Source of the DNA: Gracilariopsis chorda
Lineage: Eukaryota > Rhodophyta > Florideophyceae > Gracilariales > Gracilariaceae
DNA length: 64,000 nucleotides
Direction: 5' to 3'
NCBI GenBank assembly: GCA_003194525.1
Contig: NBIV01000268.1
Span: 1 to 64,000, forward strand
Shown: positions 1 through 64,000 of the stretch, piece by piece
How the letters are laid out: the number at the start of each line of letters is the position of its first letter
Numbering within the stretch: the stretch's first letter is position 1
Made by a program: the position numbers and the translations under genes
The notes under the pieces: model-generated
Seen by the model: only the letters and a program-made list of their open reading frames with translations
The model's database searches: none
What the model was told of the DNA's origin: nothing

Positions 1-473
1 ACCGAGGAGACCGTGCTCGTCGTACCCAGTGGGTTGTGACCACTCGTGGTATTCATTGTGTCGTGTGACCGCCCGTACAGGCCCTATCTCCGCCCCAGTT
101 TTGGGTATTGATATTACCGACGTGTGTCGTGAGACCGTGAGACCATCCCTTCCCCTCATATCCCCTAACCGCCGCGCGGTGCGTGTTCGTGTGTGTGTAT
201 CGGCACCCCCCTCCGGGGTCTGTTCCCGCTTTCCGCACGCCCCCGTCGGGTGGTCCCTTTCCCTCTTTTGTTCCCCTGTCCGCAGGCTACTTCCGGACCA
301 GCCGTGGTTCCGACCCGTTCTAACCCCTAAACCTCCGAGGTACATCCAGGCTCCCGACGGAGTTACACCCGTCATACGGACACGGGAGGGCTCTACCCAG
401 CTGGGCCTACCTCTCCAAGAGAGCAAGGCTTCGAGCTGCCTTGGGTGCCTTTCCCACACCGGGATTGCACACA
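1..473 (+). mobile_element. LTR fragment, hairpin-rich family
   Basis: This has the texture of the gypsy-2 LTR at 49.9-50.7 kb. It is full of short inverted repeats such as ACCCAGTGGGT near the start and CCCCTCCGGGG near 208. It also shares the stretch GGGAGGGCTCTACCCA with that LTR, near 388-405. Its right end GGGATTGCACACA resembles the gypsy-2 LTR end GGCATTGCACCACA, and both are followed by AAG. The left end lies outside the window. It directly abuts copia-like coding sequence, so it is probably a solo LTR inserted into that element. The family assignment is by similarity of a few short stretches only. Confidence 0.55.
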
Positions 474-539
474 AAGTATACCTGACAGGAACGCAATTGA
501 CGGAAACGCGTTCGAAGTTGATGATCGTCCCCTCAGTAA

Positions 540-1260
540 GAGCGATGATGAGTACAAAAACCAGAAAGTTCAGACCTAAAACGTTAGCCAAGCGTTTGCA
601 TAGGTTGAAACACGCACCACCCGACGAAATCATGAACTTATGTCGCAGAGCTGGAAAAGCAACAAAGGAACTCGAAGAAAGAAGTAAGAAAGATTACTTC
701 AAATTGCATCGTATGTTCCAGCGCAGGACCGCCAATTCCATCCAAAAAGGTATCAATCTCACACGTCAACGAGGCATTTAACGTTGAGATACAGGTAGAC
801 TTCACGTTCTGCACCATCCGAGACACGAAGTATATTGTCTTGCACATGGTAGACACAGTACTAGATACTCCGAAGCTACAATCACAAAAGATAGAAACGC
901 GAGCACTATCATATTCGTGAAGAATGCGAATGGATACATAAGCATGGGAGACCCGACTCTTTATCAGCAGACGACGAACTCAATTCCAAAGCTGTAAGCA
1001 AGTTCCTCTCCAGACAGAATATCAGGTTCAAACCCCGTCCAGTTCGAAGACACAACAAGACAGGGATCGTAGAGAGAAAGAACGGGTACTCAAGAGAATA
1101 CTGGAAAAACTCCAATTGGACGAGACCTCCGTAACGATAAGGTCTTACTGTCCAGAGCAGTATTTTTATCGAATCTATTCACCGGGTCAAAGGTCATGAG
1201 TAGCTTCGAACTAGCACACGGATACAAACCTGCAATACTTGGCGCTCTACGCCAGCTGGT
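540..1260 (+). pseudogene. copia-like GAG-pre-integrase and integrase remnant
   Basis: At about 590-650 the translation reads LHRLKHAPPDEIMNLCRRAG, matching the WHRRLGH-type start of the copia GAG-pre-integrase domain. After a frame change near 775 the next stretch reads EIQVDFTFCTIRDTKY and HMVDT, which looks like the first aspartate region of the integrase core. Near 1195-1240 MSSFELAHGYKPAILG resembles the conserved region after the integrase core. The middle of the core and the catalytic Asp/Glu pair are not recognisable, so this is a broken integrase. It is followed by the spacer and RT of the same element. Confidence 0.6.
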
Positions 1261-1604
1261 AAGCGAAGAGTTGCTAATTCGTACATGGAACAGTCCGCAA
1301 ACACGGCATCACAACGCCTGCTTAGATCCAGGGACAACGTCAGACTCTCGAAGGAATCTATAAAACCCGGGACGAAATCTTGTTCTATCTACCGGACCAC
1401 CGCGCACAACTAAAGAGACGAGTAGAAGCCAGCCAAAGTTGGTACAGCCGCAGAGACACTACGTCGAAGTTACGAACAAAACCAACTGCTTCCCATATCC
1501 AGGTTGCATACGAGTACGTAAGGCTGCGGCCCAACTCAGATCTAGCACGAGAATTGAGTGAAGGTGTGGATGGAGGGACTATATCGATTTAACACTTTCC
1601 CCAT

Positions 1605-2625
1605 GTGATTCTCCGAATGAAGTTTGAAGAGACGCAGGTGGAATCCATATTTACTTCAGAACGACCCGAGCCTGCCAGGGAGGCAGATAAAGCCCACAAG
1701 GATATAGGGGAGTATGCGAATGCCTTACTGCAGAACCCTCAAGAAGAAGCACAGGGCCCCCTCGGATCAGATAAGCAAAGAGTCTTGGAACATATGAAAG
1801 AAGTAGTGAGATCCTGACAAGTAACCGCGCGCGAAGTACAGTTCGCTCCAGCATGGATAATCAGGGATGCCATCGAGAAGGAGCATCGAGACAACTGGTC
1901 TCACGCATACATGGAGGTCAATGAGTCAGACGTACCAAAAGATGCGAATGTCATATCTTCGCACACGGTATTTAAAGTGAAGGAAGACGAAGAACAGCAC
2001 CGAACACTCAAGGCAAGATTGGTCACTCATGGCAACCGGGACAATTTCAAAGACGATATTAGGAAAGACTGTTCAAACGCAGACATGACTCTCGTGCGAA
2101 TGCTCATCAGCATAGCACTATGTCTTGGATTCGTATTCGGCGTCGCCGATGTGAAGGAGCTTACTTGCAGAGCGGTCCAGTCCACGCGCGAAGTATACGT
2201 ACGCCCAGCACCAGAATTCAGGAGGAAGAAAGGAGTCCTGTGGAAGCTTACTAAGCTGCCATATGGTATCGTGGAGGCCGGAAGGCAATGGGCTAAGAGG
2301 ATTGAATCATGGATGATGTGCAACGGAAGGCTCGAAAGGGTATTTGGAGTGAACCAGCTATTCATCATACGTGATCACGATGGAAACATAGTGCTGATTA
2401 TGGCAAAACTCGTGGACGACCTCCTAGTAGTAGGACTAAGGCAAAACATCGAGACATTCATGTCGGAGCTTGAACACGAGTTCGCTATAGGAAAAGTCAG
2501 GATAGGAGAAAAGCTTACCTTTGCAGGATGCGACATTTCCCTAGATGCGGACTCGAACGTGCTTCTGTCAATGTTATCCTATAATGAAAGGGTTTGCGCT
2601 GTCGATTTGACAAAGGGACGACGGA
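1605..2625 (+). pseudogene. copia-like reverse transcriptase remnant
   Basis: One frame is open from 1605 apart from a TGA at 1815-1817; a CGA to TGA change would explain it. It carries the spacer and then the RT fold: KEHRDNWSHAYMEV, KARLVTHGNRD (typical of the copia RT N-terminus), KLPYGIVEAGRQW (motif B region) and LVDDLLVVG. The last is the catalytic motif, with Leu in place of the usual Tyr of YVDD. The motif A region reads VADVKELTCRA and is poorly conserved. The RT frame is lost near 2600, where RNase H continues in another frame. Confidence 0.75.
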
Positions 2626-2631
2626 GAGAGC

Positions 2632-3406
2632 GTGAAGACAGAGCAACAGACGAAGAGGTACAAAAAATACCGCTCTTTAGCGGGTACGCTGATGTACCTT
2701 GGATCCACGGTTCTGCCTCATGCATCTATGGTTACCTCGATGATGCAACAAGAACTAGGGAATCTACGCGTGAAGCACTTGGTAGATGCCAACGCCATGA
2801 TTCGCGAACTACAAACCCTGAAGCCAGTGATAAAGTTCATCAGACCAACCAGGATCCAGAGAGCCAAACTCATCAGTCTTTCAGACGCATCTCACAGTCG
2901 AAACGACAACCCTTATGGCCAAACAGGTATCGTCTGTGGAATGAAGCTTACGACAATGTTCGGAGAAAAAGATGTTTTCCACCCCTTGTACTGGGTCAGT
3001 TCTAAGCAGAAACGTGTGACTTACTCGTCTTTTGGGCGGAGATCGTAGCTTGTTCTGAAGCAGAGGAAAGAGGGTACGATATGAAAGCCTCCTATCGTAG
3101 CATCTTCCCAAACGTCGAATCAAGCATCATGTGTTGGTGAATTCTAAAGCCCTGTTTGATACTATAACGATACTACATGAATGTCGTGAATACAGGTTGC
3201 GCAAGACGGTTACCATGATTAGAGACGCATTTGAATCAGGGGATCTTGACCAGATGACTTGGATCCCAGGAAGCGCGAATCTAGCCGATGCATTAACTAA
3301 GTGCAGCGTCACACACGGGAATAACCTCAATCGCATGTTCGAACACGGCATATGGAATGTCGATCTCTCCCGAGGAATAAGCCACGACACTAAACTTTGG
3401 CATTAA
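2632..3406 (+). pseudogene. copia-like RNase H remnant
   Basis: The translation has KYRSLAGTLMYLGSTVLPHA followed by a QQ...AN...EL region, the usual connection and RNase H entry of this lineage. LSDASHSR then marks the first acidic residue. After a frame change near 3030 come EIVACSEAEERGYD and, at 3131-3406, WIPGSANLADALTK, the conserved C-terminal RNase H motif. The protein ends with a short W-x-V-DLS tail, which is also seen in the element at 27-29 kb. The two elements therefore look like the same lineage. Confidence 0.7.
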
Positions 3407-3735
3407 TCACCGGAGACCTGTGCTGCCAGACACTCTCTACACTGTTCTGTTTGTTGAGGTGGATACGTTTACACTAAGGATACTAGCGCGACGGGGGGTT
3501 GTGTCGGTTACGTACTCTTTCCGTAGTTCCAAAAGTCGGAACACGTATATTGTCAGCTAAACACGTACAATAACGAAGGACCGGAGTCCGGGACGTGAAG
3601 CCCCAAGTAGCCCAAAGGTCGCGTAGGTAACCTTATATAAACCCACCAATCTGCCGGAGCTAAGAGAAGCTCCGGGCAGACTTTGTGCCGCATTTGTTTG
3701 CTGAAGCTTAGCTGAACGTTCTCACACTGCGTTTA
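3407..3735 (+). promoter_or_regulatory. Putative 3' LTR with TATA box and hairpin
   Basis: This follows directly after RNase H. TATATAA lies at 3634-3640. A strong hairpin at 3651-3679 (CTGCCGGAGCT pairing with AGCTCCGGGCAG, one bulge) is followed by TTTGTGCC. The same arrangement of TATA-like element, hairpin and TGTGCC occurs in two other LTRs of this window (13.0 and 28.9 kb). LTR ends were not determined. Confidence 0.4.
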
Positions 3736-5698
3736 CGACAATGAACATCGACCACATGTCAGAAGTTCAAGCAACAACAGTACCATATCAATTAGCCTTC
3801 GTAAGTAGCATTGCATCTGTAGACTGCGGCTATTCTGTTCTCATGACCGGATGCTTAGGGATAGACTCATCCCCGTTTCCTGTTAACGCTGCTCATACGG
3901 TTTGGTCGGGATGCTTTCCAGTGCCCCCACTCTACCTGGCCGCATTCAATATGCGAGCCTGGCCCTCTGCGCTGTACGTTCTGCATAGTATGGCTTACAT
4001 GCCATGCAAAAAACTCGTCTCTTCATGTGATGGGAGCCAGTAGATGTATGCTTCGACGTCGCAAATGTACATCCATAACAAATCTTGACACTGGCTCAGT
4101 TGTTTTGCTGACTCATTCAATGGCCAACACGACCAAGAATATGCTACAGTGCCGAAGTCTGTGCCGTCCGAATACATTGGCGCACGGCGGGTGTGGGAAA
4201 TTTGATATTGCTCACTGTGCGGCACACTATATTGCTTCACCACACTGTGGCAGAGAGTAATTCTTAGCCGAGCTTTTTGTCCTTGGGCACTCACTGCCAC
4301 GAGGCCTATACCAACAGAAAAAGGGGAAGCTGTTAATTCGCACAATCCGTTATTTCATTCGCCAACGTCAGATATAACTAGGAAGTCGAGGGTCCATGTA
4401 AATGGTTTTTCTGTAAACGATCCATATCCCACCACAGAGAACCACCAACACAACAGCGTCGAGTTTGCGCAGTTGTCTTGCATTTTCAATCACACTTGCT
4501 TAGCATTATCTTGCGGTTCACCGACAATGCCTTTTAGTGCCCAAGTCTTTCCATCAATAAGTACCTTATGGTTGGTAGGTTGATGAGCACAGACTAAAGG
4601 ATCTTCATCAAAGCCGTCGTGTAAATGTGTTTGTCATTGTGGGACTCCACAGCTCTGCGCTCTGGTGCGCTATCCAATCTTTTGACATTCATCTGCCTTC
4701 TTCACCGAACTTTCAAAACAGACATAAACTATCACGTGTGGTTTCGGGAAATGGCCTCTACCCAGCAGGTTGCTAAAAGGTCCTAGGAGAGAAAACTTTG
4801 ACTACAAATATTTAATTCTTTCTGAAGTGTTGTAAGGCTTTCAGAAGCCATATAAGCAAAAAGAACAAACGAGAGTTATGACTGCAGCGGCAACTTTGAC
4901 TACTGCACCAAGAAGATGGGTTAAAATCTCACCCAAGTGCAGCCGCCAGAGCGCAAATACCAAAGCGAAATCATAACGAAGAATTGGACGCCGTGCGAGC
5001 GCTACGGGTTTTGATGCTGTGCTCGGATCTGGTCTCAATTCGGTTTTTTAGCGTTTGTTCCTGGACCAAGTCTGAAGGGCTAGCATGGTGTCCAGTCGTT
5101 CTGATAGTGGTGCACTAGCAGCTGCGTCTCGGTGAGCTTTTAACCCGATCTTGCTGATGCCGTAGTCACCAGCAACTCTGTCCACGTAACTGTGGGTACA
5201 AAAAGTCTTCTGACGGTTACTTGGTCTTGAGGCTTGTGGGGTGGGTAGTTACTCTCAGGAACATCTGGAATTTACGTTCCAATAGAAACAGAGCACAAGT
5301 TCCTGGTGATGTTGAACCGTATTCCTGTGCGATACCTACCTCTCAAGAGTCTAGAAGCAGACTAGACCACAGGAGAGGTCAGTGGCCTCTTGGGAGGGTC
5401 TTACGTGGCCATGCGCTACCGACAATGTCGGGCAAGAACAGCACTGCTTTCAGGTTACTCTGGCACTACTAAAGACGGTCGCGCAGGGCCGTGCGACTAC
5501 GACGGTGGAAAGATATCCATCCTGTCTGCTGTTGGACATGGATTTTGTAACGCGCATCGCTGTTGCAGGCAGCTGCAGCTCCTTCCAGATCATGATACTG
5601 TACCATTTAAACTCGAAGATAGAAGATTGCTACCCCTGCAGTAGATACCATAGACAGAATGCCATACGTACTCCAGCTTAAGCCTTTTGATAGTTGCA
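3736..5698. other. Unrecognised sequence, no supported gene
   Basis: Only short ORFs occur here, the longest about 100 codons (3741-4043 plus, 3995-4345 minus). None has a motif, composition or neighbour that supports it as a gene. No repeats were noticed. Confidence 0.5.
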
Positions 5699-5713
5699 TG
5701 GCTGCCGTTTGTC

Positions 5714-5999
5714 TCCCGACACCAAACCGACAGTGCAAAAAGGCAATTACAGTACAACGACGTACAAGAAGAGACGCAGTCCGCCTATCTTCCATACCAG
5801 TGAGGAGGAGGGGACCTTTGGTGTTGCCATTCAACTCTTAGCGCCTCGCGAGTCGGGAGGCGCTAAGAGTTGAATGGCAATCGGGAGTCCCGACACCGAA
5901 CGGACAGTACAAGTGCAGTGCAACGACGCACAAAAAGAGACACAGTCCCCTTATCTTCCATATCCGTGAGGGGAGGGGACCTTTGTTGTTGGCATTCGC
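5714..5999. repeat. Two-copy tandem duplication, period about 174 bp
   Basis: Unit A (5714 to about 5834) and unit B (5888 to about 5999) share TCCCGACACC, CAGTACAACGAC/CAGTGCAACGAC, GACGCAGTCC/GACACAGTCC, TATCTTCCATA and GGGGACCTTTG, and both end in a GCCATTC/GGCATTC word. The units have diverged by scattered substitutions. The junction between them is the inverted repeat at 5824-5880. Confidence 0.8.
5824..5880. repeat. Perfect 24-bp inverted repeat with 9-nt loop
   Basis: The left arm 5824-5847 (TTGCCATTCAACTCTTAGCG...) is exactly complementary to the right arm 5857-5880. The spacer is GCGAGTCGG. It sits between the two tandem copies. It could be two abutting ends of a TIR element, a cruciform or a hairpin; no coding role is seen. 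Confidence 0.9.
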
Positions 6000-6402
6000 T
6001 TTGCTCGGGGAGATAACAGACACCAGCACACGCGGCACAGCTTGTTCTGTTGACCATTAACTTTTTAGCGCGTCCCGTGTGCGTCACGCATCAGTATCTA
6101 GACTGTCTCGAATGTTTTTCAAATGACCCTTTACAAAGAAAGGAAAGAACGGCATGCACTTTCTTGTGCCCACTACTTCAGTTCGCGCGGGCACGCTCAC
6201 GAGCCGGTACCGACGGTAGCTGCAAAATAACAGTCACCGTGACAGTGGTGACGCAGCCCCACTTGATATAAAATATCGATTAGCGAGCCCACCGCCGCAG
6301 TCCGTATCAGAAGAGCTTCCACTGCGCGTGCATGCGTCTTACATGTTGACACCAACAATGGTACCAAATGTTTTGTGGTTTGTGCGCTAGTTATAAGAAG
6401 TT

Positions 6403-6825
6403 GTGAGAAGCGATGAGGGAGCCCGTGAAGGGCAACGGGTGTGTGCTGATTCAACGCCATCTTCATCAATGACGACTTCCCAACTCCCGGCACTCTCGCA
6501 CAATGAGCTCCATGGCTCCATGCAGAAGCTCATGCGCCGCCACGAGCGAGCCATCAAACAAACCGGCGATGTGAGCGCAATGCTCTCTCTCGCCGAGCTT
6601 CTCAAGGACAATACCTATGGCATCAACACACTTACCCCATATTTCCCTTACATCAGTCCGAAGGAAGATCTTTTTATTCAAACTTGTGAGAAGGACGATA
6701 ATCAGATACAGATGCTTGGAAATCCAGGAATCAGCAACCAAAGCGAACAACCAGCGATCAATAGTACAATATTAGAACAGGAGGGGAATCCGAGGACCGC
6801 CATGAAAGAGATCCTAAGGAAGTGA
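6403..6825 (+). CDS. Hypothetical ORF, 140 codons
   Basis: This is an uninterrupted ORF of ordinary composition. An internal ATG at 6471 starts MTTSQLPALSHNELHGSMQK. Residues after that form an amphipathic stretch (KLMRRHERAIKQTGDVSAMLSLAELLKD) that could be helical. I do not recognise a family, and no TE motif is present. It could be a first exon or chance. The sequence around it has no other gene-like signal. Confidence 0.2.
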   Translation: MRSDEGAREGQRVCADSTPSSSMTTSQLPALSHNELHGSMQKLMRRHERAIKQTGDVSAMLSLAELLKDNTYGINTLTPYFPYISPKEDLFIQTCEKDDNQIQMLGNPGISNQSEQPAINSTILEQEGNPRTAMKEILRK

Positions 6826-6829
6826 GATC

Positions 6830-7640
6830 CATTCCGATGGTGCTGTAGACGGTGGACTAATCCTGCATCGGCAGGGAAGGACATCCCTTGGAAACAGCTT
6901 TAGAGAAGCTGCTCTCATTATGTACCTTGCGGTACACCGGCGGTGGCAGCGGTTGTGCCGCACTTCACGCTTGATTTCGTGTATTCTGTGCTTCAGGAAA
7001 GAGAACATGCTGGACAATGTCAAAAGGCGTGAAGGAAGCTGAAAAAGGTATTGACCGGTGAGGAAGGTATCTGGGGCAGTTCACGTTGTCCGATCACCTG
7101 TGTGGCGAAGAGTTGAGAGGTTCGTTGTATAGTGCCACCGGTGTTCTGCTAGGGGTATAATCAGTTATTGATTCACAGCTGTGCTCGATTGCAAACCAAC
7201 TGGGCGTTGACAAGTGGGAACGTCAGCATTCATGTTGTCATTCAGTAGCCTGCTACTCTGCCAGAGACAGTAATGTTAGCCGGAACACTCTTCATCTGTA
7301 TCGAATAAAATACACAAGTCTTTCCATAGAACAGATTGAAGTATACTCTTGGAATCAGACAGTGTTTAAGCCCTATTCTTGCTGCGGCAGTAAAAAATGA
7401 AAAGCTGTTCGTAATGACAAAGGGATTTAAATATGTTTGTAGAAGGGTACACAAATAATCTATCTGAAGGGGATGCAAAACGCTTCGGAGTCGATACGAA
7501 CTCCTCTCAACTGAAGAAGCCAGTTGTCGCTACACACTCGTTAAGGTCCTCCAAGCTTCGTGCCAAATGTGATTCAAACCATTGCTTTTTGTCCGTCTAA
7601 ACCGTTGCTTCTTCATCTTCTGAAGGTCCTTGTAGTGAAC
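6830..7640. other. No gene recognised
   Basis: This stretch is AT/GC balanced and has no ORF, repeat or RNA motif I can support. Confidence 0.4.
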
Positions 7641-7649
7641 CGGGTGGAA

Positions 7650-7724
7650 GAGTGCCAGGCCGGGGTTAGAACCTTAACCACACAAAAAGCACACGAAGGT
7701 AGTTACCGGTTGAGCTATGGCCGC
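7650..7724 (-). other. tRNA-like sequence (decayed tRNA or SINE head)
   Basis: Read on the minus strand, 7717-7706 is TAGCTCAACCGG, matching the pol III A-box, and 7673-7663 is GGTTCTAACCC, one base from the B-box consensus. They lie 32 nt apart. The seven bases before the A-box (GCGGCCA) pair in part with TGGC downstream. A TTT triplet sits in the anticodon position of a CTTTTTG loop. The D, anticodon and T stems pair poorly, so this is not a normal tRNA. A SINE derived from a tRNA or a tRNA pseudogene fits best. Confidence 0.35.
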
Positions 7725-7789
7725 TCACGGTGTGGTGACCCAAGCCACACCGCTGGAGATGTTATTGTGACTCTGTGACTATCATCTGC

Positions 7790-10700
7790 AGCTGACAGCA
7801 CCACAGTCTTTCAGATCTTTGAATATATACCAAAACTGTGCAGGACCGGGGAGGCCGTTAAACTCGTCCAGGTGATCGGCGGACTGATCGCCTCCACGGA
7901 CCCGGGATGTCCGTAAAATCGCCCCGGCAGTCGGCGCACCGACAGCCTGAAGACCTGGGCGGTAGCGTCGGAAAAAGACCCCCGATTATCTGTGCGAGAC
8001 AGAAGGGACGAGGCACGTGCAACACTGCGGATCTTACCAATCTTTCACTAGCTTTTCCCAGAAGGATCATGGAGGTTCCCATGGAAACTCTGGCGAGATC
8101 GCGGTTGGTCTCCAACGGAGACCAGGGAGTCTAGGAAGCGACAACACCGCCTGTACAAGGATCTGAATGGTTTTACAGGGGTTTTCTGGACTTACGCTGA
8201 AATCTACAGCAGACACGGGCCCCAACGCGATCTTACCGCCCTTTATCGCCAAGGGTAAAGAGAAAAGGGAGGGTAAGATGTCAGCAGATGTTCTGGGTGG
8301 CACGAACGTGGTACATGGAATCCGCCTTGTCGTGGTGTACCACTTACCTGGCGTTCTCTCGAGTTGAGGAAGGATTAGCAGAGCAAAGTCTGGAAGAGGC
8401 GAAACGCGCCAGAACGAAATGGATTATACATTCGGGTCTCCCCGCAGAAGTTTTGTACCATTCTACTACGTCTTGGAATACCAGTTGGTGAGCGTAACAC
8501 GGCTGCTGCAGGGTGGGAGCAAGCAACGGCCATCAACAATATTTTGAGTCGGAAGTTAGGACTACTGTAACGGGGTAGAGAGAACTTGTCATTCACGAGG
8601 AGTAGCTAGCGGTTAACCTTAGTAGTTGGGAAATTGAGGAGGAATTATGATAAGCTCTACCGCAGCGTCGCAATTAGCCAATGTGCGCCCCATCAAGAAG
8701 AAGAAGAAGAAAACTGTGCAGCAGTTGGGCTTGATGCATGGAATATGGGTCAGGGCGTCAAAGTTGTCGTAGTCCATCTGGAATCACGATGCTTAATCGC
8801 TTTGCGCTGGATACCGTGGTGGTGAAAGACCACTGCAAGGTACTAGCGAGTCCCGCTCAGAACACATGCAGTCCCGCCCGTCGAGTGTGCCGACCTTCCG
8901 AAAAGGCTAAAAAACACTATAAAGTTACGCCGGATGAGGAAACCAACTGGAGATGCGATTGGGTCTATTAGGGGAATTTAGCCTTCGAATAGATAGTTAG
9001 CATTCTACTTGTAGAAAGCGAATACCTTTGCCTTGGAACTAAGGCACGTGCCCGTAACCACACACACACACATGGAATATGGACCATGACTTACTTTTCT
9101 GGTTTGAAAACCTGCTGGAGTTGATGCCTTCTACTCGTTCCAAGTATGACGGGTAATTCGCCTCCAACCGCATGAGCCCGGGTTGAGTGTCCTTAGTCGA
9201 AGTCGAAGCCTGGATAGTAGTGACAATTCACCAAGACTACATAACCTCCTTGTAACGTCTCGAAAATAATTGACGTCTCAAAGCGCTTTGTTCATCAAAT
9301 ATGTGCCACAGCTATCTGTCTCTCAGTTACAGTCTCAAAAAATACAAAAGCAGGCGCAAAGACCCCAGAAGTTCTACTCAGGTTGCTTTCTTCCTCTAGA
9401 GTTCTTGTTCACGATTCCGACTTTTGTTCAACAAAACTTTTTTTACTCAAAATGGTTTTCGCCTTGCCTCGAGGGAACCACGCAATGCGTGGGATGTTTG
9501 CGCCTTCTCATTTGACTGTTACCAATTTTGCATGCTCTACATCCAGCAGCACTTTCTGTTTATACGAAGAACTGCACGCATTGTCAACAGACTTCTTCAT
9601 ATTGCTTTCCAATAACCCCACTCTTAACAGCTCGCTGTCCTGAAGAGCGCCCCTACTTTAGCCCTGCTCAGTTCTCCGCCATGGATGGTTCATACACATC
9701 AAGCACTTTTTTTAATACATCCTAACTCGCGCGGACACGGCATAATTAACGCAAATCACTGGGATGCATGTCCTTCTACTCAGTAAGCTATATCTTAACC
9801 TATGTAAGGATTTCGTCAATAAGTTGTTTTACCTTGCGAAATTAGTGCGTTGGAAAGAGATTTTAACTGTATCAAAGAAATACATGTAAACCAGGAGCCA
9901 CATATCAAAACTACAACAATGAAAAGGTTTATGCAGCATGATGTCGCATCAGTGACTGCTGCGTATATTTCTCAACAGCAAAAGTGGCTTTTGGGGATAT
10001 GAGAGTTGATAATCTACGAACTTCCTCAACGTCTCGAAGAGAGCGCGTGACCTTTTTCCACAACACTACAGCGCGGGGTAAATCATCATCATGTCCTTCG
10101 GCAAGCATACACGCTAACAACGTTCTTGCAAGTTGATGAGAAGAGCGCAATATAACACCTTCAACAAGATGAATGGCACGAAAAGAATCTTTCTTTACCC
10201 CCGAAACACCTTACCAAAGCACGTACGCAAGATTGATACGTATAAGATCGCTGTTATCCTTCTTCACGCCAGACTCGAGAAGAGACAACGCTCTTTGGGA
10301 GTCACAGTTTTCGGTAAAATCCCCCAAAACGCCGATACCCTCGTATCAGGCATCTGTAGCCCGATATACCCAAACTTACAACGACAAGCACATTTCACGA
10401 GACACAACCCAACAACCAGTGCATTATGCTAATACGGATATGCATTGCGACAAGCTTCATAAACTACGAGAGTTAGACATAAACTACTATGCCCTGTAGT
10501 ACTTAGCAATCCTATTTACGTAACAACAGTCAAAGCGGTCGACCATCAGAAGTGTAATCTTGATTAACCTACAAAGCGAGAGAGAAAACATCTAACGTGA
10601 CGGTTGAGATGGAGACCCTATCGCACTATTAGATCCTGTCGGCAATTCTGGGATTAAGAACAATCGTTTTATATTGTTCGCGCTTTGTGCTTTCTGCAAT

Positions 10701-11165
10701 ACATGCTCTCTTTATTTGCTCTGAGAGGTGTTTCGTTTCCTTTTCTGCTGCGGCCTTTGGCGGACTCTTCTTCCTTTCTTCTTTTAGCTTTAGTGCGAAC
10801 GAGAACGCCAGCAGCGAAGCATATGTTTCCTTCATGTACCACTGAAGCTGGAGCTAGGAAATGCTGAGCTGGCTGAACCCTCGGAGAAGCGGGAATAGCA
10901 GTATTGCATCGCGCCTATACCGACAGTACCTACGAAGCACCTTCAGAGATCTTAAGGAAGGTACGAAACTATACTTTGTACAATGGTCTCCTCTTTTGGA
11001 CAGGATCTGGTTCCTATCGATTGTATATTCCCTTCGAAGATCTCCCACGAACTGTGAGGGATTATTTCATGATGTAGGACATATTGGCGCGGACAAGTCG
11101 TACTATTCTGCACACAGATATGTCTTTTAGCAACGCATATATCAAGGCTTTTGGAAGCACGTGCG
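7790..11165. other. Unrecognised sequence, no supported gene
   Basis: Several ORFs of 60-110 codons occur on both strands (for example 10173-10499 plus and 10629-10835 minus). None shows a family motif. An (AAG)n run lies at about 8695-8713 and a short CA run near 9059-9072. Confidence 0.45.
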
Positions 11166-11169
11166 CAGC

Positions 11170-11990
11170 CGTCGCGGCTGTCAGTCGAACAAATCATCCC
11201 ATAATCCACCACAGGGCTGGCTACAGCCATTCCCGATCCCTCATCGATGTTGGGAAATTGTAACCTTTTGACTTCCTTACGGAAGTTTTTACTACAGATA
11301 CAGGTTTCGACGCAATCTTGGTCATGGTAGATAAGCTGTCGAAGCAAGGATTCTTCGTACTGACCAAGAAGACTGCAACCGCCAAGCAGACCCTTCATCT
11401 CTTTGACACCAATTGTCTTTCCAAACATGGAGTCCCGCACACTCTGGTTAGCGACCGAGACCCAAAGGTCACGCCCAACTTTTGGACGTCATTGGTACAG
11501 CCCCTAAATGTTCGTTTGAATGTCTCAAATATCGCTCATCCGCAAACTGACGGTCTATCGGAGAACATGATCCGTACCGTGTCCAACATGCTTCGTGGTG
11601 CTGTCCAAAAATCTCCGAAGGAATGGGATCTTGCCTTACCCACAATCGAGTATGTATACAACGCCGCAAGACATAGCTCTACCGAACTCGCCCCCTTCGA
11701 ATTTGAACTCGGATACATCCCCCACGTCCCAGTTACGCGGCAACTGGAACACTTTGAGATACGCTCTCGACAAGCTCTTGAGTTTTTTTTGAACGACGTA
11801 ATGCTCTTCGAGCGCTTGCAAGCGATCACATTGCGAAGGCCGTGGCCAACCAGAGGTACTACGCTGACCTACGCAGAAAAGATGTATTGTAATCAGCTGG
11901 TGATCTTGTGCTACTTCATTTCGATGTGCTGTTAGTTGCGGGGAGCAGCCCTTCCCAAGAAACGGCAGGCTCTCTGACGGTTTGTTGAAA
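11170..11990 (+). pseudogene. Ty3/gypsy integrase fragment
   Basis: The translation starts with GWLQPFPIPHRCWE (the conserved GLLQPLPIP-type region before the integrase core). It continues GFDAILVMVDKLSK, then HGVPHTLVSDRDPKVTPNFW with the second Asp, and HPQTDGLSENMIR with the catalytic Glu. NAARHSSTELAPFEFELGY follows. After a frame change near 11800 it reads AVANQRYYADLRRKDV, a TAA, then SAGDLVLLHFD, the usual post-core region. No gag, RT or LTR is attached, so it is an isolated fragment about 850 bp upstream of gypsy-1. It is not part of gypsy-1, which has its own integrase. Confidence 0.8.
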
Positions 11991-12831
11991 CCAAGATAGC
12001 GGCACTAAATAGATGTCCGAAAAACGATGACCGAAAGAAGCAGGGTATTCTTTCACCTCTTATGATTACTTCCAAACAAAGACGCAAATGGATATTCAAT
12101 CTCTCCAATACTGTTGCAAAGGAAGCACCACTGTCTTCCGTACATCTCCTCAAATTTGTCGCTCTCCTTGTCGATCCGTAGTTCTCTCTCAGTGTAACAC
12201 AAACGTACCTGTAGGGCCACGGAGCTCAGTCGAAGACAGACTACAAGCTCTGTCTCCGACGTTAGTGTCCCGTAATGTAGTGTCAGGATCTTCTAGATGT
12301 ATCGATTATAGCCATTAGACTCTATTAAAGGAGATGAAGTCTGGCGTTTTCTCCTCACAACCAGCCAACGCCAAATTTGTAGGATAAAGCTGCAGTGCAC
12401 TTCAAACCCTTCGTTCCTACCCGATCAACCACTTCAGGCAAATGTGATTTGCTTGAAAAGCGTTCCGCCTGCGGATGCTCACTCTCAGCCCTTGCGTCTT
12501 CTCCATGAACTTCAGTGACCTGATCGGGACGTACCGGTACGGCATAGCCATGCGGGGGAACTGTCAAAACTCTATTTTTCGTTCTAAATGTCGAACCAAT
12601 CCTACAGTAGACCATACATCTGTCGAAACCGCACCAATCAACGCATTCGATGGTATAACAATTATTCAAACCCCCGCGGCGCGCCCTCCAAATATTTCCT
12701 ACTGCATATTACTGCATTTCAATTTCGGTTGTTAATGGGTCCCAGACCAAACAGCTTCTGGTCGACTACTATTTGTCTTCCAAACTGTAATTTCGCTATA
12801 CGCAATGCGCCAAAAAGGGTGCTTTAACTGG
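11991..12831. other. Flank between gypsy fragment and gypsy-1
   Basis: No gene is recognised. Parts may be the remaining 3' tail of the gypsy fragment. The last four bases before the gypsy-1 LTR, AAGG (12832-12835), are that element's target duplication. Confidence 0.4.
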
Positions 12832-12835
12832 AAGG

Positions 12836-13144
12836 TGTTAACTATTGCGGCAATTCCCCAAAGCGGAAACAGTTGTTTCCAGAAGAAGCACCAAAATTCA
12901 AACTGAAGCACTTTGAATTGCGTGGTAGTCCACGCAGTGCACACGCAACCTACGCAGTCGTAGGTGCCTTCTAGTGGAAGGCTGCGCGTAGTAGAACTAG
13001 AGAATAGATAAGCCTGCCTTCCGAGGAAGAACTCTGGAGGAAGGGGGCAGAACTCAGAGAGACTTTTGAGCATTTTTGTGCCTGTTCTTCTCGCCTATTG
13101 CGCTACTCAGAAACACTTTGACCGCGTATCGTATCTGACCAACA
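12836..13144 (+). repeat. 5' LTR of gypsy-1
   Basis: It is about 97% identical to the 3' copy. It contains a hairpin-like block near 13017-13046 (CCTTCCGAGGAAGAACTC...GGAGG) after a TAGATAAG element that may serve as TATA. Three of its differences from the 3' LTR are TG here where the other copy has CG. Confidence 0.93.
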
Positions 13145-13378
13145 AAGCGCTTCGAGACGTCAAATCGTACCAGAATAATACGAGGAGAAGATGTCTACTT
13201 ACGGATTGGTAACATGATCTAGGCCCCGAACCTTGGTAAAGCAACGCAACGGGAACTAATTTGTTTTGAGACAAACTATTCAGCCTATGTGGAGTGCATG
13301 AATGACATCAATGCGGGGAGACCAACAAACCAGAGAATCAAAGCTGCCTCAATTCGTCAATGCATCTAACCGAAGCTG

Positions 13379-13990
13379 TTGCACAGCCTTTCCATCCTAG
13401 GTAGGATCGAGGGCGCTTCAAAGGCCGAAGACGCTACTGACGAAGCCATGAGGAACTGGTTTGACTCCCGCCTGGCACAGACATCGTGTGACTCAAATGA
13501 TCGCGTGGAAGAAGCGATCTCAAGCGTGACTTATATGCTCCTACCGAGAGAACCTGCCGGGACAGCCGAACAGTTTGTGTTTGACGTGATAACCGCAATC
13601 GACGAGCAAAATGCATCCAAGGTAATCACAGAGTGCGACAGGTGCAAGCAGCTAATTGCGAAGCTCGTCAGCAAAGTAGAACCGCCCGAACTAAAGCAAC
13701 TGGTAGAGACCAGATGGGTATTTGGACTGCAGAGTAGAAAGGAAACTTAACGTTCTTTGCCAACACAATCTCAACACTCGCCGATCAGGTTCACGCTGTA
13801 CAGTCAGCTACGTCAAAGCTGAAACGAAAGCACGGACAGAGGAATCAGAGGAATACCCAGAACGGGACCGGGCAAGAGCGCCCAGGAAAGGTTCAGAAGA
13901 TTAACCGCCCCGTCTGCGAACGTCTTGGAAAGAAGGGAGATCCCACCGACACGAAAAGGAAGGAAGCCCAAGGAAACTGGAACAAGCCGT
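13379..13990 (+). pseudogene. gypsy-1 gag remnant
   Basis: It lies between the 5' LTR and the protease, where gag belongs. The first stretch (13379-13750) is an acidic helical protein with EEAISSVTYMLLPREPAGTAEQFVFDV and QLVETRW, plausible as capsid. Near 13914-13960, in another frame, VCERLGKKGDPTD looks like a degenerate CCHC knuckle that has lost its second Cys and its His. At least two frame changes occur. The assignment rests on position and the knuckle trace. Confidence 0.55.
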
Positions 13991-14025
13991 GCCTCAACAC
14001 CGAGTAAGGCGATGGCATCCACCCC

Positions 14026-14703
14026 ATGAGCAAGTGCTCAGTCACATCTAAGGAGAAACGGCAGGAACTTTTCAACAGATTCTTCGGAAACAAAAAGAAA
14101 ACAGGGAAGAAAGCGAACTTTTCTTCTGTTCGTTCCCTTTCACGAACAATGCCGAATGAAGACGAAGGCAGGTACTCGGTATTACTCAACGACGTGGAGG
14201 AAGTCGCCTTGGGAGATTCAGGAGCCTACTATTCTGCAATATCATCCGCGGTATTTGCAGTAATCTGGGAGAAGCATCCCGACACGCTCTACCAGAGACT
14301 GGAGAAGCCAATGATAGTGGAGCCCGCATTCCAAGACCATACAAACATGCATAGTTCGACAGCTGCGGGAAAGACGCAGCTATCACTTACGATTAGCTTG
14401 CCGAACACTGGCCTTCCCGTCCGCATTCGAGAAGTAGACTTTTTAATTGCAGATGACAACATGGCAGAAGTGCTGCTAGGAAGATCGCTTCTGAAGGCGA
14501 TCGAATTCGATCTAGGAAAGCACCTTCGGAAAGCTGGGGCGGAAATCAACGGTATGTCAGAGGGAGAGCTGAAGTCAGAGACTGCTCGGTTTTCCTTGAC
14601 AACCTTCAAGAGACTGAGCTACAACGAAGCAGATGACGATCCGATAGAACTTCGCGAGTGCCTGCAAGCAGGATTCAGGATCGACACAGACGAAACGATT
14701 TAG
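14026..14703 (+). pseudogene. gypsy-1 aspartic protease
   Basis: The retropepsin active site reads ALGDSGAYYSAIS (about 14206-14244). VLLGRSLLKAIEFD near 14470-14510 matches the second conserved protease strand (the LGxxLL-type motif). The frame continues into RT after a TAG at 14701-14703, so protease and RT were one polyprotein. The stop is compatible with a CAG or TGG ancestor, but the residue is not conserved enough to decide. Confidence 0.75.
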
Positions 14704-14745
14704 GAAGCAGTACTGAAGGCCGTTGAAAACGCCACAGCCAATGGA

Positions 14746-15759
14746 ATGTCACCAACAGGCACCAAAGAATTGAAATCCTTATTGGAAAGCCATCGGGACT
14801 GCTTCCGCGTCAAACTGTGGTCCGATACTCCGGCAAATGTACAACCGCTGCCCGTGCAGCTTAAGCCTAATGCTAAGCCCTTCCAATGCGCCCAGCGCCG
14901 CTACGCCCCAAACCAAAGAGTTCTCATCCAACACACAGTACGGCAGCTCGAGAAAATTGGCGCTGTATATAAGAACCCGGGCGCTCATTGGGCACGTCCA
15001 GCACTAGCTTTACCGAAACCGGGCACGGAAAAGCTACGTTTTACAGTGGATATTCGTGCAACCAATGCCAGGACACTTCCGCTACAGTCAGCGATGCCAC
15101 ATCTGGAATCTCTTCTCCAGAACTGCAGTGAGAGCGAATGCTATGCAAACATCGATTTCACCCACGGATACTGGCAAATTCCTCTAGACCCTACCGCGCA
15201 AGAAATCATGTCCATACAAACCCCAGATGGAGTTTACTCACCAACACGAACTTTGCAGGGAGGAATGGATTCTGGGAATCATTTTCAGTCTGTCACTAGC
15301 GAACACTTTGCCGGAAAGTTACAGCGAGTGATACAGTGGCTTGACGACTTTCTCATGTACGCGAAAACGGAGAAGAAGCTACTTGAAGACATTAAGGCTT
15401 TTCTATCTGTCTGTCGCGAGATTGGTTTCAAAGTCAACCCGGCCAAATCTTGTTTTTTCTGCAAGGAAGTGAAGTTCTGCGGAAAAATCATATCGCGAGA
15501 AAGAGTCCGTTTCGACCCTCGGAACCTTGAAGCACTTTTGACCATGCGAAAGCCTCAGATGGGTAGCGAACTGCAGCAGTTAATGTGCGCCGCAAACTGG
15601 ATGCGATCCTCTATTCCGAACTACTCACAGATAGTTCAGCCGCTTCATGACCTACTCGAAGACGCGTATAAGCAGGCTGGTAAAAGAACCGAAAAGGCAG
15701 TGGGGAAGATTCGCATCAGCAACTCTTGGAGGAACGCACACACAACAGCATTCAACTAA
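14746..15759 (+). pseudogene. gypsy-1 reverse transcriptase
   Basis: RT motifs are in order: PVQLKPNAKPFQCAQRRY, LPKPGTEKLRFTVDIRATNA, YANIDFTHGYWQIPLD (motif A with the catalytic Asp), LQGGMDSGNHFQ (motif B) and IQWLDDFLMYAKT, where WLDD replaces the usual YLDD. FKVNPAKSCFFCKEVKFCGKII is the motif D/E region. The ORF ends at a TAA at 15757-15759, and the same frame continues with VSQLAAPTKLSLPKEG. The stop therefore interrupts the connection domain; CAA to TAA would explain it. Confidence 0.85.
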
Positions 15760-16638
15760 ATAGTTTCCCAACTAGCTGCGCCAACTAAGCTCTCGCTGCC
15801 TAAGGAAGGGTACAGAACTTGCCTCTTCACAGACGCCTCGGATTTTCATTGGTCTGCCATCCTAATGCAGTCGCCTGAGGAGGAAGAACGCAAATCAGTG
15901 GAAACCTAAAGGCACGAGCACATGTGTTTCTTTTCTGGTTCCTTCAGAGGTTCTTCGGAAAAATGGAGCGTCCCCGAGAAGGAAGGGTTTGCTATAGTCG
16001 AAGCGATGTGCAGAATGGACTATCTCACAGCTAGCAGAACGACCTCAATCTACACCGACCATGCCAACCTCGTATACAGATACGACCCATACGGTCAGAA
16101 CCCGGGGATCGTGCGACATGCAGCAAACAAGCTCATGCGATGGGCCCTCAAGCTGAGCGCATTCCGCTACATCATCGAGCATGTCCCGGGAGAGAAGAAC
16201 GTCTGGGCGGACATGCTCTCCAGATGGGCGATAGAGCCGAAGAAGACGGTACAGCCCTCTAATGTAGGACGAGTCAGCGCACTCATAGTCGCCCCGATCA
16301 ATCCAGGGATCAACGAACAATTCGATTGGCTATCGAAGAAAGAAATCATCGCATCACAGAATATGCACTTCACACAAGCTCCAAAGAATCTCTTGAAGCA
16401 AAAGAAGCCTTGGAAAATCGTTTCAGGCCAGATATGGATTCCCGAACCGGACAAGCTGCTGCGCCTACGAACGCTTATCGCCGCACATACCGGAAGACGT
16501 GACCACAGAGCATTCGACCCTACGCTAGCATCCGTATCGGAACACTTTCGTTGGAAGAACATTCGCGAAGACACCCAGCAGTTTGTATCATCCTGCTTTC
16601 ACTGCATTGCAACAGAGTCTGGTTCAATTGTACCCTGA
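15760..16638 (+). pseudogene. gypsy-1 RNase H and integrase zinc finger
   Basis: The same frame as RT carries LFTDASDFHWSAIL (first RNase H Asp), a TAA at 15907-15909 in a context that reads VET-stop-RHEHM (Gln expected), then KEGFAIVEAMCRMDYL with the Glu, IYTDHANLVY and HVPGEKNVWADMLSRW. After a spacer, AAHTGRRDHRAFDPTLASV...FHC is the HHCC zinc finger of the integrase. It ends in a TGA at 16636-16638 in the context IVP-stop-PLGHTMHA; CGA to TGA fits the usual Arg at this place. Confidence 0.85.
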
Positions 16639-16653
16639 CCCCTCGGCCACACC

Positions 16654-17814
16654 ATGCATGCAAGCAAGCCGAACGAGATAATCCATTTCGACTACTGTTT
16701 CGTGAAACGCGGAGAGAGAGACTTTCTGTTCGTCCTAATCGTCAAGGACGATTTGTCGGGATACGTTTGGCTAAAGCCTACGTCAGAGGCTGACGCAGAG
16801 AACACAGCAGAGGTACTATTGGACTGGTTTGCATCCTTCGGAGTTCCGAAATGTTGGATATCCGACAAGGGAAGCCATTTCAAGAATCAGGTAGTGAAGC
16901 AGGTTGCCGAAGCACTGAAAGCTAATGACCATTTAACACTCCCGTATTGCCCATGGACTAATGGATCTGTGAAAGTAGTGTGCAGAGAGTTACTGATAAC
17001 GACATTGGCGATATTGTTTGAGTTTCAAATGCCGCAAAAGGCCTGGCCGTCAATTCTTCCTCTAGTTTAGTCTGCCCTGAACAATTCACCTACGCGTAGA
17101 CTGAACTGCAAATGCCCTCTCACGATTTTCGCTGGATTACCACGGGACTCACTACTGTTTGCCATCGTCAGGGATCATGCAGTTGTGACGACGAAATGTG
17201 CTGAGAAAACGAAACGGGAAGCCGTAATCGAAACCGAGAAGCTGCACGAATCACTCGCGCAACTCCACAAAGCATGCTCTAGCGGCGCAGATAAGCGGAG
17301 AAAGGCCTCTGTTGACTCCCACAATCGCAAAACAGGAATCCGAAGCATCAACTTCTCAAAGGGAGATTTTGTCCTTCGAGGTGTCTTGCAGAAGGACGCT
17401 GATTCAAAACTCAATCTGAAATGGTATGGGCCTTTTAGAGTTACACTCTGCAGAGACAACTACGTATTTCATGTCGAGGACTTGCTATCAGGAAAAAAGG
17501 AATTGGTTTATGGACCCCGCTTAAAGTTCTACAATAACAGAGACTTTATGGTTACTCAAGAAGTCAAGGACCATCTTGCATATCAAGCAAAAGAATTGCT
17601 GACAACCGAGGAATTCAAGGACATTCGTCGCAACGCCGGCGTTCCGCAACTGCTTGTGAAGTGGAAAGGCTTTACGGAAGATGAGATCGACGGGTTCTCT
17701 GTTGAATCACTCAAGCAAGATGTACCGATACTGTTAAAGGAACATTTGGAAGACCTGCAAACGTCCGGAACCCAGCGTCAGCGGAAAATTGCTCGCAACA
17801 TTGAATTACACTAA
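16654..17814 (+). pseudogene. gypsy-1 integrase with C-terminal chromodomain
   Basis: The integrase core has NEIIHFDYC (first Asp) and PKCWISDKGSHFKNQ (second Asp). The third catalytic position reads WTNGSVKVVCREL, with Lys where Glu is expected, a change one G-to-A step away. A TAG at 17068-17070 interrupts LPLV-stop-SALNNSPTRRL; CAG to TAG fits. From 17185 the C-terminal domain follows, with DFVLRGVL and LNLKWYGPFRV. At about 17640-17750 a chromodomain reads LLVKWKGFTEDEIDGFSVESL...LLKEHL. Chromodomains of chromoviruses direct integration to particular chromatin. Confidence 0.88.
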
Positions 17815-17842
17815 TCAAACGAGTAGTTCGATTATGGGGGAC

Positions 17843-18151
17843 TGTTAACTATTGCGGCAATTCCCCAAAGCGGAAACAGTTGTTTCCAGAAGAAGCACCA
17901 AAATTCAAACTGAAGCACTTTGAATTGCGTGGTAGTCCACGCAGTGCACACGCAACCTACGCAGTCGTAGGTGCCTTCTAGTAGAAGGCTGCGCGTAGTA
18001 GAACTAGAGAATAGATAAGCATGCCTTCGGAGGAAGAACTCTGGAGGAAGGGGGCAGAACTCAGAGACACCTCTGAGCATTTTTGTGCCTGTTCTTCTCG
18101 CCTATCGCGTTACTCAGAAACACTTCGACCGCGTATCGTATCCGACCAACA
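17843..18151 (+). repeat. 3' LTR of gypsy-1
   Basis: It is preceded by the polypurine tract near 17834-17841 and followed by the AAGG target duplication at 18152-18155. It keeps CpG at three sites where the 5' LTR has TpG. Confidence 0.93.
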
Positions 18152-18155
18152 AAGG

Positions 18156-19480
18156 ATAGAGACAAACAACTGTTATATTCGTGCAGGTGAGGTTTCCACC
18201 GACCCAAAAAATAACGCAGAGGCTTTATATATTTCCAGGGATGATGACGTAATATTTCTCGGTGTTTTGGTACGTGTTGTTCGTCGCAAGTTTTTGTAGC
18301 TACCAAACCACACTGCCCGCGCTGTGTCACCCGATCTATACTCTCTTTGGCATCTGAAAAGTTTTAATTCCACAGAACTGTTCGCCGATTGTATAAATAA
18401 GAGTAGGAAGCTTCATTTTTATTGCAGTTCTGACATTGATGACCGCGTATTTGAATCACTTGGAACGTTGCAAGAAGTGCAGGGATGTGTAGAAGGCACA
18501 GGGGCCAACCCACTGTTCGATCAGCATTTCATTGAAGAAGTTCTGAAGACATGTGAAACAAACGTTCGTAAACCCCACCCGTACTGTTGCTGCGCTCTTG
18601 TATGTCTATCAAAATCATATGGTGACGAAAGCTTAACAATCCGGATTTCGTCGCAAGCTGTACTGCTAGTTAAGATACCTCCCGGTTGCGTTTCATTCAA
18701 GTCACAATAAAGTTCCTTTGGGACGCATTTGCCTCCTGGAGGTCACGGATTTGAGCCACTTGGAATTGTTATATGGCAAAACCGCGAATATCTGCTTTAG
18801 AATCCACCCCCAACAGACTTCCAAACCCTTTACATGACTTGGATAGAAGAATCTTGTCGCAGACCGTCCTTTGTTGCACTGATACTGTCTGGTTTCACAT
18901 TTGCTTACCCGGCCAAACTTTGCAGTGACACTAGCCGTTCTAATGAACTTCGAGGCACTTTTTTTCAGAATTTGGACCTACTAAATGCAGTGGACTGCGT
19001 ACATGTCTAATCCTATGCATGGATTTCGACTACAAAGTCCTTCGTCATTCGGCTATCGAAATCACTTCGAGAGGATTGAGAGAAGGCAGAGGGACACTCT
19101 TACCCTAGCTGCCTGCCAACTTCACCTCCTCGTCGCGACTCTGCAGCAGCCGTGTTATGCACACACTCATTCATTAACATACGATTGCTGTAAATGCCTG
19201 TGCTGCAGGAACAATCTATACAATGGAGTGTTCTCCCTCGATAGGAGCAACGAAGGGTGCTGCACTCCCCCTTGCATCTGCATATGCTAACAACCGAGCT
19301 TATTTCTTTCTGAAGAGCACTTACATCTTCCTCTTTCTCTAGAACCATGGTCCGGTTTTTTGTGTATCGCCATTCGATGCTGCAGCCACCCAGTTTAGCA
19401 GCAGACAAATTGTCTGCTTGTGCATCATTTCAATACTTTCCAACGACAATAGTAACTCTTCTAGACTGAAAAGCAAAGTA
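18156..19480. other. No supported gene; one 128-codon ORF
   Basis: The longest ORF is 18324-18710 plus. It is Cys-rich near its end (YCCCALVCLS) but matches nothing I know and has no flanking signals. The rest holds short ORFs only. Confidence 0.35.
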
Positions 19481-19933
19481 TTAGGCTGGTGAAACCAGGC
19501 CCGCAACTGAAGCTGCGTTGTCCGATGCAAATCTGCAAATATCCTTTTTCCAATCTGGAGTTCCGACAAGGAACGGACAAGCAAATGTCTTCTTCAATTC
19601 TCTGATCATATCTCCTTTCTTCATCGCTTGTAGCCGTACCTTTTCTCTCAGATACTTCGCCAGTACTTCGTTCTCTTGAACGGATCTTAGTTCTGTTAAA
19701 TCTTTTCTGCTCAAGTATGAGAGTATCACGAGAGTCTCAAACCTTTTGACATTTCTGTACCCATCCAGATTGCCAATGTGTCCTTTATGGCGCATGTAAG
19801 TCCGTAGATATGTGTCGTGTGTGATACCGAGAGTTCCTGGTGTAATAGGATACAGGTTCCAGGGACAAATGGGGAAGTAGTAACTACTAGGGGTAGCGGC
19901 GGCAGAGTACCAGAAACTAGGGTGACTGTCCAC
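19481..19933 (-). pseudogene. Unidentified minus-strand ORF, 150 codons
   Basis: The C-terminal half looks like real protein: RSVQENEVLAKYLREKVRLQAMKKGDMIRELKKTFACPFLVGTPDWKKDICRFA is charged and helical. The N-terminal half is Tyr/Pro rich. It lies on the same strand as, and downstream of, the large decayed coding block at 20.5-24.8 kb and may be its tail. No family recognised. Confidence 0.3.
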
Positions 19934-20512
19934 TGGGGTCTAGTTGTGTCCTGGGCACCTTCTGACGTGCAGGCGCAACGGGCGGGCGTTATATGAGGCC
20001 CTTACAGGTTAGATGCACTCGTAACGATGGCTTGAACGCCTGTGTCCGATGTAAGTTGGGAGAGAATAGAGGACGCAGGTGGTGCCTGCCTTTACTCCTC
20101 AGTGGCCGGCGGCACTTGAGCCAACTAATATAGTCGGCGAGGCGCTCTAGACCACCGGTAACTACTACTAAAAAACTAAATATAATACTACAATATTCTA
20201 CCGTGCACTGTGCTGCAGTGCCAGGTCCAGCGGAGCCCACACCTCACATCACAATTATCTCCGACCCACGTGGCTAATTTGGACACGAGCTGGTGGTGCT
20301 CTGGTCTTTCTTCCACCTCTTCGGCACTCCATCTTGCCATCCGTCTGACCTTAGTGCTATTGTACTACACCTGGGGTAAAATGGCATCGAGCGAATGCGA
20401 ATATGCTGGACAAAGTAAAGGTTCAAACCACGGCGGACTCGACCTTTGAAACTATTTATCCGATGTCAAATACCATTTCTCCAAGAGCGTGGAACGCCTT
20501 CTTTCCTCTCTA

Positions 20513-23408
20513 CTAGCAAGCAGCCATGCAAAGAATCATTAGTACGTCAGTATCATTGGTTACAAAAGCGTGGCAGAAATATATTCGGTTGTATTTGTTC
20601 CTCTCCTCGGCAATTAATGGCAGCACGAAGTTCTTGAACCAGGAGAAGAATCGAATTTCCGACTCTCCGTGCCTAATATCTCGAATGCCCACCTGCAATC
20701 CGTTTGACTGGGAAAAGATGATAACTCTTGACCTCGGCAAATGACACAGCCTCTGGGGAGACGGCTGTTTTCGGAGGTTCTCCCCATCCTTTCCTCCCCG
20801 CAAAGATCCGGATAGACCGAGCTGGCTGTTTTGGTGTCTTTTCCTCTTCAAAAGAAGTATCTCCGTAGAACGACAACTCTCTATAAAAAACTCCGCGAGG
20901 ATGTCCTCCACTTTCGTTCCGACAAGGTCTAGTTCAAAGGAAAACCCTCCATGAAGATACACCTGTAGACCACTGCCTCTGTCAGATACGACAGAAGATA
21001 TGTCCAAAGCACATGAAGCCTTTCTTGCAGTGGAGTATTCTTGTGACTCTGGTTCTCGTCATCCGTCGCAAGACCAGATCTAGAAACGTTGCGCCGGTGA
21101 TGTTCTCCGGCCTTTTGTCTCACCACGAGATTAGGGTCATCTATATGGAGATGAAGCTGTCTTAGATAGTTTCCTCTAGACCCGGTTTTCCAAGGTTGCA
21201 AGAAAGTCTTCATTTTCGTGACTGTAACATCAAACAGTGTAGTCCTTGAACTACCATCGTTCCCTCGTTTCCATATACAGTTCATGACATCGATCATCAC
21301 TGATCGCACTTGTGGGAAATGAAAGTCGTAAATCTACGCAGACAATGCGCGGGTCTCATGGCCCTTGTACGCTTCAGCCGGGCGTGCAGTCTCCCGGAGG
21401 GAAGTTGTGCTGCACTCCCAGTCGCCTGCAAGAGGCGGGGGCTGGCGTAAGATAAAGCCCAGGAAGCGAGCCATGCGGCTCTTATTAGAGTGTTTAATAT
21501 CTCCGTTCTCCATTGGATACGCATCTTCGAGTGGAGGTACGAGATGGCGTGATTCGTGCAGAGACGTCCACCTATTTCTTATGTTTTCGGCGTCTACAAC
21601 GTGTCCTTGACCAACTGCAGCGCGTTCTGCAATGTTCAGTGTCGTCAATGCTCTCTATACAAGATGCTGCCGACCAGCAAGCTGTTTCTCGTAACTGGTA
21701 CGACTCCTTCTACCTTTTGAGGAACTTGGAGCCTTTGCTTTCATGAACACTCCTGCCGGTGGAATGACAATTCGCCTTTTCCAAACGCCTTTAAATCGCT
21801 TCCCTCCGAAATGAGTATCTATGTCTTCTTTCGAGAGCTGACCAAAAACATCTGGGAAGATAGCAGAAGCATGGAGCTTAGCGGATTTAAGACCTTGTGA
21901 GCGTACGTTAAGAATTCTTTGCTGCGCTGGTATGACTTCCAAGTTTTGAGGTTCTTCTGCAAGATCGTTTCGAAGACGGTGACAGCTTCTGTGGTCCGAG
22001 CCAAAGAAAGAACGCTCTATCATGAGCCTCAGAAGTCAGTCCCAAGTTCGCCATTGACCTGCATTACGTTCATACATGCCTGTGGGGCTCTTTGCCTTGT
22101 GTTTCCTATTGCCCGCAGTCGCAGTTCCGTGACCAACGCTCGCTCCGACTACACTTTGAAGCATCGAACGAGCTTTCGAGACTTCAAGAAGCCAGGATGC
22201 GGCGTGTTGTAAGTGGGGAAGCGGTGATGTGCTGAGACGTTTCACCTGACATATGATGAGCACTTCTAAACTCTCATCCAGGTGTACATAAGTGCAGCCG
22301 CGGCGGTCGTAGTTTCCCTCAATTTGACTTGTGAAAGAAGGTAGTCTGAACACAGCCGCACCAGGTTTGTCATGGAATAGGTCGTAGAATACAACTCTTG
22401 GCTTTATTCCTTTGAGAAACCCGTAGAACAAGGTACAGTTCTTGGTACTCGAGATCACCGCTTGCGTGCAAGACGTCTTTAAGTGAGAGCCAGAAGTTAT
22501 CGGTCAGGTAAGTATGACCAGTGCGCGAAAGAACTTGAAAACCAACAGTTTGAAGCAAGCACGTGAAAAGCACCGTGTGGACGAAGCGCTGGATGTTTGG
22601 GTTAGAAGAAGAAAACCTGAGAACAGCCTTGCGTAGCAAGCATTCAACTTGAATGCTTTTGAAAGACAAGTTGTCGGTTGTTTCTTGAATTAATTGTGCA
22701 TATCTCTTCGTATAAGGCCAATCACACTCAACGCAGTCGTTTGTCCCTTCAACGTCCTGTATTGCGTCAACCCCATCCGGGCAATCCGCCAGAACTATGT
22801 CAGACGTGTGCATGATCATTGCAGCCCATATATTGAACAGCATAGAACGGTTGTTGCGGGCATGGCTGTGCTTGAGTATGTTCTCAGCTTGCCAGTTCGT
22901 CAACCCTGCCTTCAGCGCCATTTCTTCTAGACCCATCCCATAAAGCATCTCTCTGCATAAAGGTTATAAACACTGCTTTTCGACGTGGAAAACGCCAGGG
23001 AACGGCACCATCCACTCATGATGTCTGATAATGGCATTCCTGGGATCTGATGCTTGTACATGCTCGCGGTACGACCGTCCCCAGATGTTGAAGATCATGC
23101 GATAGGTCAGCTTGTCGCCGGATAGTCATAGAACGCCTGAAGTGCTTCTTTGGCATCTTCTGAAACGAGTTCGTCTATGAAATTCTCACGAGTACCCAAA
23201 ACGCGTTTGGGATCTTGCCATTGTGAATCTTTCGTGAACTTCGAAGAGTTTTCATCGCGAATAGCACCCATCTTCTTTTGCAAAGTACATCCTGAGTCGC
23301 AGTGCCGCTTATAACACGGTTCAAATTTCCTGCTATTTTCACCGAGTGCAGTGGCATCACGTCGTAGTTTTCAATCGGAACCGTGAGGAGACCGTCCAAA
23401 AGGGGCAC
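20513..23408 (-). pseudogene. Decayed minus-strand coding block, unidentified
   Basis: A chain of minus-strand ORFs in shifting frames (23408-23175, 22948-22370, 22458-22036, 22023-21655, 21309-20929, 21007-20513) overlaps or abuts end to end. This is what one long coding region with frameshifts would leave. Recognisable protein-like stretches include NFIDELVSEDAKEALQAFYDY and HHEWMVPFPGVFHVEKQCL near 23.0-23.2 kb, then LKAGLTNWQAENILKHSHARNN near 22.9 kb, and IYFCHAFVTNDTDVLMIL near 20.55 kb. DTDVL-type motifs occur in some large uncharacterised transposon-associated proteins, but I cannot name the family. It continues the 429-codon ORF upstream. Confidence 0.4.
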
Positions 23409-23534
23409 ATCGCTCAGAGCCCCACGGAGCGCGCTCTCGCGATCCGAGACCAGTCTGTTCTTGTACCTTTCTAGAGTGTCGTATGAATTCGTAATACCGA
23501 GTGCGTTAAGGACACTGGTTCAGGAAGGAGTATT

Positions 23535-24824
23535 TTACAGGATGCCAGCAATTGACATGCAGGTTGTTACCGGCCCAGCACAAGATTCAGTTCGCCAGAA
23601 CACGATTTGTTCTATTACCATGAGGACCCTCACCGCTAGAACAGCGTCACAAACGGAGACCCCCGTGTCCAAACTCTGGTGCAGACGTCCCAGCTGAAGT
23701 ACGATTTCTATAGAGTCGTTTGGATGGTGCTCGATGCAGTTACATACTGGAAACATGTGCAAAAGGTCCTTTTTTGCCTCTTTTGCCGTCATTCCCCAGA
23801 ACAGCAGACGGTTATTTGACGCCATCTCAAGCACGAAGTGGGTCCATAGCGGTTGAGGTATTGCTGCAATTTCATGAGACAGGGACCAACACCCAGACCA
23901 GTACCTGTCTCTGCCCATCTTAAAGTTCTTGGCTACTGTATCCAACAACTTGCGCCGCGTGTTGAGTGGGAGGCCTTGGTTGTCAATGTGCGAAGATTTA
24001 CCGAGGCAAGAAAATGCCACCTTGGTGAACTTTTCTGAAGCGTAGTAGCGCAGGCGTGGGGTAATGCGATACAAGGGCACTTTCTTGGTGGCAGGAAAGG
24101 TGCGAATTTTTGATTCCATTGTTCGCCTGTCAGGCTGCTTTGCACCCGCTTTACGTTCGACCAAAACGTTCCTAAATCTTACCACTGCCGAGAAGGGCAG
24201 AAGTCTACAGCCCGAAGAATCTGCAGGCGTGATAACAGCAGCGTTCAGTTGCTTTTCTTCAACGCCGAGGAACCCAATTGAACTTATTTTGAATGAGCTG
24301 TCCGTGTCGTTATCCACACATCGCCAAATCAAATCCACAAGGACGCGATCAACGGGATCAGTTATTGATGTTGCATCCACCTCAGGGACATCTTCTTCTT
24401 TTCCTCTGGATATTACATATATGCAGTTTGAACACGCCGGTTGGCCTTGCACCTCTGCAGCGTCTAGGTTCCCGTTCGTAAATGAGTGCACCGAGTGCTT
24501 GAAGTCAATGAATGCGTCCACGTTGTCGAGCGATACCACTGAAAAATCTACAATTCTTCGTAAGACTGGCCTTCTGGTCCGACAGCCATGTCTACTGAAA
24601 AGACATCTAGATTTTGAAGCAGCGTCCCCACATTGGCTTTCGGTGCGATCATGAGCTTGGCGCGTTTGATTATGATGTAGCTTACATAAAGGCGCCTCCG
24701 GAATTTGCGCTAACAGAGCTTGAACATCTTTACGCTCCACTTCCAACTTCTCCACCAGTTTCAATATGAAAGGCAGAACCATTTCTTCTCCAGCCGTTAC
24801 AAGGTTAAATAAATTTAAGTTCAC
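23535..24824 (-). CDS. Hypothetical protein, 429 codons, unidentified
   Basis: This is the longest open frame of the 18-27 kb region, starting MNLNLFNLVTAGEEMVLPF. It is a soluble, Cys-containing protein with no signal peptide or membrane segment. Two CxxC-like pairs (ACSNC near residue 130, CNC near 368) are visible. I recognise no domain. It is followed on the same strand by the decayed block at 20.5-23.4 kb, so it is probably the N-terminal part of a much larger protein, now truncated by frameshifts. A transposon or virus-like origin is possible but unproven. Confidence 0.4.
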   Translation of the reverse strand: MNLNLFNLVTAGEEMVLPFILKLVEKLEVERKDVQALLAQIPEAPLCKLHHNQTRQAHDRTESQCGDAASKSRCLFSRHGCRTRRPVLRRIVDFSVVSLDNVDAFIDFKHSVHSFTNGNLDAAEVQGQPACSNCIYVISRGKEEDVPEVDATSITDPVDRVLVDLIWRCVDNDTDSSFKISSIGFLGVEEKQLNAAVITPADSSGCRLLPFSAVVRFRNVLVERKAGAKQPDRRTMESKIRTFPATKKVPLYRITPRLRYYASEKFTKVAFSCLGKSSHIDNQGLPLNTRRKLLDTVAKNFKMGRDRYWSGCWSLSHEIAAIPQPLWTHFVLEMASNNRLLFWGMTAKEAKKDLLHMFPVCNCIEHHPNDSIEIVLQLGRLHQSLDTGVSVCDAVLAVRVLMVIEQIVFWRTESCAGPVTTCMSIAGIL

Positions 24825-24829
24825 GTATG

Positions 24830-25925
24830 GTCGTTCTTTTCATCGTTCTTGAGGGGTCTTTTCCGCCCCATTCGAAGATATGCGTACGAAAAGAAAGCAG
24901 TTCAAAGCCGGCACTCTTGGGTTGGACGCAACCCGTGTTTTTCAAGCGTAAACGGCGTGTTGTGCCCTTGCTTCAAAGCGGCGCAAATCGGAAATGACAT
25001 TCCATCCGATCTTCGGGTAGCTGCATGACGTGCAGAGGAGGTATATGCCGCCTTTGTGGGCGTGGAAGAGGTTTGGAACTTCTCCCGTGTCCACGGATGC
25101 CCTACTTTGTACCTAATTTTCAGTCAGGTTGATGCTTCGGCACGGTTGTTTGATGCTGAGATGACCACAACCCGTACATTATGACAGTTGGGAATTGGCA
25201 ATTGGGTCTACCACAACCTCTTTATTCGGTTTCATGGGTGCGGAGGCTCACTCTTGGAGTTTGACGCGGGTTACCGCCCTAAACCGGTTCAAGGAAACAG
25301 TTGGTACGGGGTTCAGCAATACAGAAAAGATGTCACCTGCAAAGGGGAGCAGCATGAAGTCAAATAGTCTCGAGTGCGAAGTTAGTGTCCGTTAACCTTG
25401 GCACGTGGGGGTCATGGGGACGGATCTGATAGTCACCTGTTTTGGAGGTATGATACGCCAATTATGGGAAAATGTCAATCTTTTTACAAGATAACAGACT
25501 GTACATGGAAACAAAGATCAAGAAACACAAGATCTGAAAACCAACTCCATCACACGCCCACTTGTTGGAATAAGAATTCTCCTCTCCATTGCTGTCGTAT
25601 AGTGGGTTTTTGTACCACATTAGTGTGCAAAATACCACTTCGGTGTGCCACGTGGATGATTGGACCAGAGAGGTATATCCTAAGAGCATGACTAACTTGT
25701 GAGTATATATGTAAATTCGTTCGATTTGGCGACGAAATTTTCATATTAGCAAGTCTAATGTGTCAGTTATCGCCAAAATAAGGAGTCATATTGCTCTTTC
25801 CATATGTAAATTGCACTGAATATGGCGACTCAAATAGCACTTTGACCATCGAAAGCCAAATATTCTGACCAAGCGCTTCCTTCGACTTGGCATTTCGTCA
25901 CTGAAATCCTGCCGAGACCCACAAA
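24830..25925. other. No gene recognised
   Basis: Only ORFs below 100 codons are present (25195-25395, 25398-25691), with no motif. Confidence 0.4.
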
Positions 25926-25931
25926 ACCCAA

Positions 25932-26141
25932 ATGCACCAACCGAAGTTTCCCATGCCACTATACCAGCCTCAAAGCAGTCCGCAACCACCACCAACTGTC
26001 TTCAAGCACCGCAAAACTGCCGCCATGCCAAAAACAGGCACCAACTTTATTCCTGAGAAGTATCTAGCTCTTGCACGTGCCGGACTCGTGACCTCCCGCA
26101 AGCCTATAAAACAGAACTTCGACATGTTGGGCAGAAGTTGA
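25932..26141 (+). pseudogene. Possible Myb/SANT-like transposon protein fragment
   Basis: KTGTNFIPEKYLALARAGLVTSRKPIKQNFDMLG resembles the start of Myb/SANT-like domains of Harbinger-associated proteins (FTxEEDxxLxRAW...SxDPxxGxDQ...FW). The key Trp and the acidic pair are missing. The ORF ends after about 70 codons and nothing follows. The assignment is weak. Confidence 0.25.
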
Positions 26142-26631
26142 ACGGAAATTCTGTTGCCAGTCTGAAGTCAAATGCATAGCTTTTGGGGGAACGTGGTTCA
26201 GTGTTTGGAGGTTGGTACCAGTGATTCTATTAGTAGGGTGCTTCCATCGCCAATATCCAATAAAAGGCTTACACGTCGCGCAGAGTCAATACTTAGCCTT
26301 CACACAGTACGACTGCACGCTTTTTCAATCCGAGCATATTGCTATTTGGCTATTTACATATAGCAACAGTAGGCATGCTGTAATATTTAACTTTAAATTT
26401 TAGAAATAGTTCTTACTGTTAACTACAGTACTGAGTTACACAATTAGAGTATACCTTACGCGTGGCACACGTAGCGTGCCATGTCCACGGGACGTCGAGT
26501 ACGCCCACCTGTAAGGTAAATGTCAGCCTCCTCTTCCTTCAAGGTAAATGGTAGGCACCTTTTGGATGATTGTGATGTCAACTGGTTTTTACATTCAACC
26601 TTTTTGGGTATCCAAGATCTTATCGGGTGTT

Positions 26632-27010
26632 ACTAGTGTCTATCTGACCAGCGACCTCATATGAGGTCAATATTAATGACTCTAAAACTTTATCAAAACC
26701 TTAAAACTTTTCCAAAAACTTTTTCACTTTGATCTTCTCATCATGTCTTCTACGCGGGCAGCGCTGAACCATGTCCACAACACATCACCAACAGTCGTAG
26801 CTGTCACATCAAGCACTATCGTCAAAAACATTCGTACACAATGGCCCCGTCCACAGATCTTTTTGTTCAAAGACCACCTGGTTAGCCATGTTTCAAGTTC
26901 AAAATTTGAAATGTGGGGCCATGCGGATCAGATTTCAATTTTTTTTTAATTTTGCGTGCCGTTGCTCTGACCTCATATGAGGTCAGCGCACTGGTCCGAT
27001 AGACACTAGT
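26632..27010. mobile_element. TIR element (MITE-like), 379 bp
   Basis: The left end (26632 onward, ACTAGTGTCTATC then ACCAG and GACCTCATATGAGGTCA) matches the reverse complement of the right end (GATAGACACTAGT ending at 27010, with TGACCTCATATGAGGTCA inside). The TIRs are about 38-40 bp with a few mismatches and a small indel. Each contains the near-palindrome GACCTCATATGAGGTC. The outermost ACTAGT occurs on both sides and is itself a palindrome, so the exact ends and target duplication (TA, or ACTAGT) stay open. A 68-codon ORF inside (26743-26949) is unrecognised. The interior is A/T rich. Confidence 0.75.
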
Positions 27011-27199
27011 CCACCAGTTACGATACCTAGCGACTACGACGCTGATACGTAGAACTAGCCGAGTATCTTGCATCTCTAGTGGTCGGTGTGGCCACAGACC
27101 CTACTGGAACCTTTTTTTTCTCTCTTCTAGGTCGAGCCCACACGGGGCTTTTTACAGTCGAGGTCCACACGAACTACCCATTTGGTCATTGACCGTGTT

Positions 27200-28565
27200 T
27201 GGTTATACCACAATTGCGGCAATCTTCAAGTATACTCTGGCGAAAATCGACTTCCAGAACGCATTTCTACAGTCGCCTGCGGAAAGAGATATCTACGTTA
27301 TACCTCCTCGCGATTGCAAGACAAGAACTCAGCAGTGCTAGCTTCTTCTTTCAGATGCCTATGGATTAGTGAATGCAGGCGCGAAATGGGAAGAAATCAG
27401 TGACCCATTCCTTAGGTGTATAGGATTCACACAGCTAATATATGTACCGCACTTGTTTTACATGAACAAGAGTAGAGGTTTGGACATGCTAGCGGGGAAA
27501 GTGGTTGACGATATATTATTCGCTGCGACCAGAAACCGCCTTTCGACAGTGATAGAAAGAATTCAAGGGAGGTACAAACGTGGAACTTTTTTTTACGGAA
27601 CAGGATTGATACAGTTCTACGGCCTCGAAATTTTGCAACGAGAAGACTACAGTATCACCGTGAACGGCGACCAAAAGCTTGAAGGATTACCCCTTCTTCG
27701 TATAGACCGGATGAGACGTAAACAGCAAGACCAAACCGTCACAAGCATTGAATTAACGAGTTTCAGATCATTGGATAGCTCCACCGGTTGGCTGGCAGTC
27801 GCCGCGTCCCCCTCTTGTGCACTTGCCGCATCAATGTTACAGCAGAAAGGCGCATTACCGAGAGTGAAGTATTTGGTGACTCAGCTAAATGTTTTGAAAA
27901 GGCTTAAGACAAAGTCGACAACTGTCCGATATCTTCAACCAGAAGCAAAGAAGGAATGCCAGGTCTCTTTGGTCGTATTTGCCAACGCAAGTCACTCTAC
28001 GGATCACGGTCAGCTGGGATACATAGCTGGCTTGTTATTTGGGGACTTAAAGGAGAATACTGTATTTTATAACGTGGCATGGACTTCGCACAAATCTCGG
28101 CATCCGGTTATATCGATTGGATCCGCCGAAAAGCTGGCTGCAGGCGAGACAATCGACGAAGGGAAGGTCTTAGCAGAAGCGTACAGGAGGATACTGCACA
28201 CTGATGTTAAGCGTTGGATTGTGGTTGATTCAAAGGATTTATATGTAACATTATCTACTTGTCGGAACGCCGCCGACCGGTGTATTCGTGGAGACGTAAG
28301 TGTTCTAAGGTACGAGTTCGGGACGAAGAAAACTGATCGGATGATATGGCTACCTGGACGCTGCAACTACGCAGACCCTTTGACCAAGTTTGATAGTGCG
28401 ATGGACTACGCTTTGGAGCTTTTGCTCTTCGATGGAAAACTTTCGATTGACCTTTCGAAAGCGGTGTACACTAGCTCGAACAAGTCAACTGGATATGGTT
28501 TACGAAGAAGAGGTGGTGCGAAATGCAGCAACTGCCACGCAATAGCCTACAGTGATATGCAGTAA
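27200..28565 (+). pseudogene. copia-like element B: RT and RNase H, 5' truncated
   Basis: From about 27240, KIDFQNAFLQSPAERDIYVIPP is RT motif A. After a TAG at 27337-27339 (CAG or TGG ancestor plausible), SDAYGLVNAGAKWEE is the motif B region, and MLAGKVVDDILFAAT is the catalytic motif with Val in place of Tyr in YVDD. The frame stays open through the connection (PSCALAASMLQQ) and RNase H (VFANASHSTDHG, KVLAEAYRR, VVDSKDLY, WLPGRCNYADPLTK) to 28565. Everything upstream of RT is missing. The DLSKA tail matches that of element A at 0.5-3.4 kb. Confidence 0.85.
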
Positions 28566-28580
28566 CTGCCACGCAACAGC

Positions 28581-29047
28581 TGACAGTATTCAATTGCATT
28601 ATTAGTATCTTTACCTAGGAGAGGGCCTCTGGACGCGTGTAAGAAGAGGCGCCGGCTCGGTGGTTGCAGTAGGAAGAGAAAAGACAGGACCTACCGACGC
28701 GTAGTAAAGACTAGACATTTGCTCCGAGACTTCGACGGTTTTCTCATTGTGATACGGAAGAAAAGAGCTTGAAGCTCGACAAACCAGCACACGCTGGGAG
28801 CTTGAAGTAAGCTCCGTGAGCGTTACAGCTCAGAAGGATACCAATCTGAGGCAACGCCCGAAACGCGGCGTAGCCAAAAAAGAGAATGATCATATATGTA
28901 GTCACATATCGCTACAACAAAGCCCATCTTCCGGAGGAAGAACTCCGGAAGAGAGGAGGCAGCCTCAGTAGGACTACTGAGGATTCGTGCCTACTGCTTT
29001 GCGCCCCCACGGTCGACTATTCTATCGCTTGCGTGTGTTGGTCAACA
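28581..29047 (+). repeat. Putative 3' LTR of copia-like element B
   Basis: It starts TGACAGTATTC just after the pol stop and could end ...GGTCAACA at 29047. It holds CATATATG near 28891 and a perfect hairpin at 28928-28951 (CTTCCGGA / TCCGGAAG). A second hairpin (CCTCAG...CTGAGG) and GTGCCT follow. A 30-bp tandem word (CAACTGCCACGCAA / TAACTGCCACGCAA) straddles the pol end and the LTR start. No second copy is in the window, so the borders are inferred from TG...CA only. Confidence 0.45.
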
Positions 29048-29382
29048 GTTCTTGACAATCTTTGACTGACTGGACTTTAGAAGGGTGACTACTGACAGCG
29101 AAATTGGGGTAACTAGTCGGTGCAAAATACGACCCTTCTACATATGGACGAGACTACCTAACCTTAATCACGAGTTGTCTTTAAACCTGAGCACAGCGGA
29201 GGAGTCAAGCAGTGTCAAATCGACCTAGGGAGTGAGACAGAGAGAATTTCAAATATTTAGTTGGAAGAACTTAAAAACCGATCCTCTGGACATATCATAG
29301 TCACATGAGTATCGAGCACTTGAATAGAGACTTGGTTTTCAACCGAGAAATGCCAAGAATGCACGGTAGGAAGTGGACTGTA

Positions 29383-30012
29383 CTACGAGTACACCTTAGA
29401 GTAAGACTCTCGCGTGTGAAGGCGTTGCAGGTACTCTTGAGCCTTTCCAGTGACAAGATCTTCCTGGACCATGTCTGCAAGTGTGAGAACGTAGGTGAAC
29501 ATGATATCTATCGCAGAAAATTCTCCCATGTAATAGTCATAATTGAGTTCCTTCTCGAGATGTCCAATGACGTCCTCGGTGAATTTTTTCTTTGCAGGCT
29601 TGAGCTTTTCCTGATCACGATCGTGATGTTTCATGTTGAAGCATAGCAGAAAGACGGGTACAACTGCTTTGTAGGCTTCTGTGGCTACAAAAAATAATCC
29701 CTGAAAGAACTTCGCACGATTACGATGGCCGATTGTCGGGTGGAACTTGTGGCTCTTGTCATAAGTTTCCAAGATGTACATGACTATGGCGCCAAACTCC
29801 AGCAAAGAGGAGCCATCAGGCATGACGACAAACGGGATCACGCGACGGGGCGAGTACTTCTCCAATCCTGGTACCTTCTTGAGGTCGGCAGCTGCGATGG
29901 TGGTCACACCCATCTGAGAGGAATCAATCCCAAGCTCCGAGAGAAGCTGGTAGGGTATTGAGGAGCAGAAAAAAGGCACATGAAAAAGCGTAGGTACGAC
30001 AACGGAAAACAT
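29383..30012 (-). CDS. Glutathione S-transferase-like protein
   Basis: This is a 209-residue protein of normal GST length. The N-terminal thioredoxin-like half has SIPYQLLSELGI (helix 1 region) and, near residues 56-90, RRVIPFVVMPDGSSLLEFGAIVMYILETYD. That contains the cis-Pro strand and the (E/D)-S-x-A-I-type glutathione-binding loop, here LEFGAI with Phe where Ser is usual. The C-terminal helical half (KFHPTIGHRNRAKFFQGLFF...YYMGEFSAIDIMFTYVLTLADM) has the conserved AIDIM helix 6 motif. GSTs conjugate glutathione to electrophiles in the cytosol. The start at 30012 is tentative: a minus-strand ORF in another frame (30143-29904) has GST-like beginnings, so a frameshift or small intron may exist. 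It is a single exon otherwise, and likely a host gene. Confidence 0.7.
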   Translation of the reverse strand: MFSVVVPTLFHVPFFCSSIPYQLLSELGIDSSQMGVTTIAAADLKKVPGLEKYSPRRVIPFVVMPDGSSLLEFGAIVMYILETYDKSHKFHPTIGHRNRAKFFQGLFFVATEAYKAVVPVFLLCFNMKHHDRDQEKLKPAKKKFTEDVIGHLEKELNYDYYMGEFSAIDIMFTYVLTLADMVQEDLVTGKAQEYLQRLHTRESYSKVYS

Positions 30013-30149
30013 GATGCGGTCTCTGACACCAGCACATCGTCAAAGCCGAGATCACCGACCGGTCCGAGCGTTAAGTACGACTTTGAAGGTGCCCAACTCA
30101 ACTTGACATAGTTGGAAAACGATTGGCCAACAGCATTGATCATTTGTGC

Positions 30150-32207
30150 GTAGTAACCATCATGGTATACTGTTGGGCTACAAAAGCCTCTAGAGTGGAG
30201 TCCCGTTTTTCTCGGTGGAATGTTGCTTGCAACACAGTTTCTACTGGGTTATGCAATAACTGCATTGTTTCTCTTCAAGAGGATTGGAGATCTAATAGGC
30301 CCATAACACTTGTATGACCTGTTTCGATCTCAAGACCAAGCTGCGTACCACACAAATCGCACCATTATTGTTACACACAATAACGCAGCCAGGACTGGGA
30401 TCGCCTTTTGTGAAACAAAACCTCAGCGAAATGTTTCAAACCCTTCCCTATACGCCTTTTGAGGGCTGTGAAAGATATAATCGTTCAGTCAATCGTCCGC
30501 TAACCCTGCGTCGTAAATGAAGAGTGCAACAATTGCAAGTTGATAAATCCACGTTGCCCTAAGGGAAACGCTATTCTTTGGTTTACAATTCGGAAAGAGT
30601 TTCGTCTACACTGATTCATTGATGTGCCTATCATAGTGACGGGCTTAATTTGGTATGAAATCCCGGCAATACGACCTACTAGATCGACAAACTACCATCA
30701 CAACAAAGCAGCAGCCCTAATCACAATACTGGATGAGTTCAGTTTTGGACCTCTCAGTAATCAAACGAGAATTGACGCTTTGACAAACTCTTTACATCTG
30801 ATTATTACGAGCAAAGTAAGGCAAAGTGTTATTGTCAGAATGCTACGTACTACGTGATGATGATCGAGCTCTACTGGAAAACAAAATGAAATAGTAGAAA
30901 TGATCTGATGAGAGAAGCGCTTTGCCACAAATTTGGAAGAAAGCTCTCGTCACAGAGCCTTAGATTAGCAGTCATCTTGTTTCTCATTCGATGATGTTAT
31001 TGACTTAACAATAGCAATAGTTTGAGGAGCTCTCTCCTTCTCGAGTGTTGGAAGAGTAAATATGAGCACTATGTAAGTGTTTCTGTGTTTCGCACAAGAT
31101 TGAAGCACTCTCAAGAGTTGTGTGTGTTAATACAACCAGGACCTTTGCAAGTCAAAAAATGTATATAGGATGTTAATATCAAAATATGTTGTCGAGAAAG
31201 TTAGTGTAGTTTGATCTTTCGAACATCTGCTCATTCCCAAGCCTTGTGCCTGCCACCGAATCTTTTGTATACATCAATACCAGGATATGGATGGACATCA
31301 CTTCAAGAGCACAACGATGATCTCCTACACTGAACCTGGACATTTCTTCATTCTCGTTCGAGAATCAAGCAAAGCTTTATCGATACAGACATCTTTCACG
31401 CTTCCTGACTTTTTTCCGCATCCCCGTATCCTTGTTGTCCACGAAATTTTCATTCGGCAAAATTGTCTTTCACGTCCTGAAATTGTACCTAACAGCATGG
31501 ATATGACAAAGGGTTAGTTGAGCCTGCGAACACATAAATCCTTTCTCTTCTGCATGGATGGAGGAGGCCATAATATAGATAAAAAAGTACATCCGGCCAC
31601 CATAGATTGGACAGAAAGTCGAAGAAAGATAGCCCTTCAATGCTGATTACTTTTATTGGAATGGCTGGCTATGAAGCACAAGAAGCAATCAGCCCGACAG
31701 AAACAAAAGAGCACTGTCTGGTCTACGAATTGACTGCACAAAAGACGACACAAAAGACTGGGACGCGATGTTGTTCATTTATAAACGTCTCATTCCGTCT
31801 CATTCCGTCTCATTCCGTCCATTCACATCGAAGAAAACAAACGTGAGAACGTGCAACAACAATTCCTAAACGTGTAGCTGAGAATAGCCAGTTTCAAGTC
31901 CAGTTGAGGGCCATTCGTTCAGAACTGCCGCCTTTGGATGTTTCTCCCACAAATTCTTCGCACGAAGGCGAACAGAGTTACAACGTCTACAGAGACTAGA
32001 AGTTTGTGCTGTTCATAATTCTTAACACATTGAAGGGCCACACTTATTCGTGGGTTTGGGACTCCGGTTAGTTCAGTATTGAGCCCAAGCTCTTTATAAA
32101 AGCAGCAGACGTGCGACCGATTCCTGAAGAGCTTGCAATTTCCCACAACCCTGGCATCTTTAGTTCTTCAAAGATATTCTGCTAAGTGAATAAGAGGTTT
32201 TAATATC
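30150..32207. other. Intergenic, no supported gene
   Basis: Short ORFs only (for example 31287-31517). The sequence is A/T richer than the TE regions. It presumably contains the promoters of the GST and redox enzyme genes, but no clear element was recognised. Confidence 0.45.
31787..31816. repeat. Three perfect copies of GTCTCATTCC
   Basis: A 10-bp unit is repeated three times without change, followed by a partial GTCCATTC. It lies about 390 bp upstream of the redox enzyme start. It could be a minisatellite or a cluster of protein-binding sites. Confidence 0.85.
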
Positions 32208-33080
32208 ATGGCAGCATTCATTTCCTCAATTTTTACTAGTTCATTTCTTCAATCTTCCAGTCCTGTGTTGAAAAGCTCAAGTGGCACTACATGTTCTTTG
32301 CCGCCCGGTCAGAGGTCGAAGATTGTATCTGTTCTAGCGCCAAGCACATCTGCGGTTCAGCAATGGAAAGCTGGCCCGATTACGACAATGGGGCAGTTCT
32401 GGGAACTAGCGGATGACTCTAAGCTAATGTCTCAGTATGATGCAGACAAAAAGATTGCTTTTTTAAAAGATGCGTCCTTGGAAGAGGTGCGCCGCATCTG
32501 CCTGCAATACCGATATTTTGTGGAAAAGTACCCGGATAACCTCGCCATGCTTATCAGCAAGATGCCGAAAGGAGAACTCAAGAGTCTGTTGTGCGATATT
32601 CTTTCCGAAGAAATGGGAATGGGAGACGTTAATGCATCTCACTCGACATGGTACGACTCTTTTCTGAGATCTCTCGGAGTGAGCGAATACCAGTTGAAGC
32701 ACTCACTCTATGCTGAAAACGAGAGCATTTTGAAGGAAACTGAGCGTCGCTGCCGAGAGGAGTTGGCTGTACACTGCATTGGACTTGTTGGAATGGGGCG
32801 GGAGTGCCTCTGTCAAATCTATCTTTCTCAGATGTACAAGAATCTTCGCCAGAATGCGGAAGTCGTGAAGATTGAGGAGCAAATAGACTGGTTGTTCTGG
32901 GACTTTCACACGGGAGATGATGACGTTGAGCACCGCATGAAAATGAGGGAACGCATTGGGGCATTGGTGATGGACGAGAACGGTGTAAGGCAACTGACAG
33001 ATGGGTATAGGTTTGCGAAAAATTCCTGGGATGAGTTTTGGGAGAACAACTATACGAACACTCGCTTCTTTCGGAACTAA
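32208..33080 (+). CDS. Iron-containing redox enzyme / haem-oxygenase-fold protein, probably plastid-targeted
   Basis: This is an intact single-exon gene of 290 codons. Residues 1-55 are rich in Ser and hydrophobics with Phe close to the start (MAAFISSIFTSSFLQSSS), typical of algal plastid transit peptides. The rest is helical and resembles the haem-oxygenase-like iron-containing redox enzyme family: CLQYRYFVEKYPDNLAMLISKMP, LLCDILSEEMGMGDVNASHSTWYDSFL (Glu and His ligands expected here) and a late DFHTGDDDVEHRMKMRE with further candidate His/Glu ligands. The chemistry of this family is diverse, so no substrate is proposed. ATG context is ATATCATGG; polyadenylation-like AATAAAA follows. It lies just left of the Harbinger TIR. 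Confidence 0.75.
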   Translation: MAAFISSIFTSSFLQSSSPVLKSSSGTTCSLPPGQRSKIVSVLAPSTSAVQQWKAGPITTMGQFWELADDSKLMSQYDADKKIAFLKDASLEEVRRICLQYRYFVEKYPDNLAMLISKMPKGELKSLLCDILSEEMGMGDVNASHSTWYDSFLRSLGVSEYQLKHSLYAENESILKETERRCREELAVHCIGLVGMGRECLCQIYLSQMYKNLRQNAEVVKIEEQIDWLFWDFHTGDDDVEHRMKMRERIGALVMDENGVRQLTDGYRFAKNSWDEFWENNYTNTRFFRN

Positions 33081-33177
33081 TAAGAAACGAGTTCATCATA
33101 AGAGACAGCTAGGACCTTCGAAGGCCAAAAAAAAACTTTCTTAAGCAAGCGAGTTTCCTCCCTGGATGAATGGAGGT

Positions 33178-33192
33178 AATAAAACAATAAAA
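33178..33192 (+). terminator. Polyadenylation-like signals after the redox enzyme gene
   Basis: Two AATAAAA words in close succession lie about 100 bp after the stop codon. Confidence 0.5.
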
Positions 33193-33531
33193 ACACCAAA
33201 TTTGTTTTGTTCTTGCAGCCTTCCTTCAGACTGAATTTGGCAAGCTAACCGTTTACGTTAGGACTCTGAGTCAAAGGTCGACTAGCCCGCAAGACACATA
33301 TCCAGAAAAGCCGGGAGATAGTAGTGCTTGCACGTTTCAGAAGGCAGCGTTCTGCTCAGAAGTTTGAGAATACATAGCGTATTGAACAGCAAGATAGTGT
33401 AAGAGGGCATAACGTCACAAGCCCTTCAAAGTATTTCTCTATCGGTTGACAACTCTTACACGACTCTTCACATACTAAGCAGGGAATTCCAGGGCCTGGA
33501 GAGGCTACATTCTCACCGTCACCTGAGATAC

Positions 33532-33561
33532 TAGAGGATTAACGCCGTAGAAAATCTCGTA
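33532..33561 (+). repeat. Left TIR of the Harbinger candidate
   Basis: It matches the right TIR at 27 of 30 positions. A subterminal hairpin (ATCTCGTAG ... CTACGAGAT) follows at about 33570-33605. TTATGGTATA near 33650 resembles ATTATGGTATA at the inner side of the right TIR. Confidence 0.8.
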
Positions 33562-33721
33562 TCAAATCTCGTAGCCACGACTTACACGAACGCTACGAGA
33601 TTTTGCGGAACAAAACATTATGTTTGCACCTTACGCAAAATAACTTATGGTATAGTTCGTAGGATACGCATCATGCGGTTGTCCACAGACCACCCAGTTT
33701 GGAACATGAGCCAAGATTCCA

Positions 33722-34874
33722 TTGCACTTTTACATGATGGTCCGCCAAGAAGAATACTCAATTTGGCTTGCTCGTTCTCGTTTTTTACGGCGCAAAACGC
33801 TGTTTCAACTAGCTCTCAATTCTGAAGCCGAACCATTGTTGATGCTAGCACTTTGGCGTCGAGTGCAAGTTGCAAAATATGATCTTCAAAACCTTAAACT
33901 TCGACGCTACCGCATTCAAAATCACAATTTTAACCTTAACATCTTCTCTGACGAACAGTGTCTACATGACTAAATTTTACTGTAACGATACTGGTAGAAT
34001 TTCTGTGGTTATTGGGTGGGATCTGCGTCATACACATCGCAATCGCTACTATTGTGACTCAATTACAGCCTGCTGTATCGTCTTGAAACGATTTTCTTCT
34101 GCTCATATATGGTATGATATGGAGTTAATATTTGGGATTAGATTCACACACATCAGTGAAGTATTCTGGGAAGCAGTTGAGCGATTTTTGAACCTAAAAG
34201 GTAGACTGGTAACCACTTTGCAGCAGCAGCTTCTGACATCTCGTGCGGCAATTTACGCAGACGCAATTCGAAGACGTGGAGCCCCTTTACAAAAATGTGT
34301 AGGGTTCATTGACTGCACAAAGGTAAGTGTATGTCGTCCAGGAGGAGAGGGGAGCAACCAAAGATCTTGTTTTTCTGGGCACACGCCGCAGCATTGTTTG
34401 AAGTATCAGACCATTTCTACCCCTGATGGCCTGATTTTTCATATGTTTGGCCCTGAAGTGGGACGCAGACACGATCTTACACTCCTGAAAAGAAGCGGGA
34501 TCGAAGCCGTTATGGAAAGGTGTATGATTGTGAATGGACTGCAGTACTATATTTACGGGGATCCTGCGTACGTGCTGCGACCATGGTCACAGACTTCTTT
34601 TCAGAGAAGCTGCGCTACTGCCATAAAGCTTGAGTACAACTGTTCAATGAATGCAATTCGAACTGCAGTGGAATCGAACTACAAAGACCTAAAACAAATG
34701 TGGGTTCGAAACGGTTTCTCACGTCTGCTTTGCGTTCGCCGATTTCCGGTCGCTCTTTTGTATATTGCGTCCGCATTGCTGCTGAACTTCAAGACTTGTA
34801 TTGAAAAAAGAGGACAGGTTAGCCGGTATTTTGATTTTGAGGCACCAGAGTTTGATTTGTACGGCAATATATGA
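33722..34874 (+). pseudogene. PIF/Harbinger DDE transposase, one frameshift
   Basis: The N-terminal part (33722-33973, ending NLNIFSDEQCLHD) and the main part (from about 33966, KFYCNDTGRISVVIGWDLRHTHRNRYYC) are in adjacent frames. A one-base shift near 33972 breaks an otherwise full protein of about 384 codons, normal for Harbinger transposases. The DDE site is intact: CVGFIDCTKVSVCRPGG (first Asp), QRSCFSGHTPQHCLKYQ, DGLIFHMFGPEVGRRHDLTLL, YYIYGDPAYVLRP (second Asp) and IRTAVESNYKDLKQMW (Glu). The enzyme cuts and rejoins DNA at the TIRs, with a Myb-like partner that binds subterminal sites. Its stop lies just before the ASPM-like fragment. Confidence 0.88.
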
Positions 34875-34879
34875 CCATA

Positions 34880-36599
34880 TAAGGACACACCGATATATTG
34901 ACCTATCTGCTTGGCTAAACCACGAGCTTGGTGATCTTGCTTCATCTGTATCCTATTTACCAACTCAAAACCTCGCCTCATCAGATGTCTTCATTGCACA
35001 ATACACAGCTGTGTTGTGCTTCTACAGGGGCCCGGCATTCAACGCTGAGGTACTGCGCTTTGGCAACAACATCAAGAAAGCCAACTTTTCCTTCAGTGCC
35101 GCTGTTTCTATTGCTACAGAACAACCTAAGTTTGAGCAGTTAGTTTCTCTGCTCACATTTCGTATAATTCTACTTGGCTTCTGTTGGGCCTGAGCCTTAT
35201 CTTGCACTCCAATTTCGCTCTTCAGATTGACGACGTACTACTGCAAGCTCAAAACACGCCGAACAAGAGAATAGACGTGGCAGTCTTACAACAGAAACTT
35301 GTCGACTACATTCTGCGCAACCATTTTACCACAGAGAATCCTGTTGCATCAAAGTTTCCCACTACTAGCCCAAGCACAGTTTTCACTCCGTCTTGTAATA
35401 TGGGCTCCGTCAAGCAGAATGGACTTCTTCCCTATCGCACCCTGTTGCTCATCATGTTGTTGGATCATGCCGGACAAGACACAGATGTTGTCAACAACCT
35501 TCCTTTTCCATTGTTCAAACCGGACTCATCTGTTCACAAGTCTTGAGAATTCGTTGATAAACTGAGCCAAATATGCTTGCAAACTCCTGAAAGTCTGAAT
35601 CGTTTTCTTGGAGACCTTGGATAGAGACTAGAATACGACTGTCCGCCGTGGGATCGAATCAGTAATTTTGCAGTCCGAGATCTTGGCACAGATTTACGAG
35701 AGGGGATCCGCTTTTGCAAGCTTGCTTCATTGCTTACTGGTGACCTTCTTCCTCTGCAACAGGTGAAATACAATTATGGTAGCCGGCTCAGTGATGCGAC
35801 TAGACACAAAAAGCACTCATTTAACATAATGATTGCGTTGGATACGATAAGCAAATACGCTGCAGATCGACTACGTGCTAAATTTCAATGGAAGGCGACC
35901 GCAAGAGAAATCATAGACGGTAACATACCTGAAACTGTGGCCCTTCTGTAGCAGATCGCTGAGCTCTGGATCGAAATCAAACTTCTGGACAACTCACTGT
36001 TAGTCGAAAGTCTCAGTGCAGCACAGGACGAATTCCGTGCCCGAACGGCGAATGCTGTGTGGTGTAGCTCACCGGAGACATTTCGAAAACTAAGCCCAAC
36101 GATCAAGAGTCCAAGCAGATTGGTTATCTATCAACGCACAGACAAAGATTGTATACGAAAGCTTCTTCAGTGGTGTGCAACCGTATGTGGTATTCACCGA
36201 ATTAAGGTCGTAGATTTCACTGAAAGCTTCAGGGACTGTGCTGTACTCTGTATCCTTCTGGATCAGCTTCATCCTGGCATGATTGAAGTCAAGAACATAA
36301 TTCGCGTCGCACCTGCAGAAAATCGGGATGAACAGGACTTGGTTAAGGAATTAGGGATTGTACGGAGCAATATCAAGCTATTCGAAGGAGCTTGTCAACG
36401 GCTAGGGGCTTTACCAAACATTTCTATTTCTGCCATGGCTGCCCTAGCCCCTCCATTTATTTCGCTCCTCAAAGAAGATTCATTTGGGAGACTAATGACT
36501 CTCATGACTGCCTACCTTTTTAAACGAGTAGAGCTAGGCAGAGGCGCGAAGGAGCGCCTGGAATATGTCCAGCAGCACGCAGAAAGAGAAGTGGATTGA
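34880..36599 (+). pseudogene. ASPM: ASPM-like (abnormal spindle) gene fragment with CH domains
   Basis: It starts with LSAWLNHELGDL and YRGPAFNAEVLRF. After a frame change near 35184 it keeps one frame to 36599. It shows LPYRTLLLIMLLDHA, then RISNFAVRDLGTDLREGIRFCKLASLLTG (first calponin-homology domain) and IIDGNIPETVALL. A second CH domain runs CIRKLLQWCATVCGIHRIKVVDF...DCAVLCILLDQLHP, as in ASPM proteins, which bind spindle-pole microtubules. Three in-frame stops break it: TGA 35544-35546 (Arg position), TAG 35622-35624 and TAG 35949-35951. The last is where LLW-QI has a conserved Trp. The N-terminus is absent; homology begins right after the transposase stop. It is a fragment, not a working gene. 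Confidence 0.75.
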
Positions 36600-37792
36600 A
36601 ATTTACCAAACTCAATACTACGGAAGAACGCTTCCTCAAGGCCGTATCTCCAAGATTTCAAAAGCATCGCAAACAGTACCGAGCGCAACGTGCCATCCCT
36701 CGATCCATCATTGCCGCGCAGCGCGCCTTTCATGCCACTTTTCATGTCACCGAGGGACAGTTCACCGATGAGACCCCTAGCGAAAGCGACACACAGCGCC
36801 TCGATCCCAACGTTCCTGGAGTTTTGTCGGGCAGTCAACTGGAGCCCACTGATGAGTTTGTAGAGATGAAAGATGTTTTTGTATCCAAGCAATGTCAAAG
36901 CAGAATATCCCTCGTTCTGTCCACAGTCGACACGGTAACTCTTTTTTGCAAGGCTGTTAACTACACCCTGTCTGTCACTGTCGTCGCCTTTATACAAGAT
37001 ATTGTTCTCATCGGACAGATGGAAATGACAAGCACCCAAGCTGGCACTCGTCGTGTTTCTTTAATGACCGTGGGCTTGCAAGCTGTTGCAGACTCTTACC
37101 TGTGCCTTGTACATCTCACTATGAGCATCGCTGTGCAGCCACTCTTCAATGTGTTTGCTACTGCTGCATTCTCCAAGTTCATCTGCTTCTCCATCTTTTT
37201 AATGAGATGAATGTTGCTCATATGGAAGGCACGCCACCCTTCTGGTTTCTCTGAAGGCTGGGAGGTGATGCGCCGAGAACTCTCCACGCTATATTCCCGA
37301 TTTTACGGCTCAATGTTGATTGGTATTCTTCTTCTTTATCAGCTCCAAAACCATATGCGGTTCTTTGTGTTCGCTTTGTTTTCGTTCTGGGTACCACGAA
37401 TAGTACTCAATGCTGTCGAAGACCATCGTCTTCTTCTGCTACCCTCGTATATTATCGGTACAACCGTCACTCGTCTTGCTATCCCATTGTACTTCTGGGG
37501 CTGCCCTTACAACTTTCTGCACGTGCAGCCGCAACCTGCATTGGCCATTGCTCTGGTTGTATGGCTGAGCACACAGGCTACTATTCTCTTGTCCCAGTAC
37601 AAATTTGGCTCGTGCTGGTTTATACCGAAAGAGCTTCTTCCGGAAAAGTATGACTAATTTCGTCCCATCGTCGTAGATGACGATTCAGCGGATCTTGAAG
37701 CTGGTGCTAGCGAGGACGAAATGGAAACCCGCTTCCCGCAGTGGAAACGACGGGCTGAGGATGCGCAGGAATGTTTTGTCAGGATCCGATAA
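36596..37792 (+). pseudogene. TUL1: TUL1/FLY-like transmembrane E3 ligase fragment
   Basis: The first 80 codons continue the ASPM-like tail style (RFQKHRKQYRAQRAIPRSIIAAQRAF, IQ-like). From about 36850 the protein becomes the membrane core of TUL1/FLYING SAUCER-type ubiquitin ligases: KAVNYTLSVTVVAFIQDIVLI, GQMEMTSTQAGTRRVSLMTVG, FNVFATAAFSKFICFSIFLMR, then IWKARHPSGFSEGWEVMRRELSTLYSRFYG, TRLAIPLYFWGCPYNF and FIPKELLPEKYD. About six membrane helices are visible. A TGA at 37208-37210 and a TAA at 37655-37657 interrupt it. The C-terminal RING finger is not recognisable: after YD a short acidic tail ends at 37792. Intact homologues reside in Golgi/endosomal membranes. Confidence 0.75.
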
Positions 37793-37845
37793 TCATCGCT
37801 CGCTCACCTCTACTCTTCGCAAGCTTTCTACGCCATCGCGAAGTG

Positions 37846-38598
37846 TAGCCTCAAAGTCCGACGACCGACCCGCTACAAAATGACGACCCACAGTCCTCAG
37901 CAGCATGTCAGGCCGCGCTGAAGAGCATGACTACCTCTGCCACCTCTTTACTTGGCTCCCCTCTCAAACTACTTGCTTCTCAACCCGTTGCGTTGCAGCA
38001 ACCGCAAACACCACTTGTCCTCGGCGATACTCATACTGCTGTTCCAGACTCCTGTGCTCCTTCACAGCTTGTTTCTTCGTATTTTTGTTTGCATCCGGAG
38101 GAGTCTGCCAATTTTTCAACTGATACCGCGCTAGTCGCTAACTTCGTTGGCACACCGTCCACCTCCAACATCGCTTTATCTGTTCTTGACACGCAACAGG
38201 ATTGTGTCGTGAATACTCCCTCCTCATTTACTCGCCCAGAGGAAATGATGGAGGACGACGAGGAGCTGGAGCAGGGGGAGCAGGAAAGGAGAGGGAGACG
38301 TTCTGCTCACAAATTTCAGAAGAGCGATACCGTTACTTCACTTGAAGAAGACCTCATTCCTCCCTTCCTCTTTGAGGGCACGATGAGTGACTATGGGCTC
38401 GACAACGCCCCACTTGCCGACCTTGGTTTTGCATTTTCTCTTGCAGAGGGTGATTCTATCTCCGTGAACTATTCCAGTTTGCACCCTGTCGACATAGTCG
38501 AGGATGGTCTGATTAAGGAAATGGGACTGAGACCTATCGACGATGTCAACATTGACATGCCTGACCATCTCATCAATGAAGACTTTGCTGGCATCTAG
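37846..38598 (+). CDS. Acidic, Ser/Thr-rich ORF of unknown function
   Basis: The frame is open from about 37846, with an ATG at 37927 that would give 223 codons. The protein has a low-complexity acidic segment (EEMMEDDEELEQGEQERRGRR) and a C-terminal acidic/hydrophobic region (DYGLDNAPLADLGFAFSLAEGDSISVNY) of the kind seen in activation domains. No fold is recognised. It follows the TUL1-like fragment on the same strand and may be the 3' part of a third captured gene. A T-rich stretch (TTTTTTATTTT near 38740) follows. Confidence 0.4.
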
Positions 38599-39344
38599 AA
38601 CAGTGCGAATCTGAATTATCCTTCACTGATAGCCTCAGTCAACCCTGTTGCACCGCCTGACTACGGACTGTAGCAAATCTCTAACAGCTCTGGGTCAAAA
38701 AAAGAGGCTCTTCACGTCATTCGTGGAAGGCTGTAGCTCTTTTTTATTTTAACTCAACATGCCTTGCTCTTCATCTCCCTCAACGGTTACCTGTGTCCCC
38801 ATCACCTCATTTCGTGCGGAATTGCTAAACTTGTATCGGATACCGAAGAAACTGGGTGGTAAGAGGAGGTTTCCATCGGCGATCTTAGACCTTCAACCCA
38901 TGTGTGTATAGACAATATCTCTGCTCCGAATCCAAGTCCGTGTTGTTCTGCAACTTCCCTTCAAGATAGTTTTGCCGCAATCCCTTTCGCGACTATTCGA
39001 TGTGCGATTCTATCATCCTTAGTTGCCTCATAGTTTTCGTAGGGACTTGAACAGTCGTCATATTACAAGAACACTAAAAGTCAATGTAGTTTAGTTTCCC
39101 AACTCTATCAAACCCCCCGAAAAGTGTCGAACAGAAAAGAATCATTCGGACTTGAACGACTACCATCGTACATATTGTGTCGCTAGCACTGCGATTAAAG
39201 GATCCCTTGGGCCCTCCAGTGTTTCGTGTGTGTACGAACTGCTGACCAAGACCACTGCTGATATTGGAAGACGGTGGACTAATTAAAGAACTATTATACA
39301 CAGGGACTCGTGGTTCGATCGTGTCCGAAGTCTCGAAAGTCTAC
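38599..39344. other. Non-coding stretch inside the Harbinger candidate
   Basis: No ORF above 80 codons with a motif; no internal TIR copy was seen, so there is no sign of a second transposon end here. Confidence 0.4.
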
Positions 39345-40915
39345 TCACGAGAAGCTTAGGTCCTTCAGTATCTCAGGACAAACTCGCTCCGCTAGTGAAT
39401 ACGCATAAACTTTTCCACAATCCTTCGCCATGGATTCTAGCATGCCCGTTAGTAGCCTTGCTCGTTCCGAGGGATCAGAGATTTTGTCAACGGCGCGAAC
39501 CACTGCATCGTAAAGGTCCCTCCATCTGTGCGACCAAAGACACGCGTGGCCATCCTCGATACTGGCTCGGATTTTCCGGAACAAGGCCCTTGCTCGTCTT
39601 ATGTGAGTGGTTCCTTGCTAAGTGTACACGCATGTATAAGACTGCGGTATGTCTGATGATTCGGAGGGTATCCCAAACGCTGCATATCCGGCAAGACCCC
39701 GAAAGCAGACACCACATCCCCTTCTTCTGCGTAGGCTTTGACTATCGTTTCTATGGCTACACGCTGAGGGCGGACATTCAACGCTTCCATAGCAGATAGC
39801 ATGCTTCGCAATTCAGCTCCACTTCGTTCTGGATCACCAGCTTTCCGAATCATCTTGTTCAAAACAGATGGAACACAATATCCAGCAAGACTCATCTCTT
39901 TTGCCAATTTCAGCACAGTTTCCTTGCGATCGCCACCGATTGCGGCAACGATCGCCGCAGTGTAAAGTTCTTCGTCCGGCTTTCCATAAATTTTCCGTGC
40001 TTTCTCAAGCATTTCCATGGCCTGATCAACATTTCCAGAACGTCCATATCCTGAACACACAGAAGTGAAAGTTAGTTTATTAGGACACATCCCACTTTCT
40101 TGCATTTTGTTCAGATAGTATATAACATCTTTGACGCGACTCTTCGCTGCATACGCACTAATAAGAGTTGAATAGGTAACAACGTTTGTCTGCAAACCCT
40201 CACGGTTCAAAGCATCAAAGGCAATCTTCATACTTTCGAAATCGTTCGCCTTGAAACATGCATGTATAGGCGCATTGTAAACAGGCAAATTGGGCTTAAT
40301 TGATAGCAACTCCATTACCAGTTGTTCGATGATCTCGAAGGCGCGAATAGCATCTCCGCTCCGACCGCATGCATCAGCCAGGGAGCACAGGGTTACGATA
40401 TCCGGGAGAATTCTGTCTTCTCGTATAAACTGAAGTACTTTAAAAGCAAGGTGGGATCGCTTAGCTCTCGCACATGTGTGAATGAGAGAGTTGTACGTAA
40501 CGAGGTTTGGTTCCAGACCACTCCGTTTCATTTCAGTCATAAGATCAAAAGCTTGATCCACTGCAACCGCTGCACTGCATTTTGCCCAAGCGTCAATTGC
40601 TACAGAGTATGTGACAATGGTAGGCGCAACCCCAGCTATTCGCATTCAGTGAAACAAGCGCAACGCAGCATCCAGCTCTCTCCAGCGGCCACAACCTTGT
40701 ATCAAATTGTCGTAGGTATGAGAGTTGAGATGGATTACGTCTTTCTGAATCATATCTTTCACCAATCCAAAGGCTCGTTCGAGGCGCCGAGAAAAAGGAG
40801 GAAAAACGCTTGTAATACAGCACTCAGTCAGACGGTCATCTTGAAAACACGTAAACAGACGCATGTATAGCGATCGCACCAAGCATGAACAAACAAACCG
40901 TTCTAACTGCCACAT
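39345..40915 (-). pseudogene. P-class pentatricopeptide repeat (PPR) gene, broken
   Basis: From 40915 to 39599 one minus-strand frame encodes tandem 35-residue PPR motifs, for example VTYSVAIDAWAKCSAAVAV, VTYNSLIHTCARAKRSHLAF, VTYSTLISAYAAKSRVKD, LTFTSVCSGYGRSGNVDQAM and QTYRSLIHACTLSKE, about ten repeats. A TGA at 40646-40648 interrupts LFH-stop-MRIAGVAPTIVTYSV. After 39599 a second frame (ALFRKIRASIEDGHACLWSHRW...ILKDLSFS) gives a plausible C-terminus, so a frameshift lies near 39595. PPR proteins bind organellar RNA. The N-terminus has no evident targeting peptide and seems cut. It lies inside the Harbinger candidate, between the captured fragments and the Myb-like gene. Confidence 0.8.
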
Positions 40916-40997
40916 CGCACGGACGATATAAGAGCAACCTGTAAAATACCACCTGGGGTAAACGAACCAATTAGTGTACCATCATATCCAGTTTACC

Positions 40998-41935
40998 TCA
41001 CTGAAGCTTCTTTGTCAAAGCTCCAATCAAACCAATCATCTGTTTCCTCTCTGCAAGTGCTAGAGCACGCTCTCCCTTTTCCATTTCAAATCGTTTCCTC
41101 TCAAGCTCCAATCTACTGTCCGCTTCTCTCCTCGAAGCCTCAAAATGTTGCCGATCTTTCTCGTTTCTTTCTCTTTCCATCTTCAAGCGTTCGTGTTCCA
41201 TGTCAAACCGCTTTTGTTCTAATATTTGACGTTCTTTCGAGTGCTCGAGAAGAAAAACTGTCATATCGTCAGCAGAATTAGAAGCCTCCAAACGTCGGGC
41301 CCGTTCCTGCCTGGCGATTTCGAGATATCAGTACCTCCATCACTTTTCACTGCAATTGTCTTGCGTTTCATAGCCTTCTTGCGTATTTCTTCACCGGCAT
41401 CAATTAGTTTTTTCTCATGTGCACTAAGCTCTTCCTTTTCTACCTTCACCGCTTCTGCTTTTTCGTCCATTTCAAGAATGCGATCATCTAGCAGCACTTC
41501 CTTCTCACCATACTCCTCCACAATTCCAGTTGCGGACACATTACGCCTATTGTCTGCTCTTCGTATAGCCACAAGCCTTTTAAATCGATTAATTAGCGTC
41601 TTCCGTGATGGACGGTTCATATGAGAAAACAATTCCCTAGGAACAACTGCAAGAAAATTATTCAACACTTTGTCAAATATCAAGTCAGTTTTGCCCCATT
41701 CTGGAACATGCGCGTCAGATTCTCGCACCGCCTGAAGAAGAAAAATATCATATGCTTGAGTAAACCAAAATCGCTTCAGTTTTTGCGTAGTGGACGATAA
41801 GGGAGACTCTTTTGGTAGTTCGGGAGAATGGGTTTGGGGTTTTCCAGGCAATCCTGTTGTAGTCTGCATAGCCTTGGCGTCTTTCGACGACTTTTCGGAA
41901 TGCTCGGACGTGCTCATGGTCAGAGAGCCGTTCAA
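40998..41935 (-). pseudogene. Myb/SANT-like Harbinger accessory protein, one frameshift
   Basis: The N-terminal part (41935 to about 41315) has LKRFWFTQAYDIFLLQAVRES...LNNFLAVVP and RKTLINRFKRLVAIRRADNRRN, a Myb/SANT-like DNA-binding domain. A charged coiled coil follows (VKVEKEELSAHEKKLIDAGEEIRKKAMKRK). A frame change near 41315 leads to EIARQERARRLEASNS and a long coiled coil (LEQKRFDMEHERLKMERERNEKDRQ...) ending KQMIGLIGALTKKLQ. Such proteins accompany Harbinger transposases and recruit them to the transposon ends. It starts about 175 bp inside the right TIR. Confidence 0.7.
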
Positions 41936-42079
41936 ACGTAGCGCGTCGTCTGCGAAAGAGGTATACCATCAGCTACTCGTATGGATGGTGGTTTGTACGA
42001 GAATTCGTATGAAATTCTCGTCCGTTTCGTAGCCACAAATGACAAGTGTGCATCCTGTCTCTGGTGTATACCATAATTG

Positions 42080-42109
42080 TACGAGAATTTGTACGGCGTA
42101 AATCCTCTA
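42080..42109 (-). repeat. Right TIR of the Harbinger candidate
   Basis: It is the reverse-complement partner of 33532-33561. Just inside, GTATACCAT occurs twice (near 41968 and 42066), a subterminal repeat of the kind bound by Harbinger Myb or transposase proteins. Confidence 0.8.
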
Positions 42110-42629
42110 CTGCCGGAAATGTGGTGCGATTTCAATTTGGTGTATCAGCTGGGGCTATTTTTTGCGATTGGGCGCGCATTGGTCATATATACTTTGAAGA
42201 TGAGATATGCATGTCATTAGAAATGTGGGTACGAGTACCGCTACAACACCATTTTCGGTCCTACACCAAGAAGGACATTGCTAAACACATAGGTCGCGCT
42301 TATGCCACCTACATAAAGGTAGTTGCGGGAGACAGTTATGGCACGTTTATCGTCAACGATTCAACCATTCTCATTGAACCTTGTCATTAAATGACAAATT
42401 TTGACATTTTCTCGTTTTGGAAACAAAAACGAAATTTCATTGACATTTTTATTGTTTCATTTCACACAGTGGTGTCCCACCAGGCCACCGCCAGAACATT
42501 CAACGTTGAATCTATTGGTGAGCATTGTTGAGTGGTTTGGTGATTCCGATCAGCTCTCCCAGCTGCGGAGACTCCTTTACTCTTTATATAGATTGCAACT
42601 GCGTAAAACCCTGCGAAAATCACAGGACG
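42110..42629. other. Flank left of copia-2; possible split LTR of copia-1
   Basis: No gene. On the minus strand TATATAAAGA lies at 42600-42591, as in a promoter. Since copia-2 was inserted directly to its right, this stretch together with 48749-48892 may be the interrupted 3' LTR of the minus-strand element copia-1. LTR ends cannot be fixed without a second copy. Confidence 0.3.
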
Positions 42630-42838
42630 TGTGAGGAAACGCAATTGTACGGCTGCACTATCGGCTGTTGTAATTCAGTGTCAGTTGCATTTGTAATCTT
42701 GCCCAACTCTCTTGATTACAAATGCAGACCTCTCCTAATTACGTACATTTTAATTAGAATTGTAGGAATATAAAGAGCTGCCGGCGGCGCTGACATGAGC
42801 ACCACCGGCCGGGGGGAACACCCTCCAAACCTTTCACA
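42630..42838 (+). repeat. 5' LTR of copia-2
   Basis: It shares CAATTGTACGGCTGCACTAT, TTACAAATGCAGACCTCTCC and ACCACCGGCCGGGG with the 3' copy. It is short, with no clear TATA. Confidence 0.92.
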
Positions 42839-43608
42839 TGATAGCCCTCGCTCAACCCTCCCCGCAGCCTCTCCCCTCGACAACCGCTGACCAACCTTCA
42901 ACCGGCGCTCCGCAACGCTCTGTACCGAACCATTTCTTGGACCCACGGAAGCATCAACATAAAACCTTTCTCTTCTCGCTGATAAACGGCTTCGTTCATC
43001 GTGTATCTTTGTGGCATTTCTTTTTCTTCTTCTTTTGATCTCTTTTCGTCGAACGGATAAAGGCGTGGTAGCTTGCAAGCTGAGTACCGGTACGGGAATC
43101 GATTGGGCACTTGAAGTAATCTGCTAGATTTGACATTCCTTCCGGATAACCGGCTCTGCTGGGGGAGGCTCTGTCTGCTAGTGGTGACACGGTGTGTCGT
43201 CATTCGGCCCAAGCTACCGCATACGCCAGTGGAGGTTTGTACTATCTCCTTCAACCTACCGCTCCGCAGAACGCCGCGCAGCATTCCTGCAAGAGGCCAG
43301 AAGGGGTCAACTGGTGAAAACTTATCTTCAGTTAGTAACCTCCCTTGGAAGCTTCGTAAGGATTCAAGGCACTTTGCTTCTTTTCGCGGGAAGCTTAGCA
43401 GGCAGATCAAAGCGACTCACCGGGAGAGTGTGACCCGGTTCCAGGGGTTGAACCCTTAGGGTAGTGGAGGTAGTTTCTCCTGTCAGTGCGCCCGCTCGAA
43501 GGAAGACTAATAAAAGGTACCTCGCTAGCTAGAGTTCAAGCAGACTAACAAAAGGTACTTCGATAACCAGAGGTCAATTCACTCTTTCTCTACTCACAAG
43601 ACATCAAC
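42839..43608 (+). other. Leader of copia-2 with 38-bp tandem repeat
   Basis: An untranslated leader of about 770 bp. At 43505-43542 and 43543-43580 two copies of a 38-bp unit (GACTAAYAAAAGGTAC...) lie just before the gag ATG. No standard tRNA primer site is recognised after the LTR (TGATAGCCCTCGC). Confidence 0.6.
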
Positions 43609-46182
43609 ATGAGTGAGATCAGAGAAGAAGGCAAGCGCACTATTCCCCGCCTTAAAGGATCCTCGGACTATTACACATGGAGGATCTACATAAGGGACCT
43701 GATGAATGTTGACCAAGTTCTCTTCGTCTTAACCGAACCCAGACCATTGGAAAGCGAGAGCTCAGCCCAAGCCCGCCGCCGATGGGATGATGCGGATCGA
43801 AAAGCTCGTTCGACCATTGTTCAAAACCTTGGAACACAACCAGTAGTTGCCGTTTCTGAATTACTGGAACGCGAACAATGTTCTGCGTTGGACGTCTGGA
43901 GGAAACTGGAGGGCACGTACAAGAAGGATAACATCCAAACCAAGATGAACCTTCGACAGCGCCTGAACAATCTCGTTTTCAAGGACGATGGAAATATCCT
44001 TGGACATCTCCATGAAATGGAAACAATCTTTCTAGAACTGGCACGCCTAGGAGATGATCTCAACGATAAGGAGAGAACTGCTTGCTTACTCAGAACTCTA
44101 CCAGACTCTCTTATGGCTATCACACTACTTGCAGACGCCAACGATATGGAACATGACCCAGTTGCTTCTTTGATAAGATCAGAAATGGACAGACGCAAAC
44201 ACAGGGACTCGAGAAACCAAACAAGCTCTGCACCTCCACCACCAAATACACAGCACTCCTACATGGCTGCGAGAAAGACATCCTTAATTTCCTCTGTGAA
44301 GAAAAGGAAGTCTAAATCCGTTAGATGTTGGCATTGTGGAAAACTAGGTCACATTCGTTCCGAATGCCGGTTGAGAAAAGAAAACAACCCCAACCAAAAC
44401 CATCGCAGCGGTCCCCAAGCCAACAAACACAAACACCAACCATCTAGTACTGAAAACAGGAACTGGGACTCCAACGGAGGATCAAACAAACCCTCAAATC
44501 ACTACAACCGCAACCCCCAGCCCCGAGGTTTCGTAGCTATTGCCGAAGCTAAATATTGTTCAGTGAACAATGGAACTACAACCTGGCTGGATTTTGGAGC
44601 GACTCATGTGTTTGTAAACGACAGAAATCTCTTCTGGGATTATGAGCCTGTGGAAAATGAGTCCGTCCGAACATGCGACAGACAATCGGAAATAGTTGGA
44701 GCAGGGACAATTATGCTGCCAGTAGGAGACGGAATAAGGTTACCTGCGAAGCACACACCTTCGTTTGACTCCAACCTTATTTCATTATACGTTTTATCAC
44801 AGCACACAAACGTTTCCTTTTCCAACGAAGACTCCTTTCATGGATTTGTCCTAAGTGACGTCAAAAACGGGAAAGAACTTCACCGCTGCAAAGCTAAAAG
44901 CGGTTTGTACCCACTACCAAAGCCGATCGCTCCATCGACAGCCCAAACGGCACAATTCATGCCCGGAAACACAGCAATTGACTGGCATGAAAAATTCGGA
45001 CACCCCGGCAAGGACAGGTTGCTTCGCACAATCCCGCAATCTTCAGGAATTCCTAGCCTGCCGACGACGGAAATCGAAAACATACATTGCAGTCCATGCA
45101 TGGAGGCAAAATCGAGGCGATCTCCAACCCAACGCTTGCATTCAGTGGCAAACCACCTCTTAGCTTTGACACACACAGACCTCACAAGCCCAATATCCCC
45201 ACCTTCGTTACAAGGATCAAAGTACATGCAGGTACTACTTGACGACAATACAACGGCATCATCAATATACTTCCTGACCAAAAAAGACCAATTCACGCAG
45301 TCAATACGTTGGTACAAGGCTCTCGCAGAAAACGAACAACCCCAAAACCGTTTGTACCGCGTTCGCCTCGACGGAGCTGGTGAGAATAGGTCTAATGAGT
45401 TTATCCATTACGCATTAGATAACGGGATCATCTTGGAATACACTCCTCCGCATGCACATGAGTCTAACGGCGCAGCGGAGAAAATTATCCAAGACTTATG
45501 GAAAACGGCCAGAACTCTGCTCTTTGCATCAAAATTACCACTCGAACTATGGGAAGAAGCGATATCGCATGCAAACTGGCTGCGAAACCGCCTTCCAAAC
45601 TCACGACTCGACATGAGAATCCCCTACAAAGAGTGGTTTGGACAAAATCCATCGTTCGATACATTACTGAAGTTTGGACAAGATGGCCATGCCTTTATAT
45701 ACAGGTCGGAAACCATGCCCAACAAGAAAATACTCCCACGCGCCATATACGGCCACTTCGTTGGAATGGAGAGCTTCCAAACACTTTATCGGGTATACAT
45801 ACCTTCCCAAAAGAAAGTGATCATGGTGAGGCAAAGGGAATTTAAGGTGGCCAAGAAAAGACTGCCTTCCATCAACGAGCTTCTCGACTTCTCGTCCTTG
45901 GGCAGGACAGAAGCAGAAGAAAGTAATGACGAAGTGGATGAAGAACAATTGGACTCTGTGATGCAAGGAGTAACTCGGTCATCCGAGGTGCGGAAATCAC
46001 CAAGTCGATACGCGACGGTTCATACGTCACACGTGTTTTCGGTAACCCGAGGGTTGTCAAAAGGGGACACTGAGCGATGCACGAGCGGGTGCGGTTCATA
46101 CGTGGATTTCCACTTTATTTGGGATGTGCACAGTAGGTGTTGGCCACGGGCCATCTACTTAGAATTATCTAGATATTTCTAA
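43609..46182 (+). CDS. copia-2 gag-protease-integrase polyprotein
   Basis: The frame is open for 857 codons. Gag: residues 1-200, including SDYYTWRIYIRDLM and LRQRLNNLVFKDDGNILGHL. A CCHC knuckle CWHCGKLGHIRSEC lies near residue 242. The protease active site reads WLDFGATHVFV near 325, with Phe in place of the Ser/Thr of D-(S/T)-G, one C-to-T step away and probably inactive. GAG-pre-integrase WHEKFGHPGKDRLL...HCSPCMEAK follows. The integrase core keeps all three acidic residues (THTDLTSP, RLDGAGENRSN, ESNGAAEKI). The last 50 or so codons are foreign: at about 46050 the frame runs into the inserted solo LTR. Confidence 0.88.
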   Translation: MSEIREEGKRTIPRLKGSSDYYTWRIYIRDLMNVDQVLFVLTEPRPLESESSAQARRRWDDADRKARSTIVQNLGTQPVVAVSELLEREQCSALDVWRKLEGTYKKDNIQTKMNLRQRLNNLVFKDDGNILGHLHEMETIFLELARLGDDLNDKERTACLLRTLPDSLMAITLLADANDMEHDPVASLIRSEMDRRKHRDSRNQTSSAPPPPNTQHSYMAARKTSLISSVKKRKSKSVRCWHCGKLGHIRSECRLRKENNPNQNHRSGPQANKHKHQPSSTENRNWDSNGGSNKPSNHYNRNPQPRGFVAIAEAKYCSVNNGTTTWLDFGATHVFVNDRNLFWDYEPVENESVRTCDRQSEIVGAGTIMLPVGDGIRLPAKHTPSFDSNLISLYVLSQHTNVSFSNEDSFHGFVLSDVKNGKELHRCKAKSGLYPLPKPIAPSTAQTAQFMPGNTAIDWHEKFGHPGKDRLLRTIPQSSGIPSLPTTEIENIHCSPCMEAKSRRSPTQRLHSVANHLLALTHTDLTSPISPPSLQGSKYMQVLLDDNTTASSIYFLTKKDQFTQSIRWYKALAENEQPQNRLYRVRLDGAGENRSNEFIHYALDNGIILEYTPPHAHESNGAAEKIIQDLWKTARTLLFASKLPLELWEEAISHANWLRNRLPNSRLDMRIPYKEWFGQNPSFDTLLKFGQDGHAFIYRSETMPNKKILPRAIYGHFVGMESFQTLYRVYIPSQKKVIMVRQREFKVAKKRLPSINELLDFSSLGRTEAEESNDEVDEEQLDSVMQGVTRSSEVRKSPSRYATVHTSHVFSVTRGLSKGDTERCTSGCGSYVDFHFIWDVHSRCWPRAIYLELSRYF

Positions 46183-46620
46183 TATTATTTACTGTAGCTA
46201 GTGCGGCACTCCGCAGTACTTAGTGACGGGAAGGCTCGCACCTCAGTAAACTGGAAGATCATCGGGCACGGAACCCAAGTTCCTAGTTCCTGGAGCCTTA
46301 ACCGGACCTCCGGACTAGTTATAACTTGCGGTCTCCCGCTAAGCTTCCACCCCACATGGATTTCCGTGCTACACCCGTGCTCACGCGACCGAACCCCGGT
46401 TACCCGGACAGAAGCACCCCTAGGCCTTGCCGCCGCAAGCGGCACCCCTATTATCAGGGTAATTCGTGGACATCCACATCGCTACCGAGTGGCCTCGCGC
46501 CCCTAGTGGTTGTACCACAGACTCACAGTGAATCTCCGAGGAGAGGTAATACAAAACCTAACCGTTTCCGATTCTAGGTCGGGAGACTACTTTGTAGTGC
46601 AATACCCGCAAGCGGGACAA
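46050..46620. mobile_element. Solo LTR inserted in copia-2 pol
   Basis: Coding sequence stops near 46050 and resumes near 46625. Between lies a non-coding stretch similar to the gypsy-2 LTR: a TATTATTTACT-type A/T block, then GGAACCCAAGTTCC-like text and repeated short inverted repeats (TGCCGC...GCGGCA near 46428-46444, CCCGCAAGCGGG near 46607-46618). Ends are about TTGTCAAAAGG and GGGACAACA; no clean target duplication was found. Confidence 0.6.
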
Positions 46621-46624
46621 CAAA

Positions 46625-48295
46625 CGAAGACGTTCGGATCTTCCCCTCTGGATGGTAACACAAGCTTTGGAACATTGTCTAGTGGCACACACTCGTTCAA
46701 CAAATAACAGTGAGCTGGACAAAGTACCAAAGACATTTTCCCAAGCAAGGACAATACCGGAATGGGCAGACGCAATCGACCGAGAGTATGATGCTCTCAT
46801 CGAACGCAAAACATGGAAGCTCATTGACCGGAAACCAGGAATGAATCCAATCCCATTCCTTTGGACATTTACGGCAAAACAACTCAGCGCAAAACCTTTG
46901 GATATCCTTCCTAAGGCACGTTGTGTGGCGCGAGGGGACATGCAGAAACCGTACATCGATTACGACCCTGAAAACATTTATGCACCTGTAGCAAGACTTG
47001 AGACAATAAGGTTGGCATGGGCAAAGGCTGCTGCGCAAGAACTTTTGCTGAAAACAATGGATATCAGCAACGCCTACCTGTACGGCGACCTCGATGAACC
47101 ATTTATCATGGAACAACACCAGAACTCGTCTGGAACTTCATACGTTCCGGGAAAAGTATGTCAACTGCTGAAATCATTATACGGGGCAAAGCAGGCTGGA
47201 AAGATCTGGGGATCGTTTCTACACACGACGTTGATCACACTGCAATTCCGTCAATCGAAAACGGACTACCGTCTCTATATATATCGATCAAGCAGTGGGA
47301 TACTGATTCTCGTCATCGTCGTGGACGACATACTGATTTTGTCTGACTCGAGATCTCTTCTGGACGACTTTAAAGCCGAAATGAAGAGATGGTTTCAAGT
47401 GAAACTATTGGGAGAAGCCAAATCATTCGTCGGACTTCGTCTCAGTCGGGACAGACATGGCATTAAGGTTGGTCAGGAAACGTATGTGGATAAGCTGCTA
47501 CGAGAATATAACCTCGGAAACGCAAATCCTGTGCAAACACCGTTGCGCCATGGCTACTCTATCATTAGTACAAGCGAAGAGGAACAGAAGCTGCCTCCTC
47601 CACTCCACCGGAAATATCGGAAACTGGTACGAAAACTGATGTATCTAGCCGTGGCTTCTAGACCAGACGTCATGTTTCCAGCTTCAATGCTGGCGAGACA
47701 GGTTCATAAACCTTTTTTAAGGCACTTAGCTTTGGCAAAGCGAGTGCTTAGATATTTAAAGGGAACAAAGAACCTTTGTATGCACTTTCCCGCAACCAGT
47801 GTATCACCTTTGGAAGGTTTTTGCGATGCGGACTGGGCAGGATGCCGAGAGACCAGGAAGTCAACGACGGGAGTACTGACTAAAGTAAACGATGCTCCAA
47901 TCCTATGGACTAGCAAGAAACAGACAATCGTGGCTTTGTCTTCGGGAGAAGCTGAGTACGTTGCTTTATCGTATTGCGCTAAGTTAGTGACTTGGATCCG
48001 AAGACTATTTTGGGAGCTTCATCATTGCCAAATTCTGCAAGAAGAGCCTATCGGAATGTACCCCGTCTGTATCTATACAGACAGTTCTACGGCAAACTCT
48101 ATTGCAAAGACTTCGAAAACGTCTGAGAGAAACAAACATATTTCTCTGAAATACCATCATGTCAAAAACCTTGTGAAGTCTGGAATGCTGCAAATAGTTG
48201 AGATCAGAACTGATTCCCAGCCGGCTGACATAATGAAAAAAGCTGCTAACCGAGAAAGCTTATACCAACTTTCTGTTTTGTGCGGACTACAATAA
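46625..48295 (+). CDS. copia-2 reverse transcriptase and RNase H
   Basis: The frame is open from about 46625, with the first ATG at 46652. RT: ARTIPEWADAIDREYDAL and KARCVARGDMQKP (KARLVARG-like), then KTMDISNAYLYGDL (motif A), SLYGAKQAGKIW (motif B) and LVIVVDDILILSD (VVDD in place of YVDD). KLLGEAKSFVGLRLSRD and YRKLVRKLMYLAVASRPDV form the connection. RNase H: FCDADWAGCRETRKSTTG, LSSGEAEYVALS, YTDSSTANSIAKT and KSGMLQIVEIRTDSQPADIMKKA. No internal stop. It is the C-terminal half of the polyprotein split by the solo LTR. Confidence 0.88.
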   Translation, partial: RRRSDLPLWMVTQALEHCLVAHTRSTNNSELDKVPKTFSQARTIPEWADAIDREYDALIERKTWKLIDRKPGMNPIPFLWTFTAKQLSAKPLDILPKARCVARGDMQKPYIDYDPENIYAPVARLETIRLAWAKAAAQELLLKTMDISNAYLYGDLDEPFIMEQHQNSSGTSYVPGKVCQLLKSLYGAKQAGKIWGSFLHTTLITLQFRQSKTDYRLYIYRSSSGILILVIVVDDILILSDSRSLLDDFKAEMKRWFQVKLLGEAKSFVGLRLSRDRHGIKVGQETYVDKLLREYNLGNANPVQTPLRHGYSIISTSEEEQKLPPPLHRKYRKLVRKLMYLAVASRPDVMFPASMLARQVHKPFLRHLALAKRVLRYLKGTKNLCMHFPATSVSPLEGFCDADWAGCRETRKSTTGVLTKVNDAPILWTSKKQTIVALSSGEAEYVALSYCAKLVTWIRRLFWELHHCQILQEEPIGMYPVCIYTDSSTANSIAKTSKTSERNKHISLKYHHVKNLVKSGMLQIVEIRTDSQPADIMKKAANRESLYQLSVLCGLQ

Positions 48296-48533
48296 CTGTT
48301 GAACATTTATTGACCAATCTTTTTTTTGTTTCTTGTTTTGTTTTTGTTTCTATGAGTTTTATCCAGACTATCTGTTCTTGAAAACACTATTTGGGATTTT
48401 GATAAGCATTAGATTGCTATACCTTTTCCTAACTATGCAGCTTTTTATCCTATATGGTTTTTGCTGATAATTAGGTTTTTAACGGTGGCATTAGTGATGC
48501 ACAAATAACTTCAGAGTTGTTTGCGAGGGACGG

Positions 48534-48743
48534 TGTGAAGACACGCAATTGTACGGCTGCACTATCGGCTGTTGTAATTCAATGTCAGTGGCATTTGTAA
48601 TCTTGCTCAAGTCTCTTGATTACAAATGCAGACCTCTCCTAATTACGTACATTTTAATTAGAATTGTAGGACTACAAAGAGCGGCCAGCGGCGCTGACCT
48701 GAGCACCACCGGCCGGGGGGGAACACCCTCGACACCTTTCACA
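48534..48743 (+). repeat. 3' LTR of copia-2
   Basis: The partner of 42630-42838. The stretch 48296-48533 before it is T-rich 3' untranslated sequence ending in the purine tract. Confidence 0.92.
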
Positions 48744-48748
48744 GTACG

Positions 48749-49892
48749 TATGTCTATTGTAGTCTAACGAGCAGGGGACCACAAACCCAAGATAGTATAT
48801 CAATACGTAGGGTCCGACACCTCACAAGAGGTATCGGGCAAAGGGACTCACGTAACTACCTTACGTGATTCCTAGACCTGTAGGTAATGGCATCACGATT
48901 GCGTGTTCCTCATGACCCTTTCCATGCTATTGTTACTCCTGATCAGTCCAAACTTTGTCGACAATCGACGAAAGCGGTCTACACTCAGCGCTTTGGTGAA
49001 TATATCTGCAAGCATTGCGTCAGTGGTGCAATACTTCAAAATGGCCTCTCCTGATTCAATTGCCTGAACCAAGAAATGATATTTGAGCTCAATGTGTTTT
49101 CCTCTTCGCGTTCCATGACTCCAATCCAGTACCCCTGTGTTGTCTTCATAAACAGTAGATGGAACTGCTGGGTCAAGCATACAAATTTCACGCAGCAAGT
49201 TACGCGCCCATTTCACTTCCTTCAGACATTCACATAGAGAAACGTACTCCGCTTCTGTCGTAGAGGTGGCAATAAAGCTCTGCTTCAGTGTGCGTCAGCC
49301 TACTGCATTGGCTAGGACCAAAAGACAAAAGCCACTTGTAGACTTCCTGTCCAAATCATCCCTAGCCCAATCGGAATCTGTAAAAACCATCAAAACATTC
49401 TCCATTCCATGCGCTGGCCTTGTGTACCTAAGACATAAACTTCGAGTCCCGCTTAAGTACCTCAGAATCCTCTTCACTGCCTTCCAATGATATAATGACG
49501 ACGTGGTCTTGGCGCGCGATAAGATGTTCACGGCAGCACATATATCAGGTCTCGTGCGCGTCGAGAGGTAGAGCAAAGAGCCGATAGCTTCCAGATACAA
49601 TTTTTTCGATGTCATCGGTTCTGCGTTCAGTGCATCGGATGGCTTGTAGCTTGTTGTCATCGGTGTGGGGACAGGGCTCGACTGTGATATATTAAACGTG
49701 TCCAGGATTCTTGCAACCATTGGCTGCTGGTGCATAATGAGTCTCCCTACTTCCCTCTGTATGTAGACACCAAGAAAACTGTTCGAGCAAAGCACTTCCT
49801 TCATTTCGAACTCTTTACCCAGTATCTTCTTAACATTCTTTATCAGGTTCGCACTATTGCCGATTAGCAGAAGGTCGTCCACGTAGAGGAGA
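48749..49892 (-). mobile_element. copia-1, 3' part (minus strand)
   Basis: This is the downstream part of the minus-strand copia element whose upstream part lies at 61585-64000. The break is the gypsy-2 insertion, marked by GGAGA at 49888-49892 and again at 61580-61584. The left edge is cut by copia-2. Confidence 0.88.
48893..49887 (-). pseudogene. copia-1 RT C-terminus and RNase H
   Basis: Reading leftward, the frame opens with LLYVDDLLLIGNSANLIK, the RT catalytic motif right at the insertion site. It continues EVLCSNSFLGVYIQRE and YLEAIGSLLYLSTRTRPDICAAVNILSR. RNase H shows VFTDSDWARDDLDRKSTSGF, then a TGA at 49297-49295 in NAVG-stop-RTLKQSFIATSTTEAEYVSL (Trp is usual there; TGG to TGA). 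YEDNTGVLDW and ILKYCTTDAMLADIFTKALS follow. All RNase H acidic residues are present. The protein ends near 48893. Confidence 0.85.
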
Positions 49893-50717
49893 TGAAGTGC
49901 AACGCCTTAAGGGAGGGATTCTTGGTACTTGATCGTTTTCCCGATATTATCGGTTGTGTAGTGTGTATATGAACTACGCCCCACAATGGTGGGTATGGAC
50001 ACCTGGGACACGGTTTTGGGTCAATTGGCGGTTGGCCACAGTAGTGGATGTTGCCACGAAATGTGGAGTATTTTAGTTAGTATTATTTATTATTTTCACA
50101 CCCATTTATGGGAAGCTAGTACTTAATGCGACGACGCACTGCCGTCGCACCAGTAAACCTTCCCCAACAAGGGACCCGAACCTGGGGAATTGGCTCTAGT
50201 TGTTACCGCTTGCGCGCGTGCTCTACTCCTCCTTGGAGGGAAACGCCGTGAACCACGGGACATCTAACCCCCTTGCACATCTAAAGGGACCCATCACTGG
50301 GAGTATAATTGTTCCAATTGCATTGGTGTTTCGCCCTGTATAGGGATATTGTTACTGGCATCGCCGTTCGTCCCCGTCGCTCTCGCGACTCACTTCGCCC
50401 TCTCTTCCTCCTCTTCGCCCTTCCTTTTTCCCCTTTTTAGGGTAGCACCTCCCGCTATCCGCGGCCCTCGTGTGCGCATCCGCTCACACACCCCCACTTA
50501 CGTGGAAACATACCTCTCCTGAAGATCACACCCCGCTCACGCGGATACCGATTCTTCGCCTTCACCTCCATGCGCAAGTCGCGACAGGTGTCCCTGGTCT
50601 TACAAACCGGCTTCGCCGTGACAACTCTGGGAGGGCTCTACCTACCTGGGTTCACCTCGTGAGAAGAAGATCCCGAACGTCTTTCGGTGTTTTTCCCCTT
50701 TGGGGCATTGCACCACA
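49893..50717 (+). repeat. 5' LTR of gypsy-2
   Basis: It is dense with short inverted repeats: CCCATTTATGGG (50101-50112), GCGACG/CGTCGC (50128-50148), CTCCTTGGAG, CCCTGTATAGGG, CCCTTTTTAGGG and CCCCTTTGGGG near its end. Confidence 0.95.
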
Positions 50718-50720
50718 AAG

Positions 50721-50738
50721 TGGTCTCTCGACTTAGAA
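50721..50738 (+). promoter_or_regulatory. Candidate primer-binding site of gypsy-2
   Basis: TGGTCTCTCGACTTAGAA begins three bases after the 5' LTR. TGG pairs with the CCA end of a tRNA. Which tRNA was not determined. Confidence 0.5.
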
Positions 50739-50821
50739 TCGGTTTTTGTTTTCCCTCTTACGAAGTTTGTTTTTATTTACCGGAAGTTCCGTGATCGTTC
50801 CTGTCGTAACGGTATTCTCCC

Positions 50822-52995
50822 ATGTCGAGAAATCTCTCCGATGCAGAGCCAGTGGTTACGCGTAGTCGCTCCCGCGACAACGCGGACACTTCCGAAGTCC
50901 GGTTCGTACCCCGTATCCCTATACGCACAAGTTCCAGCCGTACTGGCGCCGCCTCATCGCGGAATGATACCCCCGACCGGGAACCCCGGAACCTCCGTTT
51001 GCCCTTGTTATCACCCCCGCAGGGGAATGCAGCATCGACTCCGGCTGTTGCCGCAGTGCCCCAGGCACCCCAGCCTGCTCCCGCTGTCGCGGCTTCAAGC
51101 CCCCGTGGAACGGGCGATAACACCCCCCAGGGGACTTCCCTGGAATCCCAGGTCCGCGCTCTGTGGACCGCCCATGACACCCTTGTAGGGGAACTAAAAT
51201 CCCTCCAAGAGGTGGTCTTGGCAACCCCCGTAAAGGAGGTCGCCGAGGAACTCCGTATTTTACGATCTGACGTCAACTCCGTGTTGGAGAGTTTGGGACA
51301 ACCCGCCACCTTCATCGAAGGAGTTGAAGCCCGATTTGATCGGATTGGTGCCCGCCTGGAGACGCTGTAGCAGTTCGTCCTCATGGACAAACCATCCCCG
51401 GATGATCCGGCAAACGAGGCTTTGCACAACAACCAGCTTGCTGGAAAGAAGAAACGCCGTCATCGACGGAAACAGCACCGAAAATATTCGGACTCCGATT
51501 CTTCGACATCGTCGGACTCATCCCGAAACCATTCGGTTAGCTCGAGCTCCTCGTACTCCGACTCGGAGGACGAGAAGCGAGGCTACTCCTCCCGGTCGAA
51601 GCGGTCATCGGCCACTGAAGGTGTGGTCCGAACCCTCCAGAAGGGGAGAAGACACCCCAGTCTCCGGGAATTGAAACCGACAAACCCGGATTACCGGAAG
51701 CTTTTATCATACCGGTACTACCGGCTCGAAGACTCGTCACTTGGACGTACGCCCCGTGGTACGGGAAAGGTGCGAGAATGCATTAAGCGAATGCAGCTCT
51801 CGCTCTGCAACCAGTATTTTACTGAAGAGGACCCAGTCCTAGTACTGTATTTACTATCCCGCTTTTTAGCGGAGGCCGATATCCTCGGTATGAATGAGGG
51901 ACAAGCCTATTTGGCTTTACCGTATTTCTTACGGGGAGTGGCGGAGGACCAATACAACTCTGTCAGATGATCTTCTCGTGCCTCCGAGGGAGGAGTTACT
52001 TGCTGGCCGGAGGCTCTGCAGTATCTACTGCGCTCCTACGCCACAAATACCGCTATTCAGCAGGCTATCCTCGCTTTGCGAGATACACGCCAGCGTGCTG
52101 GAGAGACCGAGACCGATTACTCGGTGCGCCTTAACAAGGCTTTCCACAGATGTGGTAACGTTTATCCCGCTGGGGAGCGCAGTACCATGTTCATCGATGG
52201 TCTTGACCCGGCAATCCGGAGTTTAGTTACCCGTTATCGTAGGACAAGCGGAGAATCACCTATCTCGAGCTGGTTCAACACGCTCGAGTGGAAGGGGATG
52301 CACTCCGTGCAAGAACTCCGAACAATCGGTCTAAATCCACCAAGGCGTTGTTGCTGGAAATTGAAGCTTCCTCTCTCCCGCTCACCGCGGAGGGGAACCC
52401 TGGACAGGGATTTGATACCGTGCATTTAGTGCAGGGGGATGGTGTGTCGATACCCACCAGTGATTTGCCGTCAACGACGGAGACGACCCGTGATACGGGA
52501 ACGGAAGACCCCGTTTTGTACGGTGGTAACAGTCGGGTTCAACCCCAACGACTCCCGTTTTCAAACGGTCAATCCCGTTATCAACGGCCTGGATGGACTG
52601 ACACCCGCCCTGCGGTTCGCTTCTCCGATACTCGGAATAATAATCCGCGTGTCGCGGTATTGGCTCTCATTTGCCACCTCTGCTATGCCCATGGCCATAC
52701 CTCATCTCAGTGTATTTGTTCACTGAAGGATATGGCCAAGGTAGTGGCAAATTATGAGGCCCTGACTCCAGAGGAGAAACGTTCCGTCCCGACGGCTTCC
52801 TACCTCCGTGCTAAAACGGACTTTTACCATGCCCTACCTCAGATCCCGGGTGCGCGGCAAGCTTCATACACCCCGATTCGGGAGATCACGCAACCATCCG
52901 TTGCAACCCCCGCTTATGCGGATAGAAACCCCCGTCAACGGGATGAAGCACTCGTTGTCGAGGAAACCAACCCACCGCCGAGGGCGGAAAACTAA
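50822..52995 (+). pseudogene. gypsy-2 gag with zinc knuckle
   Basis: One frame runs 50822-52429, broken by a TAG at 51368-51370 (ETL-stop-QFVL; CAG fits) and a TGA at 51968-51970 (NSVR-stop-SSRAS; CGA fits). It has a Pro/Ala-rich N-terminus, an Arg/Ser-rich stretch (KKKRRHRRKQHRKYSDSDSS) and a capsid-like region (YFTEEDPVLVLYLLSRFLAEAD, ETETDYSVRLNKAFHRCGNVYP, MFIDGLDPAIRSLV). After a frameshift near 52290 the next frame (52288-52995) carries a CCHC knuckle CHLCYAHGHTSSQC at about 52672. Confidence 0.8.
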
Positions 52996-53012
52996 CTGAG
53001 GGAGTCTCCCCT

Positions 53013-53711
53013 TTGGGAGAGGCGTCCTCAAAAACGAGGCTGTTCGCGCCCGAGGCGTCCTCGCCTCGCTCCCCGGTGAAAGTCCTCTCGAGGAAAGACA
53101 CCGCTGACGCCGTCTCTGCGCACCTCCGTGTTTTGCGTCGCCCGTGGATACGGGGTAAAAATCCCCGGATTCCCGGTAGAGTCTTGGTCTTGGCCAAGCG
53201 CAACTATAAGGTCTATGCCGACCTTGGCCTTGACCCCCAGTTTATGGTGAGGTTTCTCGCCGTCCTGGATACAGGTGCAGGCCCCAACTTTGTTGTGGAA
53301 TCATTGTTACCCCCGCTTGTGTGGTCTCGTATCCGCTCTGACGCGGTCCCCGACATTTCGGATGCGAACAAAAATCTGTTACAAACGGTGGACACAGTGG
53401 ACCTCGTCGTGAGACTTGGTACCTCTGTGGTGAAGTTGGACTTCATCGTTTGCCATTCATTGGCAGCACCAGTCATACTGGGATGTGATTACTGCGACAT
53501 ATTTGTCGACGCAATCAGGCCCCGCCTCAGGCGTGTAGAACTTGACGACGGATCGTCGGTTCCGATTGTTCGCCGCCCGCTAAAGCGGTCCTCTCGGAAA
53601 CAAGTTCTGCTCCCTGCTGCGCAGGAACCACCGCCCGTGTCCCGCGAGTCCACCAAGCTCCGCGTCGCTGCCTCGGTTTCTATACCGGCTGAGTCCCAAG
53701 TCTGGGTGTAG
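53013..53711 (+). pseudogene. gypsy-2 aspartic protease
   Basis: The active site FLAVLDTGAGPNFV lies at about 53254-53290. APVILGCDYCDIFVDAI near 53468-53515 is the second conserved segment. A TAG at 53709-53711 (SQVWV-stop-VDSRQHG; CAG fits) separates it from RT in the same frame, so protease and RT were one polyprotein. Confidence 0.8.
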
Positions 53712-53759
53712 GTAGATTCCCGTCAACACGGTCTTCAGGTTATACAACCCCTCGCCTCG

Positions 53760-55052
53760 TTGTACGAGAAATCCCAGCTGGCGCTGGCTAATGGAATTGT
53801 CTCCATTTACCCGGATGTTCCTTTCCGGATATTGGTTGCCAACCTTGGCAAACACCCCCAGTATCTGGTAAAATACCAAGTAATTGGGAGTGTAACCCCC
53901 CATCCTATGGGAATGCTGCCAACGAAGATGACAGCCGCCGATGTACTCGGAGTTACCACCTCTTCTGAGGAGTTCGCCCCGCCGTCCGAAGACGTCAAGT
54001 CTAAGGAGGGGGAGGAAACCGCTACTTCAGCGTCGAACATACCGAGTAACTCGGAATTGCGAACCACACCTGTTCCACAGGACAATGCTCCATCGAGCAA
54101 CGACCGGATTGATCCGGAAAAGGCACTTGAAGCGCTGGACTTCAGCCACGTGCCAGAGTCGCACCGCGAAAAACTCCGTACCATGTTACGGGAATTCACC
54201 ACAATGTGGGATGGCTCGCTTGGCGAGATTAACGCAAGGGTACACCGGATCGATTTGATCCCCGGTGCGCGACCGGTTGCAAAACCCCCTTACAGGGCAG
54301 GTCCGAAAGCTCAGGAAGAGGAGCAGTCCCAAGTGGAAAAGATGCTCCGCGCAGGTGTGATTGAGCCAGCTCAATCAGCCTGGGCATCCCCAGTTGTACT
54401 GGCTTTGAAGGCCGACGGAACCTGGAGGTTCTGTGTCGACTACCGCCCGCTCAATGCCGTGACTGTTAGGGACACGTACCCTATCCCTCGTATGGACGAG
54501 TGTATTGACTACCTTGGAGATGCCACCGTGTTCACGGCCCTCGATGCCAATTGGGGATATTGGCAAGTACCTGTCAGACAAGAGGATCGCGACAAAACCG
54601 CATTCACCTGCCACACAGGAACGTACCGCTTCAAGCGAATGCCATTTACGTTAACCAACGCCCCCGCCACCTTTCAGCGTGCAGTAGATATTCTACTCAA
54701 CCGCTTTAAGTTGCGGAGTTGTCTGGTCTACCTTGATGATATTACCATCTTCTCCAACTCGTTGGACGACCATCTCACTCACGTCCGAGACGTGCTGACC
54801 GTACTCCGCGATGCGGGAATTACCCTCAAGTTGAGGAAATGCGAGTTTTTCACAGATACTTTGAAGTATCTGGGTCACATTATCCGTCCTGGACGGTTAG
54901 CGATCGAGAAAGCTCGAGTCAAATCCCTCGTTGAAGCGAAAGAGCCCCGTACTCAAACGGAACTGCGCTCCTTTTTGAGGCTGGTCAACGTCTATCGACG
55001 GTTTATCCGGAACTTTTCGGATACCGCGGCGCCCCTGAACGCGTTGTTGTGA
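53760..55052 (+). pseudogene. gypsy-2 reverse transcriptase
   Basis: 430 codons, nearly intact. Motifs: HRIDLIPGARPVAKPPYR, IEPAQSAWASPVVLALKADGTWRF, CVDYRPLNAVTVRDTYPIPRMDE, VFTALDANWGYWQVPV (motif A), FKRMPFTLTNAPATFQ (motif B) and SCLVYLDDITIFSN with a full YLDD at 54729-54740. LKLRKCEFFTDTLKYLGHII and ELRSFLRLVNVYRRFI complete it. A TGA at 55050-55052 (NALL-stop-KGN) separates it from RNase H; TGG or CGA would explain it. Confidence 0.9.
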
Positions 55053-55880
55053 AAAGGGAACCCCCCAAAACTAGGAACCTTTACGCCCGAGCAATCGGAA
55101 GCTTCTAACTCCTTGAAGGAGGCTGTCACATCAGCACCAATCCTACATCTCCCAAAACTTGGGCTGCCATACTCCGTAGATACGGACTCGAGCGACTACC
55201 AAGTCGGGTGTGCTCTTTTTCAAACCACCCCCGAGGGGGAACGACATCCAATTGGTTATTGGTCGCGCTCGCCCAATGTTCATGAGCGGAACTACTCCGT
55301 ATCGGAGAAAGAGTGCCTCGCCGTCGTATGGGCGATGACCACTCTGCGCCCCTACCTTGTGGAAGTTCACTTTACCGTGTACACGGGTCATTCCTCATTG
55401 AGGTGGTTATTGAATATCTCCGACCCGTCGGTACGCCTCATGCGCTGGAGACTCCGCCTCGCGGAATATGACTTTCAAGTCATTTATAAAAAGGGAGCGC
55501 AGAACACCCAAGCCGACGCCCTGTCGCGGTTACCCACAAGTGGGGAAGCACTCCCAACGGAGGATGATGAAGTCCCATGTTTCATGGCCATAGATCCAGA
55601 TGATCCGGAATGTGCCGTCAAGGCTGGGCCAGAAAACTGGGACGAGGATGCTGACTTTGACAAACTACTCGCATCGCGAGATGAATCTGAGAACCCGTTA
55701 CCGGGAAACTTTGTACCGGTATCACCGGAAGAAATGATCCGAGAACAATTCGGCGACCCATTCTGTACGAGGATTCGTGCCTGTTCTAACGGTGGTGAAG
55801 ATCTCCCTTTCGGGGTAAACGACAAAGGCTACCTCGTAAAGAAGGTCGAAGCCCGCCCACAGATTGTGATACCTCATTCC
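55053..55880 (+). pseudogene. gypsy-2 RNase H
   Basis: It continues the RT frame: SVDTDSSDYQVGCALFQ (first Asp), YSVSEKECLAVVWAM (Glu), FTVYTGHSSLRWLL (Gly where the usual catalytic Asp of TDH sits, a G-to-A-type difference) and YKKGAQNTQADALSRLP. A linker of about 110 residues follows. A frame change near 55880 leads into the integrase. Confidence 0.85.
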
Positions 55881-55888
55881 CTGCAGTC

Positions 55889-58048
55889 GTGCAGTCGCGG
55901 GTGTTACATCTATCACACTATATCCCCATTGGAGGTCACCCAGGTGGGAGGAAACTCTACCTAACCCTGCGAAGGGATTTCTATTGGCCCGCCATGGCGG
56001 TGGATTGCTACGCAACCGTGCGGTTTTGTAGCGAATGCGCGAAGAATCGCGTCAAGCTCCACAAACATGCGAAGAAGATGAAACTATTCCCCGCAAGGGC
56101 GCCGCTCGAGTTTATCGCGATCGATATTCTCGGACCACTGCTCACCACGAAACGTGGAAACAAGTTTCTACTTGTCATTACCGACCGCTTTTCTAAGCTG
56201 GTACGGACTGTCCCTCTTCGGAGGATAATCGCTCTCACGGTGGCCCAGGCTCTGGTGACGCACTGGATTTTCGTCTACGGTCCCCCTGTGGAGGTGCTCT
56301 CCGATAACGGGAAACAGTTCGTGAGCAAGTTCTTCCAGGATGTTTGTCGCATCCTGGATGTCAAGAACTTGTTCACGACTACCTACCACCCCCAGTGTAA
56401 TGGGCAAGTTGAACGGTTTAACCGGACGTTACTCGCGGCGTTACGTTCCTACGTCGCAGACCACCCAAAGAACTGGGACATGTACGCTGATGCGGTAACC
56501 TACGCGTACAATACGCAGGTACACCGGACTACCGTAGTTTCGCCATTCGAGTTGGTTCTATCTAAAACACCCTTGCCTGTGGCGCTGGAACCCCAAGCTA
56601 CCTTGGACAATTTCCCATCAGTGGGTATCTACCGGTAGCAATGGAAGCAATGGCTTTCCAAGCTGGTCCTCGCTGCGCGGAAGTCTATGGCACGGGCCCA
56701 AGCCGCTTACAAGCGGGATTTTGATGCTCGCTTGCGAGGGAAACCGTCCCCAATTCGGGCGAATAACTACGTCTTCATCAGGAAGGAGTACTACGACCCG
56801 GAACAGGAGAAGCGCCATAAACTCTCGCCTGTGGTGGATGGACCATTCACGGCCATCTCTGTAAACACCGACACTGTCGTGGTAGAGATGGGCGACACGC
56901 ACGAACGGATTTCCCGTGATCGTGTTGTCCTTGCCCCTCCTCCCTCGTCAGAGGTAGTCATGGATCCAGGCAACCCCGTTTCTACGGGCTCTCCAACAAC
57001 GGAATCATCCGGGAGTACTAGGCCTACGGTACTAACACACCCCAGCCGGGGACTCTCAGACCTACCGACCCTGTCGGACTCACCGGCTAAGCCGGGTAAT
57101 TCGGGCTTCTCAGCGCCCGCCCCTACCACGCCCGCCCCACTGGCGCGCATTTATACCCGCCAAGCGGGGAATGTTATCCCTTATCCCGCCGCTCCGTCTA
57201 AGGAGGGGGAGGAGAACACTCGTTTTCGAGTAACGATATCGCCGTCGCAACGGGAAACACACCGTACCATACGGAACACTGACCGTGGAGCACGGAGTAT
57301 GTCACGCGACACTCATCCCCCGTTCCCGGGCATTGTTGTGCAACAGGAACCAGAAGCGCAGGTCCCGCAAAAGCGGCAAAAACACCGTTTGTCACGGGAA
57401 AACGAGAAGCCTCCCTCCAATACCGCAGCAGCGGAAATGAAATCGCGCGATCCATCCCCGAAGGCATCGCTACAAACGCGGGAAATATACCGTGCTACAC
57501 GGGAAGTTGAAGCGCAACTACCGCACACCCCTGTCAGGGAAGGATCCCCGATAAGGGAGTATGGTGACGATTGCCCCCAATCCCCTGGGCAGAGCGATGC
57601 ATCGAAGCCGCCATTGGCGGAAGCCCCCGCGGAAGCGGTTCAATCAGGTCCAGCAGACCCGCGCACCGCGGAAAAGAGGCGCCCAGATACGCCAGCCTCA
57701 CAGGGAAATACCCACACCCCTCTTGGGGAAAAAGGCAGCCAAGCCGCAGTCGAAGCTTCAGGCCCTGGCTCGCAAGCACCGGAAACCCCTCCCGTCGTTG
57801 ACAGAATCGACGCCCCCGCTCCGGGGAATAATTTGCGCCAACCCCCGCAACGCTGCGGCGAAGAACGGAGGAACTCGGGAATAACGCGCGCCATCGCACG
57901 CTCGAAACTGGTCGTACCGGACGCTGCTCCTCCTCATGGAGATGGTGCACCGCGCTTAGCGGCAATTCCACTGAAAAAGGTGTCATCGGCACCTGCCCGG
58001 CACCCCCCAATTGGAATTTTGACTAAAATACCGGTGTACCGGAGTTAG
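55889..58048 (+). pseudogene. gypsy-2 integrase with long Pro/Ser-rich C-terminal extension
   Basis: HLSHYIPIGGHPGG...CYATVRFCSEC is the HHCC finger. The core keeps all catalytic residues: FIAIDILGPL, VEVLSDNGKQF and NGQVERFNRTL. A TAG at 56636-56638 (GIYR-stop-QWKQ) interrupts it. From 56687 the C-terminal domain follows (AQAAYKRDFDARLRGKP, NNYVFIRKEYY, HKLSPVVDGPFTAISVN). A disordered Pro/Ser/Glu-rich extension of about 350 residues runs to 58048. Its DNA holds many CCCC-N-GGGG mini-palindromes, which give recurring TP-x-x-G peptides. Confidence 0.85.
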
Positions 58049-58331
58049 CCCCAGGAAACCCGTCAGTAACCGAGGACATCACGGCGTCGCCGGAACGTAT
58101 GGTGCAGAGCGCTCGTGCACCTGGCAGGGAGGTGGAACGCTTACCAATCACCGTGTCGCACGGGACCCCGCAGGGGATGTCGCAAACGCCGTTCCCCATG
58201 CGCGGCAAGAACCCTGCAAGCTTGCGGTTCGCGAAGAAGACCGCACTCGAGGAGTTCAAGTCCCCCGCCGACTGGCGGTTCGCCCGGCCTACCGTGAACA
58301 CGGGAGCAACGGCGCCCCTCTGGGGAATGAC

Positions 58332-58727
58332 TTGCCGGTGAAAACCGTGACGCCACACACCCTCTTGAGGGATATTTTCCCGCATGAGCAGCGGCCACTA
58401 GGACAGCGCACGGCAACGCCGGAGACATCGCCGACAACCCGGATAGGGGGTAATATACTGCACAGCGGACAACCCTCGCAAGGGAATACAACCACCACCT
58501 GGCACGGCCGGCAGGTCTACGAACGAGAGTTCGTAGTAGAGCGACTTGTCGGACACACCTGGGACTAGGATGGTATTCTACAATACCGCGTCCGCTGGTA
58601 CTGGTATGACCCCAGTGGGGATACGTGGGAGCCAATTGAACACCTCCCACGATCGCAGGTCGTGCGATACCACCGTCAAACGGGAACTGTAGCCACAGCC
58701 AAGCTGGCTAATGCCCGAGTAGGGTAA
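58332..58727 (+). pseudogene. gypsy-2 chromodomain
   Basis: YEREFVVERLVGHTWD, a TAG at 58566-58568, then DGILQYRVRWYWYDPSGDTWEPIEHL and VVRYHRQTG have the chromodomain pattern: aromatic residues, VRW-x-(G/W)Y, DTWEP. The frame differs from the integrase extension ending at 58048, so a frameshift lies between. It ends at a TAA at 58725-58727. Confidence 0.8.
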
Positions 58728-59060
58728 CGTTGCCGCGCGAGCGGAGGGCAGGAAGAAGTGATAGCAAGGGAAAGTCCGTCCAAGACGGGGAAGTCTAATT
58801 GGAAATCACCGTCCGAGACGGTAAAGTTTACCTAGTGGAGCAGCAAGCTCCATACTACACTGCACTAACTGGCATAGCCAGGGAAAGGAGAACCAGGAAA
58901 CTGGACTAGAGGTTTCACTCACCCCCATCGTCCGGGGCGTAACCACCAGCGAGGCGGTAGGCCAACGCGTCCGCCATGGTGGTGACATCCCCCGATACCT
59001 CGGCAGCGCTCAGACCGCCACCCCGGAGAAAACGTACAATGATCTCGTTTTCATTCGCCG

Positions 59061-60700
59061 TCACCCCGCTGGGATAGAAGGTCCGGCACTTGCCGCCGAA
59101 GGGTCAGCAGCCGGCTCGGCCGGAGATACACTCTCTGGGAAAGCTTCGGCTCTAGCGCCGGTTTCCTCTACGTCCATCTCCCCGGGTTCTTCCGGTTCGT
59201 TATCGACCATTGGGTCATCCCCGCCGTATGCACGGTAGTAGTCGTCAGAATCGACGTACCCCACCGGGTGATCTTCCGGCACATGCCGGGGCGTATCGCG
59301 AAGCTCGCGCGCCTCCTCGGAGGAAATTTCCCGGAACTCCCAGGGGTCGAAGTAGATAAAATACCCCGCAAGGGCGGTGTTTCTACCAAGTCCGGACCAC
59401 TGGTGTTACCGCTGCCGCCATCCAGACGACCGCTTTGCTCCAGCGGGACCTCACTCCAGCTGACGCTGTCGATGTACCCAAGTAATTGGAGGACCTCTTC
59501 ATTGTTGGCCTGGCCCCCAAGGGGGATGGGAAGATCCAAATTGCGGATCGCCGCCCGCACACGCGGTGGAAGGAACCAGAGACGAAACTGGTCGTACGCC
59601 TCGTTGAGGATATAAGCCGCAGCGCGGGCCGCCCACTCCGTAACCACTACGGACCACAACCCCGACCGGGGATCCTGCATGAGCAGCGAACCGAAGTACG
59701 TAAATACCGGCGGGAGGTCTATGTAGCACCCCCGGCAGGCTTCATGGAAGCGCCACCACTCGGGGAGTGCTACATACCCACCTAGTCGGTGAGGCGGCGC
59801 AATCTGCTCTATCTCCACGTTCTGATATGGGATGAAATACCGGAATCGGGATTGCCAACGCCGCTCATAGCGGACGACGTTTTTGAGAAAGTTGGACCGG
59901 TATTGCCGGGGAAGATACCTGAACTCCGCCCCAATAATCGGTCGCTTCCAACAAAGGGCTTCTTGCCGCGCTGCGGGGAAATTCCTCCAAGCGAGAGTCT
60001 CGAGGCGGAACAGGTTGTCGCCGTATCCGATCTCCCCGCGAGTGCGGAAGTGACTAACGTCGAAGCCAAACTCCGGTGGGACCGGTACATCGAATGGAGC
60101 CCGGCTCTGCCGTTGGTATGCCATGCGCGTCAACGCGGTCTGCGCCACAGCGACGGTCTCGCCCGAATTTCTTCGGAGGTGGTGACGCGGAATTGCAATC
60201 CGGTGACTCCAATCCCACGATGTGGTGACTGCTCTGGGCAGATCCCCCGGAAGGGTGTCTGAGCCATCCGCATAAGTGGTGACCAATCCCTCATTGAGGA
60301 CAGCGACCGGGTGAAACCACGGGGCAAGGCGCAGGCGCGACGCGTGATTCCGATTCATCGGGTTGAGCCCCACCAGGGTGTTGTAGGTTGGCCAGTTGAA
60401 CGACGGAGCGGGTCCAGAGGACCCCACCGAAGGTGGTAGTGCGAAGGGATGGTCGGCTGCAGCAGCCATACTCCCCGGTTGTACCGCATGTCGATCGCCC
60501 TGAGGCAGGGGAACTGACCGGAAACCAGTGGTGTATCGCCCGAGAGGCCTCGGAGGTTGGCTGTGGTTATTGATGTAGTTGTCGTTGTTCATTTCTCTCT
60601 TTTTGGGGGTGGCTGTTGTTGTTGTTTGTTCGCTCGATGACTCTGGTGCACAGGGATTTACCGGAGAACCGGAGACAGAGCACGCGCTTTTATCACCCAT
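59061..60700 (-). CDS. Antisense ORF of gypsy-2, unknown function
   Basis: A minus-strand frame of 510 codons (60700-59168) starts 56 bp inside the 3' LTR. A likely one-base shift at the G run near 59375 takes it out of frame. Past it, the other frame reads YFIYFDPWEFREISSEEARELRDTPRH and continues with the acidic tail DSDDYYRAYGGDDPMVDNEPEEPGEMDVEE to a stop at 59061. The protein of about 545 residues is rich in Arg and aromatic residues (FRTRGEIGYGDNLFRLETLAW, RRWQSRFRYFIPYQNVEIEQI, ALPEWWRFHEACRGCYIDLPPVF). Start could also be MNNDNYINNHSQ near 60592. No known family. Some plant Tat-type gypsy elements carry antisense ORFs at this place. Confidence 0.7.
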
Positions 60701-60744
60701 TTTCGTTTGGGAATCCTCCGCGTCCGCGGTAGTTTTCCCGTCTT

Positions 60745-60755
60745 AGGGGGGGATA
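60745..60755 (+). promoter_or_regulatory. Polypurine tract of gypsy-2
   Basis: AGGGGGGGATA lies immediately before the 3' LTR, as expected for plus-strand priming. Confidence 0.75.
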
Positions 60756-61579
60756 TGAAGTGCAACGCCCTCAGGGAGGGATTCCTGGTACTTGATCGTT
60801 TTCCCGATCTTATCGGTTGTGTAGTGTGTATATGAACTACGCCCCACAATGGTGGGTATGGACACGTGGGACACGGTTTTGGGTCAATTGGCGGTTGGCC
60901 ACAGTAGTGGATGTTGCCACGAAATGTGGAGTATTTTAGTTAGTATTATTTATTATTTTCACACCCATTTCTGGGAAGCTAGTACTTAGTGCGACGGCGC
61001 ACTGCCGTCGCACCAGTAAACCTTCCCCAACAAGGAACCCGAACCTGGGGAATTGGCTCTAGTTGTTACCGCTTGCGCGCGTGCTCTACTCCTCCTTGGA
61101 GGGAAACGCCGTGAACCACGGGACACCTAACCCCCTTGCACATCTAAAGGGACCCATCACTGGGAGTATAATTGTTCCAATTGCATTGGTGTTTCGCCCT
61201 GTATAGGGATATTGTTACTGGCATCGCCGTTCGTCCCCGTCGCTCTCGCGACTCACTTCGCCCTCTCTTCCTCCTCTTCGCCCTTCCTTTTTCCCCTTTT
61301 TAGGGTAGCACCTCCCGCTATCCGCGGCCCTCGTGTGCGCATCCGCTCACACACCCCCACTTACGTGGAAACATACCTCTACTGAGGATCACACCCCGCT
61401 CACGCGGATACCGATTCTTCGCCTTCACCTCCATGCGCAAGTCGCGACAGGTGTCCCTGGTCTTACAAACCGGCTTCGCCGTGACACCTCTGGGAGGGCT
61501 CTACCCAACTGGGTTCACCTCGTGAGAGGAAGATCCCGAACGTCTTTCGGTGTTTTTCCCTTTGGGGCATTGCACCACA
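60756..61579 (+). repeat. 3' LTR of gypsy-2
   Basis: The partner of 49893-50717. It is followed by the target duplication GGAGA. Confidence 0.95.
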
Positions 61580-61584
61580 GGAGA

Positions 61585-62065
61585 AGCCACAAGGTGCTGC
61601 CATCCTTCTTAATGTAGAAAAAACAAGGGTCAGAAAGGCATTGCTGAAATCCCAATGCCAGTAATCTCTGCGTGAACAATTGACTCCAGATCGAGTTGGA
61701 CTGTTTGAGACCGTATATAGATCGGTTAGCTTGAGGACTTCGTGCTCTGCCAGGCCTATATCTAATCCAGATGGTGGAGCCATATAGACTGGGTTTGTAT
61801 CATCGATAGGCCCATTCTGGAAAGCACACTTGACGTCCAGTTGGTGTATATCAAAGTTGTACACACATGCTAGCGCAAGGGCGATTCGGACTGTGGAAAA
61901 GTCAACGACAGGTGAGTATATGTTTTCCACATGGCCCTGTTGGCATCCCTTGGCAACCAGCCGTGCTTTCTACCTTGATACTGTACCATCATCGTTCAAC
62001 TTTGTCGCAAAGACGAGTTGAGATGCCAGGACTTGAGAACTCGGTGGCCTCTGTACCACATCCTA
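61585..62065 (-). pseudogene. copia-1 RT N-terminal half
   Basis: After a TAG at 62065-62063 (SMNT-stop-DVV; Trp is usual) come TKLNDDGTVSR, a TAG at 61972-61970, KARLVAKGCQQG, then ENIYSPVVDFSTVRIALALA and QLDVKCAFQNGPIDD (motif A). A one-base deletion near 61725 shifts the frame; beyond it RSIYGLKQSNSIWSQ (motif B) and FFYIKKDGSTLWLL run to the gypsy-2 junction, directly before YVDD. Both stops are explained by TGG to TAG. Confidence 0.85.
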
Positions 62066-62677
62066 TGTGTTCATAGACCTGAGGGATGCTAGTTCTTCCT
62101 TGATTGCCCCTTCCCAATGTTCCCAGTCCCAGGATTTCCTGGCATCATCGAGGTCTGCAGGTAATCTTGTTGGTTTCTGAACTAGGCTGACATGGCTGCT
62201 GTGTTGCGTATCTGAAAAGCGTTCTGGAGGCTTTCTGCTTCGCTCGGGATAGCGTCTAATGGGATAGTGGGTAAGGAATTCATGCATGCTGGAGGTAATT
62301 GAGCCAGTTTCTACATCTTCCACATTATCGGACTCGATGCCTTCATCTGAATTTGCTTCTGCGGGTAGTTCATCAGAGCCCGTTGGGTTTCCAACTGAAC
62401 CCACACGATCAACGGCGGTCTCATTAGCGCCATTATGCTCACTATCTTGCGCATCAGTGAGCACCTGGTCTTCATCTAGGCCAAGGTCTGGTGCCGGGTT
62501 GCCTCTGACCTCATCCAGGGTATTCTCTCTTCCACTTTCTCTTCCGGAGGAAAATAAAAGCCTCCCAGGGAAGACGTCTTCATTGATGGTCACATGTCTG
62601 GCAAACGTCACTTCTCTCCGTTCAATGTCATACACTCGGTAGTTTAGACGTGGCAGGGACCTGAGTAGAACCCCACG
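62066..62677 (-). pseudogene. copia-1 integrase C-terminus and spacer
   Basis: NYRVYDIERREVTFARHVTINEDVFP is the conserved end of the copia integrase region. An acidic, low-conservation spacer and RRYPERSRKPPERF follow, leading into the RT. It is in the same frame as the integrase, separated only by the TGA at 62680-62678. Confidence 0.8.
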
Positions 62678-64000
62678 TCATGCCTTCTTTTCCAGCTTCT
62701 TTCTCTTTGCAACATGTATCCAGACTTCACAGCCGAATGTCCTCAAGGACTCAAGGTTTGGGACGGTTCCTGTGAGGACTTGATGTGGTGTCATGCCATT
62801 ATTGGCGTCACAGCTGATGGTGTTCATCATCCTTGTAGCAGTGACAACAGCTTCTGTCCAGAACCTACGCGGAAGTCCAGCGTGGCGCAACATGGACCGT
62901 GCCATTTCCATCACTGAACGATTGAACCGCTCAGCTACTCCATTTTGTTGGGGAGTATACGGGGCACTTGCTTCGCAATCTATGCCTTCAGTAGACAAGT
63001 ACTTCCGGAGCGCAATGTATTCTTTTGCATTGTCGAAGTAAACCAGTTTGATTTTCTTCTCAGCCTGCCTTTCAAACTTTGCTTGGAAGCATCTGAACTG
63101 CTGTGTGAGGTCCGATCGGCTACTTAGAAGTCTAATGTCCTTGTATCTTGATCTTTTGTCGATAAAAGAGACAAAGTACTTCTTTCTTCCAATACTCAGA
63201 GTACTGAAAGGACCACAAATGTCTGAGAATATGACATCTCCGACATTACAAGAGTCATTGGCGCTTCGGCTCGGCAGAGTACGGCGGACCATTTTGCCTT
63301 CTAGACATGGCGTGCAGCGTAATCCAGACTCTGGACCCTTTGTTAGGTCTAGCCCAATTACCGCAGTACTGTTGGACATTTGCCTTATCCTACTTCTGCC
63401 AATGTGGCCAAGTCTCTCGTGCCATAACTGGCTACCCCTCGCATTCTGGGCTACGTACGCTCGTTCGCTGCTCAGGTGAGCATGGATTACATACATCCCT
63501 TCAAAGGCTTCAGCTGTTACCCTCTTATTCCCCATCTCTATCGTGCATCCCGATGTATCAAATCGGATGCGGTGTCCTATTGCAATTAGCTTTGAACACG
63601 AGATCAGGTTGCAGTCCAGTTCTTCGGCGAACAGCACACCATCAAGTGTTTGATACGCAGTACGTTCTCGTGGTTGGATCACACTCAATACAACTCGTCC
63701 TTCACTCTTAGCTTGTACACGCCTTCCATCTCCAAGGGAAATGGTCCTAGGCTGTACTGGAGTAAACGATTGCGATAGAGCATGACTCCCAACCATATGG
63801 CACGTAGCGCCTGAATCAATCAAGAAGCGATAATCTGGGTCAATAAGAGAGAGGAAAGCACGAGGAACGCTTGTGCTAATACCACCTTCTCTTTGATTTT
63901 GATTCCGTGAGCGGCAGTTGCGTTTGTAATTGCCCTTCTTTCCGCACAGGAAACAACTGCCCTTGGCTTTTGCCTTCAGGGCACGTTCGGTTTCTACGTG
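62678..64000 (-). pseudogene. copia-1 gag knuckle, protease and integrase
   Basis: The frame is open from the window edge to a TGA at 62680-62678 (KLEKKA-stop-RGVLLR; CGA fits). CFLCGKKGNYKRNC near 63957-63916 is a CCHC knuckle with Asn in place of His. FLIDSGATCHMVGSH is the protease site (D-S-G). GAG-pre-integrase: LWHERLGHIGRSRIRQMS...RCTPCLEGK. Integrase: DVIFSDICGPF, LVYFDNAKEYIAL and TPQQNGVAERFNRSV, with all three catalytic residues, then PRRFWTEAVVTATRMMN and PHQVLTGTVPNLESLRTFGCEVWIHV. The 5' start is outside the window. Confidence 0.9.

What the first reader, a model, noticed from the sequence alone, without database searches (positions are those of the whole stretch)
33532..42109. 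Harbinger transposon that appears to have captured ASPM-, TUL1- and PPR-like gene fragments
30-bp TIRs (27 matches) enclose 8.6 kb. Transposase and Myb-like partner lie just inside opposite ends and point inward, as one element would. The 6.1 kb between them is a run of unrelated host-like gene pieces, all broken. Gene-capturing Mutator elements (Pack-MULEs) and Helitrons are well known; a PIF/Harbinger element with several host cargo fragments, here including spindle, ubiquitin and RNA-binding gene pieces, would be unusual.
Basis: partly seen in the sequence, partly recalled or inferred. Interest (0 to 1): 0.88.

Follow-up and report, generated by a model that had tools for sequence, protein, structure and literature searches.

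The report
Jumping gene that collects host genes
In a red seaweed, a cut-and-paste transposon of the PIF/Harbinger type has taken up pieces of four ordinary host genes in successive steps and carried the whole 8.6-kb package to at least four places, with partly loaded relatives left behind as intermediates.

Summary
The finding holds. Window 33533-42108 is one PIF/Harbinger element with a 3-bp ACT target duplication. A 98% identical empty site elsewhere has a single ACT at the exact breakpoint. Three more full-length copies (95.7-97.7%) lie on other contigs in different flanks, each between 3-bp duplications, so the unit moved as one piece. The ASPM, TUL1 and MYB donors are open, longer genes outside any element; the PPR donor is open as far as held. 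The order is legible: relatives carry ASPM without TUL1; one (C317) carries ASPM+TUL1 without MYB/PPR; in all four window-type copies a 24-bp remnant of the TUL1 segment's far edge lies beyond MYB/PPR. So MYB/PPR replaced TUL1 DNA inside a loaded element. Cargo decays about neutrally; the TUL1-MYB join is out of frame. Relatives carry other cargo (parts of a 10-kb ASPM-locus span, STT3, iPGM, a VPS13-like gene). The host matches Gracilariopsis chorda. Harbinger capture has precedents (Turmoil-1, Pack-PIF); serial, nested, multi-kilobase capture beside a transposase gene is the variant.

The parts
33530..33532 (.). left target-site duplication ACT
33533..33561 (+). left terminal inverted repeat
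   Evidence: 27 of 30 matches with the right end, counting one duplication base; similar, with a few substitutions, at 12 of the 13 further left ends printed (C7 diverged)
33734..34874 (+). transposase gene (DDE_Tnp_4), one frameshift in this copy
   Evidence: PF13359 E 3.8e-15; 1 frameshifting indel, 0 stop-making substitutions against the C1 copy
34900..36597 (+). captured fragment of an ASPM-like gene (parent codons about 118-683, with the CH region)
   Evidence: 95.8% to C87:69303-71001; parent frame open; 3 stop-making substitutions and 1 frameshift here
36603..37723 (+). captured fragment of a TUL1-like E3 ligase gene (parent codons about 142-515, without the RING)
   Evidence: 96.4% to C79:210693-211813; parent 576 aa with DUF2921 and RING
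37722..38673 (+). captured 3' half of an R2R3-MYB gene (parent codons from 166; DNA-binding repeats absent)
   Evidence: 97.3% over 37722-40198 to C1:25854 onward; parent 483 aa
38674..39344 (.). captured intergenic DNA between the MYB and PPR genes
   Evidence: within the continuous 37722-40788 match to C1:25854-28927
39345..40788 (-). captured 3' part of a PPR gene
   Evidence: PPR repeats E 4.3e-46; same continuous C1 match; frameshift in the part compared
40789..40812 (+). 24-bp remnant of the far edge of the earlier TUL1 capture
   Evidence: 3 mismatches in 27 bases to C79; 10 or more in 27 at the best other sites in C79 and in the rest of the window
40998..41918 (-). SANT/Myb-like partner gene (one frameshift and one stop here; 306 aa open from the first Met in C267, C34, C3)
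   Evidence: fold match residues 66-182
42080..42108 (-). right terminal inverted repeat
42109..42111 (.). right target-site duplication ACT

Best explanation
It is a PIF/Harbinger DNA transposon of a red alga (protein and contig match: Gracilariopsis chorda) whose interior was replaced step by step with chromosomal DNA from three loci on different contigs. SHOWN: the unit has TIRs, a 3-bp duplication and an exact empty site; it exists in four full copies in unrelated flanks; ASPM DNA came first, TUL1 DNA second, MYB/PPR DNA third, the last replacing the middle of the TUL1 segment; the cargo is genomic DNA (it includes intergenic sequence) and decays about neutrally. INFERRED: each acquisition was a faulty repair of a break or gap inside the element (for example after abortive excision), in which the broken end copied another locus by template switching and was rejoined with a few bases of microhomology or filler. 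The loaded element was then moved by transposase and partner supplied in cis or by sister copies, some of which still have an open frame for one or the other protein.
For: Four full copies. Identical 3-bp TSDs in 7 of 8 two-ended elements inspected. Empty site with a single ACT. Open donor genes without a TIR at 3 or fewer mismatches and without transposase match in the held flanks. Intermediates: C86 and C99 carry ASPM with its native 5' side and are not among the 7 TUL1 matches; C317 carries ASPM plus 2.6 kb of the TUL1 locus but no MYB/PPR. 24-bp TUL1 footprint right of MYB/PPR in 4 of 4 copies. Junctions with 2-4 shared bases or short filler. Near-neutral cargo substitutions. Open transposase frame in C1, C48, C317 and open partner frame in C267, C34, C3.
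Against: No repair intermediate can be observed, so the capture chemistry is inferred. Block histories are reticulate: the window group shares the 34898|34900 deletion with type-1/type-2 elements but the ASPM|TUL1 junction with C317, and its right end is 95-99% like type-2 but 90-91% like C317, so exchange between copies also occurred. None of the 8 two-ended elements has both protein frames open: C1 and C317 have an open transposase and a broken partner; C3, C267 and C34 the reverse; the window and C95 neither; C5 carries neither gene. Substitutions between transposase copies are themselves close to neutral, so selection on the machinery is not shown. C3's duplication differs by one base. The C87 donor holds short stretches (70-250 bp, 74-82%) like the inner right end of elements, not explained.
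Confidence: 0.85

Rival explanations
1. Two-element (composite) capture, as proposed for Pack-CACTA: two neighbouring elements flanking a host locus lose their facing ends and move as one, taking the host DNA with them.
For: Cargo is contiguous chromosomal DNA, up to 6.5 kb unbroken from the ASPM locus in type-1 elements. The blocks of the window unit have different closest relatives: end blocks type-2, TUL1 block C317. Model seen in passages of PMC13317346.
Against: For the MYB/PPR step, TUL1 sequence remains on both sides of the new DNA (1.1 kb left, 24 bp right), which needs insertion inside one loaded element or a right-hand element that already carried TUL1. No TIR at 3 or fewer mismatches in the held donor sequence.
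Confidence: 0.2
2. Nested or mis-assembled mosaic: two separate Harbinger fragments with unrelated gene pieces between them by accident.
For: The transposase and the partner of the window copy are both frameshifted.
Against: Four copies with the same architecture in different flanks, TSDs, and an exact empty site.
Confidence: 0.01
3. Reverse flow: the chromosomal genes derive from element cargo.
For: Sequence identity alone has no direction.
Against: Held chromosomal frames are open and longer than the element pieces; TUL1 is conserved across red algae and plants (60% to Chondrus crispus); element pieces lack the RING and the MYB repeats and carry stops or frameshifts. Conservation of the other donors was not searched.
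Confidence: 0.02
4. The cargo is kept because it works (selected chimeric gene or regulator of the donors).
For: The PPR part compared shows a synonymous excess: 8 of 16, 12 of 24, 12 of 23 and 14 of 38 substitutions in the four copies, against 0.28 expected. The type-2 VPS13-like frame is open over 1140 aa in C1.
Against: ASPM, TUL1 and MYB parts scatter around the neutral expectation; stops or frameshifts in all four window-type copies; TUL1-MYB join out of frame (frame arithmetic).
Confidence: 0.05

Closest known systems
Turmoil-1 (Harbinger, Caenorhabditis elegans; PMC2572040, passages read)
   Same: Harbinger with a transposase that took up fragments of two host genes
   Different: There the fragments lie in 760-bp inverted repeats and one complete 5-kb copy is reported; here DNA of three donor loci fills the interior in successive steps, with four full copies and intermediates
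Pack-PIF elements of maize and rice (Pack-TYPE; PMC8903248, passages and section 8 read)
   Same: PIF/Harbinger ends enclosing pieces of host coding DNA
   Different: Pack-TYPE elements are defined there as non-autonomous, without a transposase match; this one keeps transposase and partner sequences
Pack-MULEs and Pack-CACTA (PMC13317346, passages read; otherwise recalled)
   Same: Transduplication of gene fragments by TIR elements
   Different: Other superfamilies (recalled: other target duplications)

Membership tests
PIF/Harbinger superfamily | DDE transposase of the Harbinger type | tested here: met
   PF13359 E 3.8e-15 in the window copy, 4.1e-17 in C1
PIF/Harbinger superfamily | Myb/SANT-like second protein | tested here: inconclusive
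PIF/Harbinger superfamily | 25-50 bp terminal inverted repeats | tested here: met
   27 of 30
PIF/Harbinger superfamily | 3-bp target duplication | tested here: met
   7 of 8 two-ended elements identical; single ACT at the empty site. Consensus here is ANT; the TTA/TAA common in plants was not seen in those 8
Pack-TYPE | host coding DNA between TIRs, with parent genes elsewhere | tested here: met
Pack-TYPE | non-autonomous, no transposase sequence | tested here: not met
   transposase sequence present, though frameshifted in this copy
Turmoil-1-like capture | captured pieces inside long inverted repeats | tested here: not met
   cargo lies between transposase and partner; the terminal match tested is 30 bp

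The most novel reading that the evidence does not exclude
A Harbinger lineage works as a cassette carrier: an almost constant shell (transposase end and partner end 98.5-99.4% identical between C267/C34 and C1/C3) is found around different host cargoes of about 6 kb (TUL1-MYB-PPR, or a VPS13-like gene; only a short ASPM stretch is shared), with cargo exchanged by repair-driven replacement. In one branch the VPS13-like gene, still open over 1140 codons in C1, has no close chromosomal parent in the assembly and may now live only inside the transposon.
Probability: 0.25. Interest if true: 0.8.

Novelty: new variant of a known kind. Interest (0 to 1): 0.62.

Why it matters
How DNA transposons pick up pieces of host genes is unsettled; a 2026 review says an undiscovered route for unlinked fragments may exist (PMC13317346, passages). 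This family offers ordered intermediates in one genome: unloaded donor loci, elements with one, two and three captured loci, and a footprint showing that new DNA replaced older cargo within an element. That makes repair-based models testable. It also shows multi-gene capture by a PIF/Harbinger element in a red alga; the searches made here (listings only apart from the three papers cited) brought up plant and nematode cases of Harbinger capture and none that I saw from red algae.

Tried and rejected
Mosaic or assembly accident: rejected by four copies, TSDs and empty site. Donation from element to host: rejected. In-frame TUL1-MYB fusion: frames do not match at the junction. A close parent for the type-2 VPS13-like cargo: none found; C31 is 31% identical, C260 holds broken pieces. 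Myb domain by Pfam: no match, so a model and fold search were used. Homology-directed capture at the ASPM locus was considered, because the element's inner right end resembles the same locus at 74-82%, but the junctions of the large segment do not sit at that homology; left open.

Not done: expression, small RNAs, other strains or species, dating in years, the full PPR donor gene, the STT3 and iPGM donors.

Full report
WHAT IS THERE. The 8.6-kb unit is a single insertion. Its 30-bp ends match at 27 of 30 positions. It is flanked by ACT on both sides, and a 98% identical sequence on contig C122 lacks the unit and has one ACT exactly at the join. Four more hits of the joined flanks at 78-83% (three on C167, one on C399) show that the target is itself a repeated sequence. 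Among eight two-ended elements of the family that I inspected, seven have identical 3-bp duplications of the form ANT and one (C3) differs by a base. The genome (91.3 Mb, 1081 contigs) matches Gracilariopsis chorda: the TUL1 donor protein is 100% identical to a protein of that species on a contig of the same length as C79.

COPIES. The left 169 bases give 35 matches in the genome and the right 1.1 kb gives 37, some short and weak; both counts include the window and are lower bounds by the tool's statement. I fetched 20 of the 34 left-end places other than the window. Three (C267, C34, C95) are full-length copies of the window unit at 97.6, 97.7 and 95.7%. The 400-base flanks of these four and of C3, C1 and C317 (371 bases on one side of C1) do not resemble each other.

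CARGO AND DONORS. Between the two protein genes lie three captured blocks. Block B (34900-36597) is 95.8% identical to C87, where an ASPM-like gene with a CH domain reads open over two overlapping fetched stretches, about 2129 codons. Block C (36603-37723) is 96.4% identical to C79, a 576-aa TUL1-like E3 ligase with DUF2921 and RING domains. Block D (37722-40788) matches C1:25854-28927 continuously and holds the 3' half of an R2R3-MYB gene, the intergenic DNA and the 3' part of a tail-to-tail PPR gene. The donor stretches held show no TIR at 3 or fewer mismatches (two 4-mismatch sites in C87) and no transposase match; C87 has short stretches like the inner right end. The RING and the MYB repeats are not included in the captured pieces of the window copy. 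The TUL1-MYB join is out of frame.

ORDER. C86, C99 and C317 keep about 696 bp more at the left edge of the ASPM block, including sequence from 94 bp upstream of the donor start codon. C317 has ASPM, then 2593 contiguous aligned bases of the TUL1 locus at 96%, then the right end, and no MYB/PPR. The window group shares the ASPM|TUL1 junction with C317. In all four window-type copies, 24 bases right of MYB/PPR are the far edge of that TUL1 segment (window copy: 3 mismatches in 27 bases; the best other sites in C79 and the rest of the window have 10 or more); C78 and C99 lack it. So MYB/PPR DNA replaced the middle of a TUL1 segment inside a loaded element. Junctions show a few shared bases (TG at TUL1|MYB, ACG in C86, TCAC in C99) or a few filler bases at ASPM|TUL1.

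THE WIDER FAMILY. Joined over all elements, the stretch taken from the C87 locus spans about 10 kb (positions 956-10985 of the joined donor), but no single element inspected holds all of it. Type-1 elements (C48, C103, C156, C49, C304, C78) keep a short ASPM stretch, lack 2.8 kb of it, and then carry up to 6.5 kb more: the rest of ASPM, a glycosyltransferase-like gene (weak Pfam match) and part of an EME1/MUS81-like gene. They continue into a piece of STT3 that matches C137 at 93%, C103 and C304 up to their contig ends. Type-2 elements (C1, C3, C47) carry a VPS13-like gene (weak Pfam match, E 0.01) without a close parent. C5 carries an iPGM piece in about 3.1 kb, and C13, C22 and C619 match its interior at 98-99%; an iPGM donor was not identified. 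C267 and C34 share their two end blocks with C1 and C3 at 98.5-99.4% although the interiors differ apart from a short ASPM stretch, so shells and cargo have been recombined. C95 is more distant (95-97% in the same blocks).

DECAY. Against the donors, the synonymous share of substitutions in the ASPM, TUL1 and MYB blocks runs from 0.16 to 0.39 (15 copy-by-gene comparisons), around the 0.28-0.29 expected without selection. PPR is higher (0.37-0.52 in 4), which may reflect selection on the donor, on the cargo, or chance. All four window-type copies have stops or frameshifts in the cargo. The window copy's transposase and partner are each frameshifted; differences between transposase copies are also close to neutral (all). 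Open transposase frames exist in C1, C48 and C317, and open partner frames in C3, C267 and C34, of 10 sequences examined; none of the eight two-ended elements has both.

MECHANISM. Shown: serial replacement by genomic DNA, transposition of the loaded unit, near-neutral decay. Inferred: faulty repair of breaks in the element with template switching. The two-element model remains possible for the earlier captures but fits the MYB/PPR step poorly.

LITERATURE. Turmoil-1 (PMC2572040; passages read) and Pack-PIF (PMC8903248; passages and section 8 read) are precedents, so this is a variant, not a new kind. A search for Gracilariopsis chorda with Harbinger found no paper in the held library; that library lacks most subscription papers, and the genome paper of this species (recalled) was not seen.

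Noticed in passing
L015:1968-5387 (-), element on C1: VPS13-like cargo open over 1140 codons in a type-2 element; no close chromosomal parent in the assembly (C31 31% identical, C260 broken pieces).
   Followed up: partly
L044 about 4660-5360 (C87:77060-77760); window 40825-40894: The inner right end of the elements resembles the intergenic region beside the ASPM donor at 74-82%, and C5-type elements carry the neighbouring gene end at about 82%: perhaps an older capture from the same or a paralogous locus.
   Followed up: partly
G000:C86 and G000:C182 elements: Two family members span about 25 and 22 kb. In C86 the cargo match is interrupted by about 11 kb with a 3-base overlap of the pieces, and its right end is split as well, which suggests nested insertions.
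   Followed up: no
window 43567-48292 and 14704-16635: Copia-type gag/RT frames right of the element and a reverse-transcriptase/RNase H/integrase stretch to the left: the window is rich in retroelements.
   Followed up: no
window 32190-33077: 296-codon open frame with a Haem_oxygenas_2 domain (E 6e-12) just left of the element.
   Followed up: no
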